Source: Vibrio spartinae (GTDB lineage: Bacteria; Pseudomonadota; Gammaproteobacteria; Enterobacterales; Vibrionaceae). From it: a DNA stretch of 64,000 bases. Below, piece after piece: positions 1-64,000 of this stretch. The stretch's first letter is position 1, and each line of letters begins with the position of its first letter. The position numbers were made by a program, and so were the translations under genes. The DNA is taken from assembly GCF_024347135.1 (NCBI RefSeq), contig NZ_AP024908.1:868001-932000 (forward strand), written 5' to 3'. Under the pieces are notes generated by a model that was given only the letters and a program-made list of their open reading frames with translations, did not search any database and was not told the DNA's origin.

Positions 1-501
1 TGGCTTGATGCATTACGTCAGGCACTGCTGGCTTCAAAAATCATCTCTTACGCACAAGGCTTTATGCTGATGCGTGAAGCGTCTGATGAGAATAGCTGGG
101 AACTGAACTACGGTAATGTTGCTCTGATGTGGCGAGGTGGCTGTATTATCCGTTCAGCGTTCCTCGGCAATATCCGCGATGCGTATGATACCAAGCCGGA
201 ACTCGCTTTCTTAGGGTCCGATCCATACTTCAAAGGCATTCTGGATAACTGTCTTGCGGCATGGCGTAAAGTGGCGGCCAAATCTCTGGAAGCCGGTATC
301 CCAATGCCTTGTACCACATCCGCACTGACATTCCTGGATGGCTACACAACGGCACGTCTTCCTGCAAACCTGCTTCAGGCTCAGCGCGATTACTTCGGTG
401 CGCACACCTATGAGCGTGTTGACAGTCCACGTGGTGAGTTCTTTCACACCAACTGGACAGGGACAGGCGGTGATACCGCTTCAACAACTTACGATGTCTG
501 A
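1..501 (+). CDS. gnd: 6-phosphogluconate dehydrogenase, C-terminal part
   Basis: This is the 3' end of gnd, cut by the window edge; the frame is open from base 1. The enzyme oxidises and decarboxylates 6-phosphogluconate to ribulose 5-phosphate with NADP+ in the cytosolic pentose phosphate pathway. The visible 166 residues are the all-helical C-terminal domain: the stretch ASKIISYAQGFMLMREAS and the tail HTNWTGTGGDTASTTYDV are typical of the family, whose C-terminal tail reaches into the partner subunit of the dimer. A strong terminator follows 70 bases after the stop. Nothing looks damaged. Confidence 0.95.
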   Translation, partial: WLDALRQALLASKIISYAQGFMLMREASDENSWELNYGNVALMWRGGCIIRSAFLGNIRDAYDTKPELAFLGSDPYFKGILDNCLAAWRKVAAKSLEAGIPMPCTTSALTFLDGYTTARLPANLLQAQRDYFGAHTYERVDSPRGEFFHTNWTGTGGDTASTTYDV

Positions 502-570
502 GGCTCACAAATCAGCCAACAAATCGTACGATTACTAATAGATTTGTGATTATAATTTGACCTTTCTATC

Positions 571-603
571 GATGCTGCTTAAAATCAAGCAGCATCTTTT
601 TTT
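571..603 (+). terminator. Rho-independent terminator after gnd
   Basis: A perfect 10-bp stem (GATGCTGCTT pairing with AAGCAGCATC) with a 6-base loop is followed by a run of seven T. It lies 70 bases after the gnd stop and is well placed to end that transcript. Confidence 0.9.
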
Positions 604-644
604 CATCCATCGCATATCCATCGTAACAATAGAGAGATAGAAAA

Positions 645-833
645 ATGTTCAATAAACATTATGTCTTGGTTCCTTCAGAACTTGAAATCGAAACGTTTCG
701 CTCACCAGAAACAAACGAAGTCACCGCCACAGAAAGAGAGGAACTGGTGCGTCAGGCTCAGGAAACCGGCATGCAACAATGCGCCACTATGCCTGAGCGT
801 AAAAAAAGTTCTGACTATAAACGATGCGCCTGA
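645..833 (+). CDS. Small hypothetical protein (62 aa)
   Basis: A 62-residue, charged, soluble protein with no signal peptide or membrane segment. The start is supported by a purine-rich AGAGAGATAG sequence a few bases upstream and by its own intergenic space after the gnd terminator. The N-terminal half reads like real protein (MFNKHYVLVPSELEIETF), while the C-terminus (ERKKSSDYKRCA) is low in information. I do not recognise the family. It could be a short lineage-specific gene or the front of a decayed longer one. Confidence 0.45.
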   Translation: MFNKHYVLVPSELEIETFRSPETNEVTATEREELVRQAQETGMQQCATMPERKKSSDYKRCA

Positions 834-948
834 GCACACGCATCAAGCATACGACAAAGATACATGGTTACTTTATCTTGTCACTGACCTAACACGTTAC
901 GGATGCTCGTGTTAGGCGTTATTCAATTCTATCGCTTCATTCGATAGT

Positions 949-2046
949 TCACGCTTTGCCCTTGCGGATCACCACACAAGATGTCTGCTTCTGTTTGCCA
1001 TAGCCAATGATTTGAGTGAGAACCGCTTTGCCGACCGGAATGTAAGCGGCTGCAACGACCTCAGACTGATGATCAACATGTGGATCATGAATAAAGAAAA
1101 AGTGTTCACTCATGCCACTGAGTAAGATCCAGTGCGGTTCTTTGTTCCCCGTAAACCGATATGTGCTGATCAGCAATAAAACACCCGCGCCCTGTTCCAA
1201 CCAACACTCAAACTGAGCTTGTGTCGGCGGCATATCCGTCACCGCAACATTCGAATACCCTGCCAACTGTTGACAAAAATCCTGATGAACTAATTCAATC
1301 ACCGACTTTTTATTCAGGTCCCGCACACCATCAATAAATGGCACCGTTGAAGAACGACTCCACAGCTCAACCTCAAAGCCTCGCCGTGCCGCAGCCAACG
1401 CCAGACCGTGTCCGCTACACCCGCCATGTCCGGATGTCATGTAGATCGTGGTTGCTTCTCGCCATAACTGTAGCTCATGGGTACGGGTCAGTTCGGTTTC
1501 AGGCTCAAAGCGCGCAAAGCTCATCAACAGACAGGCGGCACCACATGTAAACGGGGTCGTCTGGACATACAGCGGTACGGGCACTTCCAAGCGAGGCTCA
1601 TGCGGATCGAGCCGTTTTTGCATCCGAATCCCGTCACATTGGTCATCGTAATAATGGACCAGCATTCTGAGTAGTTTATAGCCCATTTTTTCATATAATT
1701 TTAATGCGGCCCTATTGTCATCCCGAACTTCTAGTCGTAATGTACAAGCACCTTGATCAAGAGCTGCATGCTCACATTGCTCCATGAGTTGTTGGGCAAT
1801 GCCCCGGCCTCTGAAGTCAGGGTTTACGGCAATCGAATACAACCTTGATAGCTGTGTACCTTGGTGAAACAGAAGTAAAGCATAGCCAGCCAGTTGAGCG
1901 CCGGATTCGGCAACAAAAATGGCAGCATGTACCGATTTCAGAAACCGCCGCATTTGACGTGGTGAGATTTTGTCTCCGGTGAAAAGCTGTTGCTCTAGTG
2001 CATTTAGCGCAGAAAGATCAGTGTGGTTCGCATGACGAATGTCCAT
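949..2046 (-). CDS. GNAT acetyltransferase fused to C39-like peptidase
   Basis: About 365 residues. Residues 1-150 form a RimI-like GNAT domain, with the acetyl-CoA loop seen in NPDFRGRGIAQQLMEQCE. The rest is a C39/papain-like cysteine peptidase domain beginning PLYVQTTPFTCGAACLLM, where the Cys of FTCGAA is the likely nucleophile; a later HWILLSGM and HDPH may supply the His and Asp. I chose the ATG at 2046 because GAGG lies eight bases upstream and the GNAT fold starts there; an in-frame start 33 codons earlier has no such support. It is divergent from a RimK-type ATP-grasp gene. Families of this kind have been predicted to make and trim peptide or amino-acid tags, but the substrate is unknown. 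Confidence 0.8.
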   Translation of the reverse strand: MDIRHANHTDLSALNALEQQLFTGDKISPRQMRRFLKSVHAAIFVAESGAQLAGYALLLFHQGTQLSRLYSIAVNPDFRGRGIAQQLMEQCEHAALDQGACTLRLEVRDDNRAALKLYEKMGYKLLRMLVHYYDDQCDGIRMQKRLDPHEPRLEVPVPLYVQTTPFTCGAACLLMSFARFEPETELTRTHELQLWREATTIYMTSGHGGCSGHGLALAAARRGFEVELWSRSSTVPFIDGVRDLNKKSVIELVHQDFCQQLAGYSNVAVTDMPPTQAQFECWLEQGAGVLLLISTYRFTGNKEPHWILLSGMSEHFFFIHDPHVDHQSEVVAAAYIPVGKAVLTQIIGYGKQKQTSCVVIRKGKA

Positions 2047-2160
2047 ACGATGCCTCAAAAGGTTAGAAGATTGCGATGCAATATTATGTCGATACCGCCC
2101 TCTCGACAAGAGACTTATCTTCATGAGAGACGGCGTATCCTGCAACCGGAATTATAAGCC

Positions 2161-3612
2161 ATGGCAAATCTTTTTATTGTGACCGATCATACCGATGACT
2201 GGCACCAATATTTCCCTTCCGATCAGGTGATCAACGTTCAAAACTACCTGAACACCAACTGGAAACCGACGCATAAATCGATTCAGGTCGTTAATTTATG
2301 CCGCAGTTACGACTATATGAGCAGTGGCTACTATTGCTCACTGATGGCAGAAGCAAGAGGACACCGTGTGATTCCCCGAGTGATGGCGATCAACGATATT
2401 CATCAACCGTTTCTGCACTCTTCGAATCTACTCAAGCTGAATAAACTCTATCCGTCTGAACATGCGTTGCAGTGCAAAATTTACTTTGGCCGCACACCGC
2501 AAAAAGGATTGGAGAAGCTGGCACGACATCTATTTGAACAGTTCATGATTCCGGTGATTCATCTTGAGCTATCAAGACATAACCAGCAGTGGCATATCAA
2601 ATCAATTCAGCCATTCCCGTTTCAGGATCTGACCGACCCGGAACAGGACTTCTTTATTGAATCGCTGGAAAAATTTTCCCGTAAAGTGTGGAAGAATCCC
2701 AAACAGAATAAAGCATCTCGCTATGATCTTGCGATGCTGATCGATCCGGAGGAAAAAATGCCCCCTTCGGATAAAGCAGCACTCAAGCGATTCCAGAAAG
2801 CAGCCCAACGATTAGGCATGAATCTGGAAACCATTACGACGGAGCATCTCTCTCGTTTGGGCGAGTTTGACGGACTATTTATTCGCGCAACCACCAACAT
2901 CAGCAACGAGACCTATCGTTTTGCGAAGACGGCTGAGAAAATGGGATTAGTCGTGATGGATGATTCCGAATCCATTATGAAATGCACCAATAAAGTCTTT
3001 CTGACCGAGTTGCTGCAACGCAATCGTATTCCCGCACCTAAAAGCGTGATTGTGCAAAGCTTTGATCCTGACTGGCAGGAAAAACTGCTCTCTGAGCTGT
3101 CATTTCCGATGGTGTTAAAAATTCCTGATGGTGCTTTCTCACGTGGCGTCATCAAAGTGACGGACATTGACTCGCTCAATCAAGAAGCAGCGTTGTTGTT
3201 TGAGAAAAGTGCGTTGATTCTGGCTCAGGCGTTCATGCCGACCGACTTTGACTGGCGTATCGGTATTCTCAATCGACAAGCAATTTTCTCATGTAAATAT
3301 ATGATGAGTCGTGGCCACTGGCAGATATATCACCACCATAACAATGGCAGAACAACGTCCGGTAGTTTTGAAACGCTGGATCTCAAGCAAGTACCCAAAA
3401 ATGTCATCGACACGGCACTGAAAGCCGCCAATTTAATCGGTAATGGTTTATATGGCGTTGACTTGAAAGAGATCAATGGTCAGGTTTATGTGATTGAAGT
3501 CAATGATAATCCGAGTATCGATCATCAGGTCGAAGATGCTTTCTTAGGAGACCTACTCTATGATCGGGTTATGACCGAGTTTCTGCGCCGTATTCAGATG
3601 CGAGGATTCTGA
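2161..3612 (+). CDS. RimK-family ATP-grasp ligase with RLAN N-terminal domain
   Basis: 483 residues. The first 180 or so match the RLAN region that precedes a class of RimK-like ligases (NLFIVTDHTDDW, then RSYDYMSSGYYCSLMAEARGH). Residues 280-480 are an ATP-grasp domain, with the lysine strand PMVLKIPDGAFSRGV, the acidic metal site GVDLKEINGQVYVIEVNDNP, and a YLLS-like closing helix. Enzymes of this fold join an amino acid, often glutamate, to a carboxylate through an acyl-phosphate. Start ATG 2161 lacks a strong Shine-Dalgarno sequence. It lies 114 bases from the divergent GNAT/C39 gene, so both probably share a control region. The acceptor molecule cannot be read from sequence. Confidence 0.85.
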   Translation: MANLFIVTDHTDDWHQYFPSDQVINVQNYLNTNWKPTHKSIQVVNLCRSYDYMSSGYYCSLMAEARGHRVIPRVMAINDIHQPFLHSSNLLKLNKLYPSEHALQCKIYFGRTPQKGLEKLARHLFEQFMIPVIHLELSRHNQQWHIKSIQPFPFQDLTDPEQDFFIESLEKFSRKVWKNPKQNKASRYDLAMLIDPEEKMPPSDKAALKRFQKAAQRLGMNLETITTEHLSRLGEFDGLFIRATTNISNETYRFAKTAEKMGLVVMDDSESIMKCTNKVFLTELLQRNRIPAPKSVIVQSFDPDWQEKLLSELSFPMVLKIPDGAFSRGVIKVTDIDSLNQEAALLFEKSALILAQAFMPTDFDWRIGILNRQAIFSCKYMMSRGHWQIYHHHNNGRTTSGSFETLDLKQVPKNVIDTALKAANLIGNGLYGVDLKEINGQVYVIEVNDNPSIDHQVEDAFLGDLLYDRVMTEFLRRIQMRGF

Positions 3613-3928
3613 ACTTCCGTCTTTCATGTCGCTGTTTTGATCGTATCTGACATCACCAGTCGCCATCGCACACCGCGGTGGCTGCTCCCATCCCCCTCAA
3701 CACAAACTTTATTGCATATATAAGTGTGACTCACCTCTACTTATTGATGCTATTTATGCGATTCACTTCTCAAATTCATTGAAATGTATTTTTAGTTTCA
3801 TATTAAAAAGTAAAACTAGACCGTGAAATAGTTGATAATTTTAGTAGTGAGTCATCAATTTTGATGCATTGATTATTCACGAACGAAATCTCACATAATC
3901 ATGGAAAACAACGTCAAGTGGATCAGAA
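3613..3928. other. Intergenic region upstream of the nuclease gene
   Basis: 316 bases, AT-rich in its second half, which probably holds the promoter of the nuclease gene. A 10-base palindrome CACCGCGGTG lies at 3671-3680 but has no T-run. I see no gene here. Confidence 0.5.
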
Positions 3929-6520
3929 ATGAAAGTCAAAACCTCATTATCATGCCTGTCGATTGCCATCGGAGGCATTCTTTCGCTCTCGGCACATGCC
4001 GATATTCTCCTTTCACAATATGTGGAAGGGTCCGGATACAATAAAGCCATCGAAATAGCCAATACCGGAGATGAAGCACGCACTCTGGACGGCTATACCC
4101 TGGCTAAGTCAACCAACGGGAATGGCGAGTGGCGTAATAAACTCCCCCTCGACGGGCGGAACATTCCGGCTCACGGGGTGCTCGTCATTGCCAATAGTCA
4201 GGCCGGCAGTGACATTCTGGCAGTCAGCCAAGAGACCAATACCACCGTCCTGAATTTTAACGGTAATGACCCGGTAGCCTTACTCCGTAACGGCTCAGTC
4301 CACGATATGATCGGCACCATGGGGGGCAGCTATTTTGCCAAAGACGTCACACTGGTGCGTCAATCCAATCATTTAACCCCCTCACCGACCTATGTCGAAT
4401 CACAATGGACCAATGCCGAAAAAGACAATATCGACGGACTCGGTGCCATCGACAGCCCAGTCTCAACCTTTACTTGTGAAGGCGAGTCCTTTATCTCTAT
4501 TCAACAAATTCAGGGAGAAGGCAGCCGCTCACCACTGCTCAGTGGCTCAAGTAACACGACCGATCAACAATATACCGTTCGGGGTGTCGTCAGCGCCGTT
4601 ACAACAGGGCTCACCAAAGGCTTCTATCTGCAAGCGCTGGAAAACGACTACAATAGCAATACCTCGGAAGGTCTCTTTATCTACACTGGTCAGTCAGCCG
4701 CTGCTCTCAAACCCGGTGATGTGGTCTGCGCGAAAGGGCAAGTCAAAGAGTATTATGATTTGACCGAACTCTCTGCGGATAACCAGCAGTGGGTTAAACA
4801 GGGAGAGCAACAACCGCCACAAGCAACCGATATTGTCTTCGCCGCAGGGGATGATAACTTTACTCAAACGCTGGAACGCTATGAAGGGATGCTGGTCAAT
4901 CTGCCAGCCACGCTGGACATGCGTGTAACTCGCACATTCAGTTTCGACTATGATGCCAGACGCAACAATATGGTGCTCGCTCAAGGGCGTTTAAATGTCC
5001 AGCCCAACCAAAACTTTGCGGCAGGTTCACAGCAAGCCAAGCAGCAAAGTCTGGAAAATGCACAGCATCGCCTGTTTATTGAATCAGACCAAGTTGCTGA
5101 TGATGGCGAAATCCCTTACTACCCCCAGTTTGGCCGGAGCGACATTGATCAAGACGGCTCTACCGAAGATTATATCCGCATCAATGATACCCTCAGCGGT
5201 GCTCAAGGTGTGCTCACGTACAGTTATGGTGAATACCGTTTGGTCATGACCAATACGCTGACTCAGGATAACTTCGTTCACAACTCGCCACGCCGCGCTT
5301 CACCACAATTGAAAGACGGTGGAGACCTGCGGATTGCCACGTTCAATGTGCTGAATTATTTCAATTCTCCATTTGGCGGTGATGCGAACCCTTATGGCAG
5401 TAACCGCGGTGCTAAAAGTGCCGGTGAATTTGAGATCCAGCAAGAGAAAATCGTACGCGCTATCTTACAGCTCGATGCCGATATTGTCGGTCTGATGGAA
5501 ATTGAAAATAACGGTTTCGGCGATGGCGGTGCCATTCATCAATTGGTTGAGCAACTCAATCAGCAGATAGACAAACCGGAAAATCGCTACCATTATGTGG
5601 CAATAGACAGCAATCAGGACGGCACCATCGACTCACAGGATACCGTCGGCACCGATGCGATTACCACTGGCCTGATTTACCGCAATCAACATGTCTCTTT
5701 AACCACACCACGTATCATCCATATGCCATCGCAACAAGCTCCGGCTGTGTATGACAAAGACGGCAATATGATTGAAGACGGCAAAAACTACCAGCGAGAT
5801 ACCCTCGCCCCGACGTTTAAAGTCAGTCACAGCAAAGGCCTCGAGCAAGCACTCACCATTGCCGTGAACCACTTTAAATCCAAAGGCTCGACCTGTTGGG
5901 AAGATGTTGCTGCAATTGAAAATGGCGGACAAGGTCAGCAAGACCCGGATTTCCAAGGCTCATGTGAAAACTTCCGCGTTGCTGCTGCCGTGGCACTGGG
6001 AGACGCATTGAAAACCATCGGGGGTCATCAGATCATTCTCGGAGACCTCAACGCCTACGGCAAAGAAGATCCATTGCTGGTGTTGACCGATTACACCCCT
6101 GAGAAATATGGCAAAACCATCCACGCCGCCAGAAATACCTTTATTAATGGCAAACCGCAGTTTGGCGATCAAGGCGCTGACATCACCCATGGCTACGGTT
6201 ACATCAGTGCGGTGAGTCTGATCCATCCTGATAACTGGAGTTATTCGTACAACGATGAAGTGGGCTCTTTAGACCATATTTTGATTAGTCCAAGTCTCAA
6301 AATGCACGTGATTGATGCCACCGACTGGCATATCAATGCGGCTGAGTCTTCTTTGTTTGACTACAACAACAAATATAAAGGCGATCTCCCCAAATACCGT
6401 GACCAATACCGGGCATCAGACCATGATCCTGCGGTACTGGAACTGAAAATGGGCGGCTCGATCAACGGTGTGTTACTGGTTTCGCTGTTCGGGCTACTCG
6501 TCATCCGACGTCGCGCATAA
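3929..6520 (+). CDS. ExeM/NucH-family extracellular nuclease, GlyGly-CTERM
   Basis: 863 residues. Residues 1-24 are a signal peptide ending SAHA. A lamin-tail-like domain follows (about 25-140), then an OB-fold-like middle (about 200-300), then an endonuclease/exonuclease/phosphatase domain from residue 467 (LRIATFNVLNYF), with metal and catalytic motifs GLMEIENN, ILGDLNAYG (near 700) and SDHDP (near 830). The tail has a Gly-Gly-Ser, a hydrophobic helix and RRR, the GlyGly-CTERM signal that rhombosortase processes during type II secretion and surface release. Vibrio cholerae Xds has this architecture and degrades extracellular DNA in biofilms, for phosphate supply and to escape DNA nets. Single gene with its own terminator. 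The closest named homologue is Xds, but orthology is not proved here. Confidence 0.9.
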   Translation: MKVKTSLSCLSIAIGGILSLSAHADILLSQYVEGSGYNKAIEIANTGDEARTLDGYTLAKSTNGNGEWRNKLPLDGRNIPAHGVLVIANSQAGSDILAVSQETNTTVLNFNGNDPVALLRNGSVHDMIGTMGGSYFAKDVTLVRQSNHLTPSPTYVESQWTNAEKDNIDGLGAIDSPVSTFTCEGESFISIQQIQGEGSRSPLLSGSSNTTDQQYTVRGVVSAVTTGLTKGFYLQALENDYNSNTSEGLFIYTGQSAAALKPGDVVCAKGQVKEYYDLTELSADNQQWVKQGEQQPPQATDIVFAAGDDNFTQTLERYEGMLVNLPATLDMRVTRTFSFDYDARRNNMVLAQGRLNVQPNQNFAAGSQQAKQQSLENAQHRLFIESDQVADDGEIPYYPQFGRSDIDQDGSTEDYIRINDTLSGAQGVLTYSYGEYRLVMTNTLTQDNFVHNSPRRASPQLKDGGDLRIATFNVLNYFNSPFGGDANPYGSNRGAKSAGEFEIQQEKIVRAILQLDADIVGLMEIENNGFGDGGAIHQLVEQLNQQIDKPENRYHYVAIDSNQDGTIDSQDTVGTDAITTGLIYRNQHVSLTTPRIIHMPSQQAPAVYDKDGNMIEDGKNYQRDTLAPTFKVSHSKGLEQALTIAVNHFKSKGSTCWEDVAAIENGGQGQQDPDFQGSCENFRVAAAVALGDALKTIGGHQIILGDLNAYGKEDPLLVLTDYTPEKYGKTIHAARNTFINGKPQFGDQGADITHGYGYISAVSLIHPDNWSYSYNDEVGSLDHILISPSLKMHVIDATDWHINAAESSLFDYNNKYKGDLPKYRDQYRASDHDPAVLELKMGGSINGVLLVSLFGLLVIRRRA

Positions 6521-6538
6521 TCAACCCTCACCTTCAAT

Positions 6539-6567
6539 CAGGGGACACTCGTCCCCTGTTATTGTTT
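6539..6567 (+). terminator. Terminator after nuclease gene
   Basis: An 8-bp perfect stem (CAGGGGAC with GTCCCCTG, four-base loop ACTC) followed by TTATTGTTTT, 18 bases after the stop codon. Confidence 0.85.
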
Positions 6568-6627
6568 TGAGACTGGCATCTGCCTGATCCTGAACGCGTC
6601 AAACCGCTGCATGAGCACTTTTCCTAT

Positions 6628-7905
6628 TTCCCCCCGCCTCCGGGCACCGAAATATGACGCACAATTGCGTTTGCCAATTTCAGCGGCATGGGTGTCCTGC
6701 CCGGAAAAGCTTAATCATTCTCCCGGAATGATTTTCTTTGTTCGGTGGTTGATTTGAAGTTGGGTGAAATCTAAAGAAAGTCGATTTGGTCGCTGCTCTC
6801 AGGGGGAAAAATCCCGGATGGATTTTTCAGGATTGCTTGAGCAGGATGCGAATCAATCCGACCCTGATTACGCGTACTGAACCTAAAAAGATGCTTTTGG
6901 TTCCTTTTGCATCATCAAAAGGAACTGGGGCGCTGTCGGGGATGCCATTGAAATCGGCAAAAATAATCGCGCACCAAATCACTGCACCTCACCTTTAAAC
7001 TTCCCAGCCTTCGGCCCCAAATTTTGACGCACAATCTCGTTTTTTGGTTTCAGAGGCATTGGTGTCTTGTGCGCCAGTTACTCTTGCCGAGATGCAAGAG
7101 TAACCAGAAAATCTTTTTTGTTTGGCTGAGTTGCGTGTTGTCCAGAACCAGCTTTTACGGGCGTCCTGCCCGGAAAAGCTTAATCATTCTTCCGTGAATG
7201 ATTTTCTTGGTTTGGTGGCTGATTTGAATTGAGTGAAACATTTTAAGAGCCGACTTGAACGATGCACTCAGGGTAAAAATTCAAGGATGAATTTTTAGCT
7301 TTTCGTGAGCAGGAGCGAATAAAAGCGACCCGGCCAGCGTCCACGAACTAAAACGTTCTTTTGGGTACTTTTGGAACGCCAAAAGTATCTGGGGCGCGTG
7401 CATCAGATGCCGCAGAAATTAATAAACTCATTGCGCCTCAAACAACAGAGCACAATGTTCATCTCCCCAGCCTTCGGCCCCCAAATTTTGACGCACAATT
7501 GCGTTTGCCAATTTCAGCGGCATCGATGCTCAGTGCGCCAGTTCATCTTTCAGAGATGAAAGACGAACCAGAAAATCTTTTTTTGTTGGGCTTGGGTGTG
7601 CGCTTTCCAGAACCGTCTTTTACGGGCATCCTGCCCGGAAAAGCCTAACCATTCTTCCGTGAATGGTTTTCTTGGTTTGGTGGTTGATTTGAAGTTGGGT
7701 GAAATCTAAAGAAAGTCGATTTGGTCGCTGCTCTCAGGGGGAAAAATCCCGGATGGATTTTTCAGGATTGCTTGAGCAGGATGCGAATCAATCCGCCCCT
7801 GATAACGCGTACTGAACCAGAAAAGATGCTTTTGGTTCCTTTTGCATCCATCAAAAGGAACTGGGGCGCAGTCGGAGATGCTAATGAAACCGAGCGTCCC
7901 AAACC
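6628..7905 (+). repeat. Multi-hairpin repeat cluster I (about three tandem units)
   Basis: Three head-to-tail copies of a unit of about 430-460 bp. Unit landmarks in order are: CCTTCGGCCCC with TTTTGACGCACAAT; hairpin A (7077-7104, 11-bp stem); hairpin B around GGGCGTCCTGCCC (7151-7179); hairpin C (7182-7203); hairpin D (7275-7296); hairpin E (7366-7387); and a closing CTGGGGCGC. The third unit repeats these at 7541-7568, 7617-7644, 7647-7668, 7741-7763 and about 7833-7861. The first unit (6628-6945) has lost hairpin A. Bases differ between units in matched pairs that keep the stems. Short open frames exist in both strands but the pairing, not a protein, is what is conserved. No transposase is present. 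The cluster ends about 190 bp before a bacteriocin gene. Confidence 0.85.
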
Positions 7906-8094
7906 ACAACCCAATCCTAATATACCCCTTTATTTCATGTTACCCCCATTCCAAAAATAACCTTTTCCCTATCAGAAAACCAAATTCAAATATGACTTAT
8001 AAACTCTATTGAGTATAATTAATGATTCATATGAAAATAACCTTATCAATAAGCATCCATCGATAAAACAATCACGGCTCAGCCAACAACGTCA

Positions 8095-9657
8095 ATGAAC
8101 GATCAAATCACTCAAATCTACAACCTGATGAGCCATGAATTTGCTCAGGTTGAAGGAGACTTCACTTCCCTACGCGAGTCAGATGTGAAATCCGTTATCC
8201 CTGCCGGAATGCGCTTTGCCGATTTTCTTGGACAGCTTCGTAGCGGCCATCAAGTATTACTGACGGATGTACCGTCGATTCCGTTACTCATTCGGGATAA
8301 AGATGAATGGGGCAATTCATACTGGCGGGTCAATCCCGAAGTTGAGCCTCATCTCGACGGGCTGGCCTACAAGGCTTATACCGCCAGAGTTGAATTGGTC
8401 AATCATGGCATTGGTTCGACTTCTTCCGGCAGTGTGAATGCTTCTGTGTCTACCGAGCCTTATGTCGAACGCGAACCCGTGAAACTCACTTTAGCAGCGC
8501 GTCTGAACAAGCAACGTCAGGAGCGGTTACGGGCGTTGGATACAATCCCACTGCCTTCATCCGCATGGCAAAACGCATTTAATCAGCCACCCGTCAAACC
8601 CTCTCGTTTCGCCAAATCCGCTCTGGTACCGAGAGGCTCGTGTGATATCGGTACACAACGAGAGTCACTTTCTGCGCTGGGGGATTATGCGGCTTATACA
8701 ATTGCCGTCGGGCAGGGGATCAGTGCTGCTTCTGAAGACGCTTTTTTAACGCGCATTGGCGGTGCAGCGCTGGCAGAATTGCCGGGGCTGACGATGAAAA
8801 TCATCGGGCGAGCCGGAATGTTGGCCGCATTTGTGCCGAACCAATTAGCGGACAGTACGCTCTACAGTGCAGCCGATATTCGCAGTAAAGACAGGGTTGA
8901 AACCAATATCCGCTTGGGTTTCAATACGGCAGGCCGGATTTACGGCTATCACGTCAATGGGGCGGTGATTCCCAAGCGTGAAGTCAAACGGGTCGGTGAG
9001 CAGTTTGTCGTTGCGTTAGAGCCGGATGTCACCATTGAATGGGTGCCGATTAGCGGTGATTTTGGCGGCAAACCGATTCTGGTTAACCCCATCCCGGAGA
9101 TGGAAAAGTTCGATATCTGGATCCATCCGCAAGCGGAGCAAGGTCAAGAGTTTGATAACACCTATATCACCCCAATTGCTGATGCGAATTTACAAGACTA
9201 TATTTTGACCTTTCCGGCAGAGACTGGATTACCGCCGTTGTATGTGGTTTACAAAGAAAGCGCTCGCAACGAGTCGGGCGTCGTGACCGGCAACGGTGAA
9301 GATATTACTGGCCTGTGGTTGGAAGCCGCCGGAAAAGAGTTAGGTGTACCGGTGCCGTCACAAATTGCGGATCAACTCAGAGGCCGTGAGTTCAGTAATT
9401 TTGATGGGTTTCGGAAAGCGTTTTGGGCTGAGGTTTCCAAAGATTCAGGACTCAAAACACAATTTATAGACAATAACGTCGAGAGAATGGGTAAAGGATA
9501 TGCACCTCGTGCAAGGAAAAAAGATTCGGTTGGCGGTAGAAAATCTTTCGAATTGCATCATGTGGAGGAAATCCAGAATGGCGGTAAGGTCTATGATGTT
9601 GATAATATTCGTGTCACAACCCCCAAGAATCATATAGATATACATAAGGGCAAGTAA
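8095..9657 (+). CDS. S-type-pyocin-like bacteriocin with HNH DNase domain
   Basis: 520 residues. Residues 1-200 are a front domain shared with the second bacteriocin of this window, including FAKSALVPRGSCDIGT. Residues 200-405 resemble the S-type pyocin translocation domain, with DYILTFPAETGLPPLYVVYK. The last 100 residues are a colicin E9-type HNH nuclease: FSNFDGFRKAFWAEV, then HHVEEIQNGGKVYDVDNIRV and HIDIHKGK, with H488/H489, H513 and H517 as likely metal and catalytic residues. It should cut DNA in a competitor cell. No signal peptide or TonB box is visible, so delivery could be by release on lysis or by type VI secretion; neither is proved. The immunity gene starts immediately after the stop. 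ATG 8095 matches the homologous start of the second copy. Confidence 0.9.
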   Translation: MNDQITQIYNLMSHEFAQVEGDFTSLRESDVKSVIPAGMRFADFLGQLRSGHQVLLTDVPSIPLLIRDKDEWGNSYWRVNPEVEPHLDGLAYKAYTARVELVNHGIGSTSSGSVNASVSTEPYVEREPVKLTLAARLNKQRQERLRALDTIPLPSSAWQNAFNQPPVKPSRFAKSALVPRGSCDIGTQRESLSALGDYAAYTIAVGQGISAASEDAFLTRIGGAALAELPGLTMKIIGRAGMLAAFVPNQLADSTLYSAADIRSKDRVETNIRLGFNTAGRIYGYHVNGAVIPKREVKRVGEQFVVALEPDVTIEWVPISGDFGGKPILVNPIPEMEKFDIWIHPQAEQGQEFDNTYITPIADANLQDYILTFPAETGLPPLYVVYKESARNESGVVTGNGEDITGLWLEAAGKELGVPVPSQIADQLRGREFSNFDGFRKAFWAEVSKDSGLKTQFIDNNVERMGKGYAPRARKKDSVGGRKSFELHHVEEIQNGGKVYDVDNIRVTTPKNHIDIHKGK

Positions 9658-9915
9658 GTGAATTTAAAAAATAGTATTAATGAATATTTTGAAGATGAAT
9701 TTTTACAGCTATTGCAGAAAATCTGCAAAGCTGAAACCTCTTCAGAAAATGAACTGGATGCTTTAGTTGATCACTTTGAAGATATAACAGAGCACCCAGA
9801 TGGTTCAGACTTAATTTACTATCCAGATGATCCGGCAGATGCAACCCCCGAGCGCATTGTTGAGATTGTCAAACAATGGAGAATCTCGCAAGGCTTGCCA
9901 TGCTTTAAGGACTGA
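9658..9915 (+). CDS. Colicin E9-type immunity protein (Im9-like)
   Basis: 85 residues, the family's normal length. It carries the Im2/Im9 signature: LKNSINEYFEDEFLQLLQKI, then DHFEDITEHPDGSDLIYYP and IVKQWRISQGLP. In this family the acidic helix II gives specificity and the conserved helix III (SDLIYYP) gives binding energy, blocking the exosite of the DNase. The start is GTG directly abutting the TAA of the DNase gene, with AAGGG about nine bases upstream inside the toxin gene. That arrangement couples translation of immunity to toxin. It protects the producer and kin from the DNase. Confidence 0.92.
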   Translation: MNLKNSINEYFEDEFLQLLQKICKAETSSENELDALVDHFEDITEHPDGSDLIYYPDDPADATPERIVEIVKQWRISQGLPCFKD

Positions 9916-10200
9916 TTCGGTCTTTTATTTTCCACTGAGTCTATCAGTCAATTGAGTGATGTTTCACGTCATTCAAATCAAGCACTGGGGTGCACAAGAC
10001 GTCGCTGTCTCAGATTCCAGAGAAAGGCATTATGCGTCACACTTCGAAGCCAAAGCCTGAGACAATCATCAGGGAAAGAAATAAAAAAGAACCGCGTCGC
10101 ATTTTATCCTTCAACAATGCTAAAACTATGATAAACAGTGTTTTTTCTGAACACTTCTTTTATGCTAGAGCCATGTTGTCCACCAAAGCGAAGCACGATT
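9916..10200. other. Intergenic region before MNT-HEPN gene
   Basis: 285 bases with no convincing gene. It probably holds the MNT-HEPN promoter. The open frame running into the gene from 10138 is not conserved in the second copy, so I treat it as leader. Confidence 0.5.
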
Positions 10201-11082
10201 ATGAAAACCTCCCTTGACCACCTGCCTGAATATAAACAGCATGAGCTGGCCACGATCTCGACCATTCTGCGTGATACGCTGGACGACTATCTCAAGGGCA
10301 AAACGGGGAGTAAAAGCGAGTTTCGTATTCTGAAAATCATTCTGTTCGGTAGCCATGCCAAAGGCAATTGGGTCAGCGATCCGGTCAATGGTTATATCAG
10401 CGATTACGATATTCTGGTGATCGTCAACAAAGCCGCCTTGGTAGAGGATTATGTGGTCTGGCTGCCGGCGGAAGAGCAAATTAACCGCAAAGTAAAATCC
10501 GCACCGCTTGGTTTGATTGTTCACGATTTACAGGAAGTGAATGAACGATTGCAGCAGGGGCACTACTTTTTTCGGGATATCCGTGAAGAAGGAATCGAAC
10601 TGTTTGCCGCGACACCGAAGCCGCTGACGGAGCCGGGGGATTTAACCGAACAAGAAAAACTGGAAATTGCACGTAAACATTATGATCAGTGGTCTCACTC
10701 TGCATTTCGTTTTTTCCGTAATTATGAATTCTCTATTTCCGAGGATGATTTGATTAACGCAGCATTTATGTTGCACCAAGTAACTGAACGTTGTTTAGCC
10801 TGTACTCTACTCACATGCACCAACTACTTACCCAAATCCCACAATATCGAAAAGCTGGGGAAACTCTGTGCCCAAATCGAGCCAGAGTTTAAGACGATTT
10901 TCCCACTCGACAATAAATTCCACCGTCGCAGCTTCCGTCGCCTGCAACGGGCCTATATCGAAGCCCGTTATTCAGAGCATTATGAAATCACCGCAGAAGA
11001 GCTGGCTTATCTTGAAGGGAGAGTGCAACAATTAAGAACACTGGCAGAACGGGTTTGTTTAGCGCGGATTAACGGGGCTTGA
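10201..11082 (+). CDS. Nucleotidyltransferase-HEPN fusion protein, copy 1
   Basis: 293 residues from ATG 10201. The N-terminal half is a minimal nucleotidyltransferase: LFGSHAKG with G50-S51, then SDYDILV with D68 and D70 as metal ligands. The C-terminal half is a HEPN helical domain with SFRRLQRAYIEARYSEHYEIT. Separate MNT and HEPN proteins form toxin-antitoxin pairs in which MNT adds AMP to the HEPN RNase. Here the two are fused, as in a known but poorly characterised family. I chose this start because the second copy at 52625 becomes homologous exactly here (MKT-LDHLPEYKQ). The gene has three relatives in the window, one intact and two broken, all in accessory DNA. Confidence 0.8.
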   Translation: MKTSLDHLPEYKQHELATISTILRDTLDDYLKGKTGSKSEFRILKIILFGSHAKGNWVSDPVNGYISDYDILVIVNKAALVEDYVVWLPAEEQINRKVKSAPLGLIVHDLQEVNERLQQGHYFFRDIREEGIELFAATPKPLTEPGDLTEQEKLEIARKHYDQWSHSAFRFFRNYEFSISEDDLINAAFMLHQVTERCLACTLLTCTNYLPKSHNIEKLGKLCAQIEPEFKTIFPLDNKFHRRSFRRLQRAYIEARYSEHYEITAEELAYLEGRVQQLRTLAERVCLARINGA

Positions 11083-11089
11083 GGACACG

Positions 11090-11248
11090 AAACCACAACT
11101 GGGTTGTCAGCAAGCATTTGAAAAGCAGTGAGTAGGTTGTCTCTGTAGCGATTCCATTGTGATTCGGAAAATTTGTAACGGTGTAGCTTTTAATTTTACG
11201 CAAATGGCTTTGCGCCAATTTACTTAGCTTATATTTGTTCGTTTGCAT
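11090..11248 (-). pseudogene. Broken ParE-type toxin gene
   Basis: From ATG 11248 the minus strand reads MQTNKYKLSKLAQSHLRKIK then SYTVTNF. A one-base shift then gives SESQWNRYRDNLLTAF and QMLADNP in the next frame. This is the N-terminal two thirds of a ParE/RelE-superfamily toxin, with a frameshift after TNF and loss of the catalytic C-terminus where the MNT-HEPN gene end begins. It starts eight bases after the antitoxin stop, the normal antitoxin-toxin order. It should be inactive. Confidence 0.7.
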
Positions 11249-11256
11249 ACTTTAGG

Positions 11257-11499
11257 TTACAGGCTCTTCAAGAATGTTTCGCCATCAATTACATTACCTT
11301 GCGAGATATCTTGTTTTGCAGCCTCAAAGCAATGTTTAATGTAATCAGCTTTCATTGCTTCAAGCTCTTCGTAATCTTGAATGGACATAACAACGACAGC
11401 ATCTTTGCTGTTTTTGCTGATCTTAACTGGCTCTCGCTGAGCACGTAGAAGTAGTTCGCCAAAATTACGTTTAGCGTCGTTTGCTGTTAATGTATGCAT
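11257..11499 (-). CDS. Phd/YefM-family antitoxin
   Basis: 80 residues with the Phd/YefM N-terminal DNA-binding fold (MHTLTANDAKRNFGELLLRA, then VVVMSIQDYEELEAMKADYI). Proteins of this kind bind their own operator and neutralise a cognate toxin through a C-terminal tail, here roughly residues 55-80. The ATG at 11499 has GGAGC about eight bases upstream. The toxin gene behind it is frameshifted and truncated, so this is an orphan antitoxin that may still neutralise related ParE toxins elsewhere in the genome. Confidence 0.85.
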   Translation of the reverse strand: MHTLTANDAKRNFGELLLRAQREPVKISKNSKDAVVVMSIQDYEELEAMKADYIKHCFEAAKQDISQGNVIDGETFLKSL

Positions 11500-11628
11500 G
11501 TTAAAGCTCCAAACTTGGTTACTAGTAGGAGTATAATTGTTTGTGCGAAATATTTAATTAAATCGTGCGATTTGTGCAAAAGTTAAACTAACAAGATTTG
11601 TTCTTGGAGCTGATGCTGGCGTGAGTTG

Positions 11629-11677
11629 CTAAGGAAGATCATCTATTTCTGGTTGAGGACCACGCTCAAGTTTAGAG
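11629..11677 (-). pseudogene. Separated 3' end of the lrp-family gene
   Basis: Joining the minus strand across the IS256 element, with one target copy removed, restores VVLSSKLERGPQPEIDDLP and a TAG stop at 11629-11631. That is a normal Lrp/AsnC C-terminus. These 49 bases are therefore the original end of the regulator gene whose body lies at 12980-13445. Confidence 0.8.
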
Positions 11678-12979
11678 GGTAGTGTTCAAATTTCTGTGTC
11701 ATTTCTTTAAACTGAACCAAAAAGGAAATGACACCTTATGTCTGACGATAAATTCGAAATTGATATTCAAGCTTTTGCCAAAGCATTGCAATCCGGTCAG
11801 GGCCTCAACGGCAAAGACGGTTTGCTCACCCCGTTGATTAAGCAAATCACTGAAGCCGCGCTCGGGGCTGAAATCGAACAGCACCTTGAAGCTGAGCCCG
11901 ACAATCGCAAAAATGGAAAATCCCGCAAAACCGTTAAAACCTCATCCGGGGAATTTGAACTTGAAACGCCCCGTGACCGAAATGGCTCTTTTGACCCGCA
12001 AACTGTCAAGAAGCACCAGACCCGACTGACCGATGAGATGGAACGTAATGTCCTCTCCCTGTTTGCCCTTGGCAACAGCTATCAACATATCCGGGAATAT
12101 CTGCTGGATATGTATGGTATCAGCGTTTCCAATGGCACGATTAACGCCATCACCGACCGTCTTATCCCTGAGCTCAGAGCATGGCAGGAGCGGGATTTAG
12201 ACCCCGTCTATCCGGTCGTCTGGCTTGATGCCGTTCACTACAAAATCAAGGAAAACGGTCGCTTTGTTTCCAAAGCCATTTACACCATCCTTGCACTCAA
12301 TATCGAAGGAAAAAAAGAGCTGCTGGGGATTTATCTCTCTGATGCCGAAGGCGCGCATTACTGGCTCAGTGTCCTGACCGACTTACAAAATCGCGGTGTC
12401 AAAGATATTTGTATTGCTTGTGTCGATGGCCTCAAAGGGTTCCCTCAGGCGATTGAAACCATTTACCCGCAGACTGAAGTCCAACTCTGTGTTATCCATC
12501 AAATCCGTAACTCGATGAAGTATGTCGCCAGCAAAAATCAGAAAGCGTTTATGGCGGATTTAAAATGTGTTTATAAAGCGGCAACCCTTAAAGCTGCCGA
12601 ACATGAGCTGGATGAGCTGGAAGCCAAATGGGGACCACAATACCCGCTGGTGATTCAGTCATGGCGCAATAAATGGGAGAACTTATCGGTGTATTTCAAA
12701 TATCCCGAACAGGTCCGCAGAGCCATTTACACCACCAATGCGGTTGAGGCGGTACATCGTCAGTTCCGCAAACTGACCAAAACCAAGGGCGGTTTTGCTA
12801 ATGAAACCAGCTTGCTCAAGCTGTTGTATGCAGGTATGTTGAAAGCCAGTGAAAAGTGGACGCATCCGGTGCAGAACTGGAACCTGACACTGTCTCAGCT
12901 CAGCATCCACTTTGAAGGCAGACTCACTCCATATCTGGATTTATAAAAATGGGCGTGACACAGAATAATGAACAGTCTC
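11678..12979 (+). mobile_element. IS256-family insertion sequence, complete
   Basis: 1302 bp with imperfect terminal inverted repeats of about 24 bp: TGTTCA, three or four variable bases, TTCTGTGTCA at the left, and the matching sequence inverted at 12956-12979. It is flanked by an 8-bp direct repeat GTTTAGAG at 11670-11677 and 12980-12987, the target duplication size usual for IS256. It carries one intact transposase gene. The insertion split the last 13 codons from an Lrp/AsnC gene. Confidence 0.92.
11738..12946 (+). CDS. IS256-family transposase (mutator type)
   Basis: 402 residues, full length for the family. The DDE residues are visible in VVWLDAVHYKIKE, IACVDGLKGFP and TNAVEAVHRQFRK; the C/H signature CVIHQIRNS lies between the second D and the E. 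AAGGAA eleven bases before the ATG supports the start. It moves the element by a copy-out, circle-forming mechanism in known members. No frameshift is seen, so it may be active. Confidence 0.95.
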   Translation: MSDDKFEIDIQAFAKALQSGQGLNGKDGLLTPLIKQITEAALGAEIEQHLEAEPDNRKNGKSRKTVKTSSGEFELETPRDRNGSFDPQTVKKHQTRLTDEMERNVLSLFALGNSYQHIREYLLDMYGISVSNGTINAITDRLIPELRAWQERDLDPVYPVVWLDAVHYKIKENGRFVSKAIYTILALNIEGKKELLGIYLSDAEGAHYWLSVLTDLQNRGVKDICIACVDGLKGFPQAIETIYPQTEVQLCVIHQIRNSMKYVASKNQKAFMADLKCVYKAATLKAAEHELDELEAKWGPQYPLVIQSWRNKWENLSVYFKYPEQVRRAIYTTNAVEAVHRQFRKLTKTKGGFANETSLLKLLYAGMLKASEKWTHPVQNWNLTLSQLSIHFEGRLTPYLDL

Positions 12980-13445
12980 GTTTAGAGCTAAGAACAACAA
13001 AGCATTTAACTTTCCTAACACCATCAACGAGTTGCATTTTTTCGATCAGCTTTTCCAAATCTATTGAATCTCTAGTTCGAACTTTAAATATAATATTCGT
13101 TTCACCTGCTACCGAATGGATTTCTTCAACATCAGCAAGCGAAGAAAACTCATTTAACATATCCATGCTAACAGAACCGTCTGATTCAATATGCAGAAAG
13201 CTTAACAATGAGCAACCTAAGCTAGGCCCATCTAAAACGGCTTGGGTTCCCTTTATGACACCATTTTTCTTCAGTTTCTGTACCCTCTCATGCACAGCAG
13301 GTGGAGAGAGAAAAACCAACTCACTAAGTTCGGAATACGTTCTGTCAGAATCTTCAGCAAGCAGCCTTAATAATTTTCGGTCAATTCTATCTAAACTAAC
13401 CCTTTTTGACCGACTGGACTTAACATTATTCGCTTTTGAGTCCAT
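12924..13445 (-). pseudogene. Lrp/AsnC-family regulator, C-terminus replaced by IS256 insertion
   Basis: 173 residues as it stands. Residues 20-75 form a winged helix-turn-helix (RIDRKLLRLLAEDSDRTYSE, then LSPPAVHERVQKLKKNGVIK). Residues 85-155 form the RAM ligand-binding and oligomerisation domain. From residue about 156 the sequence runs into the right end of the IS256 element and ends RDCSLFCVTPIFINPDME instead of the native LERGPQPEIDDLP. The start ATG 13445 has GGGGGAAG upstream. The gene is divergent from an MFS transporter gene and probably controlled it in response to an amino acid. The altered tail may or may not abolish function, since both domains are nearly complete. Confidence 0.85.
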
Positions 13446-13708
13446 ATGAACTTCCCCCTCTTGCTCATCAATATCAATGGCGCTAATAATATTAACAGGT
13501 CTTGATATTAAACGATTAAGCTTATAATTGAAAATTTATTGGAAAAGTTAAATTTTTTGATAAGACTAATCATGGTGAGAAATACTTGAAATTAGGATAT
13601 TTCTTTAGATTAAAATCGGTAGTTTTACAATTAATTCGCCAGCAAATAATAATGGAAAATTAATACATTAATTAAAAGGATGCCTAGTTAATTGGTATTG
13701 GAGTTAAT

Positions 13709-14857
13709 ATGTTCAGGCAAGAAAGTCAGTATTTATTTCAAACCGTTATTTTACTCATCGGTGTTAGTGTCATTGGATCAAATGCTTTTTTAATGAGTCC
13801 AATTCTTAGTAATATTGCTCAGTCATTGGATACCGATATGACAAAAATTGCCTGGTCCATCTCCGCATATGGTGGTGCAATGGCGTTAGGGAGTTTATTT
13901 TTAACCGGTCTTCCTCAGCGTATTGGTTTGAAATCAACGCTTCTCCTCACAGGAACAGTGTTATCTATTAGCATCTTAATGACAGGATTATCAACAAATT
14001 GGATCATGCTTGTCGTTGCACAAACCTTAACTGGGATAAGCGCTGGGGTGTTACTTCCGACCTTGTATTCGATGACAGCCATTATTGCCCCTAAGGGAAA
14101 AGAGTCCACAACCTTAGGGAAAGTGATTTCTGGATGGTCATTAGCGATGATTGCTGGTGTTCCATTAAGTGCTTTTGTTTCAGAGCTACTATCTTGGCGC
14201 TCCGCCTATTTTTTTGTTTTCATATTGTCGCTTCTATCAACATTAGGATATTTTTTACTGCCTTCTAAAGAGAGTCTTTCTACCGCTACCTCCCTTCAGT
14301 CTGCCTTTCAAGTGCCTAAGGCAAAATCCATATTCATTATAACTTTTTTCTACATGATCAGCTTTTATGGAACCTATACATTCTTGGGTAGCTATATACA
14401 ACAGCAGTTACTTTACTCCACAGTATATGCTGGTATGGCGGTTTTATCTTATGGATTGGGCTTTGGTTTTGCTGGCATATTTTTAGGAAAATTCATTGAT
14501 AAAAGAGATTCATGGGAAATCATATCCCCTTGCTTACTATTCATATGTGGAATCTACTTGTTATTGTTGATTCTATCAAATCACTACTGGAGTTTACTTA
14601 TCGGCTGCGTATTTTGGGGACTAATTAATCAGGTTATCTTAAATTGTCTTGTATCAATTCTCAATGGATTAGATGATCATCAGCGAGTAAGACTCATTGG
14701 TATATACAGTGCCGTATCCTATGGGGGAACAATGGTCGCGGCACTCGTTTACGGTGTTATCTATTTATATAAAGGATTTCATTTCATATTAATTACCTCT
14801 GCTTTGTTATGCCTGTTTGCCTTCCTAGTCCTATATGGGTTAAAACGGCACATCTAA
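13709..14857 (+). CDS. MFS transporter (DHA-like exporter)
   Basis: 382 residues with about twelve hydrophobic segments. It shows the first-half MFS pattern GLPQRIGLKSTLLLTGTVLS between helices 2 and 3 and GISAGVLLPTLYSM in helix 4. This is an inner-membrane, proton-driven exporter of the drug:H+ type by similarity; the substrate is unknown. GGAG precedes the ATG by a few bases. Divergence from an Lrp/AsnC gene suggests amino-acid or related metabolite efflux under its control. This gene, its upstream region and the Lrp gene are more AT-rich than the flanking backbone, a sign of transfer. Confidence 0.85.
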   Translation: MFRQESQYLFQTVILLIGVSVIGSNAFLMSPILSNIAQSLDTDMTKIAWSISAYGGAMALGSLFLTGLPQRIGLKSTLLLTGTVLSISILMTGLSTNWIMLVVAQTLTGISAGVLLPTLYSMTAIIAPKGKESTTLGKVISGWSLAMIAGVPLSAFVSELLSWRSAYFFVFILSLLSTLGYFLLPSKESLSTATSLQSAFQVPKAKSIFIITFFYMISFYGTYTFLGSYIQQQLLYSTVYAGMAVLSYGLGFGFAGIFLGKFIDKRDSWEIISPCLLFICGIYLLLLILSNHYWSLLIGCVFWGLINQVILNCLVSILNGLDDHQRVRLIGIYSAVSYGGTMVAALVYGVIYLYKGFHFILITSALLCLFAFLVLYGLKRHI

Positions 14858-14860
14858 TTG

Positions 14861-15117
14861 TCGTGGCAAAACCTTACTGGTTATAGACCGATCACTTGGC
14901 TTCGTTGTCTTGTGCCAACTCGCCTCCAGCCAGCGCCACATATGATGTTCTTATTCATCAGCTCGCAATTTTGCTAGCGGCTTCCTCTGGACCAAACCTC
15001 GCGGTTAAGCCCTTACCATTCGCTAGTAGTTAGCATCTAATAACGATATGAATCGCTAAGGATGGCGACCTTCCCACAGAAGGCTTTCACCTCATTCATG
15101 CCCATACTGGGCGTACA
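14861..15117 (-). mobile_element. Probable 5' fragment of a group II intron
   Basis: On the minus strand the sequence starting at 15117 reads GTGTACGCCCAGTATGGGC, like the GUGYG 5' end and first hairpin of bacterial group II introns. It continues with GTGGGAAGGTCGCC and GGTCCAGAGGAAGCCGCTAG, blocks I associate with intron domain I. No reverse transcriptase and no domain V/VI follow, so it would be a truncated remnant. The assignment is from remembered family sequence and is not verified. Confidence 0.45.
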
Positions 15118-15418
15118 CAGGCAATGATGGTGACTTTTGGGGGGTTGCTGCTTCAAGTAATCGCGGGTGAGGCGCTTTAAAAACAGAATTAAATGACGTC
15201 GCTAACATCATTGCCATCTACCAAGAAATTGCTCAATTATTCCCCAATTGCTGAACGTGATTCATCAATCAGAAATCAGTTCTCATACTGTCAAACATCA
15301 GCATTAGCTCACACCTTCACCGATTTGCATTTGATCCTGAATGAAGAGTTTGTATTTTATTAGCTGAATCGATTCAGTAAAACAATAAATCAAACTTACT
15401 ATCAAGGAATCAAACGTC
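15118..15418. other. Intergenic scar with a short gene remnant
   Basis: At 15171-15253 the plus strand encodes 27 codons ending DVANIIAIYQEIAQLFPNC and a stop, which looks like the tail of a lost gene but has no start or recognisable family. The rest holds the probable promoter of the DUF4432 gene. Confidence 0.4.
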
Positions 15419-16639
15419 ATGAAGATCAAACCACTCGTTGCTGCCCTACTTATTGCTGCCCCCTGTTTCGTGAATGCCGCACAATATGTGCTGACTGATG
15501 CCACTGCCAACATTGATGTCGGTGCGTGGAAAGTCACCAATAAAGATCTGGGGATTCAGCAGCCCTTCTCCATCGAAAAACGTCAGTTACATGGCGGTAA
15601 ACAGATGGGGGTCGAGACTTTAGTTATTCATAATGGTGAACTGGAAATCACCTTGATACCCACCCGTGGTATGGGAATATTCAACGTTAAAAAAGATGGC
15701 AAACGCATTCTCGGCTGGGATTCTCCGGTCAAAGAGATCGTCAACCCTGCCTTTATCGATCTGGAAAGCCGCAACGGGTTGGGCTGGTTAGACGGTTTCA
15801 ATGAGATGATGGTGCGCTGTGGTTATGAATGGACCGGTCACCCGGGTGTCGATGATAACGGCCAGTTACTCAGCTTGCATGGACGCCTGCAAAATACCCC
15901 AGCTTCGACAGTCAAAGTGACCATTGACGAACAACCGCCTTATACCATTACTGTCGAAGGCGAAGTCTCTGAAAGAACCTTCAAAAAAGTAGAGTTAGTG
16001 ACACACACTTCATTCTCGGTCACCCCCGGCAGCAATCAGTTCGCTGTCCATGATACCCTGACCAACAAAGCCGATTATGAAGATGAATATCAGATTATTT
16101 ACCACTCTAATTTTGGGCGTCCGATTCTTGAAAAAGGCGCCAAAATTACTGCGGCCGCCAGTGAGATTTCACCCTTTAACGATTATGCGAAAAAAGGCCT
16201 GAAAGACTGGCAAACCTATCTTGGCCCCACTAAAGGCTACGATGAGATGGTTTATAATCTGAAACCAATCGGTGATAAACAGGGTAACACGCTGGCAGTA
16301 CTGCATAATCAGGCCGGTAATCTTGGTGTCTCGGTCGGGTATAACATCAAACAACTGCCGGTACTGACCATCTGGAAAAATACCGATACACTGCAACAAG
16401 GCTATGTCACCGGGATCGAACCGGGCACCAGCTATGCGTATAACACCAAGTATCAACGTCCGCTGGGGTTAGTGCCTAAAATTGAGGCGGGTGCATCCAA
16501 ACATTTTGATGTAACTTACACGGTCTTACGGAACACCGGAGAAGTAGAACAGGCTTTAGCCACCGTGGCAGATATTCAGGGCAAGCACCGTGTCAAACAG
16601 GTGAAAAAACCACTGGTTGATTTAAATAAAGTTCATTGA
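15419..16639 (+). CDS. DUF4432 / aldose 1-epimerase-like periplasmic protein
   Basis: 406 residues. Residues 1-20 are a Sec signal peptide (MKIKPLVAALLIAAPCFVNA), so the protein is periplasmic. The body is a galactose-mutarotase-like beta-sandwich of the DUF4432 group: TLIPTRGMGIFNVKKDGKRI, then GWLDGFNEMMVRCGYEWTG, LHGRLQNTPAS and YHSNFGRPIL. The two conserved His residues and the late GIEPGTSYAYN fit a sugar-binding epimerase fold. Most DUF4432 proteins lack a signal peptide, so export is notable. The true sugar is unknown. It stands alone and shares a bidirectional terminator with the convergent MCP gene. Confidence 0.8.
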   Translation: MKIKPLVAALLIAAPCFVNAAQYVLTDATANIDVGAWKVTNKDLGIQQPFSIEKRQLHGGKQMGVETLVIHNGELEITLIPTRGMGIFNVKKDGKRILGWDSPVKEIVNPAFIDLESRNGLGWLDGFNEMMVRCGYEWTGHPGVDDNGQLLSLHGRLQNTPASTVKVTIDEQPPYTITVEGEVSERTFKKVELVTHTSFSVTPGSNQFAVHDTLTNKADYEDEYQIIYHSNFGRPILEKGAKITAAASEISPFNDYAKKGLKDWQTYLGPTKGYDEMVYNLKPIGDKQGNTLAVLHNQAGNLGVSVGYNIKQLPVLTIWKNTDTLQQGYVTGIEPGTSYAYNTKYQRPLGLVPKIEAGASKHFDVTYTVLRNTGEVEQALATVADIQGKHRVKQVKKPLVDLNKVH

Positions 16640-16716
16640 TGACCTCTTCATACCATGTTTGCCGTTTCTGCTCGTGCTCAATAGACAAGGCTGAAACACA
16701 AACTGGGACGTATCAC

Positions 16717-16741
16717 AAAAAAGACCCGATGGGTCTTTTTT
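16717..16741. terminator. Bidirectional terminator
   Basis: AAAAAAGACCC pairs with GGGTCTTTTTT around a three-base loop, giving A- and T-tails on both strands. It lies between convergent genes and can serve both. Confidence 0.9.
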
Positions 16742-16780
16742 GTTGGTTTCATCCATGACTGTACAACAATGGCGGTATAA

Positions 16781-16822
16781 CGATTGCTAGACAACGATTG
16801 CTAGGCAACAATAGCTAGACAA
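16781..16822. repeat. 14-bp tandem repeat, 3 copies
   Basis: CGATTGCTAGACAA, CGATTGCTAGGCAA, CAATAGCTAGACAA in a row, just beyond the MCP stop codon. No function can be assigned. Confidence 0.85.
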
Positions 16823-16852
16823 CACTGGTACGGCGCGCTGACTCAACATCCC

Positions 16853-18337
16853 TTATTGGGGATGATGTTTTTCTCTGACCATTTCAGAAACATATTCGAT
16901 CACGCGATTACTGGCATGCTCGGCTTTATCAACCACAGCGACCAGATGGTTCAAGACATCATCATCTGCCAACCAATCTTCACGGACTAATGCCAGTGCT
17001 TGTTGCATATTTTGATGCACCGCTTGATGGTGTTCTTCTAAACGGCGATAGGCCGTTGTCTGGCTGAATGCTTCACGCCCCTCACCTTCGTAATACCATT
17101 TCCCCATCCGGCAATTGAAATGATCAACCTGAACTTCTTTGGCTTCAGCGCCTTCTCCGTTTGATTCCAGCGCGATATAGCCATTTTGTTTATAAATGAC
17201 ATGATCCAGTTTAATCAACGATGCAAAAGAGCAGTCTTTGGCCTGATTCATTAAAAAAATAGTTTGCTGTGATGCATTGGCAACCTTGTCAAAGTTGCTA
17301 TGAAAATTAGTCACTTCATCCCCGACACTTTTCATCTGTTGTCCGACGGCCAGTGTCTGGGAGACCATCTCTTCAATCGGACCAGTCAGTGAATTAATAA
17401 TGTCACTAATATCCGCGGTTGAGTTTCTGGTGCGATCAGCCAGCGAACGGACTTCATCGGCAACCACGGCAAAACCGCGTCCGACATCACCGGCCCGAGC
17501 CGCTTCTATGGCGGCATTTAAAGCCAGTAAATTAGTCTGTTCAGCAATCCCGCTAATGACCTTGATCATATCTGCAATCCGAGTGCTCTCCTTACCCAAC
17601 GTTTGTGCGGTTTGTTCCATACTCACCATTCGGACGTTCACGTCATCAAGTGCATGGCGAATATCTCTGACCACTTCACGACTTTGTGCCGCACCATCGC
17701 GGCTCTCTGTCGCAATGCTCAGCACATTATCCATCTGATTCGATAAGGTCACCAATTCTTCCTGATTATTTTTTAGATTAATGATCAAGTTGGTGGTATT
17801 GAGGTGATGCAATTCACTCTTTAAGCGATTTTTCCTTGAAAAAACATATGCTTGCTGCATCGATTCGATTGCTTCATTGATACTGCGCATTGTCTCGAAA
17901 AATTCACCGGGCATCCCGTCCACCAACCCACGACGGTAAAACTCACCGTGACTTGTCCGCTGAAAAGTATTCGACAACTCTTTAAAGTTTGTCTCAACAA
18001 TGTCCAGAAAATCATTCAATGCCCATGCCACATGGCCGACTTCTCCGAGGCCTTTGGTATCTGTAATCCGAATATGAACATTGCCTTTTTTGGCCTCATT
18101 CAAAGCATCACGGATCCGGTGCAGTACCATTAAGGGTTGCAGTTGATCCCAATAGGCATAAGCCGAAAAGACAATGGTAAATAATGGTAAGAGAACATTG
18201 AAATAGTTGAAACCGTGATCGAAAACATTGGCAATCGATAACCCAATAATAACGATGGTGAACACTGAACAGATAATCAAAAACTTCTGGCGCTGAAATA
18301 AAATATTATGACTGACCTGACTCGTACTACGCATCAT
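16853..18337 (-). CDS. Methyl-accepting chemotaxis protein with CZB domain
   Basis: 494 residues. Two transmembrane helices near residues 17-37 and 42-64 are joined by a tiny periplasmic loop, as in Aer-type receptors, so it does not sense outside ligands directly. A HAMP-like linker and the signalling hairpin follow, with tip [20 protein letters not shown]. The C-terminus is a chemoreceptor zinc-binding (CZB) domain: [22 protein letters not shown], and HHQAVH, giving the His-Cys-His-His zinc set. CZB domains respond to zinc and hypochlorous acid in known members. The gene starts nine bases after the stop of a PAS gene, so the two form an operon and probably one split receptor. Confidence 0.9.
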
Positions 18338-18346
18338 TCGCTCCTT

Positions 18347-18874
18347 CTAATCTGAACGATGTTTCTGGTAAAGGTCGATGATGTATTCTTCATACCCCAT
18401 CTGATGTTGCTGACGGACGAAATCAACCATCCACTTCCACGAGACTTCAGGCGCCTGTTTTCTTTCGGTCGTCTGCTCCAATTCGCGCATTTTCTGATAA
18501 ATACCTTCAATCGTTTGCACCGCACCTTTCGGGGCGACCCGGCGCACTGAATAAAAACCAACGACATCATCGCCAATTCGATCAGGCGTAATATTGGCAA
18601 ACACCCAGTAATAATTTTTATCTGAGGTATAGTTTTTCACAAACCCAAAAAACTCGTCTCCTGATTTTAAAGCGTGCCATAAACCATAAAAGACGCCTCG
18701 CGGCATGGAAGGATGACGGATCAGATTATGATCTTGACCAAGCAGAGCCGCTTCTGCATAGTTCGCAACGCGCATGAATGTCCGGTTTGCATAGGTGATT
18801 TTCCCCTGCAAATCCGTTTTGGTAATGATCAGTTCACTCCGATCGAATGACACTTCCTGTTCTGTTACAGCCAT
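18347..18874 (-). CDS. Aer-like PAS sensor protein
   Basis: 175 residues. Residues 10-125 match the FAD-binding PAS domain of Aer: SELIITKTDLQGKITYANRT, GQDHNLIRHPSMPRGVFYGL, and GFVKNYTSDKNYYWVFANIT. The His-Pro and Trp positions fit flavin binding. In Aer this domain is the front of one receptor chain; here it is a separate protein followed directly by the membrane and signalling part. The pair may sense redox state or oxygen and signal to CheA/CheW. The ATG at 18874 has AAGGAGA upstream. Confidence 0.85.
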   Translation of the reverse strand: MAVTEQEVSFDRSELIITKTDLQGKITYANRTFMRVANYAEAALLGQDHNLIRHPSMPRGVFYGLWHALKSGDEFFGFVKNYTSDKNYYWVFANITPDRIGDDVVGFYSVRRVAPKGAVQTIEGIYQKMRELEQTTERKQAPEVSWKWMVDFVRQQHQMGYEEYIIDLYQKHRSD

Positions 18875-19047
18875 ATCTCTCCTTAGATAGTGAGCGATCC
18901 TCTTAAGAAACTATATGCTATGGCTAAAATATGGCAAAGTTTATACCTTGATACATATCAACTTTCTATAATTCATTCTCTTTACTCCGAAATCGGGAAT
19001 ATCACAGAATCTATTGCATCCCCATCCGATTACGATAAACTGCTTAC

Positions 19048-19071
19048 AGACATCTACACTGCTAGACGTGC
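19048..19071 (+). promoter_or_regulatory. Predicted MetJ operator (three met boxes)
   Basis: Three adjacent 8-mers AGACATCT, ACACTGCT and AGACGTGC match the met box AGACGTCT at 7, 5 and 6 of 8 positions. They lie 44 bases before the start of a homocysteine methyltransferase gene. MetJ binds such tandem boxes with S-adenosylmethionine and represses methionine genes. Confidence 0.7.
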
Positions 19072-19114
19072 ATTAACATTTTTTCTTGGACAGCAATCAA
19101 CACAGAGGTATCTC

Positions 19115-20029
19115 ATGTCAGAACATCAAGTCACCCTCCTCGACGGCGGAATGAGCCGAGAACTGGAACGTCTCGGAGCGCCCTTTCGCCAACCTGAATG
19201 GTCTGCCCTTGCCTTGATTGAAACCCCGGAGATTGTCCAACAGGCACATGAAGTATTTCTTCGGAGTGGCTCAGAGGTGATTACCACCAACAGCTACGCT
19301 TTAGTCCCCTTTCACATCGGTGAAACCCGATTTAACAATGAAGCGCTGACACTGGCACAAAAAGCAGGACAAATGGCTCGTCAGGCTGTTGAAGCCACTC
19401 AGACTCACGCCCAAGTGGCCGGCTCTCTTCCACCGTTATTCGGCTCTTATCGCCCTGATTTGTATCAAGCCGATCGGGTGGATGAAATTGCAGCACCGCT
19501 GATTCAAGGGCTCGATGCTTTTGTTGATTTTTGGATGATCGAAACCCAAAGCCTGATTGCTGAAGCAACAGCGATCAAAGCATCAATTGACCGCTTCAGC
19601 GACCAAGCAAAACCCGTCTGGGTTGCGTTTACATTGGAAGATGCAGAGCCCGTCGAGCAACCAACGATTCGTTCCGGCGAAACCGTAGCACAAGCGGTAC
19701 AGGCCATGGCCGAGCAGGATGTTCAGGCAATTCTGTTCAACTGCTGTCAGCCGGAAACGATCGAAGATGCGATTGATGTAGCGCGTAACACGCTGGCTGA
19801 ACTCGGCAAAAGCCACATTCAGCTTGGCGCCTATGCCAATGCATTTGCCCCGCAGAAAAAAGATGCGGCAGCCAATGAAGAAATTGACGAAATCAGAGCG
19901 GATATGACGCCACCGGCTTATGTCACATGGGCAGAAAAATGGTGCCGTCAGGGGGCCTCATTGATCGGTGGCTGCTGTGGTATCGGGGCAGAGCATATTA
20001 ACGAACTCCGTCAACATCTGAAGTCTTAA
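19115..20029 (+). CDS. Homocysteine S-methyltransferase family protein
   Basis: 304 residues from ATG 19115. Start choice: AGAGG lies seven bases upstream, the family fold begins VTLLDGGMSRELERLG, and the MetJ boxes lie just before it; an earlier in-frame ATG would place these boxes inside the gene. The zinc site is visible as one Cys in ILFNCCQPE and the pair in GGCCGIG. Such enzymes transfer a methyl group from S-methylmethionine or a similar donor to homocysteine, making methionine in the cytosol. MmuM is the closest named type, but the donor is not readable. A single gene, probably repressed when S-adenosylmethionine is plentiful. Confidence 0.85.
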   Translation: MSEHQVTLLDGGMSRELERLGAPFRQPEWSALALIETPEIVQQAHEVFLRSGSEVITTNSYALVPFHIGETRFNNEALTLAQKAGQMARQAVEATQTHAQVAGSLPPLFGSYRPDLYQADRVDEIAAPLIQGLDAFVDFWMIETQSLIAEATAIKASIDRFSDQAKPVWVAFTLEDAEPVEQPTIRSGETVAQAVQAMAEQDVQAILFNCCQPETIEDAIDVARNTLAELGKSHIQLGAYANAFAPQKKDAAANEEIDEIRADMTPPAYVTWAEKWCRQGASLIGGCCGIGAEHINELRQHLKS

Positions 20030-20384
20030 ACACCGAACCGCAGATAAATTCTTCTATACTCTGAAAACGAAAATACCCTGGCAATGAAAAGTCAGGTGAA
20101 AAACACATTCCCTTCATCATGGATTCAGCGTTAAACGCTGAATCCACACTCATATTTTGTGATTTCGGTTCAAAAAGTAGCATAAAACAAGAATCATCAT
20201 GCACGAAAACACACCGATATGACGCGATCGTGTCAATCCTATTTTCATACAAAAATCTTAATTGTTAATCCAAGTCAATGTGCTACTAAATCGAATCACG
20301 CAATATTGGCTCTTCTATCAGTTAATTCACTCAAAAATGAAACTCTATAGACGTTAGCTCATTCATTTTTACTATAGGACGCCT
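20030..20384. other. Intergenic region with perfect 10-bp hairpin
   Basis: A hairpin GGATTCAGCG/CGCTGAATCC with loop TTAAA lies at 20121-20145, without a T-run. It could help end the methyltransferase transcript or act in the leader of the MCP gene. The rest is AT-rich and presumably promoter. Confidence 0.55.
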
Positions 20385-22418
20385 ATGATTCGTTACTACG
20401 AAAACAAGAGTATTAACACTCAATTACGAGTAATCATGCTCTTTTGCTTAATCATCTCTTTTTCAACCATTGCATTACTCGTATACCGCAGTGCTGCGAG
20501 TATTCTTTTAAACTCAACATTGACCGATCACCAATCTAAAGTCGAGGGGATCGCTCAATCGATATCACAACAGTTTTTCACTTATCTTGATACCAGTAGA
20601 ACATTGGAATCAACCTTTCAGAACAGCTATCTGAAAGGATTAACATGGCAGGATGAGGTGGTTGATTTCCGCGGATATCCAGTAACGGATGCCACAATTA
20701 ACGGGAAAAGCATCATTGGCTCAACAGATATTGTTGATCAATTCACACGAGATACCGGTGCCATTGCCACGTTATTTCTGCCTACGGGTCAAGACTGGCT
20801 GCGCGTTTCGACCTCATTGAAAAATAAACAAGGCGCGCGAGCAGTCGGGACGCTGCTGGGACAATCGCACCCGGGGTATGAAAAACTCAGCCGTGGTGAG
20901 CCCTATTATGCTCAGGTAGAACTGTTCGGAACTCACTATCTCACTTACTATAATCCGCTCAAAAACCATCATCAGCAAGTTGTCGCCATTTCATTTATCG
21001 GGGTTCCCGTTGAAGAAGTGACCACCAAGCTCTTACGTAATCTCAGTCATATCAAGTGGGGTCGAACGGGTAGCACCATGGTCGTAGATGCGCGTGAACA
21101 TTCCCAAGGAAAATATCTGCTCAGCAGTGACAGTATGCAAGCGGACTCGATTCTTGCCGAAAAAGATGCAAACGGAAACAGCATCTTTCACGATATTTTC
21201 AAACATAATGAAGGTTTGATTCGCTACCATCAATCTTCTCGTGGTAACACTCAGGAACGCTATCTTGTCTATACCGATGTCCCCGGCTGGGAATGGAAAC
21301 TCCTCGGTGGCACCTATATTGATGAAATTACCGAAGGCAGTCAGGAACTCCTGAAGTTAATTGTCCTGATTTCATCGTTGGTCGGCGGTACGACCTTTGT
21401 CATCATTGCACTCTTCCTCAGCCACACGATTAAACCACTGATCAATTTAAGCCATATTATGGAACGGTTGGGACAAGGGGAGATCAGCCAGAGCATCAAA
21501 ACGGGCGCCAAAGAAACCAAAAATGAAATCCTCCGGCTGTACAATAGTGCGGCGGCCATGATGACTCAACTCAATCACTTGGTCGGCAATATTCGCGCCA
21601 CTAGTGATCAGGTTCAGGATCAGTCAGCGAGTGTGCTCAGTGATGCCAATGTCGGATTAACTCAGTCTGAGCGTCAACATGAACAAGTTGAGCAGGTCGT
21701 CACGGCGATTGAAGAAATGGCAACCTCTGCCAAAGACGTCGCCATGCAGGTCGAAGTGATTGCTGATAATGTCCGACAAGCCAATGATAATACACAATCT
21801 GGTCTGAATTTGGTGGAAGATGTGTGTATTGATGTGGCTCAATTGAATGACCAGTTGGCACAATCCTCTCAAGCCATCAATCAGCTCAGAACCGACAGTG
21901 AAAGTATTCAAACCGTGACGGACATGATCGATGAAGTGGCAGAACAGACCAACCTGCTGGCTCTCAATGCGGCAATCGAAGCAGCACGAGCTGGTGATCA
22001 GGGGCGTGGTTTTGCGGTGGTTGCGGATGAAGTCAGAACGTTGGCTCAAAGAACGCAGACATCGGTTCAGAGTGTGGTGACCATTATCGACAAGCTCAAA
22101 CATTCAACTCAAAATGCCGTTCAGTTGATGCAGCATAGTCAACATCATGCGGATAGCATGATGAGTAAGTCTCAAAATGCCGGGACATCACTCGAAACCA
22201 TCGCGCAGCAGATTCATTCGATTGCTTCTCAAGCCCAAACCATTGCAACAACGGCAGAGCAACAGGCACAAGTTTCCGCCGATGTTGCCCAAAGCGCTTC
22301 AGAAATCAGTCAGTTGAACCAACAAGGCCAACAAACCAATGCGAAAACCGCCGAGAGCGCCTCATCACTGCAATCTCTGGCAGAACACCTGAAAGATCAG
22401 GTCGATTTTTTCCATTAA
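20385..22418 (+). CDS. Methyl-accepting chemotaxis protein with Cache sensor
   Basis: 677 residues. Transmembrane helix 1 is near residues 15-37. A large periplasmic region (about 38-320) resembles the Cache_3-Cache_2 fusion type, with [20 protein letters not shown] and [20 protein letters not shown]. Transmembrane helix 2 is at about 325-350, then HAMP, then a long coiled signalling domain with tip [20 protein letters not shown]. It should sense a small molecule in the periplasm and signal through CheW/CheA. The ligand cannot be predicted. No C-terminal CheR-binding pentapeptide is seen. It is monocistronic, with a terminator about 85 bases downstream. Confidence 0.93.
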
Positions 22419-22500
22419 CGGCGGGGGAAGAATCAATATCGTTCATGAGCGGCATTGATGTTATTCAGAACGATGACATGATTCACAACCAGCAAACAAA

Positions 22501-22530
22501 TCAAAAGGGCTGTAAATGCAGCCCTTTTGA
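22501..22530. terminator. Bidirectional terminator between MCP and TetR genes
   Basis: A 12-bp perfect stem TCAAAAGGGCTG/CAGCCCTTTTGA with a six-base loop between convergent genes. The A/T ends of the stem serve both strands. Confidence 0.85.
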
Positions 22531-22572
22531 TTCATCCACCGGACATATAACTTCGATTAAACCGCTTCCGGA

Positions 22573-23061
22573 TTAAACCACTTCCGGTTCAAGAATTTCA
22601 TGATTGCTCATTGCCACGAGAGATTTTCCCAATAGCCATTCCAACTCTTTATCCGCATCGGTTCCCAGCTTCTCTTCAATCAGATGGTACATGCGTTCTA
22701 ATCCTTGTCGGCACACATCGACAGAACGTTCAGCAGAAATGATATGGTGGAAAAGGAATCTTAAAATCGCGACAAACTCGCTGTGTTCCAATGCCTGCAT
22801 CCAGCTTCGACGGAATGCAGTAACGCCGTTTTCCAATTCCAGATAGGATGTAAAAAGCAGGAAAATCTGGCTATTCAATGCCGTGGCAAAATCCGTTTTT
22901 TTAGGAAAATGGTGACTGATCCCTGTCCGGGAGATCCCCGTCTGTTGGCTGAGTGTCGTATATGACATACGGTCATAGCCAAGGTTCAGCACCTGATAGA
23001 CGACGGCATCTAAAATTGTCTGAATCGTGATTTCTGTGTCTTCTCTGCTACGCTTAGGCAT
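22573..23061 (-). CDS. TetR/AcrR-family transcriptional regulator
   Basis: 162 residues, a little short for the family. The N-terminal helix-turn-helix is at residues 12-58 (YTTLSQQTGISRTGISHHFP, then KKTDFATAL). The C-terminal ligand domain is helical and unassigned. A perfect palindrome just upstream of its ATG is the likely operator for autorepression. There is no divergent gene within 600 bases, so its other targets are elsewhere. The last codons lie in a 16-bp direct duplication (CCGCTTCCGGATTAAA and CCACTTCCGGTTCAAG), which may have changed the C-terminus. Confidence 0.9.
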   Translation of the reverse strand: MPKRSREDTEITIQTILDAVVYQVLNLGYDRMSYTTLSQQTGISRTGISHHFPKKTDFATALNSQIFLLFTSYLELENGVTAFRRSWMQALEHSEFVAILRFLFHHIISAERSVDVCRQGLERMYHLIEEKLGTDADKELEWLLGKSLVAMSNHEILEPEVV

Positions 23062-23081
23062 AATGTGACTCTCTTAAAATG

Positions 23082-23096
23082 AGGTGAGCCTCACCT
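23082..23096. promoter_or_regulatory. Palindromic operator before the TetR gene
   Basis: AGGTGAG-C-CTCACCT is a perfect 7+1+7 palindrome 21 bases before the TetR start. A related, weaker pair AGGTAAG...CTTCACCT follows at about 23118-23136. Together they look like a two-site autoregulatory operator. Confidence 0.75.
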
Positions 23097-23136
23097 TTTG
23101 TAAGCACATGATGCCAAGGTAAGAGGCACTTCACCT

Positions 23137-23689
23137 GATGATCCATGCAAAAAATACGGGAAGTCAAATTGCCTCTCTGCTTTCTCAGCAATATCGGCAT
23201 TCCCAACGTTCAATCAAAAATGAATGAACACCACTCAAGCTGTCCTCAAGTTACATTCTGGCCCACCCTTCAAATCAAACGATGACTCACATTGATGTGC
23301 TGATATCGTCACCTGACTCTCTCCTATCAGGTCACCAAATTGGAATAGCATGGTGTTCAATCAAGCGCCCAGATATGATAGCGCCTGAATATAACGGTTA
23401 TCATCTCAGATCTATTGAGTAGAACAATGATATCGCCTGAATTCTGTTACCCCCTTGGCATGAATCCTGATGATTATGAGAGTTTAATCACATATAAATC
23501 TTTCTTAAGCACTATGTCCCCAATTGTTACACAAAATCAACGTGTTACTGGGCAATCTTCATGCACCGCAGATCAACCATTGTGATAAATCAACTTGTTG
23601 GCAGTGATTCAGGTATATACTCGGGCAATAATCTGTCAATCACACGATCAGAACATTCGAGTATCAGTTCCTGACTAAGGGGTAACTTT
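23137..23689. other. Long intergenic region, no gene seen
   Basis: About 550 bases between the TetR operator and yfcZ. I see no conserved gene. The last 100 bases should hold the yfcZ promoter, with AAGGGGTAA as its ribosome binding site. A small RNA cannot be excluded by eye. Confidence 0.4.
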
Positions 23690-23995
23690 ATGAATACAAA
23701 TGACAATCTAGAAAACGAAATCTGTGAAGCCTGCGGAACATTCGGTGAAATCGGCTATATCATCAAAGAAGGTGACGATGTTGCAGAAGTGACTGTCATC
23801 GCAAATGACGCAACAGCACTTCAGGCTGAACTTGACAAATACATTGCACTCGCGAAACAAGTCTGCGCTGATGTGAAATATGAAACCACACCAATCACTG
23901 ACGAGGCACAAGAACTCCATGCCCGTTTTCAGTTTGAAGTCAGTGCCGAAAAACTGATTTTTGAACTCAAATCCCGCTCTCTGGTCCGCGGATAA
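23690..23995 (+). CDS. YfcZ/YiiS-family protein (DUF406)
   Basis: 101 residues, the family's usual size, with the family opening ENEICEACGTFGEIGYIIKE and acidic, beta-alpha content. The function is unknown in E. coli. It is cytosolic, with no motif for catalysis. AAGGGGTAA lies seven bases before the ATG. No operon partner is close; the next gene is 260 bases away and unrelated. Confidence 0.85.
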   Translation: MNTNDNLENEICEACGTFGEIGYIIKEGDDVAEVTVIANDATALQAELDKYIALAKQVCADVKYETTPITDEAQELHARFQFEVSAEKLIFELKSRSLVRG

Positions 23996-24256
23996 ATCAT
24001 TCATCTCATGCCACACCGATGAATATCAATCACAGAACCATCTAGGGGATTCTGTGAGTTTTGACCACAGCTACGAATACCTTGTGTCTGTGGTCAATTA
24101 TTTGTATTGCCTTGCCTATATGTATCTCACAGCAAGCCATCTGATGTCGCTCTCGACAGCAACCGGTGCCGTGATTTTTAACCCACCGTTCAGCATTGCA
24201 AGCCATTCATCGATCCGCCATACTGCATCTATTCACCGTTTATATTCAGCGTTTTT

Positions 24257-24895
24257 ATGTTCAACATTTTTATATTCAGATATGCAGTGCGTTCGCTTCT
24301 GACTCTGTTGCTCGGATTACTGACGTTTAGCTTTGCTCAGATCGCCACCGCTCAAGGGCTGAATCACTATCAGATCCTCAATTATCTGGATAATTACGGC
24401 AATTTGGATCTCAGTGGCAAGCCATTCACTAAATTACCATCCGGCCTGGTAATTAAACGCGATCTGAATATTTCCCGAACCCCGATTCGTGCGCTGCCAA
24501 GAGGCATCGATATTCAAGGGGGTCTGATTGCAGCCAACTGCCAGTTAGAAACTGTGTATCCCGGCACCAAAATTAAAGGCTATGCCAACTTACTCGGTTC
24601 CCAAATTAAGCGTTGGCCGCGCGGTATCCGGGTCGGTGGTTACCTCAATTTTACCGATACGCCATTAGAAAAACTGCCCGTCAGACTCAGAGTTAAAGGT
24701 GACTTGAGTGTCATTCGTACCCCACTGACTGAGCTCCCTGATGGCCTGATTGTGGACGGAAACTTATATCTCAGCGGCTCAGGAATCCATGCATTTCCGG
24801 AAACAATGACGGTGAAAGGAAACATCTATTTGGGGGGAAACAGCATCAAAAAATGGCCGAAAAATCTAACGCTGGGTGGTGCCGTAGCAAGATAA
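24257..24895 (+). CDS. Exported protein of 20-residue leucine-rich-like repeats
   Basis: 212 residues. A signal peptide or N-terminal anchor covers residues 1-33 (cleavage likely after ATAQ). From residue 60 there are seven exact 20-residue repeats with the pattern LPxGLxVxGDLxIxxTPIxx, then a partial one. Proline, glycine and the hydrophobic pattern fall at fixed places in each repeat, so the protein should fold as a regular solenoid in the periplasm or on the surface. The repeat resembles leucine-rich repeats but is shorter than the usual 22-24 residues. I do not know its function; solenoids usually bind proteins or sugars. The ATG at 24257 lacks a strong ribosome binding site. Confidence 0.7.
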   Translation: MFNIFIFRYAVRSLLTLLLGLLTFSFAQIATAQGLNHYQILNYLDNYGNLDLSGKPFTKLPSGLVIKRDLNISRTPIRALPRGIDIQGGLIAANCQLETVYPGTKIKGYANLLGSQIKRWPRGIRVGGYLNFTDTPLEKLPVRLRVKGDLSVIRTPLTELPDGLIVDGNLYLSGSGIHAFPETMTVKGNIYLGGNSIKKWPKNLTLGGAVAR

Positions 24896-24924
24896 CCTTG
24901 CTACGGTGAATCACCCGTTATTGC

Positions 24925-25028
24925 CTGTTTATATTACTGTTTGTTTATATGACTTTTCTGTTTATATGACCATCTGCTCATATTACTATCCGCTCATATT
25001 ACTGTCTGCTCATATGACTGCTTGCTCA
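24925..25028. repeat. 16-bp tandem repeat, about 6 copies
   Basis: Units such as TGCTCATATTACTATC, CGCTCATATTACTGTC and TGCTCATATGACTGCT repeat with period 16 just after the solenoid-protein stop codon. The unit is diverged between copies, mostly at TTT/CTC and ATT/ATG positions. Confidence 0.8.
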
Positions 25029-25067
25029 CCAACATGGTCTGAGCTTTTGTCGGATTGCTTCGTTTTT

Positions 25068-25121
25068 GCCAGACAGCTTCATTTTACTAGACAACTTCAT
25101 TTTGCCAGACAACTTGAGCTC
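25068..25121. repeat. 18-bp tandem repeat, 3 copies
   Basis: GCCAGACAGCTTCATTTT, ACTAGACAACTTCATTTT, GCCAGACAACTTGAGCTC. It lies just beyond the acyltransferase stop codon on the other strand and adjoins the 16-bp array. Confidence 0.75.
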
Positions 25122-25131
25122 GATGACACAC

Positions 25132-26244
25132 TTAAGCTTGTGGCTTGTTTTTCACCGGGTTGGCATAGCTGGCGAGCAGATATTCATGCGCCCCTTCCGG
25201 CAAACTTGCGAGCTTTTGCTTCAGTATCTCCCGGGTTGCCGGGGTCACTTCATCCCCTTCACATCCGGCAGCCAGTAAATTGATTGGAAACAACTGATAA
25301 TGTTGATGAATCTGCCGATCAATCTCTTCTGCCAGCGCGTCCGGTGTTGCGAAATCCTGATCAATCACGTCACCAAATGTCACATGAATGCGTCCTTTTT
25401 CGCCCACGATCCCCTGAATGATACTCTCAATATCTTCAAATTCTCTTTTTTCATAAGCGCCCAGCGTCGCTTTTTCGTACAGCTCTCTGGCTTTAGCCAA
25501 ATCACAGGGATCATTTTCGTACGCAATCGCCACTGGTACAATCTTCAGCGACTTGGCATACGTGGCAAAATCAATTTTTTGACTGCGCCCTTCCACATGA
25601 AACATTTTCAGAATGGCCGGATCCGTAAAATCATTGCCGTCTTTTGCCCGCCCTTCACGCTGGGCAATCCAGATAGAATGACCCGTATCCAACGAACTTT
25701 TAATATAACCGGAGAGCGTTGCCAGTGCTTTCATCATCTCGCGTGGCCCTTTGGCAGAGCGCTTGACGATAAAGCTTTTATTCAGTTTCATCAGCTCCGT
25801 AGCGCACGGCTTACGTAACAGATTGTCACCAATCGCGATTCTCACCGTTTGGTGACCGGAAATATGCAAGCCATAGTTCACCAGCGCCGGATCCATCGCA
25901 ATGTCACGATGGTTAGACACAAACAGATAAGCCTGATTTTTATCCAGTTTGTCCAGACCAGAATATGTCACGCCATCGGTTGTCGTCTCTAATGTTTGAT
26001 CAAGGTATTTTTTTACTTCAAGCTGAATGGCTTCAACGGAAGTCAGTTTCCGCCATTTGATCTTCAGATACATTTTGACCCAAGGACTCATCAGGGTTTG
26101 TTTCCACCCGGCATGGTGCTTGAATCGATGCTTAACAATTGCATGAATAAATTCATCGTCTTCAATGAGACGATTGATAGCTGCAGGAATTTCATCGTCT
26201 TCATAAGGACGAATTTCTGCATAAGGATCGGTGATTGATGTCAT
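25132..26244 (-). CDS. PlsC-like 1-acylglycerol-3-phosphate acyltransferase family protein
   Basis: 370 residues. The acyltransferase motif NHxxxxD is seen as FVSNHRDIAMDP near residue 113, and the substrate block as WIAQREGRAKDGND near 196. The family transfers an acyl chain to a phospholipid precursor at the inner membrane, but this longer version has extra N- and C-terminal regions and no clear transmembrane helix, so it may act as a peripheral enzyme on another lipid. Vibrios carry several paralogues. It is a single gene, convergent with the repeat-protein gene. Confidence 0.82.
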   Translation of the reverse strand: MTSITDPYAEIRPYEDDEIPAAINRLIEDDEFIHAIVKHRFKHHAGWKQTLMSPWVKMYLKIKWRKLTSVEAIQLEVKKYLDQTLETTTDGVTYSGLDKLDKNQAYLFVSNHRDIAMDPALVNYGLHISGHQTVRIAIGDNLLRKPCATELMKLNKSFIVKRSAKGPREMMKALATLSGYIKSSLDTGHSIWIAQREGRAKDGNDFTDPAILKMFHVEGRSQKIDFATYAKSLKIVPVAIAYENDPCDLAKARELYEKATLGAYEKREFEDIESIIQGIVGEKGRIHVTFGDVIDQDFATPDALAEEIDRQIHQHYQLFPINLLAAGCEGDEVTPATREILKQKLASLPEGAHEYLLASYANPVKNKPQA

Positions 26245-26499
26245 TATAATACTATATGATTCGAAAAAAACTGGCCCATTCTACGCACACTTCCTCTGAT
26301 TCGCAGCTATTGTTAGAAAACTGACCTCCTGGTCTGACCAGTATAGTATGATTCTCGGATGTAAAGATGAAATCGATCTCATCCTTTTGTCATCACTGCC
26401 ATACTCAATAAAGAGCAACCCGTTGAGTATAGCTGAGTTTATTTGGCTTTTGCTGATGGACAAGTTAACCTATGCGCGTTTGAGAAAGAGAGACCAGCC

Positions 26500-27123
26500 A
26501 TGCACTACGCCATTCAAGTAGACTCAGCCACGACCGACTACCTCCAGATCACCGCTCGAAAAAAATCGCTGAAACACGTGCTTCTTCTCGTCGAGCAAGG
26601 CATGGTGTTATTGAAATTAGGCAAGCATGAATACGCAGCCACTGCAAACCAAGCTCTGTGGATCCCCTGCCAGTGTCTGCATGCATTAACGATTTTTCCG
26701 CAAACACGTCTGACTCGCATCGAATTTTCAGCTCGCCTGCGCCACAATTTTCCGCCTCAGGCGGGATTTGTGCCACTCAGCACCTTATGTCGCGCGGTAT
26801 TGGCACGCCTTGCCGAGACCACACCGCAAATGACGGTTTACCCACATCTGCTCGGTGTACTCACCGATGAAGTGCTGCATTTCCGCCCTGAGCTGCGTGA
26901 GAACAAATTCACGCATTTACTCAAGCAGTGGCAAACCCAGTCTCCTCAACCTGTTGAGGGTATTTCACCGGAAGTCCATCTCATTCTGCTATTACGTGAA
27001 GCACAGAAAAAAATGCAATCCGGTGTCTCCGCAAATCAAGTCGCCGATCAGCTTTTTGACGGACAACGGGCGCAACTTCACCAGTTGCGCCAGAGTTTGC
27101 TGGGATTAAACCGCGACATGTAA
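26500..27123 (+). CDS. AraC-type cupin protein lacking a clear DNA-binding half
   Basis: 207 residues from ATG 26500, chosen for the AGAGAGA seven bases upstream. Residues 10-90 are an AraC-type ligand-binding cupin (LLVEQGMVLLKLGKHEYAAT, then NQALWIPCQCLHALTIFP). The remaining half is helical, but the two helix-turn-helix motifs of AraC are not recognisable; QVADQLFDGQRAQLHQLRQS looks like a degenerate first one. It could be a shortened regulator acting by dimerising with others, or a separate cupin family. The acyltransferase gene is divergent, about 255 bases away. Confidence 0.6.
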   Translation: MHYAIQVDSATTDYLQITARKKSLKHVLLLVEQGMVLLKLGKHEYAATANQALWIPCQCLHALTIFPQTRLTRIEFSARLRHNFPPQAGFVPLSTLCRAVLARLAETTPQMTVYPHLLGVLTDEVLHFRPELRENKFTHLLKQWQTQSPQPVEGISPEVHLILLLREAQKKMQSGVSANQVADQLFDGQRAQLHQLRQSLLGLNRDM

Positions 27124-27190
27124 TGATGCTGCCGCACCATGAATCATGGCGTATCGCTTGACGGATACGCCGGTTGGATAACGTAATGCC

Positions 27191-29008
27191 TTAATAACTG
27201 ATCTCAAGGTCGGTATCCGGCACGCAGCAACACGCCAAGACCACCCCCGCTTGGCGATCTTTATCGTCCAATGCCGGGACATCCGGCTGAGACACTCGCC
27301 CTTGTGTCACTTTCACCCGGCAAGAGCCACACAATCCGGCCCGACAACTATTGCTGATTGCAATCCCCTGATCTTCCGCCTGTTCCAGCAACGTCTGTTG
27401 ATTATTCCCCGCCACCGTTTCGCCGTTCATTGTCAGCATCACGTTCAGATATGGCCGTTCAGCAATTTTCTGAGTCCCGAATGCTTCTTGATGATAATAG
27501 TGCGCCGGCAAACCTGCTTTCATCAGGAGGTTTTTCGCTTTTTTCATAAAGCCGTCCGGCCCGCAAACAAACACCTGCCGCCGTTCCACATCTTGCACCT
27601 GTCGCAAATGCGATAGGGAAAACCGCCCTTTCAGACCAAACCAGTCCTGCGGGGGCTGTGTGAGCGAAATAATGACCTTCAAACCAGAATGCTGATGATT
27701 CAAATGTTCTAACTCTTCACGACACGGAATATCATCCACCGAGCGGCACTGATGATAAAACACCACATCCCGCATTTGTTGATGATCCGCCAGATAGCGC
27801 AACATCGATAGCATCGGGGTCACGCCACTGCCGGCAGAGAGAAGCAACAACGGATAATGGGATGAATCGGACTGCAAATGAAACTGACCGCCCGGCGCTT
27901 GTGCCTGAAGGACATCTCCGATTTGAAAATGATCAAGCAACCAGTTCGACACCTGACCATCACTGACACGCTTGACTGAAATCGCCAGTCGTCCCGGCCG
28001 GGACGGACTGGAAGACAAGGTATAGTGACGATTGATCGTTTCCCTGTTGATGGTTAACGCAATCGGTAAATGCTGCCCCGGCTGATAAGTCAGGGTTTGT
28101 CCCTGCTGTGGCTCCAGCCAGAAGGTCACAAAATCCCGGGCGATCTCTTCTTTTTCGACACAAGTCAGCGTTTGCCACTGCGGTTGCTCATCCGGATATT
28201 GCTCTTTTTCTTTATATTCGAGCACTTCCACAACATCGTCGGCCTGAATCATCCCCGCAGTCCGAACCACCATATTCTGGCCGAAAAAAACACCGCCTGA
28301 TGTGCCGCGCCGGAATTGTAGCAATGTTTTCAGTGGCTCTTGCGACGCTCTCAACTGACCGCGCTCCGGCTCGACTGTGGCTAAAATACAGCGCTTACAG
28401 GGTTTAACGAGTTCAAATTCAGCGGTGCCGATCCGAATACGCTTCCAGCCATCTTCGGCAAAAGCTTCAGTACCGGAAACCACAATATTGGCTCGGAACT
28501 GTTGCATCACATGTTGCTCAGGACTGCGACGATTCAATTCATCCAATGAGCCTTGGCTGATGATCAGCAAGGGATAGCCATCCGCAAACCCAACCGTATT
28601 GCCAACCGATTCACGATAGCGCTGTGAATGCTCACCGGTAAAGACCAGTTCAACCTGCCGCTCAATCACTCGGCTAAACCAATCATTCGCTTCATCGGTG
28701 GTGGTGTAAGCCGTGAAGGAATCATGCCAAACCGTGGTGGCAATTTCCTGCATTTTAAAATCCGCATAGCGGATCCGCAGCGGCTCTTCACCCTCAACCT
28801 GAAACAGCACGCCGTCAGGCATCAGTGCCGAACGCACCGTCACCAGACGGGGAAATTTTCGCGCGGTCACCATGCTGCCGTCTGCTAACGCCAACATAAA
28901 GCGTCGATCAAATGCCAACCCTTCTTTATCCGCCCAGCTTTGTGATAGCGAAATTCCACCCACGGATTTCACCGGATAAATATGAATCTGATCGACTTTT
29001 GCTGACAT
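27191..29008 (-). CDS. MOSC domain-ferredoxin reductase-2Fe-2S fusion oxidoreductase
   Basis: 605 residues from ATG 29008, which has AAGGGA about nine bases upstream. Residues 1-260 are the MOSC N-terminal and MOSC domains (IHIYPVKSVGGISLSQSW, then CKRCILATVEPERG with the molybdenum-ligating Cys). About 285-510 is an FAD/NAD(P) ferredoxin-reductase module with HYTLSSSP and SAGSGVTPMLSMLRYL. The end is a plant-type 2Fe-2S ferredoxin, SCRAGLCGSCRV plus a later Cys. It resembles E. coli YcbX with a reductase built in, so it may reduce N-hydroxylated compounds with its own electron supply. A single gene, divergent from pyrC. Confidence 0.88.
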   Translation of the reverse strand: MSAKVDQIHIYPVKSVGGISLSQSWADKEGLAFDRRFMLALADGSMVTARKFPRLVTVRSALMPDGVLFQVEGEEPLRIRYADFKMQEIATTVWHDSFTAYTTTDEANDWFSRVIERQVELVFTGEHSQRYRESVGNTVGFADGYPLLIISQGSLDELNRRSPEQHVMQQFRANIVVSGTEAFAEDGWKRIRIGTAEFELVKPCKRCILATVEPERGQLRASQEPLKTLLQFRRGTSGGVFFGQNMVVRTAGMIQADDVVEVLEYKEKEQYPDEQPQWQTLTCVEKEEIARDFVTFWLEPQQGQTLTYQPGQHLPIALTINRETINRHYTLSSSPSRPGRLAISVKRVSDGQVSNWLLDHFQIGDVLQAQAPGGQFHLQSDSSHYPLLLLSAGSGVTPMLSMLRYLADHQQMRDVVFYHQCRSVDDIPCREELEHLNHQHSGLKVIISLTQPPQDWFGLKGRFSLSHLRQVQDVERRQVFVCGPDGFMKKAKNLLMKAGLPAHYYHQEAFGTQKIAERPYLNVMLTMNGETVAGNNQQTLLEQAEDQGIAISNSCRAGLCGSCRVKVTQGRVSQPDVPALDDKDRQAGVVLACCCVPDTDLEISY

Positions 29009-29220
29009 ACGACTTTCCCTTGTTTTTGAATCATGACCGATAAGCATATCATGATAAATCGCCCATCCAAGCGCAACGATTACCTTTTATCGAGCCGCCC
29101 GGATTTAATAGATGAAATGGATTACTTTTTCTTCTATGATTCACACGCATTCACTGAGTTCCCCCAAACCAACACGGGTGAACTGACATTTTAGCATCAG
29201 AGATAAAGGTGGAATCTTTC

Positions 29221-30258
29221 ATGACAATACTCACACTGACCCGACCCGACGACTGGCACGTACACCTGCGGGACGGAGACGTTTTGCCAGACACAGTCAG
29301 AGATATCAGTCGCTACAATGGCCGTGCCCTGATTATGCCCAATACGGTTCCACCGACCACCACCACCGACATGGCTCAGGCGTATCGCCAACGCATCATC
29401 GATGCTCAGCCTCAGCCCGGCTGCACGCCTCTGATGTCGCTTTATCTCACCGATAACACCACACCCGAAGAGATTCAACAGGCCAAATCATCCGGCGTTG
29501 TTGTGGCAGCCAAGCTGTACCCGGCCGGTGCAACTACCAATTCCGATTCGGGGGTCACCTCGGTCAGCACCATTTATCCCGTTCTCAAAACCATGCAAGA
29601 GACGGGCATGTTGCTACTGATCCACGGTGAAGTTACCCACCATGACGTTGATATTTTTGATCGGGAAGCCACCTTTCTGAGCGAAGTGCTGGCACCGATT
29701 GTGCGTGATTTCCCTGATTTGAAGATCGTCGTCGAACACATCACCACGGCGGATGCAGTCCGATTTGTGACACAAGCCGGCCCTAATGTCGCGGCCACGA
29801 TCACCGCGCACCATCTTTTGTATAACCGTAATCACATGTTGGTCGGTGGGATTAAGCCGCACTACTACTGTCTGCCGATCCTCAAACGCAATACGCATCA
29901 GCAAGCCCTGATTCAAGCCGCGACATCCGGCAGCCCGAAATTCTTCCTCGGCACCGACTCTGCCCCGCATACCAAAGCCAACAAAGAAAATGCCTGTGGC
30001 TGTGCCGGCTCTTATACCGCGCACGCTGCGATTGAACTGTATGCAGAAGTCTTTGAACAGGCGGGTAAATTGGAATCTCTCGAAGGCTTTGCCAGTCATC
30101 ACGGCCCGGATTTCTACGGCTTACCCCGTAATTCCGACACCATCACTCTGGTCAAGACCCCTTGGCAAGTGCCTGAAGTGATGCCGTTCGGCAGCGAAAC
30201 CGTCGTGCCGATCCGCGCTGGTGAAACCATCGCATGGCAGGTCAAATCAGACGCTTGA
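29221..30258 (+). CDS. pyrC: Dihydroorotase
   Basis: 345 residues. It closes the ring of carbamoyl-aspartate to dihydroorotate in pyrimidine synthesis. The binuclear zinc residues are visible: the HVH of [13 protein letters not shown], the lysine to be carboxylated in [27 protein letters not shown] and LGTDSAPH. This is the class II PyrC type, close in length to E. coli PyrC (348). I chose ATG 29221 over one four codons earlier because AAGGTGG lies eight bases before it and the conserved N-terminus starts there. It is a single gene. Confidence 0.95.
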
Positions 30259-30447
30259 GCCTGTTGAGCGGGCATAGGCCCGCGATATAATCGTGGAAGA
30301 GTATATTGGTATTGGTGCAATCCGCTCTTTTCGTTATACGATAACAGCAGGGGGAAGGAACGGACTGCACATCATGATGCTAGTGCCGCAGGCTTCGGGA
30401 TAGACAGGGCCCATAGCAGAACGTTACAAATCACGCTAAACCGCTTG

Positions 30448-31446
30448 CTATATGCTTAATTTCTGTCCACTGACAATGTCAAGCAGTGCTTGATGAATCG
30501 ATTTTCTGTCGACATCAGCAGCTTCTTGGCACACAAAAGCCGCCCCTTCCTCTGCCAGTATCTTCACAGCCTGAGGCTTACAGTTTTGCATAAAACTGAA
30601 GTGTGATGCACCTTTGATTGTTTGGTAAGAAAGTTGCCTCTGGTGAGTCGTGATATAAGGCAGAATTTGTAATTTTGGCGGAATCGTCTTATCCAGTTCT
30701 CCACCAACAATCATGGTTTTGGCCGATAACGTCTCTAATGATTGCGGCAATATAGCAGGAACATAGCCCGGCGCGATGGCAATTGCTTTTGTGACACGTT
30801 CATCCCTGTAGTCACCAGCGATCATCTGATGATCCGGTTGAGAAAGGCCATGGAACGCATTGCCGTAATACTTACAAGAGTCATCACGGTGTTGATGACA
30901 ATATGTCTGATACCCCGAAATATCGAATCTGGCGCCGGCTAATGCCAGTGCAGTATAGCCGCCAAGCGAGTAACCGATGACTGTTATATTATCTTTGTCT
31001 ATATGGTTCGCGTAATCACTTGAGAGGATCTGATCGATCAGGAAAGAGACATCGCGCGGTTGCTCCCACATTCTCAGGACACGCTCAGGCGTCGCTTGCC
31101 CTGTGGTATACCCCGGATGGTTCGCTGACACAACGAAAGCACCATTCTCAGTCAGGTAGCTCCCCAGCCATGATAGGTTCTTCCAGTTCCCTGACGTGCC
31201 GTGAACGAGAATATACAGCGGTAACTTCTTCCCCGTTGGCGGTGCGTCTTTGACCGCTTTAAATCCATAGAAGGCAACGTTTGCAGCGAAAACGCTTTCT
31301 GCTTCCGACATCGCGGCAGGATAGAAAAGCCTAGTCTCGATGGTCCTCTGCCTTTCAAGATCGTGGTAGTTTTCTTCAGCGATCCCTATCGTTGCCCAGC
31401 TTGCCGAGCTGAAGCAACACAGAACACATAAGATGATTTTTCTCAT
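30448..31446 (-). CDS. Exported alpha/beta hydrolase
   Basis: About 332 residues. A signal peptide ends SSASWA, so the enzyme is exported. The alpha/beta hydrolase core shows the oxyanion strand LYILVHGTSGN, the nucleophile elbow TVIGYSLGGYTAL, an acid near VGGELDKTIP and the His in KGASHFSFM. The pattern resembles predicted dienelactone-hydrolase-like or PAF-acetylhydrolase-like proteins; the natural ester is unknown. The start is uncertain among three close ATG codons; AAGGAA favours the last, at 31446. Divergent from a small zinc-ribbon gene. Confidence 0.8.
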   Translation of the reverse strand: MRKIILCVLCCFSSASWATIGIAEENYHDLERQRTIETRLFYPAAMSEAESVFAANVAFYGFKAVKDAPPTGKKLPLYILVHGTSGNWKNLSWLGSYLTENGAFVVSANHPGYTTGQATPERVLRMWEQPRDVSFLIDQILSSDYANHIDKDNITVIGYSLGGYTALALAGARFDISGYQTYCHQHRDDSCKYYGNAFHGLSQPDHQMIAGDYRDERVTKAIAIAPGYVPAILPQSLETLSAKTMIVGGELDKTIPPKLQILPYITTHQRQLSYQTIKGASHFSFMQNCKPQAVKILAEEGAAFVCQEAADVDRKSIHQALLDIVSGQKLSI

Positions 31447-31572
31447 CATTTCCTTCATTCACTGATGTCAAAAGAAAAATATAACACAGTGTTAAAGTGT
31501 GCTGACATGTCAAACGTGAGAAAAGCGAAAATGGTACATTCATCAATGTATGACTATTTCAAGGATATCAGG

Positions 31573-31815
31573 ATGAAGACTAGATTTTGTGAAAATTGCG
31601 GGCAGGACACTGAGCACAAAGAGGTGATGAAGCAAAAACCATCGAAATACGGTCAATCTAAAAAAGAGCAGTTCAAAGCATTTCTGGATGGTTTCTTTAG
31701 TGGTTCTGCCGCCTCTTTACCTGCTGGCGCGTCGTTGGAGTTAACCGACAGATATGTCGTATGTACGATGTGTGGTAAAGAAACGTTAGACAATCATGGC
31801 ACTGCGTTTCAATAA
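31573..31815 (+). CDS. Small zinc-ribbon-like protein
   Basis: 80 residues starting MKTRFCENCGQDTEHK. Two Cys pairs, C-E-N-C near the N-terminus and C-T-M-C near the C-terminus, fit a zinc ribbon. The middle part (AFLDGFFSGSAASLPAGASL) is moderately hydrophobic and may be a membrane-touching helix. AAGGA lies about ten bases before this ATG; an upstream in-frame start exists but has less support and lies in sequence that does not look coding. I do not recognise the family. Confidence 0.6.
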   Translation: MKTRFCENCGQDTEHKEVMKQKPSKYGQSKKEQFKAFLDGFFSGSAASLPAGASLELTDRYVVCTMCGKETLDNHGTAFQ

Positions 31816-31905
31816 ATGACTGATCAGCCTTTGGGGATCCCTCAAGGAACAACTTTGATCTATATTCATGTTTAGTCTAACCCCAAATGTGATAGAAAAA
31901 ATACA

Positions 31906-32478
31906 ATGGAACGACAAGAAATCATGGAAAAGCTAGAGCGACTTGGTATCGAGAATGACCAGGCTCAATCTGATAAATCAAAGAAATATCTCAATATCAC
32001 AAGAGATACTGGTGAGTTTCTCTCTGTACTCGTGAAGGCCACCGGTGCAAATCAAATCTTAGAGATCGGCACATCTAACGGATATTCAACCATTTGGCTG
32101 GCGTCTGCACTTCAAGACAGCGGCATGGTTTACACAGTTGAAGCGAACCCGGAAAAGGTCAGAGAAGCCAGCGTCAACTTTGCAATAGCGAATGTTGGTT
32201 CAAAGGTGACTCAGCTAGTTGGTGACGTCAATGAAGTGCTAACCGATGTTCCTGAACAGATGGATTTTATTTTCCTCGATGCAGACCGAAAAACCTATGT
32301 CGCATTAGCTGAACGGTTATTTCAGTGCCTCAAGCCCGGTGGTCTGCTCGTTTGTGACAATGCGACTTCTCATCAAGATGAGCTTGAAGCATTTACATGC
32401 TGGTTAAGTCATCAAAGCAACCTCAGCACTTCATTAGTCCCCGTTGGTAAGGGGGAGTTGCTCGTTTACAAAAGCTAA
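31906..32478 (+). CDS. SAM-dependent O-methyltransferase family protein
   Basis: 190 residues. The SAM-binding motif is ILEIGTSNGYSTIWLASAL, followed by the acidic loop VYTVEANPEKV and the metal or active-site strand FIFLDADRKTYV and LLVCDNATSH. These match the catechol/caffeoyl-CoA O-methyltransferase type, which is metal-dependent. The substrate is unknown. It may be co-transcribed with the zinc-ribbon gene 90 bases upstream, but there is no overlap. Confidence 0.85.
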   Translation: MERQEIMEKLERLGIENDQAQSDKSKKYLNITRDTGEFLSVLVKATGANQILEIGTSNGYSTIWLASALQDSGMVYTVEANPEKVREASVNFAIANVGSKVTQLVGDVNEVLTDVPEQMDFIFLDADRKTYVALAERLFQCLKPGGLLVCDNATSHQDELEAFTCWLSHQSNLSTSLVPVGKGELLVYKS

Positions 32479-32614
32479 ACACGCGTCCAGCAAGGCATTC
32501 AGCTTGAGAAATAAGTTGATTATGAGGTCCGTGAGCGCCAGTTCTAAGTCTGCTCTGCTGCTCATATAAGAGGATCACTTTTTGAAATCGCGCATAAGTT
32601 GATTTTGCTACGAA

Positions 32615-33148
32615 CTATGACTTAAAAAATGGTAGATAAAAAGGCGCGACAATGACAATGGCAAAAAATAACCCAACGCCAACAAATTTTCCGACCGATG
32701 AAATTTTCTTGTTTAAATATATCAGTAATCCATCCATCAAAGCTGCTAACGCAGACACAACCAAAAGTTGCCACGGAAACGCCATTTTTATCCAGTCACT
32801 TAATTGCAAAATCATCAATAATATGAGAAACCAGAACATGCCAACAATCAGTGAGAACAGTTGAGCTTTAATTGACTTGAAAAAGTTTTCCCATTTTGAA
32901 TCGGGAGTGCCGAGGTAAAACAGCAATGATGAAAATATAAAAGCCATCATTGCACACCACATCGTATAGTATCCGTAACTTTCTTTTGAAAACAGTTGAA
33001 ATCCTATTTTAATGTTATCAAGACTTAAATGAATATTGGGGTGGATTGCAGAAATGAGACCACTACCGCACATCAAAAGAATGATCATCCCCCACGGTTT
33101 AAATAAATACTCAGCTGTCCAATCTGATTTTTGTTGCTGATCGTTCAT
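32615..33148 (-). CDS. Integral membrane protein, unknown
   Basis: 177 residues with about five hydrophobic helices (near residues 15-30, 55-78, 92-112, 122-142 and 152-174). No known family motif is seen. The bases are more AT-rich than the neighbours, which may mean transfer. A single gene with its own short upstream region. Confidence 0.65.
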   Translation of the reverse strand: MNDQQQKSDWTAEYLFKPWGMIILLMCGSGLISAIHPNIHLSLDNIKIGFQLFSKESYGYYTMWCAMMAFIFSSLLFYLGTPDSKWENFFKSIKAQLFSLIVGMFWFLILLMILQLSDWIKMAFPWQLLVVSALAALMDGLLIYLNKKISSVGKFVGVGLFFAIVIVAPFYLPFFKS

Positions 33149-33476
33149 TCTTCTTAATATCCTTACATTACAGTTGTTAGTATAATATTTTTCATCTAAT
33201 CGATTGAGTTAAAACGCATTATATGTCATCGGTCTAAACTGTAAACCACACCTCATGCGTTGTATTTATGCTTAGATCTTCGAGGGGTATGATATCTATG
33301 GTGTCAGACACTCACGAGTGACTGTTTAAAAAACAAGTCGGGCGATAACAGACACATCGAGATGCGTGATGTACACATCCCTGCATCGGAAACACGGGTC
33401 TATGAAGCCGATGGGGAAAATAGGCGAGAACAATTACAGCTCACGGTTTACAAAGACAATACGCCAAACATCCGGT

Positions 33477-34397
33477 TCACTGCGAAGAACGGGCAAACAG
33501 TCGGTGTCCCAATATCCATATCCCCGCCAAAATTAACCCAGCGAGAAAACCGATGAGACTCTGCCCGATGAGACGACCGACTGAATGCATCAGAGAGATA
33601 TCCGGTATCCAATGGACGAATGACTCAATACCATGATGCAATAACATAATCTGGTGAGTGATAATACTGCCCCCCACCAGAAACATCGCCAGCGTGCCGA
33701 CCACGGTCAGGATTTTCATAAACCGCGGAGCCGCGTGAATCAGCATCTGCCCTATCACATGAAAAATGCCCCGGCCTTGAGAACGTCGTTCGAGATAGAA
33801 TCCGAGATCATCGAGTTTGACAATCCCGGCGACCAATCCATAAACGCCCGCCGTCATTAATACCGCGACAAAACTCATCACTAAGATTTGATCAAGGGCT
33901 GACTGCCCCTGCACCGTCCCCAACGCAATGACAATGATCTCTGCGGACAGAATAAAATCGGTGCGGATTGCCCCTGCGACTTTACGCTTTTCATACGCTT
34001 CAAGAGACAGCGAACTCTCGTCCTCTTCCTGTTGTGCTTGTTCGGCGTCCTGATGTGGTGAATGACCATACTTTTCAATCACTTTCTCTGCCCCTTCAAA
34101 ACTGAGATATAACCCACCGAGCAACAACAATGGCATGATTAACCACGGAGCGACTTGGCTTAAACCCCACGCAATCGGGACGAGAATCACTTTATTGCGC
34201 AGCGAGCCTTTCGCAACGGCCCATACGACGGGAATTTCACGCTCAGCCGCCACACCAGAGACCTGCTGCGCATTCAGCGCCAGATCATCCCCCAGCACCC
34301 CGGCCGTCTTTTTGGCTGCCACTTTAGACATCACCGCAATATCGTCGAGCAGGGTCGCGATATCATCAAGAAGAGTAAGTAAGCTGACTCCGGCCAT
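33477..34397 (-). CDS. DUF808 (YedI-like) inner-membrane protein
   Basis: 306 residues. The DUF808 opening is diagnostic: SLLTLLDDIATLLDDIAVMS, then KVAAKKTAGVLGDDLALNAQ. About seven hydrophobic segments follow, so it sits in the inner membrane. E. coli YedI belongs here; the function is unknown. It ends in a short sequence overlapped by a small opposite-strand frame that I do not trust. A single gene. Confidence 0.88.
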   Translation of the reverse strand: MAGVSLLTLLDDIATLLDDIAVMSKVAAKKTAGVLGDDLALNAQQVSGVAAEREIPVVWAVAKGSLRNKVILVPIAWGLSQVAPWLIMPLLLLGGLYLSFEGAEKVIEKYGHSPHQDAEQAQQEEDESSLSLEAYEKRKVAGAIRTDFILSAEIIVIALGTVQGQSALDQILVMSFVAVLMTAGVYGLVAGIVKLDDLGFYLERRSQGRGIFHVIGQMLIHAAPRFMKILTVVGTLAMFLVGGSIITHQIMLLHHGIESFVHWIPDISLMHSVGRLIGQSLIGFLAGLILAGIWILGHRLFARSSQ

Positions 34398-34562
34398 AAA
34401 AAGGTTCTCTCATTCTGTCTTTATTGAAAATAAATCGGCTTGAAATGCGGCACTTATCATGACCCGATCCTCGGAGTAAGACAAGCACATCAATCCAGTA
34501 CCACATCATGGCAAAAAACCGCGAAGAAAAAGCGGGAAAATAAGGCAATAACGAGTGGATAC

Positions 34563-35369
34563 TCACTCATCAAGGGCGAGGAAACGGTGCTTATACTGCT
34601 CTGGGGTCACACCTGCATATTTTTTAAACATACTGATGAACGGGCTGGCCTGACGGTAACCCAGGGTGTACGCAACCTCTTTAACTGAGCAGCCACGACG
34701 CAGCAACTCCATCGAATGCAGGTAGCGAACCCGCATCCGCCACTCGGTGAAACTCATCCCTAGTTCACTCTGACAACAGCGTGCCAGTGTCCGTTCCGTG
34801 GTATGTACCCGCGCTGCCCAAATTTTTAAAGGGGTATCATCGGCAGGATTGTCTTCAACCGCTGCCAGGATTGGCGAGAGATATTTATGGGTTGATGAGG
34901 GTAAGAAATGGAGTTCGGTCTCCTGCGCGGACAGTTGATCGAGCAAAACCTCAATCAGTCGCTGATCCGCTTCGCTCTGCGGTACACTCACATGCCGCTG
35001 GCGAAAATCTTCAATAATCGCCTGCACAATCGGTGTGATTTTCAGTAAGCTGGTCTGCTGCGGAAATGCCGGGGTCAGGGACTGATCAATATTGAGCGAG
35101 CAGTAATCGAGCGGCTTGCGATTATAGCTGCGATGCACGACACCAGCCGGTACCCAGATCGCCAAATGCGGGGGCGCAAGAAAGCGAGTTGCCTCGGCTT
35201 CCATTTCTAAAATGCCACCGGAAATTAGTTGCACTTGCCCCCAAGGATGGCTGTGAATGCGTGTTTCCGTATTCGAAACAAACGCTTCGAAATTCATAAA
35301 AACATCTGAAGGTGCCTGTTTCACGGCAAACTGAGGATGAAGCCGCCAAGTCGATTTATTTTTTCTCAT
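34563..35369 (-). CDS. AraC-family transcriptional regulator
   Basis: 268 residues from ATG 35369, chosen over a GTG two codons earlier because GAGG lies five bases upstream. The N-terminal cupin (RIHSHPWGQVQLISGGILEM and AIWVPAGVVHRS) binds a small ligand or metal. The C-terminal double helix-turn-helix is complete: IWAARVHTTERTLARCCQSE, then CSVKEVAYTLGYRQASPFIS. This cupin-plus-HTH layout is the NimR/RclR-like short type. There is no divergent partner with an obvious link; OsmC lies 82 bases upstream in the same direction, so the two could be linked. Confidence 0.88.
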   Translation of the reverse strand: MRKNKSTWRLHPQFAVKQAPSDVFMNFEAFVSNTETRIHSHPWGQVQLISGGILEMEAEATRFLAPPHLAIWVPAGVVHRSYNRKPLDYCSLNIDQSLTPAFPQQTSLLKITPIVQAIIEDFRQRHVSVPQSEADQRLIEVLLDQLSAQETELHFLPSSTHKYLSPILAAVEDNPADDTPLKIWAARVHTTERTLARCCQSELGMSFTEWRMRVRYLHSMELLRRGCSVKEVAYTLGYRQASPFISMFKKYAGVTPEQYKHRFLALDE

Positions 35370-35451
35370 CAGCACCTCATCATCGACTGATTTTTACACC
35401 ATCATTTTTGTTTATTTTTCTGTTCTGTAACGTATTCACCAACGCATGGCA

Positions 35452-35871
35452 TCAGCAATTTTCAGTATCCGCTGCAATGATTTCCCAGCTATGACGCATT
35501 TCTACGCCTTGTCCGAGCATCAGACAGACGGAGCAGTATTTCTCCAGTGAATCGGCGGTCACTTTGCTCACAATCGCCGGATCCAGTGCTTCACCGGCAA
35601 CCTGAAAATGGATATGGATCTGAGTAAACAGACGCGGCGCTGTATCACGACGCTCCGTAGTCAGCTTCGCCCGGCAGTCGGTGACTCGCTGCCCTGCCGA
35701 TTTCAGCCCGTCAACGACATCGACTGAGCTACAGCCTCCGGCAGCCATCAATACCATTTCCATCGGACTCGGTGCCGTTTTACCACCGCTGCCATCCATG
35801 ACAATCGAATGACCCGACCCGGACTGACCCATAAATTTCAATCCATCAACCCAAGTAACCTCAGCTTGCAT
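35452..35871 (-). CDS. yhfA: OsmC-family protein, YhfA type
   Basis: 139 residues. It aligns by eye with E. coli YhfA throughout: MQAEVTWVDGLKFMGQSGSG, then APSPMEMVLMAAGGCSSVDV and LEKYCSVCLMLGQGVE. The two redox-active Cys residues of the OsmC fold are in GGCSSVD and YCSVCL. The family reduces organic hydroperoxides, though YhfA itself is uncharacterised. I chose ATG 35871 because AAGG lies eight bases before it; a start five codons earlier is possible. In Gammaproteobacteria yhfA is often near crp, but not in this window. Confidence 0.88.
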   Translation of the reverse strand: MQAEVTWVDGLKFMGQSGSGHSIVMDGSGGKTAPSPMEMVLMAAGGCSSVDVVDGLKSAGQRVTDCRAKLTTERRDTAPRLFTQIHIHFQVAGEALDPAIVSKVTADSLEKYCSVCLMLGQGVEMRHSWEIIAADTENC

Positions 35872-35936
35872 ATGCTTAACCTTCATCTATTGAAAACGCA
35901 GCTTATCCTACACACCGTTAACCGGAATGCAAATAG

Positions 35937-35968
35937 AAAACCCCATCAAGCGAGGCTTGATGGGGTTT
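35937..35968 (-). terminator. Terminator of the CsrB-like RNA
   Basis: A 13-bp stem AACCCCATCAAGC/GCTTGATGGGGTT with a three-base loop, followed on the minus strand by TTTTCTATTT. Confidence 0.9.
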
Positions 35969-36181
35969 CGGTTCTTACTTGCAGCAATCCAGCTACTCAA
36001 TGTGCTCCCTGCATCTATTCCCTGATAGTCTGCTGAGTCCTTCAGCGCATTCCATTACATCGCCATCTTGGCGGGTGTCCCTTTGCGATCCATGCCGATG
36101 AGTCATCCTGAACCATCGAATCTTCTTCCTGAAGATGACCAATCCTTGGGCCTTTCCTGTTCCTGTCAGCATCCTACCGAC
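35937..36181 (-). ncRNA. csrB-like: CsrB-family regulatory RNA
   Basis: A transcript of about 245 nt is predicted on the minus strand. It contains 13 GGA motifs, many as CAGGA, AGGGA or AAGGA and several in small hairpin loops, the hallmark of RNAs that titrate the CsrA/RsmA protein. It ends at a strong terminator (35939-35967). A plausible promoter lies just before 36181 and a perfect VarA/GacA box lies about 170 bases upstream, the distance seen in other Gammaproteobacteria. No conserved reading frame is present. It should relieve CsrA repression when VarS/VarA is active. The length is near E. coli CsrC (245 nt); V. cholerae has three such RNAs, and which one this matches is unclear. Confidence 0.88.
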
Positions 36182-36187
36182 AGTTTC

Positions 36188-36216
36188 AGAATACGCGAAT
36201 TCGATTTTCGTGCAAA
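36188..36216 (-). promoter_or_regulatory. Predicted promoter of the CsrB-like RNA
   Basis: On the minus strand TTTGCA (36216-36211) and TATTCT (36193-36188) are spaced 17 bases apart, placing the transcript start near 36181, just before the first GGA motif. Confidence 0.55.
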
Positions 36217-36341
36217 TCATCGGGACAAAAACAATCGCACCGACGGACTTCACAAAAATCAAAAAGTACATATCTATCATGCAATTAAAATATTAATGTG
36301 CATATAAGACTGACATACAAACAGCCATATCTCACAAACCA

Positions 36342-36359
36342 TGTAAGAGATCTCTTACA
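36342..36359 (-). promoter_or_regulatory. VarA/GacA/UvrY binding box
   Basis: TGTAAGAGATCTCTTACA is a perfect TGTAAG-N6-CTTACA palindrome, the site of the GacA/UvrY/VarA response regulators. It sits about 170 bases upstream of the predicted sRNA start. Confidence 0.85.
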
Positions 36360-36453
36360 AAAAATATCCTAAAAATCCCCCGGTTCCCTCCACGCCGGAT
36401 TCAATATAAACTGCGTGATATCAATAGACGAAAATAACGTAGGGTTATCAGAC

Positions 36454-36921
36454 ATGATGTCAAAATGGGTTCACCGCTTCTATCAGATGGCCGAACTGGT
36501 CTCGTCCTGGAGTAAAGATCCTTCCACTCAGGTTGGTGCCGTAATTACCAAACAGAACCGCATCGTCTCCGTCGGATTCAATGGCTATCCACATGGTATC
36601 TCCGATAGCGTCGATATCGATGATCGGGATATGAAATATCTGAAAACCCTGCACGCGGAGGAAAACGCGATCCTCTTCGCCAAACGTGATCTGGATGGCT
36701 GCGACATTTATGTCACGCACTTTCCCTGCCCCAATTGTGCAGCCAAAATCATCCAAACCGGCATCACCACCGTTTACTGTCCTGAACAGAGCCAAGACTT
36801 TCTCTCCCGCTGGGGGGATAAAATTCAGGTCAGTCAGGATATGTTCAATCAAGCCGGTGTCGGTGTCTGCTGGATACCGCTCAGCGAGCTGAGCAACCTC
36901 ACGGATAGCAATATCCGTTAA
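36454..36921 (+). CDS. dCMP deaminase family protein
   Basis: 155 residues from ATG 36454; the ATG one codon later is also possible. The zinc site and catalytic Glu are clear: LHAEENAILFAKR (HAE) and HFPCPNCAAKII (PCxxC). SSWSKDPSTQVGAVI is the typical N-terminal block. The enzyme deaminates dCMP to dUMP in the cytosol, feeding thymidylate synthesis, though some relatives act on other cytidine compounds. It stands alone, 95 bases beyond the VarA box on the other side, so the box might also affect it. Confidence 0.88.
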   Translation: MMSKWVHRFYQMAELVSSWSKDPSTQVGAVITKQNRIVSVGFNGYPHGISDSVDIDDRDMKYLKTLHAEENAILFAKRDLDGCDIYVTHFPCPNCAAKIIQTGITTVYCPEQSQDFLSRWGDKIQVSQDMFNQAGVGVCWIPLSELSNLTDSNIR

Positions 36922-36928
36922 ATCATGC

Positions 36929-36985
36929 CCGTTAAGCAATATCCATTAAGCGATATCCGTTAAATCATGTCCGTTAGCGATACCC
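36929..36985. repeat. 14-bp tandem repeat, about 4 copies
   Basis: GTTAAGCAATATCC, ATTAAGCGATATCC and GTTAAATCATGTCC in a row, then GTTAGCGATACCC. It directly follows the deaminase stop codon and lies just beyond the sensor kinase stop on the other strand. Confidence 0.75.
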
Positions 36986-37024
36986 GTTTAGGCAATGCAA
37001 TACCCGTTAGTTCAGCCTGTCAGT

Positions 37025-39682
37025 TTATCGGGGTGACGACACCTGAAATGAGTTAAGCATTTCGAGCAGTTGCTCTGCTTTATAAGGCTTTGGCAGGTAT
37101 GCATCCATACCTGCTTCATAACATTTGGTAATATCTTCATCGAGCACACTGGCCGTCAACGCAATAATGGGGATGTGTCCACGTTGATTTTCAATTTCCC
37201 AGTGGCGGATTTTACGCGTGGCAGTAAAACCATCCATCACGGGCATCATGCAATCCATCAATACCGCGGTATACTGACCGCCCTGCGTCATGACATCTAA
37301 TGCTTCCTGACCATTGTTGACCACGGTATATTCAAAATCGGCTTTATCGAGAAAGAAACTGGCAATCTTCTGATTCATCAGATTATCTTCCACCACTAAA
37401 ACTCGTTTGGTGAGCGAGTCGGCTGCCCCTCTGTTTTTTCCCTGCGTGGGTTGATGAAGTCCCGGATGAGTTTCCCGCAGGGCCGACTCCATGCGGCCCC
37501 CCAAAAACGGCAAGGTAATATTTGCATCGGTCAGGCTCACCAACGCCCGGTTTAAGAAGAGATGATGCTGGCAAGTGACAATTCTTACTGATGGAAAAAG
37601 CTGACGTAGTTTTTCAATCTCTTGGCTGGCATTGCGTGTCAGACAAGGACAATACAAAATGGTATCTAATGAGCGGTCAAGCTTTTGGCCAATGTCATCC
37701 AATGACTCGATTCTGTTCAACTCCCCGCCGAGCCGTTGACACTCCTGATGGATTTGCGCACTGTACACCGAACTGTTCGAAATCAGCAATGCCCGAAATG
37801 CGAGTGGCTCAGGCTTCGGCTGTTCCGCAGGCAGCTTGAGCGGGACTCTCACCTCAAAACAACTGCCTTTGCCCTTGACCGACTCAACCGTCAACACGCC
37901 GTTCATCAGCGTCAGTAATTGCTTACAGATCGGCAACCCTAACCCCGTACCGCCATAACGCCGCGTGATGCTGTCATCCTCTTGACTAAACGGCTCAAAG
38001 ATTTGCTCTATTTTGTCTTCTTCAATACCAATCCCGGTATCTTTGATACGGCAGATCAATGTTGACTGAGCCTCCTGAAACAGGATTTCCGTTCTGATCT
38101 TGCCTTCACGGGTAAATTTCACGGCATTTGACAGTAGGTTCATTAAAATCTGTCTGAGACGAAATTCATCAGCAATCACAAGAGTCGGTAATTTCGGGTC
38201 CAGTGACACTTGCAACTCGTTAAATTGGGCAACCGCCTTGGAATTCAGCATATTGACTGCATCATAAACGAGTTCTCTGATATTGAACGAGTGCGGTGAA
38301 ATCGCCAGTCGGCCAGATTCAATTTTAGACAGGTCTAAAATATCATTGATGAGGATCAGTAATGTTTGCGAAGACACTTCAATATCTGCAATCACTTCTT
38401 TTTGAGGTGCGGTCAGCTCATACATCCTGAGCATTTCCGTTAAACCGATAATCCCGTTCAACGGGGTTCGAATCTCATGGGACATGTTGGCAAGAAAGGC
38501 ACTTTTTGCCCGATTGGCAGAGACAGCTTCTTCTTTGGCTTTGACCAGATGGATTTTCTGCTCAGTCAACGTTTGCATCACATCATTCATGCCAATCGCA
38601 AAACGGGCAAATTCGTCATATCCCTCAACGGGAATATTCTCCACATGGCTGCTCTGTGACTTTTCATTGATTTGTGCCATCGCATGTAAGATCCGGCTCA
38701 ATCGGGTCGAAATACGATATGACGTGCTAATACTCAGCAATATCAAACCAGATAATGTCAGAATCACCAGCACAATCGCCATATAGATAAACTGTTTATC
38801 ACGATTCACCAGTGTCTGGATTTTTTGAGATAACGTCTTGGCATAACCGAGCACAAGCTGACGCAATGCATCCTGCTTACGTTCAAGGCTGGCAATATAT
38901 TTGTTGAGCAGTTGGGGTTCAATTTGGTCATAAAGCACCTTGTCTCTCAAAATACTAGCCTGTTGAAATTCCTGCTGAGACAAGAACTTGGTCATCTGAT
39001 TCAATTGCGCATCGCTGGCACCGAAATTGATAAAATATTCTAAATAAGTTTGCTGTCTTGCAATAATTTCAAAATACTCTTGGCGCATAAAAGCATCGAC
39101 CTGACGCTTGTTTTGGATTTCATGCATCAACCACGTTTCCCGCTCAATCCAGTATAGAAACCAGCTTAACTGACCAAACATTGTTTCCATCTGATAAATA
39201 TGCGTAGGTGCTAAATAGCCCGATGGTTTTTGCAAAGCAACCATCATTTCATAGATTAAATCAAATCCCCACAATGACTGAGCCATCAAGGTATCCCCCT
39301 GAATACCGGGCAGCCGTTCTGTCAGTTTTGACAATTCATCGAGGTTGGAGGCCAGCACCTGTTGATCACCGTAAGCCAGCACACCGCCTTGACTTTGTTT
39401 GAGCGCAGCCGCAACGTCTTGCGTTGCCTGCTGAAATCGTAATAATTGCTGGGATTCGATCCCATCGGTTTCCCGCCGGAGGTCCAGCACCTGGTAAAAT
39501 TGATCGGACAGTGTAGAAATTTTCTCTAAAATTGAGATGCGATATATCGTATTCGCGTAGCCACTCATGCGACTCTCGACTTGCATAAACCATCGATACG
39601 CCCCCCAACTGATGATGATGACTGGTACAATGCATAACACAATCAGTCGGTTTTTTATTGATAAATATTTGAGTACCGACAT
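37025..39682 (-). CDS. Hybrid sensor histidine kinase with NIT-like sensor
   Basis: 885 residues. Transmembrane helices lie near 11-29 and 300-322. The periplasmic part between them is helical and resembles the NIT (nitrate/nitrite sensing) fold: QFYQVLDLRRETDGIESQQL. HAMP is at about 322-375. HisKA carries H402 in ANMSHEIRTPLNGI. HATPase is at about 500-615, with the N and G boxes visible. A degenerate receiver-like region spans 625-735 and a true receiver starts near 760, with D810 in VLMDCMMPVMDG. There is no Hpt or output domain, so an outside phosphotransfer partner is needed. It is divergent from a periplasmic protein and barrel gene pair, which probably share its signal. Confidence 0.9.
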   Translation of the reverse strand: MSVLKYLSIKNRLIVLCIVPVIIISWGAYRWFMQVESRMSGYANTIYRISILEKISTLSDQFYQVLDLRRETDGIESQQLLRFQQATQDVAAALKQSQGGVLAYGDQQVLASNLDELSKLTERLPGIQGDTLMAQSLWGFDLIYEMMVALQKPSGYLAPTHIYQMETMFGQLSWFLYWIERETWLMHEIQNKRQVDAFMRQEYFEIIARQQTYLEYFINFGASDAQLNQMTKFLSQQEFQQASILRDKVLYDQIEPQLLNKYIASLERKQDALRQLVLGYAKTLSQKIQTLVNRDKQFIYMAIVLVILTLSGLILLSISTSYRISTRLSRILHAMAQINEKSQSSHVENIPVEGYDEFARFAIGMNDVMQTLTEQKIHLVKAKEEAVSANRAKSAFLANMSHEIRTPLNGIIGLTEMLRMYELTAPQKEVIADIEVSSQTLLILINDILDLSKIESGRLAISPHSFNIRELVYDAVNMLNSKAVAQFNELQVSLDPKLPTLVIADEFRLRQILMNLLSNAVKFTREGKIRTEILFQEAQSTLICRIKDTGIGIEEDKIEQIFEPFSQEDDSITRRYGGTGLGLPICKQLLTLMNGVLTVESVKGKGSCFEVRVPLKLPAEQPKPEPLAFRALLISNSSVYSAQIHQECQRLGGELNRIESLDDIGQKLDRSLDTILYCPCLTRNASQEIEKLRQLFPSVRIVTCQHHLFLNRALVSLTDANITLPFLGGRMESALRETHPGLHQPTQGKNRGAADSLTKRVLVVEDNLMNQKIASFFLDKADFEYTVVNNGQEALDVMTQGGQYTAVLMDCMMPVMDGFTATRKIRHWEIENQRGHIPIIALTASVLDEDITKCYEAGMDAYLPKPYKAEQLLEMLNSFQVSSPR

Positions 39683-39783
39683 AATTTCTTCCTTGAAACT
39701 TTACGAAGCTGACCTATTTTTTAAATATAGACGTTATAAAATGACTTGCCCGAACTTAATCTCAATGCAATGGAGAGCTGTAT

Positions 39784-40224
39784 TTGCGTATTGTCGTAAC
39801 TTGGTGGATGCTTTGTATGTTGTTATTCAGTACACCTTGTATTGCAGATCAATTCGCAATTATTACCAAGACAAACATGCTCCCGTTATTAACCGATGCT
39901 CAGGTCAAAATGCTCTACCGCGGGCGGCTGACCCATATTAACGGCACCCATGTTCAATTGGCTGACTTGCCTGCCAACTCTACCATTCGGGCACATTTCT
40001 ACCATCGTCTGTTGGGAAAATCCCCGACCCAGATGCAGGCCATTCGGGCCAGACAAAGTTTTTCCGGCAAGTTTATCCCCCCTTATGAACTCTATAATGA
40101 AAATATGAATACCATCAGTCAGTGGCTGGACGAGCACCCAAACGGCATTGTCTATATTCCTCAAGATTGGCTTTCAGATCAGGTTCGCATTCTTTATCGT
40201 TTGGATGACGAGGATTCGCTATGA
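39784..40224 (+). CDS. Small periplasmic phosphate-binding-protein-like protein
   Basis: 146 residues from a TTG start, chosen because it gives an intact signal peptide (MRIVVTWW to STPCIAD) and GGAGAG lies about eight bases upstream. The body resembles half of a PstS-like periplasmic binding protein: PLLTDAQVKMLYRGRLTHIN, FYHRLLGKSPTQMQAI, and a C-terminal GIVYIPQDWL. Such short proteins are common beside sensor kinases and may present a ligand to them. The next gene overlaps its stop by four bases (ATGA), so the two are translated together. Confidence 0.75.
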   Translation: MRIVVTWWMLCMLLFSTPCIADQFAIITKTNMLPLLTDAQVKMLYRGRLTHINGTHVQLADLPANSTIRAHFYHRLLGKSPTQMQAIRARQSFSGKFIPPYELYNENMNTISQWLDEHPNGIVYIPQDWLSDQVRILYRLDDEDSL

Positions 40225-41261
40225 AGCATTGGATACGATTTATCTTAGTCTGGATGGTCACACTCCAAACCGGTGCACAACAGTACGAATTTAATGATGC
40301 CATTCGTCTCAGCGGCTTTGGTACGTACAGTCTCAGCCGTTCTGACAGTGAGGTTCCTGTTTTTACCTACCGGGATATCGATGATGAATGGTGTGCCGAC
40401 TGTGACAGCACACTCGGCCTGCAACTTGACTGGGTCATCAATGATCAGTTTCGCAGTTCGATTCAGGTCGTCAAACGGCCTCAGGACGATTATTCAGACC
40501 CAGAACTAGAATGGGCTTATCTGGCTTATACGCGAGGTAATTCAACCCTGAAACTCGGCCGACTCAGAATCCCGATGTTTTTATTGTCGGAGTATTACTA
40601 TGTCTCGGCAGCCTATCCGTGGATTCGCCCGCCTCATGATATATACGATAGTTTTTCCGGGGTAACCCATTACAATGGCGCGGCATACGAGTGGCAATTC
40701 TGGCCGACAGAGCAATTACAACTCAAAATCTCCCCCTATATTGCCGCAGCAGAAGAAAATGATTATCAATTCTTCGGCAAACCTTTCACTCTCGATAGTG
40801 ACGGTGCTTATGGCCTAACGGTGGATCTGTTGCAGGACGATCATCAACTCCATCTGTCCTATTTGTCGGTAAACTCAGATCAGAAACAGAACGGCAACAC
40901 GGTTTATCATTATGACATGGATATGTTGTCAGTCGGATTCAGCTATTTGTATCAGGACTACAATATTGCGCTGGAAACGCTGTATGACTCGGGGCTCTTT
41001 GCAGACTGGTACATCGGTATTTCCCGGGATCTGGGCAACTGGCTCCCTTATGTGCAGTACGGGCAGTTGCGTGGCCATGCGAACCAAACGTATCTGCTTG
41101 GGCTACGTTATCCGCTCACGCCACGGTTGGTGATCAATGCGGAGTGGGAATATATTCGCAGTCCGCGCGTCCCACTCAGTGGTCACTTTACTCAGGTACA
41201 GACGGCACCGATTGAGAATGACAGCCATATCTTCACACTGGCACTGTCATTCACATTTTAA
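40221..41261 (+). CDS. Outer-membrane beta-barrel protein, porin-like
   Basis: 346 residues. A signal peptide ends near QTGAQQ. Alternating hydrophobic strands run through the protein (LGLQLDWVINDQFRSSIQVV, then LEWAYLAYTRGNSTLKLGRL) and the last residue is Phe in ALSFTF, the mark of an outer-membrane barrel. A pair of Cys (CADC) near residue 60 may form a disulphide. It overlaps the upstream gene by four bases. With the divergent kinase it forms a compact locus: barrel, periplasmic protein, kinase. Ligand and role are unknown. Confidence 0.8.
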   Translation: MKHWIRFILVWMVTLQTGAQQYEFNDAIRLSGFGTYSLSRSDSEVPVFTYRDIDDEWCADCDSTLGLQLDWVINDQFRSSIQVVKRPQDDYSDPELEWAYLAYTRGNSTLKLGRLRIPMFLLSEYYYVSAAYPWIRPPHDIYDSFSGVTHYNGAAYEWQFWPTEQLQLKISPYIAAAEENDYQFFGKPFTLDSDGAYGLTVDLLQDDHQLHLSYLSVNSDQKQNGNTVYHYDMDMLSVGFSYLYQDYNIALETLYDSGLFADWYIGISRDLGNWLPYVQYGQLRGHANQTYLLGLRYPLTPRLVINAEWEYIRSPRVPLSGHFTQVQTAPIENDSHIFTLALSFTF

Positions 41262-41307
41262 TACAGCGTTGAGGTTGACTAACGCGGCCGTCAAGCAACG
41301 AATCCGC

Positions 41308-41396
41308 GTTTCTAATCTGCGCTGATGTTTCTAATCAACGCGAATGCTTCTAATCAACGCTGATGTTTCTAATCGACGCGAATGTCTAATCAACAC
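41308..41396. repeat. 19-bp tandem repeat, 4.6 copies
   Basis: Units GTTTCTAATCAACGCGAAT and variants (ATCTGCGCTGAT, ATCAACGCTGAT, ATCGACGCGAAT) with period 19, between the ends of the barrel gene and the convergent hcr gene. Confidence 0.9.
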
Positions 41397-41414
41397 CCAT
41401 TTCTGAGCAAACCG

Positions 41415-42446
41415 TTATAGTGACACTTTCAGATCTGAACGAATCCGGCTTGAACAGGCGAGCACATAACCTGACCGGATGTCTGCTTCACTCAAGGTCT
41501 CTTGGCTGGAAAACTCAACCTGTCCCTGTTCAACCCGGCATTTACATGATCCGCAGATCCCACTGCGACAAGCAGCAATCACCGGCACACCTGCCGATTC
41601 CAAAACATCTAACAAAGCATCCCCTGCCTGCGCATCAACCGTCACACCAAAACCGGGCACTGCCACCGTCACCGGGCCGGTTTCAGTATCAGACGAAGGT
41701 GAGTCACTCGCCATCGCTGCTACACTGAATCGTTCCTGATAACAGTCCGCCATCTGAAATCCAATCTGATCAAGGTAAGTGGTGACATCCTGCATAAAGC
41801 GTTCAGGACCACACAGGTAAACCGTTCTTTCAAGGATATCCGGGCACAGTTTCAGCAGGTAATCCTGATCCAGCCGCCCTTGCATGTGCTCGCTATTCCC
41901 GGCTTGCTTGAGCAGTAACTTTAAATGAAACGATGGATGAACCGTATTCAGATGTAACAGCTCTTCATAGTAAATGGTATGGCGCACATCACGGGCAATA
42001 TGAATAAATACAACATCGACGCCCTCTCGCGAAAGCCAGTCCGCAGCCATCGACATCACCGGGGTAATGCCACATCCGGCACTAATCAGTGCAACGCGTC
42101 CCCGGTGCGTACAGTCAACATTGTTAAACGCACCCTGCGGTTTCAGCAACTGCACCCGATCACCCGAACTCAGATGGTCGATAACATGATTGGAGACTTG
42201 ACCGCCTTCGACACGCTTGACCGTGAACTTCATCATGGTCTGATCTGGCAATGAACTGATCGAATAGGCGCGATACGCAATTTGACCGTCAATCTCAAAT
42301 CCTAAACTGGCAAACTGACCGGGCTTAAAATGAAAACGACGGGCATTCTCCGGGCAAGCCAGCACAAAACTCACGGTGTCCGGTGTTTCATGCCACTTTT
42401 CAGTACAGACTAACGCAACCGGTGTTTCTAGATCCTCAGCGATCAT
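41415..42446 (-). CDS. hcr: NADH oxidoreductase for hybrid-cluster protein
   Basis: 343 residues. FAD-binding motif RAYSISSLP and NAD-binding GCGITPVMSM are visible in a ferredoxin-reductase module, then a C-terminal 2Fe-2S ferredoxin (ACRSGICGSCKCRV with a later Cys). It passes electrons from NADH to Hcp. The gene lies 98 bases behind hcp in the same direction; an intercistronic hairpin separates them. This is the normal hcp-hcr operon that handles nitric oxide under anaerobic conditions. Confidence 0.93.
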   Translation of the reverse strand: MIAEDLETPVALVCTEKWHETPDTVSFVLACPENARRFHFKPGQFASLGFEIDGQIAYRAYSISSLPDQTMMKFTVKRVEGGQVSNHVIDHLSSGDRVQLLKPQGAFNNVDCTHRGRVALISAGCGITPVMSMAADWLSREGVDVVFIHIARDVRHTIYYEELLHLNTVHPSFHLKLLLKQAGNSEHMQGRLDQDYLLKLCPDILERTVYLCGPERFMQDVTTYLDQIGFQMADCYQERFSVAAMASDSPSSDTETGPVTVAVPGFGVTVDAQAGDALLDVLESAGVPVIAACRSGICGSCKCRVEQGQVEFSSQETLSEADIRSGYVLACSSRIRSDLKVSL

Positions 42447-42504
42447 CGTGATACTCCCTCTTAAATGATGGTTATTGTTGAACTCAGGGGAAGAGCAAGA
42501 AGAA

Positions 42505-42533
42505 TGCGCCTCTCGGTTCCCCGAGAGGACGCA
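42505..42533 (-). other. Intercistronic hairpin between hcp and hcr
   Basis: CCTCTCGG/CCGAGAGG with a four-base loop and flanking TGCG/CGCA pairs. No T-run follows, so it may stabilise or partly attenuate the operon transcript rather than end it. Confidence 0.65.
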
Positions 42534-42544
42534 TCAATGCCAAA

Positions 42545-44206
42545 TCATGCAGCAAGGATGGTATTCAGATCATTATCGACGGTTGTAATACTGCGCATAT
42601 CAAATTCGCTTTGCAGAATCGCCATCAAATTCGGTGTCAGGAACGCAGGTGCAGACGGACCGGTATAAATCCCTCTCACTCCCAAGGCCAGCAGTGTCAG
42701 CAGAATCACAATGGCTTTCTGTTCAAACCAAGACAACACCAACGTCAACGGTAAATCATTCACACCACAGTCGAACTCATTCGCCAGCGCCAGCGCAAGT
42801 TGAATCGCGGAATAGGCGTCGTTACATTGACCGACATCCAATAACCGTGGGATCCCGTTAATATCACCGAAATCATTTTTGTTGAAACGGTATTTACCGC
42901 ACGCGAGCGTCAGGATCACGCTATCTTGCGGGGCTTTTTCGGTAAACTCGGTATAGTAGCTTCTTTCTGCTTTATCACCGTCACACCCACCGACCAGGAA
43001 GAAGTGTTTGATATTGCCCAGTTTGATTTGCTCAATCACTGCGGGGGCAGCTTGCATCAACGCATTGCGACCAAATCCAATCGTGATGAAGTGTTCGATT
43101 TCATCATGACGGAAACCGTCTTGATCAAGGGCACACGCGATAACGTCACTAAAATCATCCCCTTCAATATGCTGGACACCCGGCCAGCCGACAATACTGC
43201 GGGTAAAAATCCGCTCCGCATACTGACCGACATTCGGGTTCAGCAAACAGTTCGAGGTCATGACGATCGCACCGGGGAAGTTGGCAAATTCTTTCTGCTG
43301 ATTCTGCCACGCACTCCCATAGTTACCGACCAAATGCGGGTATTTTTTCAATTCCGGGTAGGCATGGGCGGGTAACATTTCACCATTGGTATAAACATTG
43401 ATTCCCAATCCTTCGGTCTGTTGAAGGATTTTTTCCAGATCATGCAGGTCATGCCCGGAGACTAAAATACATTTCCCCTGCACCGGTTTCACGTTCACGA
43501 TTGTCGGTTCCGGATGACCAAAGGTGTCTGTCTCCCCTTTATCGAGCATTTCCATGATCTTAAAGTTCATCAGACCGATTTCCATTGAGGTATCGAGCAA
43601 AGATTTTGCGTCTTCCGGATCGCTCCCCAACCAAGACATAATCTTGTGATATTGCGCGAACATCTCTGCATCCGTCTGACCCAGCACACGGGCATGTTCC
43701 AGATAAGCCGCAGCCCCTTTCAAGCCGTACAGACACAAGAGTCTTAAACCGATGATATCTTCATGTAATGTGCTTTGACCGCGATTCACGGCGGCGTCCG
43801 GTGCCAACGACAGCAATTCGTCACGGGTTTCCGGCAAATCAACCAATGCCGCAGTGTAAGGTGTTGGGATCTCAATATCGTGCAATACCGCCGCAGCGCG
43901 GACCCGTTCAGCCAGAGAACGACGATACTGATTCGATTCAATTGCCAGCTCGACAATTCGCTCTGGATCAAAATTCACATTGGTTAACGTTGAGAAGAAT
44001 GCTTTCGGTGCCCATTGGTCAATGACCGGATCAATCACACCACAACGCCGACCGAGATTTGCCCAGAAAGACACGCCCTGAAGTGAATAGACCAAGACAT
44101 CTTGAAGATCAGAGACTTCAGCCGTTTTACCACACATGCCCTGAGCATAGGCACAACCCTTTCCTGCCGGGGTTTGAATCGTCTGTTCACATTGAATACA
44201 AAACAT
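42545..44206 (-). CDS. hcp: Hybrid-cluster protein (hydroxylamine/NO reductase)
   Basis: 553 residues. Aligned by eye with E. coli Hcp along its whole length: N-terminal cluster [20 protein letters not shown], then hybrid-cluster ligands in [29 protein letters not shown] and AGK-like motifs. The protein acts as an NO reductase and S-nitrosylase in E. coli, in the anaerobic cytosol. The ATG at 44206 has GGAG about nine bases upstream and starts at the usual family N-terminus. A perfect FNR box lies 190 bases upstream. It is the first gene of hcp-hcr. Confidence 0.96.
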
Positions 44207-44394
44207 AAGCTCGCTCCAGATATTGTTATATAAATTCATTTTCATTCCGGAGCTAAAATGGCATAAACCATGCCATTAAAAAATTATATATTTTTCATAA
44301 TCTTAAAATAACGCCCTCACAATATGTAAGTCATTTTAACACGCTTATTTTGTGCATAAAGACCCATTCAAGTCAAAATGACACTTAATAAAAA

Positions 44395-44408
44395 TTGATT
44401 TAAATCAA
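44395..44408. promoter_or_regulatory. FNR-type binding site
   Basis: TTGATTTAAATCAA is a perfect TTGAT-N4-ATCAA. It precedes hcp by about 190 bases and overlaps the stop codon of the upstream LysE-type gene. Oxygen-responsive activation of hcp-hcr is the likely role. I did not find a clear NsrR box. Confidence 0.75.
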
Positions 44409-45019
44409 ATATTTACCACAACTCGACAAGCCAGCGCAATCAACACCACACCGGAGATCCGATCAATCAGCACCGCTTTACGCTTTAAGCGTGTCAAAAC
44501 AGCCGCACTGGAAAATAGTAACGTCAGAAAGGTATACCACAGCCCATCAACAATCAGGGGGGTCATCACCACAATCATGCGGCTCGTAACATCATGACTC
44601 AGGGTAATGAACTGGCTAAATAACGCAGTAAAAAATAAGGCAATTTTCGGATTCAACATCGAAATCATCAGCCCTTCTTTGGCCGATTGCCATACCGAAA
44701 TACGCACGCCGCGCGCGACATTTGCGGCCACACCGCCCTGAGAGCGCAGCGCCTTCCAGCCCAGATAAGCCAGATAAACAGCGCCCACCAAACTAATTGC
44801 CTGAAACAACCACTGCGCTTTTTGTAAAACAATGGAAAGGCCAATGATCGTCAAAAAAGCATACATCCCGATCCCCAATGCATGGGCCCACGCGGTTGCA
44901 ATTCCGTTCAGCCGACCGCCGGCCAGCGTGTGCTTAGTCACCATCGCGAGGCTCGGCCCCGGTGACATTGCACCCAGCAAACAAATGGTAAACAGTGATA
45001 ACCACGCCGAAAATGCCAT
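44405..45019 (-). CDS. LysE/RhtB-family exporter
   Basis: 204 residues from ATG 45019, chosen because AAGGA lies about eleven bases upstream. Six hydrophobic helices; the family mark is LGAMSPGPSLAMVTKHTLAG. It exports amino acids or homoserine lactone-like compounds across the inner membrane; the substrate cannot be told. It ends within the FNR box of hcp. Confidence 0.88.
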   Translation of the reverse strand: MAFSAWLSLFTICLLGAMSPGPSLAMVTKHTLAGGRLNGIATAWAHALGIGMYAFLTIIGLSIVLQKAQWLFQAISLVGAVYLAYLGWKALRSQGGVAANVARGVRISVWQSAKEGLMISMLNPKIALFFTALFSQFITLSHDVTSRMIVVMTPLIVDGLWYTFLTLLFSSAAVLTRLKRKAVLIDRISGVVLIALACRVVVNI

Positions 45020-45134
45020 ATGTGATGAATCCTTAATAACCAATCATTGAACAGCCCACAGGGGGTTAATCTATCACGTCGTGTGACCCCCGAATACCGC
45101 CCCTATCCACTTAAACAGACTTGAGCGATAAAGA

Positions 45135-46460
45135 TTATGCTTCAACGCACCGTTGCCGTACCCGACCAATATACGGATAAAGAAAAGCAAAACGCCCGAC
45201 ATAAAACAGCGTAAATGCCAGCCACAGTCCCTGATTTCCCCAGACATCAATCGTCAGATAAATCGCCAGCAGAAAAACCAACAGGGCCATAAAGGTTGAG
45301 TTTCTGACCGGTCGAGTGGTGCCGCTCCCGGTGAAAATACCGTAGACAGTCAGACCAAACCCGGCAAGCAGTGGAAAAACGATGAGCCATGCACTGACCT
45401 GATGATACTGTGCAACGACGCTGGGAGTTTGGGTAAACAGCAGCACCTGTTGACGATGCGTAATCACCATCACCACCGCCAGTAACACAACCAGCCAGCT
45501 CGTCCACTGAAAATTCATTTTGAGCACATGTTTAAAAAGATCCAGTGATTTTTCGCCGACCGATTTGCCACTGAATACACTTGAGGCATTGGCAATGCCT
45601 TCAAACATATAGCTCATCAGGAAGGTCATCTGCATCATAATCGCATTGGCGGCTAATATATCCGCCCCCAAAGCCGAACCGAATCGTGCCATGCAGTTAA
45701 ACATCGCCAGCAGACAGACCGTTCGCAACATCAGATCGGTATTGGCAGAGAGAATGGTTTTGAGCTCCTGCCAACCTATTTTTGCCAAACCAAGATAAGG
45801 AGCAAATGAAAATCCCGCCGCCCGACGCACCAAATAAAGACCAATCACAAACGTAGCGATCTGCGCCGTCAGCGTCGCAATCGCCACCCCGGCAACGCCC
45901 ATGTTAAAGCTGACCACAAACAGAATATCTAACACGATATTGAGTACATTGCCGAAGATTTGGGTCAGCAATGTCTCTTTTACTTTCGCCTGCCCCATCA
46001 ACCAGCCAATCAGGGTATAATTGAGCAGTACAAACGGCGCGCCCCAAATGAGGATGAAAAAGTACTGTTTGGTCTGCGCAGCAACATCCGGCTCTGGCTG
46101 AATAATCCACTCGGCACCACGCCAAATCAGGCTCTGAGCGAGTATAAAAATCACACCGACGATCCCCGCCATGACAAAAGGATGCAGTAAACTGCTTGCC
46201 TTCGCTTGCTCACTGTTTTTGCCTAACGCAATCGCACTCTGCCCCGTGGTACTGACCCGGAAAAACCCGAACAGCCAATACAGGGTATTCATTATCACCG
46301 TCCCGACCGCCACGCCACCAATCAGCGCTGCCGACCCAAGCTGACCGATAACCGCGGTATCCACCGCCCCCAGTAACGGCTGCGTCAACGTTGAAATGAC
46401 AAAAGGAATCGCAATCTTTAAATAATCTTTATGAGTCAGAGAGGTGGTCATATTTCGCAT
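45135..46460 (-). CDS. MATE-family efflux transporter, DinF type
   Basis: 441 residues with about twelve hydrophobic helices. The MATE opening IAIPFVISTLTQPLLGAVDT, then AVIGQLGSAA, is clear, and it groups by eye with the DinF branch. It exports drugs or cationic metabolites with sodium or proton exchange. A start three codons downstream is also possible. No LexA box is obvious upstream, unlike E. coli dinF behind lexA. A single gene. Confidence 0.9.
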   Translation of the reverse strand: MRNMTTSLTHKDYLKIAIPFVISTLTQPLLGAVDTAVIGQLGSAALIGGVAVGTVIMNTLYWLFGFFRVSTTGQSAIALGKNSEQAKASSLLHPFVMAGIVGVIFILAQSLIWRGAEWIIQPEPDVAAQTKQYFFILIWGAPFVLLNYTLIGWLMGQAKVKETLLTQIFGNVLNIVLDILFVVSFNMGVAGVAIATLTAQIATFVIGLYLVRRAAGFSFAPYLGLAKIGWQELKTILSANTDLMLRTVCLLAMFNCMARFGSALGADILAANAIMMQMTFLMSYMFEGIANASSVFSGKSVGEKSLDLFKHVLKMNFQWTSWLVVLLAVVMVITHRQQVLLFTQTPSVVAQYHQVSAWLIVFPLLAGFGLTVYGIFTGSGTTRPVRNSTFMALLVFLLAIYLTIDVWGNQGLWLAFTLFYVGRFAFLYPYIGRVRQRCVEA

Positions 46461-46697
46461 CTACATCCAAGGTGTTTGAAGCATCAGTTATTTTGGGTCA
46501 GTGCCGCAATATGACCGATCAAACCGGAATCGTAAAGTCTCTTATTGCGATTTAATATTTTGGGCTGGGAGGGATGAATAATCTCTGCTCACAAGGCAAC
46601 GCTGACCATCAGGCGCACCAACTTCAAACCAAGCACGCCGAGATTCATATCAAAACAACGGCGTATAACAGGCTACCTTGATGTCTTCGTTAACCCA

Positions 46698-47147
46698 TCA
46701 TACGCCCACATTTGCCTTATATTTGAATCGGTTGACAGACTCATAGCCAACAATAACTATCAGCGACATCAACAACCAAACTAACCACTTAAACCCATTT
46801 TGAACGACGACAACATGAATAGGGTTACCAATAAGAAAATCCATTAATGGTTGTCGAACAAATGCACCATGAATTGCCATTAATAATACTGAGAAAATGA
46901 TTGTGGCTTTCATGCGACCAAATATTATCAACTTCTCTCTTGCTAACATGTATAGGACTGTGGCCCCAAGGCCATATTCTATTGATGTTATCAGTGCGAC
47001 ATACCGAACACTCCAAGAGGGTTGAATAGACATCCCCTGCATTTGCGTAGCAACCCAACTGGGCAACCACTCCGCAGATATAATATGGACAATAAAACTA
47101 CTTGATGATGCAATTGCCGCAACGACTAAAAAATAGAAAATCCTCAT
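46698..47147 (-). CDS. Small membrane protein, cassette-like
   Basis: About 149 residues from ATG 47147 (AAAGGAAG seven bases upstream). A longer frame reaches 47339, but its first 64 codons lie inside an attC-like sequence and do not look coding. Four hydrophobic helices near residues 3-22, 47-67, 78-98 and 116-136. No family recognised. Its position directly after an attC-like site suggests an integron gene cassette. Confidence 0.6.
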   Translation of the reverse strand: MRIFYFLVVAAIASSSSFIVHIISAEWLPSWVATQMQGMSIQPSWSVRYVALITSIEYGLGATVLYMLAREKLIIFGRMKATIIFSVLLMAIHGAFVRQPLMDFLIGNPIHVVVVQNGFKWLVWLLMSLIVIVGYESVNRFKYKANVGV

Positions 47148-47183
47148 ATACTTCCTTTTAACGAATCGTGATTTGACTTGTGT

Positions 47184-47304
47184 GCTAACGCTTGTAATCG
47201 TCGTGAGCAACGCGACCACCTCACCTACGCATGCACCATAAACACAAAACCCAACCTTGAACTTTTCATGCCAAGCGTTGGGAATCTCTCTTAAGCTTGT
47301 TATA
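47184..47304 (-). repeat. attC-like (VCR-type) integron site
   Basis: On the minus strand it begins TAACAAGCTTAAGAGAGATT and CCCAACGCTTGGCAT, then runs to GCGTTAG about 120 bases on. Length and end blocks match Vibrio super-integron repeats. It follows the kinase gene stop within seven bases and precedes the membrane-protein gene, the normal place for an attC between two cassettes. The match is remembered, not computed. Confidence 0.6.
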
Positions 47305-47310
47305 TATGTA

Positions 47311-47826
47311 TTATTTAGCATGCACGAAAGCAAAATCATTCAGCTCTGACACGGTTTTGATGATGTAGACATCTTTGCTTCTAGAGTACGCCATTAACTG
47401 AGATGAAAAATCATCATTCCAGAACCTAGGGCATAGCTTCAGAGTCTTATAGCTATTCAGAGAACCTTTTAATATGGCGCTGCCATCAGGCCAACCCTCA
47501 GGTTTTACAAATAACCCTTTCAGCAAGCGCTTGGTCACAAACCAGTAACTGACTGAGTATGGTAGGTCGATATAAACAAGAGTATCTGCCGCAGCTAAAC
47601 GCTCATAAAAGGAACTGATGGGACCAAGCCCGTCAATGACCCATGAGTCTGAACACAGTATATCGTTGTGAGCCGCATCAAATTCTTCTCGCGCTACAAA
47701 CTCGCCATTTGGTTTGTAGACCAATGAATCGAGTTGGTGAAGCGGTAAACCGCTCGCTAACGCTAATGCTTTGCTTACTGTTGATTTTCCGCTACCCGGC
47801 TTTCCAAAAACTGCTACCTTTTTCAT
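47311..47826 (-). CDS. P-loop kinase-like protein, topology-modulation type
   Basis: 171 residues. Walker A is VFGKPGSGKSTVSKAL at residues 6-21; then come a substrate block PLHQLDSLVYKPNG, WVIDGLG and TLVYIDLPYSVSYWF. This matches the FlaR-like or DNA-topology-modulation adenylate-kinase-like family, whose real substrate is unknown. Such genes are frequent as integron cassettes in Vibrio, and an attC-like site follows at once. A hairpin lies upstream. Confidence 0.82.
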   Translation of the reverse strand: MKKVAVFGKPGSGKSTVSKALALASGLPLHQLDSLVYKPNGEFVAREEFDAAHNDILCSDSWVIDGLGPISSFYERLAAADTLVYIDLPYSVSYWFVTKRLLKGLFVKPEGWPDGSAILKGSLNSYKTLKLCPRFWNDDFSSQLMAYSRSKDVYIIKTVSELNDFAFVHAK

Positions 47827-47870
47827 TTAAATCCCTCCAAGAGACGCGTTCCCAAAAGGTAGAAAAAGAA

Positions 47871-47892
47871 AACCCACCTTCTAGGGTGGGTT
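47871..47892. terminator. Hairpin between the kinase and IS110 remnants
   Basis: AACCCACC/GGGTGGGTT around TTCTA, with A-rich sequence on the left, so on the minus strand the stem is followed by TTTCTTTTTC. It could end a minus-strand transcript entering the kinase gene. Confidence 0.65.
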
Positions 47893-48017
47893 AGATTTAT
47901 ACAAAGTATACCAAAATCCCACCATTCCTAAGGAATGATGATAATTCGATTGTTAAGTTGAACTTGATCAGATTTCATACACCCACTTTTATATAAAGGC
48001 GCTCAGTTGTCAATTTG

Positions 48018-48724
<707 letters not shown>

Positions 48725-48758
48725 TTATTGACGGCATAGTCTCTTGTTATGTAAGCAT

Positions 48759-50117
48759 TTATACTCGACTAACATCAAATGAATAATTACCCTTTTCAAT
48801 TTTAATATCTTGTACAAAATCACTGTATGTATAATCACGTGAGAAATACGAAAAAGATTTTAAGTCAAAATAGTCCCTAGCAGTCATAAAGTCTCTAGAG
48901 AGTTCCTTGGATATCTTCAATGACTCTTTATGATCTATCGAAGCACTTAAATTGAAGCTAGTAACCCCAGTAAACGAATTCTCGTCACTTACACTAGCAC
49001 CCAACGAGAATAAACTTTTTATAAAGTCTGATTTTTTATTATCCCAGCCAAAAGCTAAAACCGGACCTACTGAAACACCCTTTATGTAGTTTCTATGCTG
49101 CTCCAACCATTTATAGGTTTCGTCTATGGTCTTATTTGATTCACCAGCATAAAGCAAAACATTAACTTTAACATCGATTCCTGCCTCCTGAGCTTGTTCA
49201 AGAAGGTTAGATGCACGAGATAAATATCTTTCTGGTGTTTTTGACTTACCCATTTGCTTAATTTGCGTTGGGCTCGCGCTTTCTAAGCCAAGATCTAAAA
49301 CTTTCATTCCTGCTTTTGCAAGTGCGGGAATTTGCTTAAGAGGGAAAGTATCCGCTCGTGATTCTGCTCGCCAAAGGTAAGTATGAGAATGAAACTCTCT
49401 TTGCTGAGTTAATTCTTCAAGCCAAGCTAATGTGGGCTTGAACATTGACGCTTCAAAATACGGAGACATTGGGTTGAGATCATCAGCTAATAATGTAGCG
49501 GATGCTTCTGAAGAAATCATCAAAGGAGATTTCAGTGGTTGCAGTTTTTCGTCTCTCTCTTGGCAAAAATCACACTTCATACCGCAACCACGAGAAACTT
49601 CAATACTAGGTTGATAAAGCTCCCTCTTATCGACAAGATCGTAGTTAAGCGGGACATAACGAGATAAATGTTCAACTTTTCTTCCAAGAAGATCTGAAAT
49701 TTGATTTTCACCTAAACCATCAATGATTTTATCGACATATGGTAGTAGTTGCGCTAATTGATTAATTTCACCGTCAATAACCCAGCGCCCACCAATAACA
49801 ACCTCTCTAATTTTCAACTCATTTTTTAATATTTGAGTGAAATCATTAATCCAACCAATCGCATAAAAACTTGGTATCGAAATAAATACTGGAAATTGAG
49901 TGTTCACAATTCCTAATTTTGCGCAATAGTCTGCAAATTCTCGTGGTACTGAAAAGTGTCCATGTAGTTGAATAGCTGATAAACCAGACTTTTTGATGAG
50001 TGAAGTTAAGGATAAAAGTCCATAATTCAGATAGTTATTTTTCTTATTGATTACGTTTGCATCTTTTTTTACCGTCAATTGCCCTGCGCTAATACAATAA
50101 ACATCATACATCGACAC
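48759..50117 (-). CDS. B12-binding-type radical SAM protein
   Basis: 452 residues. Residues 1-150 resemble a degenerate cobalamin-binding-type domain (LLSLTSLIKKSGLSAIQLHG, IREVVIGGRWVIDGE). The radical SAM core has CGMKCDFC (CxxxCxxC) after EVSRG, near residue 178, then GMKVLDLGLESASPTQIKQM. Such enzymes cut S-adenosylmethionine to make a radical and often methylate or rearrange peptides, lipids or antibiotics. No precursor peptide or partner gene is beside it. It is AT-rich compared with the backbone and lies between an IS110 remnant and a repeat cluster, so it was probably acquired. Confidence 0.82.
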   Translation of the reverse strand: MSMYDVYCISAGQLTVKKDANVINKKNNYLNYGLLSLTSLIKKSGLSAIQLHGHFSVPREFADYCAKLGIVNTQFPVFISIPSFYAIGWINDFTQILKNELKIREVVIGGRWVIDGEINQLAQLLPYVDKIIDGLGENQISDLLGRKVEHLSRYVPLNYDLVDKRELYQPSIEVSRGCGMKCDFCQERDEKLQPLKSPLMISSEASATLLADDLNPMSPYFEASMFKPTLAWLEELTQQREFHSHTYLWRAESRADTFPLKQIPALAKAGMKVLDLGLESASPTQIKQMGKSKTPERYLSRASNLLEQAQEAGIDVKVNVLLYAGESNKTIDETYKWLEQHRNYIKGVSVGPVLAFGWDNKKSDFIKSLFSLGASVSDENSFTGVTSFNLSASIDHKESLKISKELSRDFMTARDYFDLKSFSYFSRDYTYSDFVQDIKIEKGNYSFDVSRV

Positions 50118-50544
50118 TTAACTCCTATTTTTATTATTATGCTTAGGTGATTACTGTCGCTTGGTCACATAACAGTTTATTATACAGAACCACTCTATAG
50201 GAATACTTCTGTATAACTTACCGCCACTTGATGAAATTTCTATCCTAATCGCATGAAAAAACAGACAAAATGTCAGTAAAAAACATCACTACGTCAGAAA
50301 TCACAGCACAACGCTGTCTAATTTGCTCACAAATGATTGACTAACATTCCCACCACCATATACATCTCGGATAAGCGCCATGTGTTGGCAAATAAGCATC
50401 TGAACACCCTACATAGCATTGAATAGGTTACTAAAAATCGCCAGAAAAAATTAACCTCAACATGACATTTTTTGATGCAGGTAGGTTTTGTACAAAATTT
50501 CAGCGTTTTAATCATCAGGAAATTGGCTTTTAAAAAATGTTTCA
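50118..50544. other. Intergenic region with no clear gene
   Basis: About 430 bases that should hold the radical SAM promoter. A 72-codon minus-strand frame at 50327-50545 has no ribosome binding site and no family. Cluster II of the hairpin repeats starts at its end. Confidence 0.45.
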
Positions 50545-51716
50545 CTCAATCCAAATCAACGACTCAACCAAGAAAACCATTCACGGAAGAATGGTTAGGC
50601 TTTTCCGGGCAGGACGCCCGTAAAAGCTGGTTCTGGACAACGTGCGACGCCGTCAAACAAAAAAGATCTTCTGGTTACGCTTGCATCTTGGCAAGAGTTA
50701 CTGGCGCACAAGACACCAATGCCTCTGAAATCGAAAAACGTAATTGTGCGTCAAAATTTGGGGCCGAAGGCTGGGGAGATGAACATTGTGGCTCTGTTGT
50801 TTGAGGCGCAATGAGTTTATTAATTTCTGCGACATCTGATGCACGCGCCCCAGATACTTTTGGCGTTCCAAAAGTACCCAAAAGAACGTTTTAGTTCGTG
50901 GTCGCAGCCCGGGTCGCTTTTATTCGCTCCTGCTCACGAAAAGCTAAAAATTCATCCTTGAATTTTTACCCTGAGTGCATCGTTCAAGTCGGCTCTTAAA
51001 ATGTTTCTCTCAATTCAAATAAGCCACTAAACCAAGAAAACCATTCACGGAAGAATGGTTAGGCTTTTCCGGGCAGGACGCCCGGAAAAGACGGTTCTGG
51101 ACAACATGCGACGCCGTCAAACAAAAAAAGATTTTCTGGTTCGTCTTTCATCTCTGAAAGATGAACTGGCGCACAGAGCACCAATGCTTCTGAAACCGAA
51201 AAACGAGATTGTGCGTCAAAATTTGGGGCCGAAGGCTGGGGAGATGAACATTGTGGCTCTGTTGTTTGAGGCGCAATGAGTTTATTAATTTCTGCGACAT
51301 CTGATGCACGCGCCCCAGTTCCTTTTGATGGATGTCAAAAGGAACCAAAAGCATCTTTTTTGGGTTCAGTACGCGTTATCAGGGTCGGATTGATTCGCAT
51401 CCTGCTCAAGCAATCCTGAAAAATCGTCCTGATTTTTCACCCTGAGCCCTGTGACCAAATTGGCTTTTTGCTATGTTTCACTCAACTTAAATCAACCACT
51501 CAACAAAGAAAACCATTCACGGATGAATGGTTAGGCTTTTCCGGGCAGGACGCCCGTAAAAGCTGGTTCTGGACAACATACACATTAGCCAAATAAAAAA
51601 AGATTTTCTGGTGACTCTTGCATCTTGGCAAGAGTTACTGGCGCACAGAACACCAATATCCCTGAAACCGAAAAACTCAATTGTGCGTCAAAATTCGGTG
51701 CCAATGGCTGGGTAAA
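50545..51716 (-). repeat. Multi-hairpin repeat cluster II (two full units and one partial)
   Basis: The same unit as cluster I in reverse orientation. Landmarks on the plus strand include AACCATTC/GAATGGTT hairpins near 50576, 51037 and 51511, GGGCAGGACGCCC near 50605, 51073 and 51547, the 9-bp stem AAAAATTCA/TGAATTTTT near 50947, and GAAAAATC/GATTTTTC at 51418-51438. CCTTCGGCCCC in reverse lies near 50760 and 51230. The cluster stops 30 bases before the end of the MNT-HEPN gene. Confidence 0.85.
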
Positions 51717-51746
51717 TCAAAGTTAAAATACAGCGCTCAGGGGCGC

Positions 51747-52625
51747 TCAATCCCCAATCTTATCCCGACAAACCCGCTCCGTTAACTCCTGCAAACGCTG
51801 CACTTCACCTGCCAGATAATTAAGCTCTTCTTCAGTGATTTCGTAATATTCAGAGTAACGCGCTTCGATATAAGCCCGTTGTAGGCGGCGGAAGCTGCGA
51901 CGGTGCAATTTGCTGTCGAGCGGGAAAATCGTCGCAAAATCAGGGGCGATTTGTGAACACAGTTTACCCAGCTTTTCAATATCGTGAGATTTGGGTAAGT
52001 AATTGGTGCAGACGAGTAACGTTCCAGCAAGAAACCGTTCTGTCGATTGATGCAATTCAAATGCAGACTTTTTGAGTTTGCCTCGATTTTTATCAAAATG
52101 ATAAGTCACCAGAAAATCCGAAGCACTCTCAAACCACTGCTCATAATGCTTACGGGCGATTTCCCGTTTTTCTGCCTCGGTTAAATCACCCGGCTCTGCC
52201 AGTGGTTTCGGTGTGGCGGCAAACAGCTCAATCCCTTCTTCGCGAATATCCCGAAAAAAATAATGCCCCTGTTGCAGTCGATTATTCACTTCGTTTAAAT
52301 CATGCACAATCAAACCCAGCGGAGCAGAGGTGACTTTACGGTCAATCTGCTCTTTGGCACGTTGCCAGACGACATCTTCCTCAACCATTGCCGCTTTATT
52401 GACAATCACCAGAATATCGTAGTCACTGATATAACCATTAACCGGATCCTTGACCCAATTCCCCTTAGCATGGCTGCCAAACAGGATGATTTTCAGAATA
52501 CGGAATTCACTCTTACTCCCCGCTTTACCTTGCAGATAATCGTCTAACGTGTCGCGCAGAATAGTTGAGATCGTCGCCAGCTCACGCTGTTTATATTCGG
52601 GCAGATGGTCAAGTGCTGTTTTCAT
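51747..52625 (-). CDS. Nucleotidyltransferase-HEPN fusion protein, copy 2
   Basis: 292 residues from ATG 52625, the position where identity with copy 1 begins (MKTALDHLPEYKQ). The nucleotidyltransferase residues are kept: LFGSHAKG, then SDYDILV. The HEPN half keeps LHQSTERFLAGTLLVCTNYL and RRLQRAYIEARYSEYYEIT. It differs from copy 1 mainly around residues 160-200 and has a Tyr where copy 1 has His in the final motif (SEYYEI against SEHYEI). Both copies look intact. The 3' end abuts repeat cluster II. Confidence 0.8.
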   Translation of the reverse strand: MKTALDHLPEYKQRELATISTILRDTLDDYLQGKAGSKSEFRILKIILFGSHAKGNWVKDPVNGYISDYDILVIVNKAAMVEEDVVWQRAKEQIDRKVTSAPLGLIVHDLNEVNNRLQQGHYFFRDIREEGIELFAATPKPLAEPGDLTEAEKREIARKHYEQWFESASDFLVTYHFDKNRGKLKKSAFELHQSTERFLAGTLLVCTNYLPKSHDIEKLGKLCSQIAPDFATIFPLDSKLHRRSFRRLQRAYIEARYSEYYEITEEELNYLAGEVQRLQELTERVCRDKIGD

Positions 52626-52853
52626 AATCGCGGCATAGGGTTGGTGGTAGATGAATGGCGTTAGCATAAAAGAAGGGGCTGACAAAGAACACCACCAACT
52701 CTCATTTTGCGCATATTGCTGATTAAAATGCGATTCAATTCAAAGCTGTAGCGAGTTCTAGCCATTCACAACCTTTTGGTATTAAACGCTGTGAAGGCTG
52801 AGTGTGTCTAACGTCGCCCTTGGAGATGGCCCCAATATGGCATTAAAATACAA

Positions 52854-52880
52854 AACGCCCGATGAAATACATCCGGCGTT
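52854..52880 (-). terminator. Terminator after the 2H phosphoesterase gene
   Basis: On the minus strand AACGCCGGATG pairs with CATCGGGCGTT (one mismatch) around TATTT and is followed by TTGTATTTT. Confidence 0.8.
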
Positions 52881-52929
52881 CATCTCATAGTGACAACCTA
52901 TGTTAGGACAAGTCACACCTTTATGTTAA

Positions 52930-53493
52930 TCATGAGAGCGGGAGTCCACTTATCTTGTATGGGCGTTCTAAAGGGATTTCCTCTAACTTTCTCAGTATAT
53001 TTGTGTCAAAGTCAAATTCAACTACCTGCAACTTAGAAATTCTACCGCTAATACAAAAGTCTTGATTATTCCAGAACTGCACCATGCCTTGACATTCTCT
53101 GGAACTCTCATCATTCCCTACACCAACATGGGGTATAAAGTCGATATCTAATCTTAGATTGTCTGCCAATAGCCCGCTGTATAGAGAATCATGCAATTTG
53201 ATTAGATGACTGAACCCCTCATCCGGAACAAGAAAAGCATGATGATAATTATTGAACGCATCCTTATTGATAGTCGCGCACCTAATCTTGAAGTCAAAAG
53301 GTAGAAAGCTTCTACTTTTTTCAATAACCTCTCGTTTAAATGCCTCGATTGAAACATTAAAAACGGGGAACACCAGCGTAAAATGCGGTTCTACTACGTG
53401 ATAAAATAGAACATCGTTCTCAGCCCTAAAAGACTGAATTAAATCATAGTCATCACCTGAAAACTCAGGAACAGCAATAACTAAAAGTGCCAT
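52930..53493 (-). CDS. 2H phosphoesterase / 2'-5' RNA ligase-like protein
   Basis: 187 residues from ATG 53493, with GGAGGAA a few bases upstream. The two HxT-like motifs are PHFTLVFPVF near residue 41 and PHVGVGNDES near residue 122; the second has Val in place of the usual Thr, so activity may differ. The family cuts or joins 2'-5' or cyclic phosphodiester bonds in RNA and nucleotides. An attC-like sequence lies directly upstream, so it may be a cassette gene. Confidence 0.8.
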   Translation of the reverse strand: MALLVIAVPEFSGDDYDLIQSFRAENDVLFYHVVEPHFTLVFPVFNVSIEAFKREVIEKSRSFLPFDFKIRCATINKDAFNNYHHAFLVPDEGFSHLIKLHDSLYSGLLADNLRLDIDFIPHVGVGNDESSRECQGMVQFWNNQDFCISGRISKLQVVEFDFDTNILRKLEEIPLERPYKISGLPLS

Positions 53494-53508
53494 ATTTCCT
53501 CCGAACAC

Positions 53509-53585
53509 ATAACGCCGTAGCTACCAAAACCAACCGCATACCAAAAATGCCGGATGTTGCGAATCCCTCTTGAGGAGCTTGTTAG
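53509..53585 (-). repeat. attC-like (VCR-type) sequence, partial
   Basis: On the minus strand TAACAAGCTCCTCAAGAGGG is followed by ATTCGCAACATCCGGCATTT and GGTTGGTTTTGGTAGCTACG, very close to the first 80 bases of Vibrio integron repeats. The second half is missing. The TAA of its start is the stop codon of the HPP gene, as is usual for cassette genes. Confidence 0.8.
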
Positions 53586-54040
53586 AACTCTGATTTTAAA
53601 CTGTATTGTTGAGCTTTTTGAAGACCTTTACTCATCAAAACTATCACGACAGAGCCAATCAAGACAGGCGTAACTAAGAATGACCAACCATGGCCTGCCA
53701 ACATAATTAGAATTGGATTCGCTCCTGCCGGTGGATGCGTTGTTTTAGATACCAACATACATGTAATACCTAACCCTGTCGCAACAGCCAAACTCATCGG
53801 TGTTACACCTACATACTGGGAAAACACTATACCAATACTGGCTGTGACCAAATGACCAAAAATTACATTTTTGGGTTGAGCAAGTGGGCTCTGTGGCAAA
53901 CCAAAAACTAGCACTGCTGTTGCCCCAAATGGAGCCATTACCAAAGCTGCACTTTCCACATTAGCTTCTACCATCAAGAGAAGACCAAGAGTAATTGAAG
54001 CCCCAACTCCTGCTACTAAAGCAGACACATAATGATTCAT
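53582..54040 (-). CDS. HPP-family inner-membrane protein
   Basis: 152 residues with four or five hydrophobic helices and the family signature SKTTHPPAGANPILIM. HPP proteins have been linked to nitrite transport in some bacteria and chloroplasts; the role here is unknown. The stop codon lies in an attC-like sequence. It is divergent from a TetR gene with two operator-like palindromes between, so TetR probably represses it. Confidence 0.85.
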   Translation of the reverse strand: MNHYVSALVAGVGASITLGLLLMVEANVESAALVMAPFGATAVLVFGLPQSPLAQPKNVIFGHLVTASIGIVFSQYVGVTPMSLAVATGLGITCMLVSKTTHPPAGANPILIMLAGHGWSFLVTPVLIGSVVIVLMSKGLQKAQQYSLKSEF

Positions 54041-54059
54041 ATAAACCTCACGATTAAAA

Positions 54060-54077
54060 GTAGAACAATCTGTCTAC
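54060..54077. promoter_or_regulatory. TetR operator-like site 1
   Basis: GTAGAACAATCTGTCTAC has one half-site identical to that of site 2, with a weaker partner. Centre-to-centre distance to site 2 is 26 bases. Confidence 0.6.
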
Positions 54078-54085
54078 TTTTGATT

Positions 54086-54103
54086 GTAGACAGATCGGTC
54101 TAC
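54086..54103. promoter_or_regulatory. TetR operator-like site 2
   Basis: GTAGACAGATCGGTCTAC is an 18-base palindrome with one mismatched pair, in the short space between the HPP and TetR genes. Confidence 0.75.
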
Positions 54104-54142
54104 CTTTGTCAATATACGCAAAACCGACTTTGAGGTGTCTTT

Positions 54143-54694
54143 ATGAGTAAGAAACGAGACTTACTATTAAGTACAGCATTAGAACTTTTTTATCGACACG
54201 GTATTAATTCCATTGGAATTAATGAAGTAATCAAGGTTTCTGGTGTGGCGAAGAAGACGCTATACAGCCACTTCAACAGCAAAGAAGATTTGGTACTCAG
54301 GGCTTTAGAGAAAAGACACCTTACCTTTATGCAATGGTTAGAAGCTAAACTTGAAAACACAACCAATAATAGTGAGTTGATTGACACACTATTTCATTCT
54401 TTAAAGGGTTGGTTTGACGGTGATGAGCCTGAACTAGGCCATTTTAACGGATGTTTCTTTATAAACACTTCTGCGGAATTCCATGACGCTAAAAGTGAAA
54501 TATCTAGCTATTGTAGCTTCCACAAAGCACAAGTACGCCAGTTAATACAAAGCAAGCTAAGTGGGGATTCAGAAGATTTGCTCAATGCGATATGTTTACT
54601 AAAAGAAGGGGCAATCACAACAGCTTATATGACAGGCGCAAGTTCTGAAGTAATAGAGAACAGTGTGAAGATCTTACGCCGTCTTGAGTGCTAA
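54143..54694 (+). CDS. TetR-family regulator of the divergent HPP gene
   Basis: 183 residues. The helix-turn-helix is ELFYRHGINSIGINEVIKVS, then GVAKKTLYSHFNSKEDLVLR. The C-terminal domain is of the TetR_C_16-like or AcrR type with HFNGCFFINTSAEF. It lies 102 bases from the HPP gene with two palindromes between and probably represses both. The stop codon TAA overlaps an attC-like sequence on the plus strand, so the divergent pair is bordered by attC-like ends on both sides. Confidence 0.88.
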   Translation: MSKKRDLLLSTALELFYRHGINSIGINEVIKVSGVAKKTLYSHFNSKEDLVLRALEKRHLTFMQWLEAKLENTTNNSELIDTLFHSLKGWFDGDEPELGHFNGCFFINTSAEFHDAKSEISSYCSFHKAQVRQLIQSKLSGDSEDLLNAICLLKEGAITTAYMTGASSEVIENSVKILRRLEC

Positions 54695-54746
54695 CGTTGG
54701 AGTTCAGGGCCTCGCCCTGGAAGTCCGCTGCAACGATGTGTTATAA
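54690..54746 (+). repeat. attC-like imperfect palindrome after TetR
   Basis: GCTAACGTTGGAGTTCAGGG, then CCTCGCCCTGGAAGTCCGC, then TGCAACGATGTGTTATA. CAGGGC pairs with GCCCTG and CGTTG with CAACG with small bulges, the look of a short attC. It overlaps the TetR stop codon. The right core is not a perfect GTTRRRY. Confidence 0.5.
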
Positions 54747-54804
54747 TCGGTTTTTTTAATAAGTAAAATTTCAATTAATTTTAATAAAATCATTTAGTTA
54801 TAAT
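54743..54804 (+). repeat. AT-rich direct repeat, left copy
   Basis: ATAATCGG, a T-run, AATAAG, AAAATTT and TTTTAATAAAATCATTTAGT recur near 57953-58008 in the same order and direction, with an extra TCAATTAA in this copy. The two copies bracket the second bacteriocin block. Confidence 0.75.
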
Positions 54805-54817
54805 TAGCGTTAAATAA

Positions 54818-55450
54818 TCCAAGGATGAATTTTTAGCTTTTCGTGAGCAGGAGCGAATAAAAGCGACCCTGATCATGTGCGCTGAACTTAAACTCAAGCA
54901 CTTTTGGGGACTTTTGCTGCTGGGCAAAAGTCTCTGGGGCGCGTGCATCAGATGTCGCAGAAATTAATAAACTCATTGCGCACCAAATCACGGCGCCTCA
55001 ATTTTCAACCTTCCCAGCCTCCGGCCCCAAATTGTGACGCACAATTACGTTCTGCGGTTTCAGAAGCATTGGCGTTCTGTGCGCCAGTAACTCTTGCCAA
55101 GATGCAAGAGTAACCAGAAAATCTTTTTTGTTTGGCTGAGTTGCGCGTTGTCCAGAACCAGCTTTTACGGGCGTCCTGCCCGAAAAAGCCTAACCATTCT
55201 TCCTTGAATGGTTTTCTTGGTTGAGTGGTTGATTTGAATAAAGTGAAACATTGAATCAACAAAGCTCAATTGATCGATGCTCTCAGGGTGAAAAATCATG
55301 GAAGATTTTTCAGGATTGCCTGAGCAGGATGCGAATCAATCCGACCCTGATTCGGTGCGTTGAACTCAAAAAGATGCTTTTGGTTACTTTTGACATTTAT
55401 CAAAAGTAACTGGGGCGCATTCGGAGATGGTAATGAAATCGAGGAAAGCC
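54818..55450 (+). repeat. Multi-hairpin repeat cluster III (partial plus full unit)
   Basis: A partial unit from hairpin D to E (54818-54945), with stem GACTTTTGC/GCAAAAGTC at 54909-54932, then a full unit to about 55450. The full unit has ATTGTG/CACAAT, the GTTACTCTTGC hairpin near 55087-55115, GGGCGTCCTGCCC near 55168, AACCATTC/GAATGGTT near 55191, and GTTACTTTTGA/TCAAAAGTAAC near 55383-55410. The first hairpin D has lost its left arm. It ends with DNA shared with the end of cluster I. Confidence 0.85.
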
Positions 55451-55662
55451 ATTGCGTCCCAAACCACAACCTAATGATAATAAGCAGAATTTACCCCGTC
55501 TTCCTCGTTACCCCTATTCCAAAAATAACCATTCCCCATCAAACCCCCAAATTTAAACATGTTTTATAAATCCATTTGAGTATAATTATTAATTCATGTG
55601 AAAACAACTTTATCAATAAGCATCCATCAATAAAACAATTACGGCTCAGCCAACAACGTCAA

Positions 55663-57243
55663 ATGAACTATCAAACCATTCAAATCTACAACCTGATGCG
55701 TTATGAATTTGCTCAGGTTGAAGGGGATTTTTCATCCTTGAACGAATCGGATATCAAATCCGTGACGCCTTCCGGAATGCGCTTTGCTGATTTTCTCGAA
55801 CAGCTTCGCAGCGGCCATCAAGTCTTACTCACTGATACACCATCCATCCCTTTATTGATTCGGGATCGGGATGAATGGGGTAATCAATACTGGCGAGTCA
55901 ATCCCGAGGTTGAGCCTCAGCTCGACGGGCTGGCATACAAGGCCTACACCGCACGGGCTGAGCTGGTCAATCATGGCATTGGTTCATCTTACGCCGGCTG
56001 TGTTAACGCCTCTGTCTATACCGAGCCTTATGTTGAACGCAATCAAGTGAAACTCACTTTAGCGCAGCGGCTGGCAAAACAGCGTCAGGAACGAATACAG
56101 GAATTAGATAACATTCAACTGCCCCCATCATCATGGCAAGACACGTTTAACAAACCTGCGCCTAAACCACAACAGGTGTTTGCCAAATCATCACTTGTCC
56201 CTTGTGACTCCTGTGATATCGGCACCGAGCAAGAATCACTGACGGATATAGGTCAGATTGCCGCTTATGGCGCTGTAGCAATGAATAACACAACAGCACT
56301 CACCGGAGAGGCGACATTTGTTGAAGCGAGTGGCTCGGCACTTAAATCCTTGAGTGGATTTGCGCTGCGGGCTGCGAAAGTCGGTCTCTCACCAGCGACA
56401 GCCGCGCTTGCACTGTTTATGCCGACGAAGGTAGCAGACAGCACCCTATATCATGCGGAAGACTTGCGTCACATGGCGGTTGCCAATACCAATATTCGTT
56501 TAGGTTTTAACCCGTCCGAGCAGATTTACGGCTATCACGTCAAAGGGGCGGAAATTCCGGTTCGCCATGTCAAACAAGTGGGAGAGAAATTTGTGGTTGC
56601 GCTGGAAAGCGACCACACCCTTGAGTGGGTGCCGATACAGCCGGAAGACAAAGAAAGTCATCTCACCACGACGCCAATCCCAGCGGTGGACAGTTACCAT
56701 ATTTGGATACACCCAGAGCGTGGTGAGGCAGAATTAGCAGGGACAAATGAGCCGTACACCACCCCGATTCATCCGGCCGATTCAAAGGATTATATTCTCA
56801 CCTTCCCGGCTGAAAGCGGTATTCCACCATTGTATGTGGTATATAGTCATCAAGTGCGTCAACCGAATGGTCAGTTTGGTGCGAGTAAATACCCCAAACC
56901 GGAGCTAAACCGAACATCTCTTCGGGCTGAGACCAAAAGACAGATTGAAGCCAATGCAAGAAAACTGAATGGTCAGTTTGTTGATGAAGACGATAATGTG
57001 ATTACAGATTGGCACTATGGACATAGGGAAGGTATGGAAAACCGACGGATACTCAGAGCGGCTGACCAGATAGGTATGACTCAGGAAGAACTGAATGATT
57101 TTGTGAATTCACACCCTGACTATTTCCTGATTGAGGATGCCAAGACCAACCTTAGTCATGTCAATGAGAAACCGGGCAGTGATGAATTAAACAAAATTCT
57201 TGGTGATATGAAGCGATTTTTAAAAGAAAGGAAGACTCAATGA
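55663..57243 (+). CDS. S-type-pyocin-like bacteriocin with GH-E nuclease domain
   Basis: 526 residues from ATG 55663, the position homologous to the first bacteriocin's start; an in-frame TTG 29 codons upstream is less likely. Residues 1-420 parallel the first bacteriocin (FAKSSLVPCDSCDIGT, DYILTFPAESGIPPLYVVYS). After that the sequence is unrelated: WHYGHREGMENRRIL (G453, H454, E456) and later SHVNEKPG fit the GH-E branch of HNH/endonuclease VII-type toxin tips. It should cut DNA or RNA in a rival cell. The immunity gene overlaps its stop by four bases. The swap of killing domain against a kept front end is typical of polymorphic toxins. Confidence 0.85.
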   Translation: MNYQTIQIYNLMRYEFAQVEGDFSSLNESDIKSVTPSGMRFADFLEQLRSGHQVLLTDTPSIPLLIRDRDEWGNQYWRVNPEVEPQLDGLAYKAYTARAELVNHGIGSSYAGCVNASVYTEPYVERNQVKLTLAQRLAKQRQERIQELDNIQLPPSSWQDTFNKPAPKPQQVFAKSSLVPCDSCDIGTEQESLTDIGQIAAYGAVAMNNTTALTGEATFVEASGSALKSLSGFALRAAKVGLSPATAALALFMPTKVADSTLYHAEDLRHMAVANTNIRLGFNPSEQIYGYHVKGAEIPVRHVKQVGEKFVVALESDHTLEWVPIQPEDKESHLTTTPIPAVDSYHIWIHPERGEAELAGTNEPYTTPIHPADSKDYILTFPAESGIPPLYVVYSHQVRQPNGQFGASKYPKPELNRTSLRAETKRQIEANARKLNGQFVDEDDNVITDWHYGHREGMENRRILRAADQIGMTQEELNDFVNSHPDYFLIEDAKTNLSHVNEKPGSDELNKILGDMKRFLKERKTQ

Positions 57244-57734
57244 GTTATGAATTGTATGAAGCTATCGTAGATGGTGAAATTGAAACAGCCAAACAATTAG
57301 TTGCCAATGGTGAAGATATTCACCATGTTACAGCTAATGATAAATGGTCATACCTACATCAGGTTGCAGATACAAAGCAGACTCCGCCGGAATCCTTTCA
57401 GTATCTGATTGACCAAGGGCTGGATGTCAACGCAATTGATAGCTATGGCTATACGCCACTGATTTATGCCGTTCGTCAACGCAACGTTGAGGGGATGTGG
57501 CTTTTGTTGGAAAACGGTGCAGATAAGCTGATTGAGCACCGTAGTGAAAGAGGAGTTAATGCCCTGAAAATGTCTCTTCATGAAAAACCGTTTGTATATG
57601 ATGTTATCAAACTATTGCTTGATTTTGGTGCTGATCCTGATGCTAAAACAGAAAAGGGAAAATCAGTCCGAGAGCTTGTTAACTTACTTGATGATATGGA
57701 TCCTAAGATTATTGAATTAGTCAGTCATTACTAA
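57240..57734 (+). CDS. Ankyrin-repeat immunity protein
   Basis: 164 residues with four to five ankyrin repeats: DGEIETAKQLVANGEDIHHV, LDVNAIDSYGYTPLIYAVRQ, RNVEGMWLLLENGADKLIEH, and YDVIKLLLDFGADPDAKTEK. It has no signal peptide. Ankyrin proteins often serve as immunity proteins for polymorphic nuclease toxins. ATGA overlap with the toxin gene means coupled translation, and a terminator follows. The role is inferred from position; specificity is not proved. Confidence 0.82.
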   Translation: MSYELYEAIVDGEIETAKQLVANGEDIHHVTANDKWSYLHQVADTKQTPPESFQYLIDQGLDVNAIDSYGYTPLIYAVRQRNVEGMWLLLENGADKLIEHRSERGVNALKMSLHEKPFVYDVIKLLLDFGADPDAKTEKGKSVRELVNLLDDMDPKIIELVSHY

Positions 57735-57782
57735 ATAAAGCCCAATCATAAGTAAAGCTATTGTTTAAAACGAAACCGATTC

Positions 57783-57811
57783 AGAGCCGCATGATGTCGT
57801 GGCTCTTTTTG
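57783..57811 (+). terminator. Terminator after the second bacteriocin operon
   Basis: AGAGCCGC and GTGGCTCT pair with one mismatch around ATGATGTC and are followed by five T, 49 bases after the ankyrin gene stop. Confidence 0.8.
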
Positions 57812-57952
57812 TATCAGCCCTTTTCCTGCAAAATCAGGGCTTGCAAAGATAGTCAATATGTTTAAAAATCAAGCAAATCTTAAATTAGGCACTTCATTGT
57901 TGTTCATGTAAGTCTATGATTATTCAAAACAATTGCGTGTAGCAATGCGTGT

Positions 57953-58008
57953 ATAAAATCGGTTTTTTTAATAAGCAAAATTTTAATAAAATCATTTGGT
58001 TATAAACA
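57953..58008 (+). repeat. AT-rich direct repeat, right copy
   Basis: The same order of blocks as the copy at 54743-54804 (AATCGG, T-run, AATAAG, AAAATTT, TAATAAAATCATTTGGTTAT). The second bacteriocin, its immunity gene and cluster III lie between the two. Confidence 0.75.
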
Positions 58009-58012
58009 AAAA

Positions 58013-58310
58013 TAAAAAATCGTCCTGATTTTTCACCCTGAGTCCTGTGACCAAATTGGCTTTTTGCTATGTTTCACTCAATTCAAATCAACCACTCAAC
58101 CAAGAAAACCATTCACGGATGAATGGTTAGGCTTTTCCGGGCAGGACGCCCGTAAAAGCAGGTTCTGAACAACGTGCGACCAAGCCAAACAAAAAAAGAT
58201 TTTCTGGTTCGTCTTTCATCTCTGAAAGATGAACTGGCGCACAGAGCACCAATGTTCCTGAAATCGAGAAACTAAATTGTGCGTCAAATTTTGGAGCCAA
58301 TGGCTGGGGA
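58013..58310 (-). repeat. Multi-hairpin repeat cluster IV (partial unit)
   Basis: Reverse orientation, from hairpin D (left arm damaged, TCGTCCTGATTTTTCACCC near 58019) through hairpin C (AACCATTC/GAATGGTT near 58107), B (GGGCAGGACGCCC near 58139) and A (GTTCGTCTTTC near 58207), to TTGGAGCCAATGGCTGGGG at about 58310, where it is fused without a gap to an MNT-HEPN gene fragment. Confidence 0.82.
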
Positions 58311-58470
58311 AATCGTCGCAAAATCAGAGTCGATTTGTGAGCAAAGTTTACCCAGCTTTTCGATATCGTGAGATTTGGGTAAGTAATTGGTGCAAACGAG
58401 TCGTGTTCCGGCAAAAAATTGTTCTGTCGATTGATGAAGACGAAAAGCCGCTTGTTTCAGCCATTGTCGG
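58311..58470 (-). pseudogene. MNT-HEPN gene fragment
   Basis: The minus strand encodes KQAAFRLHQSTEQFFAGTRL, then VCTNYLPKSHDIEKLGKLCS and QIDSDFATI, matching the middle of the HEPN half of copy 2. Both ends are lost: the 5' side meets the qnr gene and the 3' side meets the repeat unit. Confidence 0.88.
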
Positions 58471-59127
58471 TTAATCAGGAACAATGACCAAACCTAATTG
58501 TTCGAGTAGTTGCTCTTGCTGCCAAGAACATATTTTTACACCGGTAAGGTCAACCTTTCGGGGATCTAAGCCATAAAGCTCAGAGTGGCTTAAATCACAA
58601 CCCTGCACTCTGAATTGCTCCCAACAGCCTTCAGAAAAAACACATCGACTTAAATCTGACTCTTTGAACGAAGCCTCTCTGAGGTTTGCACCAATCCATC
58701 GATTTTCGAATAAATCGCATTTTTCTATTACTTGTTTCTCAAAATTTGCGTAAGACAAATTACACCCCGTGATATATGCAGCACAGAAGTACATTTTGTT
58801 CGACACCCGATTGACAAAGCTGACTTGACTAAAGTTCGCACCTTTAAGATCACAGTCTCTCAGTTCAATACCAAAGCAATTTGCACCACAAAAATACGAC
58901 ATTGAAAGCCGACAATTTTTAAACGCAGCATCACGGAGATCTGAATAAGAAAAATCACACCCTTCCAATTCACCTTGCTCGATAAAAGTACAGTCAGTGA
59001 ACTGTGTATCGCGAAGGTTTGCTCGTTTAAAACTGCAACGTGTAAACGTGCAATTGGTAAAGACATGTTCACTCAAGTCTTGATGGGAAAAGTCTGTTTG
59101 AATATATGACTGATTCATTTTACCCAT
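58471..59127 (-). CDS. qnr: Qnr-type pentapeptide repeat protein (QnrVC-like)
   Basis: 218 residues, exactly the Qnr length. The body is pentapeptide repeats of the A(D/N)LXX type broken by two loops (around residues 46-53 and 102-113), as in Qnr. Long stretches match what I recall of QnrVC1: RANLRDTQF, EGCDFSYSDLRDA, MYFCAAYITGCNLSYANFE, CDLFENRWIGANL, and GLDPRKVDLTGVKICSWQQE. Qnr proteins fold as a DNA-like right-handed helix, bind gyrase and topoisomerase IV, and lower quinolone sensitivity. QnrVC genes are known as Vibrio integron cassettes, which fits the attC-like remains nearby. GGAG eight bases before ATG 59127 supports the start. No LexA box is seen upstream. The resistance level cannot be judged from sequence. 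Confidence 0.93.
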   Translation of the reverse strand: MGKMNQSYIQTDFSHQDLSEHVFTNCTFTRCSFKRANLRDTQFTDCTFIEQGELEGCDFSYSDLRDAAFKNCRLSMSYFCGANCFGIELRDCDLKGANFSQVSFVNRVSNKMYFCAAYITGCNLSYANFEKQVIEKCDLFENRWIGANLREASFKESDLSRCVFSEGCWEQFRVQGCDLSHSELYGLDPRKVDLTGVKICSWQQEQLLEQLGLVIVPD

Positions 59128-59349
59128 GTGCTATCTCCAAAAACGATTTGATTTGAAGATAACCATTTACCTGAAACTTCTCAACAAAAACAAAACAATA
59201 AAAAACAACAGGTTAACCCCCCCTAATTTAGCAAAAATAAGGCATCAAACTGACATTTTAAAGGGGTTGATTTTTAAATATCGAATGTGGGTAGCCAGAA
59301 AAAAGTTTTAGCGCATCTGGTTGATTTTAGAGAAAGCACATCACGCACA
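59128..59349. other. AT-rich intergenic region upstream of qnr
   Basis: About 220 bases that should include the qnr promoter. No attC match and no gene are visible. Confidence 0.45.
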
Positions 59350-59429
59350 ATCCGTAGATAAAAATATCCGTAGACAAAAACATCCACAGACAAAAACATC
59401 CACAGACAAAAACATCCACAGACAAAAAA
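59350..59429. repeat. 16-bp tandem repeat, 5 copies
   Basis: ATCCACAGACAAAAAC repeated five times with period 16. The first two copies carry GTAG in place of CACAG-type bases. It lies against the terminator of the yqhD-type gene. Confidence 0.92.
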
Positions 59430-59464
59430 ACAGCCCAGTCATGTTCTCATCACTGGGCTGTTTT
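59427..59464. terminator. Terminator of the yqhD-type gene
   Basis: AAAACAGCCCAGT pairs with ACTGGGCTGTTTT (13 bp) around a 12-base loop. On the minus strand it is followed by further T residues. Confidence 0.9.
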
Positions 59465-59478
59465 GATTCACTGTAGGA

Positions 59479-60636
59479 TTACAGCGCTAATTTCAATATT
59501 GCTGCGGCATCTTGCGGCGTAATATCCTGGTGCTCTCCGAGCGCAAGCAGACCGTGGGCTGTCAGTTTTTCTTCCACTGCCGGAATATCTTTCTCACTCA
59601 GGTTGTAGTCAGAAAGTCGGGTTGGATTCCCCATCTGCGTGAAGAAGGCTTCGGTTTTCTGAATTGCCTGCTCAATCTGCTCATCTTCCGTACCCGATGT
59701 AATATTGAGTACGCGTTGTGCATACTGCAACAATTTGCCTTTTTTCTGCTCTTTTTTGTAACGCCATAACGCAGGCATCACAATCGCCAGTGTCTGAGCG
59801 TGGTCGAGACCATACAGTGCGGTCAGTTCATGACCAATTGCATGGGTTGACCAGTCTGACGGTACACCGTTTTTCAACGTACCGTTGAGCGCCATTGTCG
59901 CTGTCCACATCAGATTGGCGCGCACTTCATAATCTTCAGGCGTCGCCAGCGCTGCCGGGCCGTCTTCTAGCAGATTGGTCAACAGGCTTTCAGCAAAGCG
60001 GTCAGAGACTTTCGCGTTGACCGGATACGTCATGTACTGCTCCATAATGTGAGCAAAACTATCAACGGCACCATTGGCGATTTGTCGGGTCGGCAACGTA
60101 TACGTGGTTTGTGGATCGAGAATTGAGAATAGCGGCAGCACAAAATCAGAGCCAAAGGCTAATTTATCCTGTGTTTCTGCCCGAGTGATCACACTGTTTC
60201 CGTTCATCTCAGAGCCGGTCGCTGGCAACGTCAGCACGCAACCCAAAGGCAAAGCACGCTTCACACAAGCACCACCGGTGGTAATGATGTCCCAGTAATC
60301 ACCGTCATAACACGCAGCAGCGGCAATAAGCTTACTGCCATCAATCACCGAACCACCACCAACAGCCAGAATGACATCGATCTGCTCTTGTTTCGCAACC
60401 GCAACAGCTTTGATCAGGGTTTCGTAATGCGGGTTGGGTTCAATGCCCCCGAACTCGACAACAGAACATTCCTGAAGCGCATCGAGCACTTGCTCATAGA
60501 CACCGTTCGCTTTAATGCTCCCGCCACCGTAAGTCAGCAAAACGCGACTATTGGGCGCGATTTCTTCTTTCAGTGCAGCAATCTGACCTTTACCAAAGTG
60601 AATTTTGGTTGGACTAAAATAAGTAAAGTTATTCAT
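59479..60636 (-). CDS. yqhD: Iron-containing alcohol dehydrogenase, YqhD type
   Basis: 385 residues (E. coli YqhD 387). NADPH-binding GGGSVIDGSKLIAAA, the metal residues in NGAVDSFAHIMEQYM and GHELTALYGLDHAQTLAI, and the opening MNNFTYFSPTKIHFGKGQIA match YqhD along the whole chain. It reduces short aldehydes such as acrolein and butyraldehyde with NADPH in the cytosol and is a defence against aldehydes made by oxidative stress. It is a single gene; the E. coli activator YqhC is not beside it. Confidence 0.92.
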   Translation of the reverse strand: MNNFTYFSPTKIHFGKGQIAALKEEIAPNSRVLLTYGGGSIKANGVYEQVLDALQECSVVEFGGIEPNPHYETLIKAVAVAKQEQIDVILAVGGGSVIDGSKLIAAAACYDGDYWDIITTGGACVKRALPLGCVLTLPATGSEMNGNSVITRAETQDKLAFGSDFVLPLFSILDPQTTYTLPTRQIANGAVDSFAHIMEQYMTYPVNAKVSDRFAESLLTNLLEDGPAALATPEDYEVRANLMWTATMALNGTLKNGVPSDWSTHAIGHELTALYGLDHAQTLAIVMPALWRYKKEQKKGKLLQYAQRVLNITSGTEDEQIEQAIQKTEAFFTQMGNPTRLSDYNLSEKDIPAVEEKLTAHGLLALGEHQDITPQDAAAILKLAL

Positions 60637-60789
60637 ACGATCTCCTGATGCTAACTCGATATGAAACAGATGAATTATAAATTGTCCGAAATTCTAACAT
60701 TATTGAGAGCGGATTGTTATCAGTCTGCCACAAACAGTGTTCTGCTCTACAGACGCTACAGATGATTATTTGATTATCGTACCGAGGTG

Positions 60790-60850
60790 TTTTGTCGACA
60801 AAAATGCCAAGTGTTGCGAATCATGCTTAAATGCTTGTATGGGTTATTAA
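60790..60850 (-). repeat. attC-like fragment
   Basis: On the minus strand TAACCCATACAAGCATTTAA is followed by GCATGATTCGCAACACTTGG and CATTTTTGTCGACAAA, like the first half of a Vibrio integron repeat. It starts at the stop codon of the hydrolase gene. The second half is lost. Confidence 0.65.
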
Positions 60851-61605
60851 ATAGATTCTTCAATGACTAACGCCAACCCTTCCGGATTTTCCCATGCCAT
60901 TGAATGTCCCGCATTCGTTACAACTGCAACGTTAATATTATTGCGAACCAATTCATCATAATCTGGATCCGGTAAGCTTTCACTTCCATAAATGTATGTT
61001 TTATCAGCATCCAGTGAATAATAGATTTGGCGCCAACTTGGTGTTTGACCGTTTATCAGAGACACGGCATTTCGATGAATGGCTATCGGTGAACTGTTTA
61101 ATAGCCCTGTAGCCCATTCAGTATTACCACTTGAAACACTCTCTTGAAGAATATTCGCATAACCAAATTCTATAAAATCACTTTCACTATAACTTGCGAT
61201 TTGTTTACTGAAGAATCCACCACCTGAATCAAGATTTGCCTCACTTAGAATAATCGCCTTAACTTTATCTTTTATGCGATTAGCGAGTGCAATCGATACC
61301 GCGCCACCCATACTGTGACCAAAAATTACAATATTATCTATGCTCAAATAATTTAATAATTCTTCGAGATATTTAGCATGATTAGCGATTGTATAATCAA
61401 ACAATTCAGGTTTATCACTGTATCCAGAGCCGATTAAATCAACAAGTATGCGTCTATGGTTCACTAAACCACCCATTGAAACGACTTGTGGGTAATCAAA
61501 TGAAGAGGCACATCCAAGACCGTGAATGAAAATAATTGGTATGTCGTGACCAGAAAGGTCGTGATATCGAAGAATGACATCATTTTCAAGTTTAAAGGCT
61601 TTCAT
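60847..61605 (-). CDS. Alpha/beta hydrolase, cassette-like
   Basis: 252 residues, cytosolic. The oxyanion strand is IIFIHGLGCASSFDY, the nucleophile is in VIFGHSMGGAVSIALA, and the His is in TNAGHSMAWENPEG. The acid is probably in GSESLPDPDY. The family is large and the substrate unknown. The bases are AT-rich compared with yqhD and the BCCT gene. Its stop codon is part of an attC-like fragment, so it is probably a former cassette. Confidence 0.82.
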   Translation of the reverse strand: MKAFKLENDVILRYHDLSGHDIPIIFIHGLGCASSFDYPQVVSMGGLVNHRRILVDLIGSGYSDKPELFDYTIANHAKYLEELLNYLSIDNIVIFGHSMGGAVSIALANRIKDKVKAIILSEANLDSGGGFFSKQIASYSESDFIEFGYANILQESVSSGNTEWATGLLNSSPIAIHRNAVSLINGQTPSWRQIYYSLDADKTYIYGSESLPDPDYDELVRNNINVAVVTNAGHSMAWENPEGLALVIEESI

Positions 61606-61734
61606 TTTGCTACTGAACCATCCTTAGTTGCGCTAATTGCTCTGAATAATAGCACGACAACTGTATATAACAACAGGTTACCAATATACTCCGTTGCAGG
61701 TGGTGGAAACCGCGGCGATGGGATGAAGGTGAGC

Positions 61735-61812
61735 CATTGGTGCAAACAAGTCGCGTGCAGGAGGCAAGCTTTTCTGCGGATTGATGTCATTCAAATGCAG
61801 AATTTTTGAGTG
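61735..61812 (-). pseudogene. Second MNT-HEPN gene fragment
   Basis: The plus strand ATTGGTGCAAACAAGTCGCG, then TTTTCTGCGGATTGATGTCA and TTCAAATGCAG, parallels 51999-52075 in copy 2 of the gene. Only about 78 bases remain, with small changes. It is a third site where a piece of this gene lies next to an unrelated gene. Confidence 0.7.
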
Positions 61813-61823
61813 ATTAGACAATT

Positions 61824-61851
61824 AAAAAGACCAGCTCAGGCTGGTCTTTTT
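61824..61851. terminator. Terminator after the BCCT transporter gene
   Basis: AAAAAGACCAGC pairs with GCTGGTCTTTTT around TCAG, between the transporter stop and the older cassette zone. It is symmetrical and can work in both directions. Confidence 0.9.
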
Positions 61852-61874
61852 GAGCGGATAAACGTGATCCAAAA

Positions 61875-63461
61875 CTACTTAGAATAGAGGTGAAGTTCGG
61901 TTCGAAGTCCCCTGACTAAGCTAACGCACATCAATAGCAATATGAAGTTAAATGGCAGCGCTGTTGTCACCACGCCGGATTGCAATGCTTGCAAGGCGTC
62001 AGTACCGCCAACCCATAGCATCATCGCGGCAATCGCTCCCTCAATTGATGCCCAGAAAATACGCTGCGGTACTGGTGCGTCGATTTTTCCTCCCGCAGTG
62101 ATACTATCGATAACCAACGAGCCGGAGTCTGATGATGTGATAAAGAAAATCAAAATGAGAGCAATCGACACGACAGAAATAATGTGCCCGAATGGGAGTT
62201 GATCGTAAACTTGGAACAAGGTAAGAGAAATATTTGTTAATCCATTCGTACCTAATTCACCCACTTTATTGATCACTTGACTAAGCGCTATACCGCCAAA
62301 AATCCCCATCCAAACAATGGTCATCAAGGTCGGAATAAAAACGACTGAAAATAAGAACTCACGAACCGTACGGCCTTTAGACACGCGCGCGATAAACATA
62401 CCGACGAATGGTGACCATGAAATCCACCATGCCCAGTAGAACACTGTCCAGCCGTGCATCCATGTTTCATCTTCTCGCCCATATGGGTTACTCAGTGGGA
62501 TAATATTTTTAATATAGGCAATGAACGTCTCGGGTACGGAGGTAATCGCGATATCAAAGCAAACCACCGTGATGAAGACGAGGAGTATGAAAGCGAATAT
62601 CATATTGATATTACTCAGTACTTTCACCCCACCATCAATCCCGCGAATCACTGAAATGATTGCAATCAGCGTCACAAAAACAATGACCGTCAATTGCATA
62701 CCAAACCCGCCGTCGGTACCAAAGACGTAGTTGATACCGCTAGTTGCTTGCTGAGCACCAAGCCCCAAAGACGTTGCCAGACCAAATAGCGTGGCCAATA
62801 CAGCCATAATATCGATAATGTGACCCAGCCAGCCCCAAGCTCTATCCCCAAAAATCGGATAAAACACAGAACGTATAGACAGTGGCAAACCTTTATTGAA
62901 CGCAAAAAAAGACAAGGCGAGAGCAACGATCGCATAGATGGCCCAGCCATGGATTCCCCAATGGAAAATCGTCGCCCCCAGAGCAAGGGATTTCGCTTCT
63001 GGTGTCATCGGTTCGACATTGAGTGGTGTTCCCCACCAATCAGTGAAGTAGGCGGTGGGTTCTGCCACGCCCCAAAACATGAGACCAATCCCCATCCCCG
63101 CCGCAAAGAGCATCGCAAGCCAAGAACTACGGGAGTGATCTGCGACAGCGTCCTTACCCCCGATACGGATTTTCCCTAGCGGGGACAACATAATAACGAG
63201 AGTAAAGACCACAAAAAAGTTTGCCGACCACATAAAAAACGTATCGAACTCTTCAATAATACCGTTTTTTATCGCGTTCAATGTCTCTTTAGCAGCGCTT
63301 GGTTCAATAAAAAGCACTGAACCTAGAAATAATAAAACGAGTGCAGCACTGATGCCAAAAACGGGGTTGTGTATATCGAACCCCCACTTTTGTATATTGT
63401 CCTGACCAACCTGATAATCCGTCGTATCTATACTGTATCTCTTAAATGCATCTTCATCCAT
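61875..63461 (-). CDS. BCCT-family betaine/carnitine/choline transporter
   Basis: 528 residues with twelve hydrophobic helices. The family signature FYWAWWISWSPFVGMFIARV is present, and helix 4 has AEPTAYFTDWWG. BCCT carriers import glycine betaine, choline, carnitine or DMSP with sodium or protons, mainly for osmotic protection in marine bacteria. The soluble N-terminal 25 residues and short C-terminus lack the long sensor tail of BetP. The glycine-rich GMGIGLMFWGVAEPTAYF of helix 3 resembles sodium-coupled members. It is a single gene with a terminator. Confidence 0.93.
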   Translation of the reverse strand: MDEDAFKRYSIDTTDYQVGQDNIQKWGFDIHNPVFGISAALVLLFLGSVLFIEPSAAKETLNAIKNGIIEEFDTFFMWSANFFVVFTLVIMLSPLGKIRIGGKDAVADHSRSSWLAMLFAAGMGIGLMFWGVAEPTAYFTDWWGTPLNVEPMTPEAKSLALGATIFHWGIHGWAIYAIVALALSFFAFNKGLPLSIRSVFYPIFGDRAWGWLGHIIDIMAVLATLFGLATSLGLGAQQATSGINYVFGTDGGFGMQLTVIVFVTLIAIISVIRGIDGGVKVLSNINMIFAFILLVFITVVCFDIAITSVPETFIAYIKNIIPLSNPYGREDETWMHGWTVFYWAWWISWSPFVGMFIARVSKGRTVREFLFSVVFIPTLMTIVWMGIFGGIALSQVINKVGELGTNGLTNISLTLFQVYDQLPFGHIISVVSIALILIFFITSSDSGSLVIDSITAGGKIDAPVPQRIFWASIEGAIAAMMLWVGGTDALQALQSGVVTTALPFNFILLLMCVSLVRGLRTELHLYSK

Positions 63462-63980
63462 AATAATGCCTTAATCGTTAGTTCTCTATGTCTTTCAAAA
63501 GCGAAAAATTAGTAAAAATTGTAAAAAAAAAGCAGTAATTGTTTAGTGCTCTAATTTTATTTTAGGTGATATTAACAGTATAACTATCTATTTTGCAATG
63601 AATCTGTCTCGAGCGATGTACCAACTGAATCTATCGATTAAGCACCAAAACGCACAGACTTGCTACAAGGCAGCGATAAAATAAAGATTCCTTTTTATAC
63701 ATTGAGTTCACCCAACACTTGCAATAAAAAAGCAGATTTTCTTATACCTCAACAAAAAACAGCATCTAAATACTAGAAAAGCTCATTTTTATACTGCTGA
63801 ATACGTTGTTTTCCCTGATTTAACTCGCATCTAATCCTAGCACACCATTATTCACAAGCGTGCATATGGCGCAACAATTTAAAATCAATTCCCTTGCCCT
63901 TAAATTATTAGCATTTTATCGTTAGAATGGCGGCAGTTGGGCATGACCCATCTTCATTTATTTTTTGAGAACAAGCGAGC
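63462..63980. other. AT-rich intergenic region at the window end
   Basis: About 520 bases between divergent genes, AT-rich with A- and T-runs. Promoters for the BCCT gene and the next gene should be here. No gene is seen. Confidence 0.45.
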
Positions 63981-64000
63981 ATGCACATGAAATTACTTAT
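63981..64000 (+). CDS. Possible start of a gene cut by the window end
   Basis: ATGCACATGAAATTACTTAT starts a frame after a purine stretch (GAGAACAAGCGAGC). Only six codons are visible, so no identity can be given. Confidence 0.3.

Follow-up and report, generated by a model that had tools for sequence, protein, structure and literature searches.

The repeat unit and its copies

What is the multi-hairpin sequence that recurs between the genes of this region of Vibrio spartinae, and how has it come to lie beside toxin-like genes? The region was taken as a window (the whole stretch analysed, 64,000 nucleotides) which corresponds to C2:868001-932000 of a genome made up of two contigs, 4.00 and 1.19 Mb. 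The original prediction had placed about nine full or partial units in four clusters. All were found there using nhmmer, and the C, D and E hairpins quoted with them are exact to the coordinate. The units of the window are as follows.

6673..7017, plus strand: partial unit, the first in a tandem array of three (nhmmer match to unit positions 127-466)
7015..7480, plus strand: full unit of 466 bp, used as the reference unit (104 genome matches)
7479..7925, plus strand: nearly full unit at the 3' end of the array (nhmmer match to positions 1-452)
50520..50763, minus strand: partial unit at the 3' end of an array (nhmmer)
50761..51228, minus strand: full unit (nhmmer)
51226..51698, minus strand: full unit at the 5' end of the array, about 48 bp past the stop codon of an NTase-HEPN gene
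54813..55027, plus strand: partial unit (nhmmer)
55025..55469, plus strand: nearly full unit, 106 bp before a pyocin gene (nhmmer)
58010..58295, minus strand: partial unit joined to a broken NTase-HEPN fragment (window 58281-58481)

A unit measures about 466 bp. BLAST returned 104 matches to it in the genome, full or partial and many of them partial, with a best E-value, self excluded, of 5.9e-200, a recurrence well past anything expected by chance. In 21 stretches of the genome a profile HMM gave 115 hits, of which 46 are full length; together the hits form 53 clusters of one to six units. Many units follow directly on one another, head to tail, the period being about 466–485 bp. Compared with its own reverse complement the unit matches over positions 9–437 (66.8 bits, E-value=1.8e-19), and is therefore a long imperfect inverted repeat, the second half being mirrored in the first. 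Hairpins A, B and C follow one another in the first half and the mirrored D, M and E in the second. Those located on the reference unit are:

7077..7120, plus strand: hairpin A and the T-rich hairpin next to it, in the first half (unit fold; helices 1-2, columns 61-106 of alignment A3)
7182..7203, plus strand: hairpin C, AATCATTC..GAATGATT (helix 6; other copy at 7647-7668)
7275..7296, plus strand: hairpin D, with an AYGGAY-related loop (helix 8; other copy at 7741)
7366..7387, plus strand: hairpin E, TACTTTTGG..CCAAAAGTA (helix 12, 99.1% of cells paired; further E hairpins at 6901, 54909 and 55383)

A conserved protein frame, which the original prediction had raised against itself, was not seen, gaps and frames alike being at odds with coding. 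The longest stop-free frame has a median of 77 aa, where mononucleotide shuffles give 68, and of the 1088 internal gaps in the alignment 1013 have a length that three does not divide.

Relationship to RF01731

The suggestion that the family might be an undescribed structured RNA does not hold, since one unit of the window matches a catalogued Rfam motif:

50984..51149, plus strand: RF01731 (TwoAYGGAY) match to the first half of unit 50761..51228, on the opposite strand (45.2 bits; gathering score 43)

RF01731 was published in 2010 as a probable RNA, with no function assigned in the accessible part of that account (Weinberg et al., PMC2864571). Two other units exceed the gathering score (49.0 and 43.1 bits), the nine other unit matches listed range from 30.9 to 42.8 bits, under the cut-off of 43, and most single units fall just below it. 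At L047 a diverged NTase-HEPN gene is followed on its 3' side by a diverged unit, which scores as a relative of the unit at 44.6 bits and matches the whole RF01731 model at 56.2 bits. Among the matches listed, none falls directly on the second half of a standard unit; in one related genome (G156, locus L136) an element that matches this second half also matches RF01731 on the same strand (44.3 bits). The first-half match, this relative and the self-complementarity together indicate that both halves are RF01731-like and are joined in opposite directions. The loops agree in part with the two AYGGAY loops of the motif: the D loop reads ATGGAT or ACGGAT in many copies and the C loop, on the other strand, ACGGAT or ATGGAA-like, the second loop being degenerate (AGGAG, AGGAC). 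The unit is thus probably an inverted dimer of an RF01731-type element of roughly 130–220 bp, non-coding and expanded in this lineage, each monomer having two hairpins whose loops contain GGA, plus another hairpin of the CTTTTGG type or similar. Like RF01731, the units are gammaproteobacterial, reach the gathering score in some copies and carry two successive hairpins whose loops are in part AYGGAY-like; unlike RF01731 as described, they fuse two copies into an inverted dimer, form tandem arrays, border defence and toxin cassettes and often have degenerate loops.

Of 295 genomes searched within the order, 86 gave an RF01731 match (E-value ≤ 0.001), 66 of them over the cut-off. These represent 23 of 99 genera, and the highest number in one genome is at least nine matches (nine candidates were scored in each), some neighbouring matches being oppositely directed; none of 14 control genomes gave a match. 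The V. spartinae genome is the only positive of its genus in the 295-genome sample, and of eight loci searched that carry the core repeat in other Vibrio genomes one matched RF01731. We read RF01731 as a dispersed repeat. At 25 usable loci in other genera the neighbouring genes are convergent in 12 cases, codirectional in nine and divergent in four. A conserved neighbour gene was sought at 30 loci in other genera, which gave only three gene families, each shared by two loci.

Long matches to the unit occur in six of 196 genomes of the genus (G000, G084, G110, G131, G155 and G195; three candidates scored in each), and a single diverged dimer was seen in G156 (110 bits, L142). Seven other genomes of the genus carry, in the stretches examined, mainly the half around unit positions 250–450. 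Nine plasmids bear the core alone (positions 255/265–383, 76–77% identity); plasmid-borne spread of the dimer was rejected, as none of these nine records covers most of the unit, and so was a phage origin, with no match to the unit among 50,697 phage records. In two Vibrio plasmids (L235, L236) the core repeat precedes a gene for a Qnr-family pentapeptide protein; a pentapeptide-repeat gene (218 aa) also lies near a unit in the window (58471-59127, minus strand).

Folding and paired base changes

Alignment A3 was made from 76 distinct full units, without partial units or exact duplicates; 46 come from the V. spartinae genome and the other 30 from five relatives. The 86 local pairs counted were proposed by RNAalifold from this same alignment. 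Standard pairs fill 94.5% of 6469 cells (88.1% after shuffling), and 25 pairs are changed on both sides (17.7 shuffled). Cells with a double change number 376 against a shuffled mean of 156, a total reached in none of 500 shuffles, and against 18–61 in slid versions, over which the pair set has the advantage of having been drawn from the same sequences; on one measure, that of further pair types, 18 of the 500 shuffles equal the real alignment. It was accordingly confirmed that copies differ in both arms, with the folded form kept by paired changes, and that folding is truly conserved. The reference unit folds at −159.5 kcal/mol (z −4.99) and its opposite strand at −149.6 (z −4.25), in each case better than all 100 shuffles.

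The changes amount to a few block variants in each hairpin: A is mainly GTTACTCTTGC or GTTCATCTTTC, M has two main forms and E about five, so that the independent events are far fewer than the cells. Gene conversion and palindrome-templated correction could mimic selection here. Carried to its end, this would mean covariation with no function behind it, template-switch correction of quasi-palindromes keeping the arms matched while gene conversion spreads the blocks. The small number of block variants accords with such a process, as do the frequent jumps of A, M and E between Watson-Crick pairs with few intermediates. It accounts poorly for an A.C departure in hairpin A that stands uncorrected in at least 31 of the 76 copies, and for the two-hairpin pattern seen in an alignment of 21 RF01731-type elements that includes 19 from other genera; we consider it very improbable.

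In the RF01731 sense, hairpins E and A depart from Watson-Crick pairing by 141 G.U and 0 A.C, on four columns only and with 75 of the 141 in one of them. For D and C the ratio is 12 to 5 and for M and B it is 6 to 96; as M and B are opposed to E and A, no strand is favoured overall.

Genes adjoining the units

The genes in the window that bear on the relationship between units and toxin loci are:

8095..9657, plus strand: S-type pyocin/colicin-like DNase gene, 169 bp past the array (Pfam Col-Pyo_DNase, Pyocin_S)
9658..9915, plus strand: immunity gene of this DNase (Pfam Colicin_Pyocin)
10138..11082, plus strand: NTase-HEPN fused gene, with no unit within 300 bp (Pfam HEPN, Polbeta)
51747..52685, minus strand: NTase-HEPN fused gene, 312 aa (Pfam HEPN, Polbeta)
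55576..57243, plus strand: S-type pyocin with a GH-E nuclease domain (Pfam)
57240..57734, plus strand: ankyrin-repeat protein, from its position the probable immunity partner (Pfam Ank)

The S-type pyocin family has ten genes, nine with a Pyocin_S domain and one an orphan DNase-domain piece, and the ends, where a domain was recognised, are of the DNase, 'Cytotoxic' or GH-E type. Six of the ten start 106–181 bp past an array. Other neighbours of units include histidine kinase, carbohydrate-active, acyltransferase, CDI-like and Cmr genes. The proposal that the repeats are tied to the toxin loci stands insofar as S-type pyocin genes adjoin them, and fails as a special bond, CRISPR arrays, NTase-HEPN genes and ordinary genes being bordered equally.

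Neighbours of the clusters were taken from ORFs of 75 aa or more, length being the sole criterion for calling them. On the 5' side, 37 of the 53 clusters have a same-strand neighbour, and a gene ends within 100 bp in 25 as against three with an opposite-strand gene; on the 3' side 26 neighbours share the strand of the cluster and 27 do not.

NTase-HEPN genes gave 33 matches in the genome. Of these, 25 are nearly complete in length, and three of the 25 contain an in-frame stop. In 11 of the 15 closest copies a same-strand unit lies 7–57 bp past the match, joined at unit position 1–6 in seven copies and at 162 in four; two more have a unit at their 5' side, on the opposite strand, and two have none within 300 bp. 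There are ten diverged copies, and an RF01731 element lies beside one of the five whose flanks were examined. In the five relatives, 15 of the 20 best copies directly precede a same-strand unit that starts at HMM position 1–5. Broken NTase-HEPN fragments number eight, four of which lie 0–84 bp from units (C2:926281, C1:2523301, C2:1007891 and C2:1051703), resembling the 3' ends of rayt genes caught in BIMEs. Residues GS and DxD, which we take to be the nucleotidyltransferase motif, are invariant in 35 aligned proteins. A segment of about 26 residues (183–208) is hypervariable, the mean majority share being 47% inside it and 90% outside (15 own copies, L030-L043 included), and like variants of it recur in Terasakiispira proteins, as if swapped between families. 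A motif, GTTATACAGAAG..ATTC..ATAGAGTG..TTCTGTATAA, was seen at window position 50180 (minus strand) and at L042, L045 and L046, after an array or NTase-HEPN genes and shortly before GTTA-type junctions, which, at a guess, are integron-like. HEPN-nucleotidyltransferase pairs are described as toxin-antitoxin-like, and where HEPN is fused to the C-terminus of the nucleotidyltransferase its RNase motif is wholly or partly lost, according to the available portion of the source (PMC3710099).

The genome holds 62 exact repeats of the I-F type, grouped here into 15 arrays. Fourteen of the 15 have a same-strand unit upstream which stops at HMM position 264–274, some 136–145 bp before the first repeat, and in seven the unit resumes downstream at HMM position 199–205, 27–31 bp past the last repeat. 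Downstream of four other arrays comes an NTase-HEPN gene, followed by a unit; one of these four arrays, placed after a cas3/csy1 block, is the single array lacking an upstream unit. No spacer is repeated among the 47 that lie between exact repeats. The five dimer-bearing relatives have a unit 142–154 bp upstream of six of their seven arrays, and in G156, which has the NTase-HEPN gene and only diverged or partial units, none of three arrays has a unit beside it. Annotated cas genes at the V. spartinae locus are of types I-F (Csy1, Cas3-like, Cas1) and III-B (Cmr). One unit-studded region (L009-L011, C2:445-503 kb) contains 12 of the 15 arrays with the I-F and III-B cas genes, and also a VgrG-like gene, a pyocin with a 'Cytotoxic' domain and NTase-HEPN genes.

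Multiple I-F arrays with type III-B genes have been reported for V. spartinae, and a 156-bp direct repeat for a prophage-borne hybrid system in other Vibrio species (PMC6360697, in the part available). The system described there, with I-F arrays and III-B genes, is probably from the same species group; that part of the paper makes no mention of repeats bordering the arrays.

Between the second and third clusters, a 3.05-kb segment (window 51699-54747) is duplicated at C2:222708-225756 with 97.7% identity, the likeness running up to a unit in both copies; the C2:222708-225756 copy has no unit at its other end. With the units masked, 535 of 1896 duplication endpoints lie within 60 bp of a unit, as against 2.2% of random positions, a count which is biased by the masking and is not used as proof. 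Two further elements were observed in the window. A 402-aa gene (11738-12946) lies in a 1.3-kb stretch that is 99.9–100% identical to two copies at L026 and is probably an insertion sequence, and a group II intron RNA match (RF02001, 62.4 bits) occupies 14850-15008 on the minus strand.

Comparison with known repeat families

The stem-loop repeat families of bacteria include ERIC, YPAL and Nemis. As structured intergenic repeats in tens to hundreds of copies, the units resemble such families (PMC2267715, as far as its accessible text goes), and differ in arrangement, forming tandem dimers with fixed junctions to CRISPR leaders and gene ends. The layout is that of REP/BIME elements, with inverted palindromes alternating in regularly spaced arrays outside genes. 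Intergenic alternating palindromes, modular arrays, kept complementarity and 3' fragments of genes between repeats are all shared with them on the available part of the source (PMC2817692), from which the units differ in a monomer of more than 100 bp with several hairpins, in the fixed junctions with cargo and in that no RAYT-like gene was found. The original prediction had judged the family too large and ordered for REP/BIME; the far greater length and the lack of a RAYT-like transposase bear this out in part, while the layout is nonetheless that of a BIME. A Y1 search gave a single match in the V. spartinae genome, by our judgement of IS200-like length and not at units, and none in G155, which has full units, or in G326, which has at least nine RF01731 matches.

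Origin and expansion of the units

We favour, at roughly six chances in ten, a BIME-like repeat that has no RAYT transposase and was expanded by recombination, the homology shared by its copies serving to duplicate and shuffle the cassettes between them. Long repeats on both sides of a cargo are the classic substrate for unequal homologous recombination, and duplication of cassettes by this route is proposed because the same long repeat flanks the cargo on both sides. Unequal exchange between units would make the arrays grow and shrink, and homologous recombination between them would duplicate, delete and exchange cassettes. A CRISPR array may have been duplicated together with its leader, each array afterwards collecting its own spacers; recombination between units would in this way account for 15 arrays whose leaders are alike and whose spacers, where compared, are all different. 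The recurrent junctions point to few joining events, the joined pieces having then multiplied. At the 3' ends of genes the hairpins may act as a folded transcript end in the manner of REP/BIME, and the arms could be kept in step by this constraint together with palindrome-templated correction; the importance of the hairpins probably lies either at the 3' ends of RNAs or in forming REP-like structures in DNA. Recombination as the cause of expansion and shuffling is something we infer from the arrangement of the sequences. Against it, the recurrent junctions also fit descent from a few ancestral cassettes in which the units were passive, the three G156 arrays have no unit, the second copy of the 3.05-kb duplicate has none at its far end, ordinary genes are bordered too, and the 3' sides show no strand preference.

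Among the alternatives, a functional structured RNA has the most to commend it. The units would be transcribed from the upstream gene, or in the RF01731 sense, and the transcript would do the work, say as a terminator, an mRNA stabiliser or a protein-binding RNA, with tandem copies raising the dosage. Strong covariation, folds that beat every shuffle on both strands, the excess of G.U over A.C at E and A, and the position of arrays after same-strand genes are all as expected of such an RNA, and in the accessible text the authors of RF01731 themselves grade it 'probably' RNA (PMC2864571). The G.U signal comes from four columns and is reversed at M and B, the unit is palindromic on both strands, and promoter-like and terminator-like sites at 6550-8100 occur at the level of chance (2 and 2, as against 1.5 and 1.8 in shuffled sequence), and we hold this reading to be unlikely, if clearly the best of the rivals. 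Less likely again is a non-autonomous element of the REP/BIME type moved by a Y1 (RAYT) transposase acting on the hairpins. Its inverted pairs in repeated intergenic arrays, its paired changes and the four of eight broken NTase-HEPN fragments within 84 bp of units would suit such an element, REPs being known for preserved complementarity and captured rayt 3' ends (PMC2817692, in its accessible part); the lone Y1 match away from units and the lack of any in G155 or G326 count against it.

It is also conceivable, at long odds, that the NTase-HEPN gene and the unit array form one system, in which the protein acts on the folded RNA or DNA of the 3' array or is checked by it, either as a RAYT-like partner or with the array as an RNA-type antitoxin. 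The gene and the dimeric unit occur in the same seven of 196 genomes of the genus (counting full-length gene matches, with a weak match in G142 set aside and G156 included through its diverged dimer), and the junctions between gene 3' end and unit recur. The seven genomes are probably close relatives, however, most units stand without an NTase-HEPN gene, and only one of the five diverged copies has an RF01731 element. Relatives of the gene were found without a unit-like repeat at all of 74 non-Vibrio loci (flanks of up to 4 kb, a set that excluded the closest non-Vibrio relatives, Terasakiispira and Gynuella), without RF01731 at the seven of these searched with Rfam, and without a unit at a V. 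ruber locus (L147), which weakens the one-system reading, and it is not claimed. In type III toxin-antitoxin systems short tandem RNA repeats lie just upstream of an RNase toxin gene; here the repeats are about 466 bp long and mostly downstream of the gene. Similarly slight is the chance that units and NTase-HEPN protein make up a system dedicated to amplifying cassettes, in which the protein recognises the folded unit, as RNA or single-stranded DNA, and drives by a single mechanism the copying of the DNA between units (CRISPR arrays, bacteriocin-immunity pairs and its own gene) with no classical transposase.

Significance

The RF01731 element was already known, catalogued but unexplained; what appears to be new is its dimeric, tandem form bordering CRISPR, NTase-HEPN and pyocin cassettes. 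In the open-access literature searched, the titles and abstract openings listed gave no account of these units, no description of RF01731 as a dispersed repeat and no report of repeats bordering CRISPR arrays in this Vibrio group.

A long-unexplained Rfam RNA motif is seen here as a multicopy repeat of gammaproteobacteria, which shifts what should be tested about RF01731. In one Vibrio species group this repeat borders most of the CRISPR arrays examined, and the arrangement suggests that the units help CRISPR, bacteriocin and toxin-antitoxin-like genes to multiply and shuffle. If the units do mediate exchange, they would be an instance from nature of CRISPR arrays multiplied by the repeats on either side of them. 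They also offer a possible route by which a genome may come to hold many copies of bacteriocin-immunity pairs and NTase-HEPN genes.
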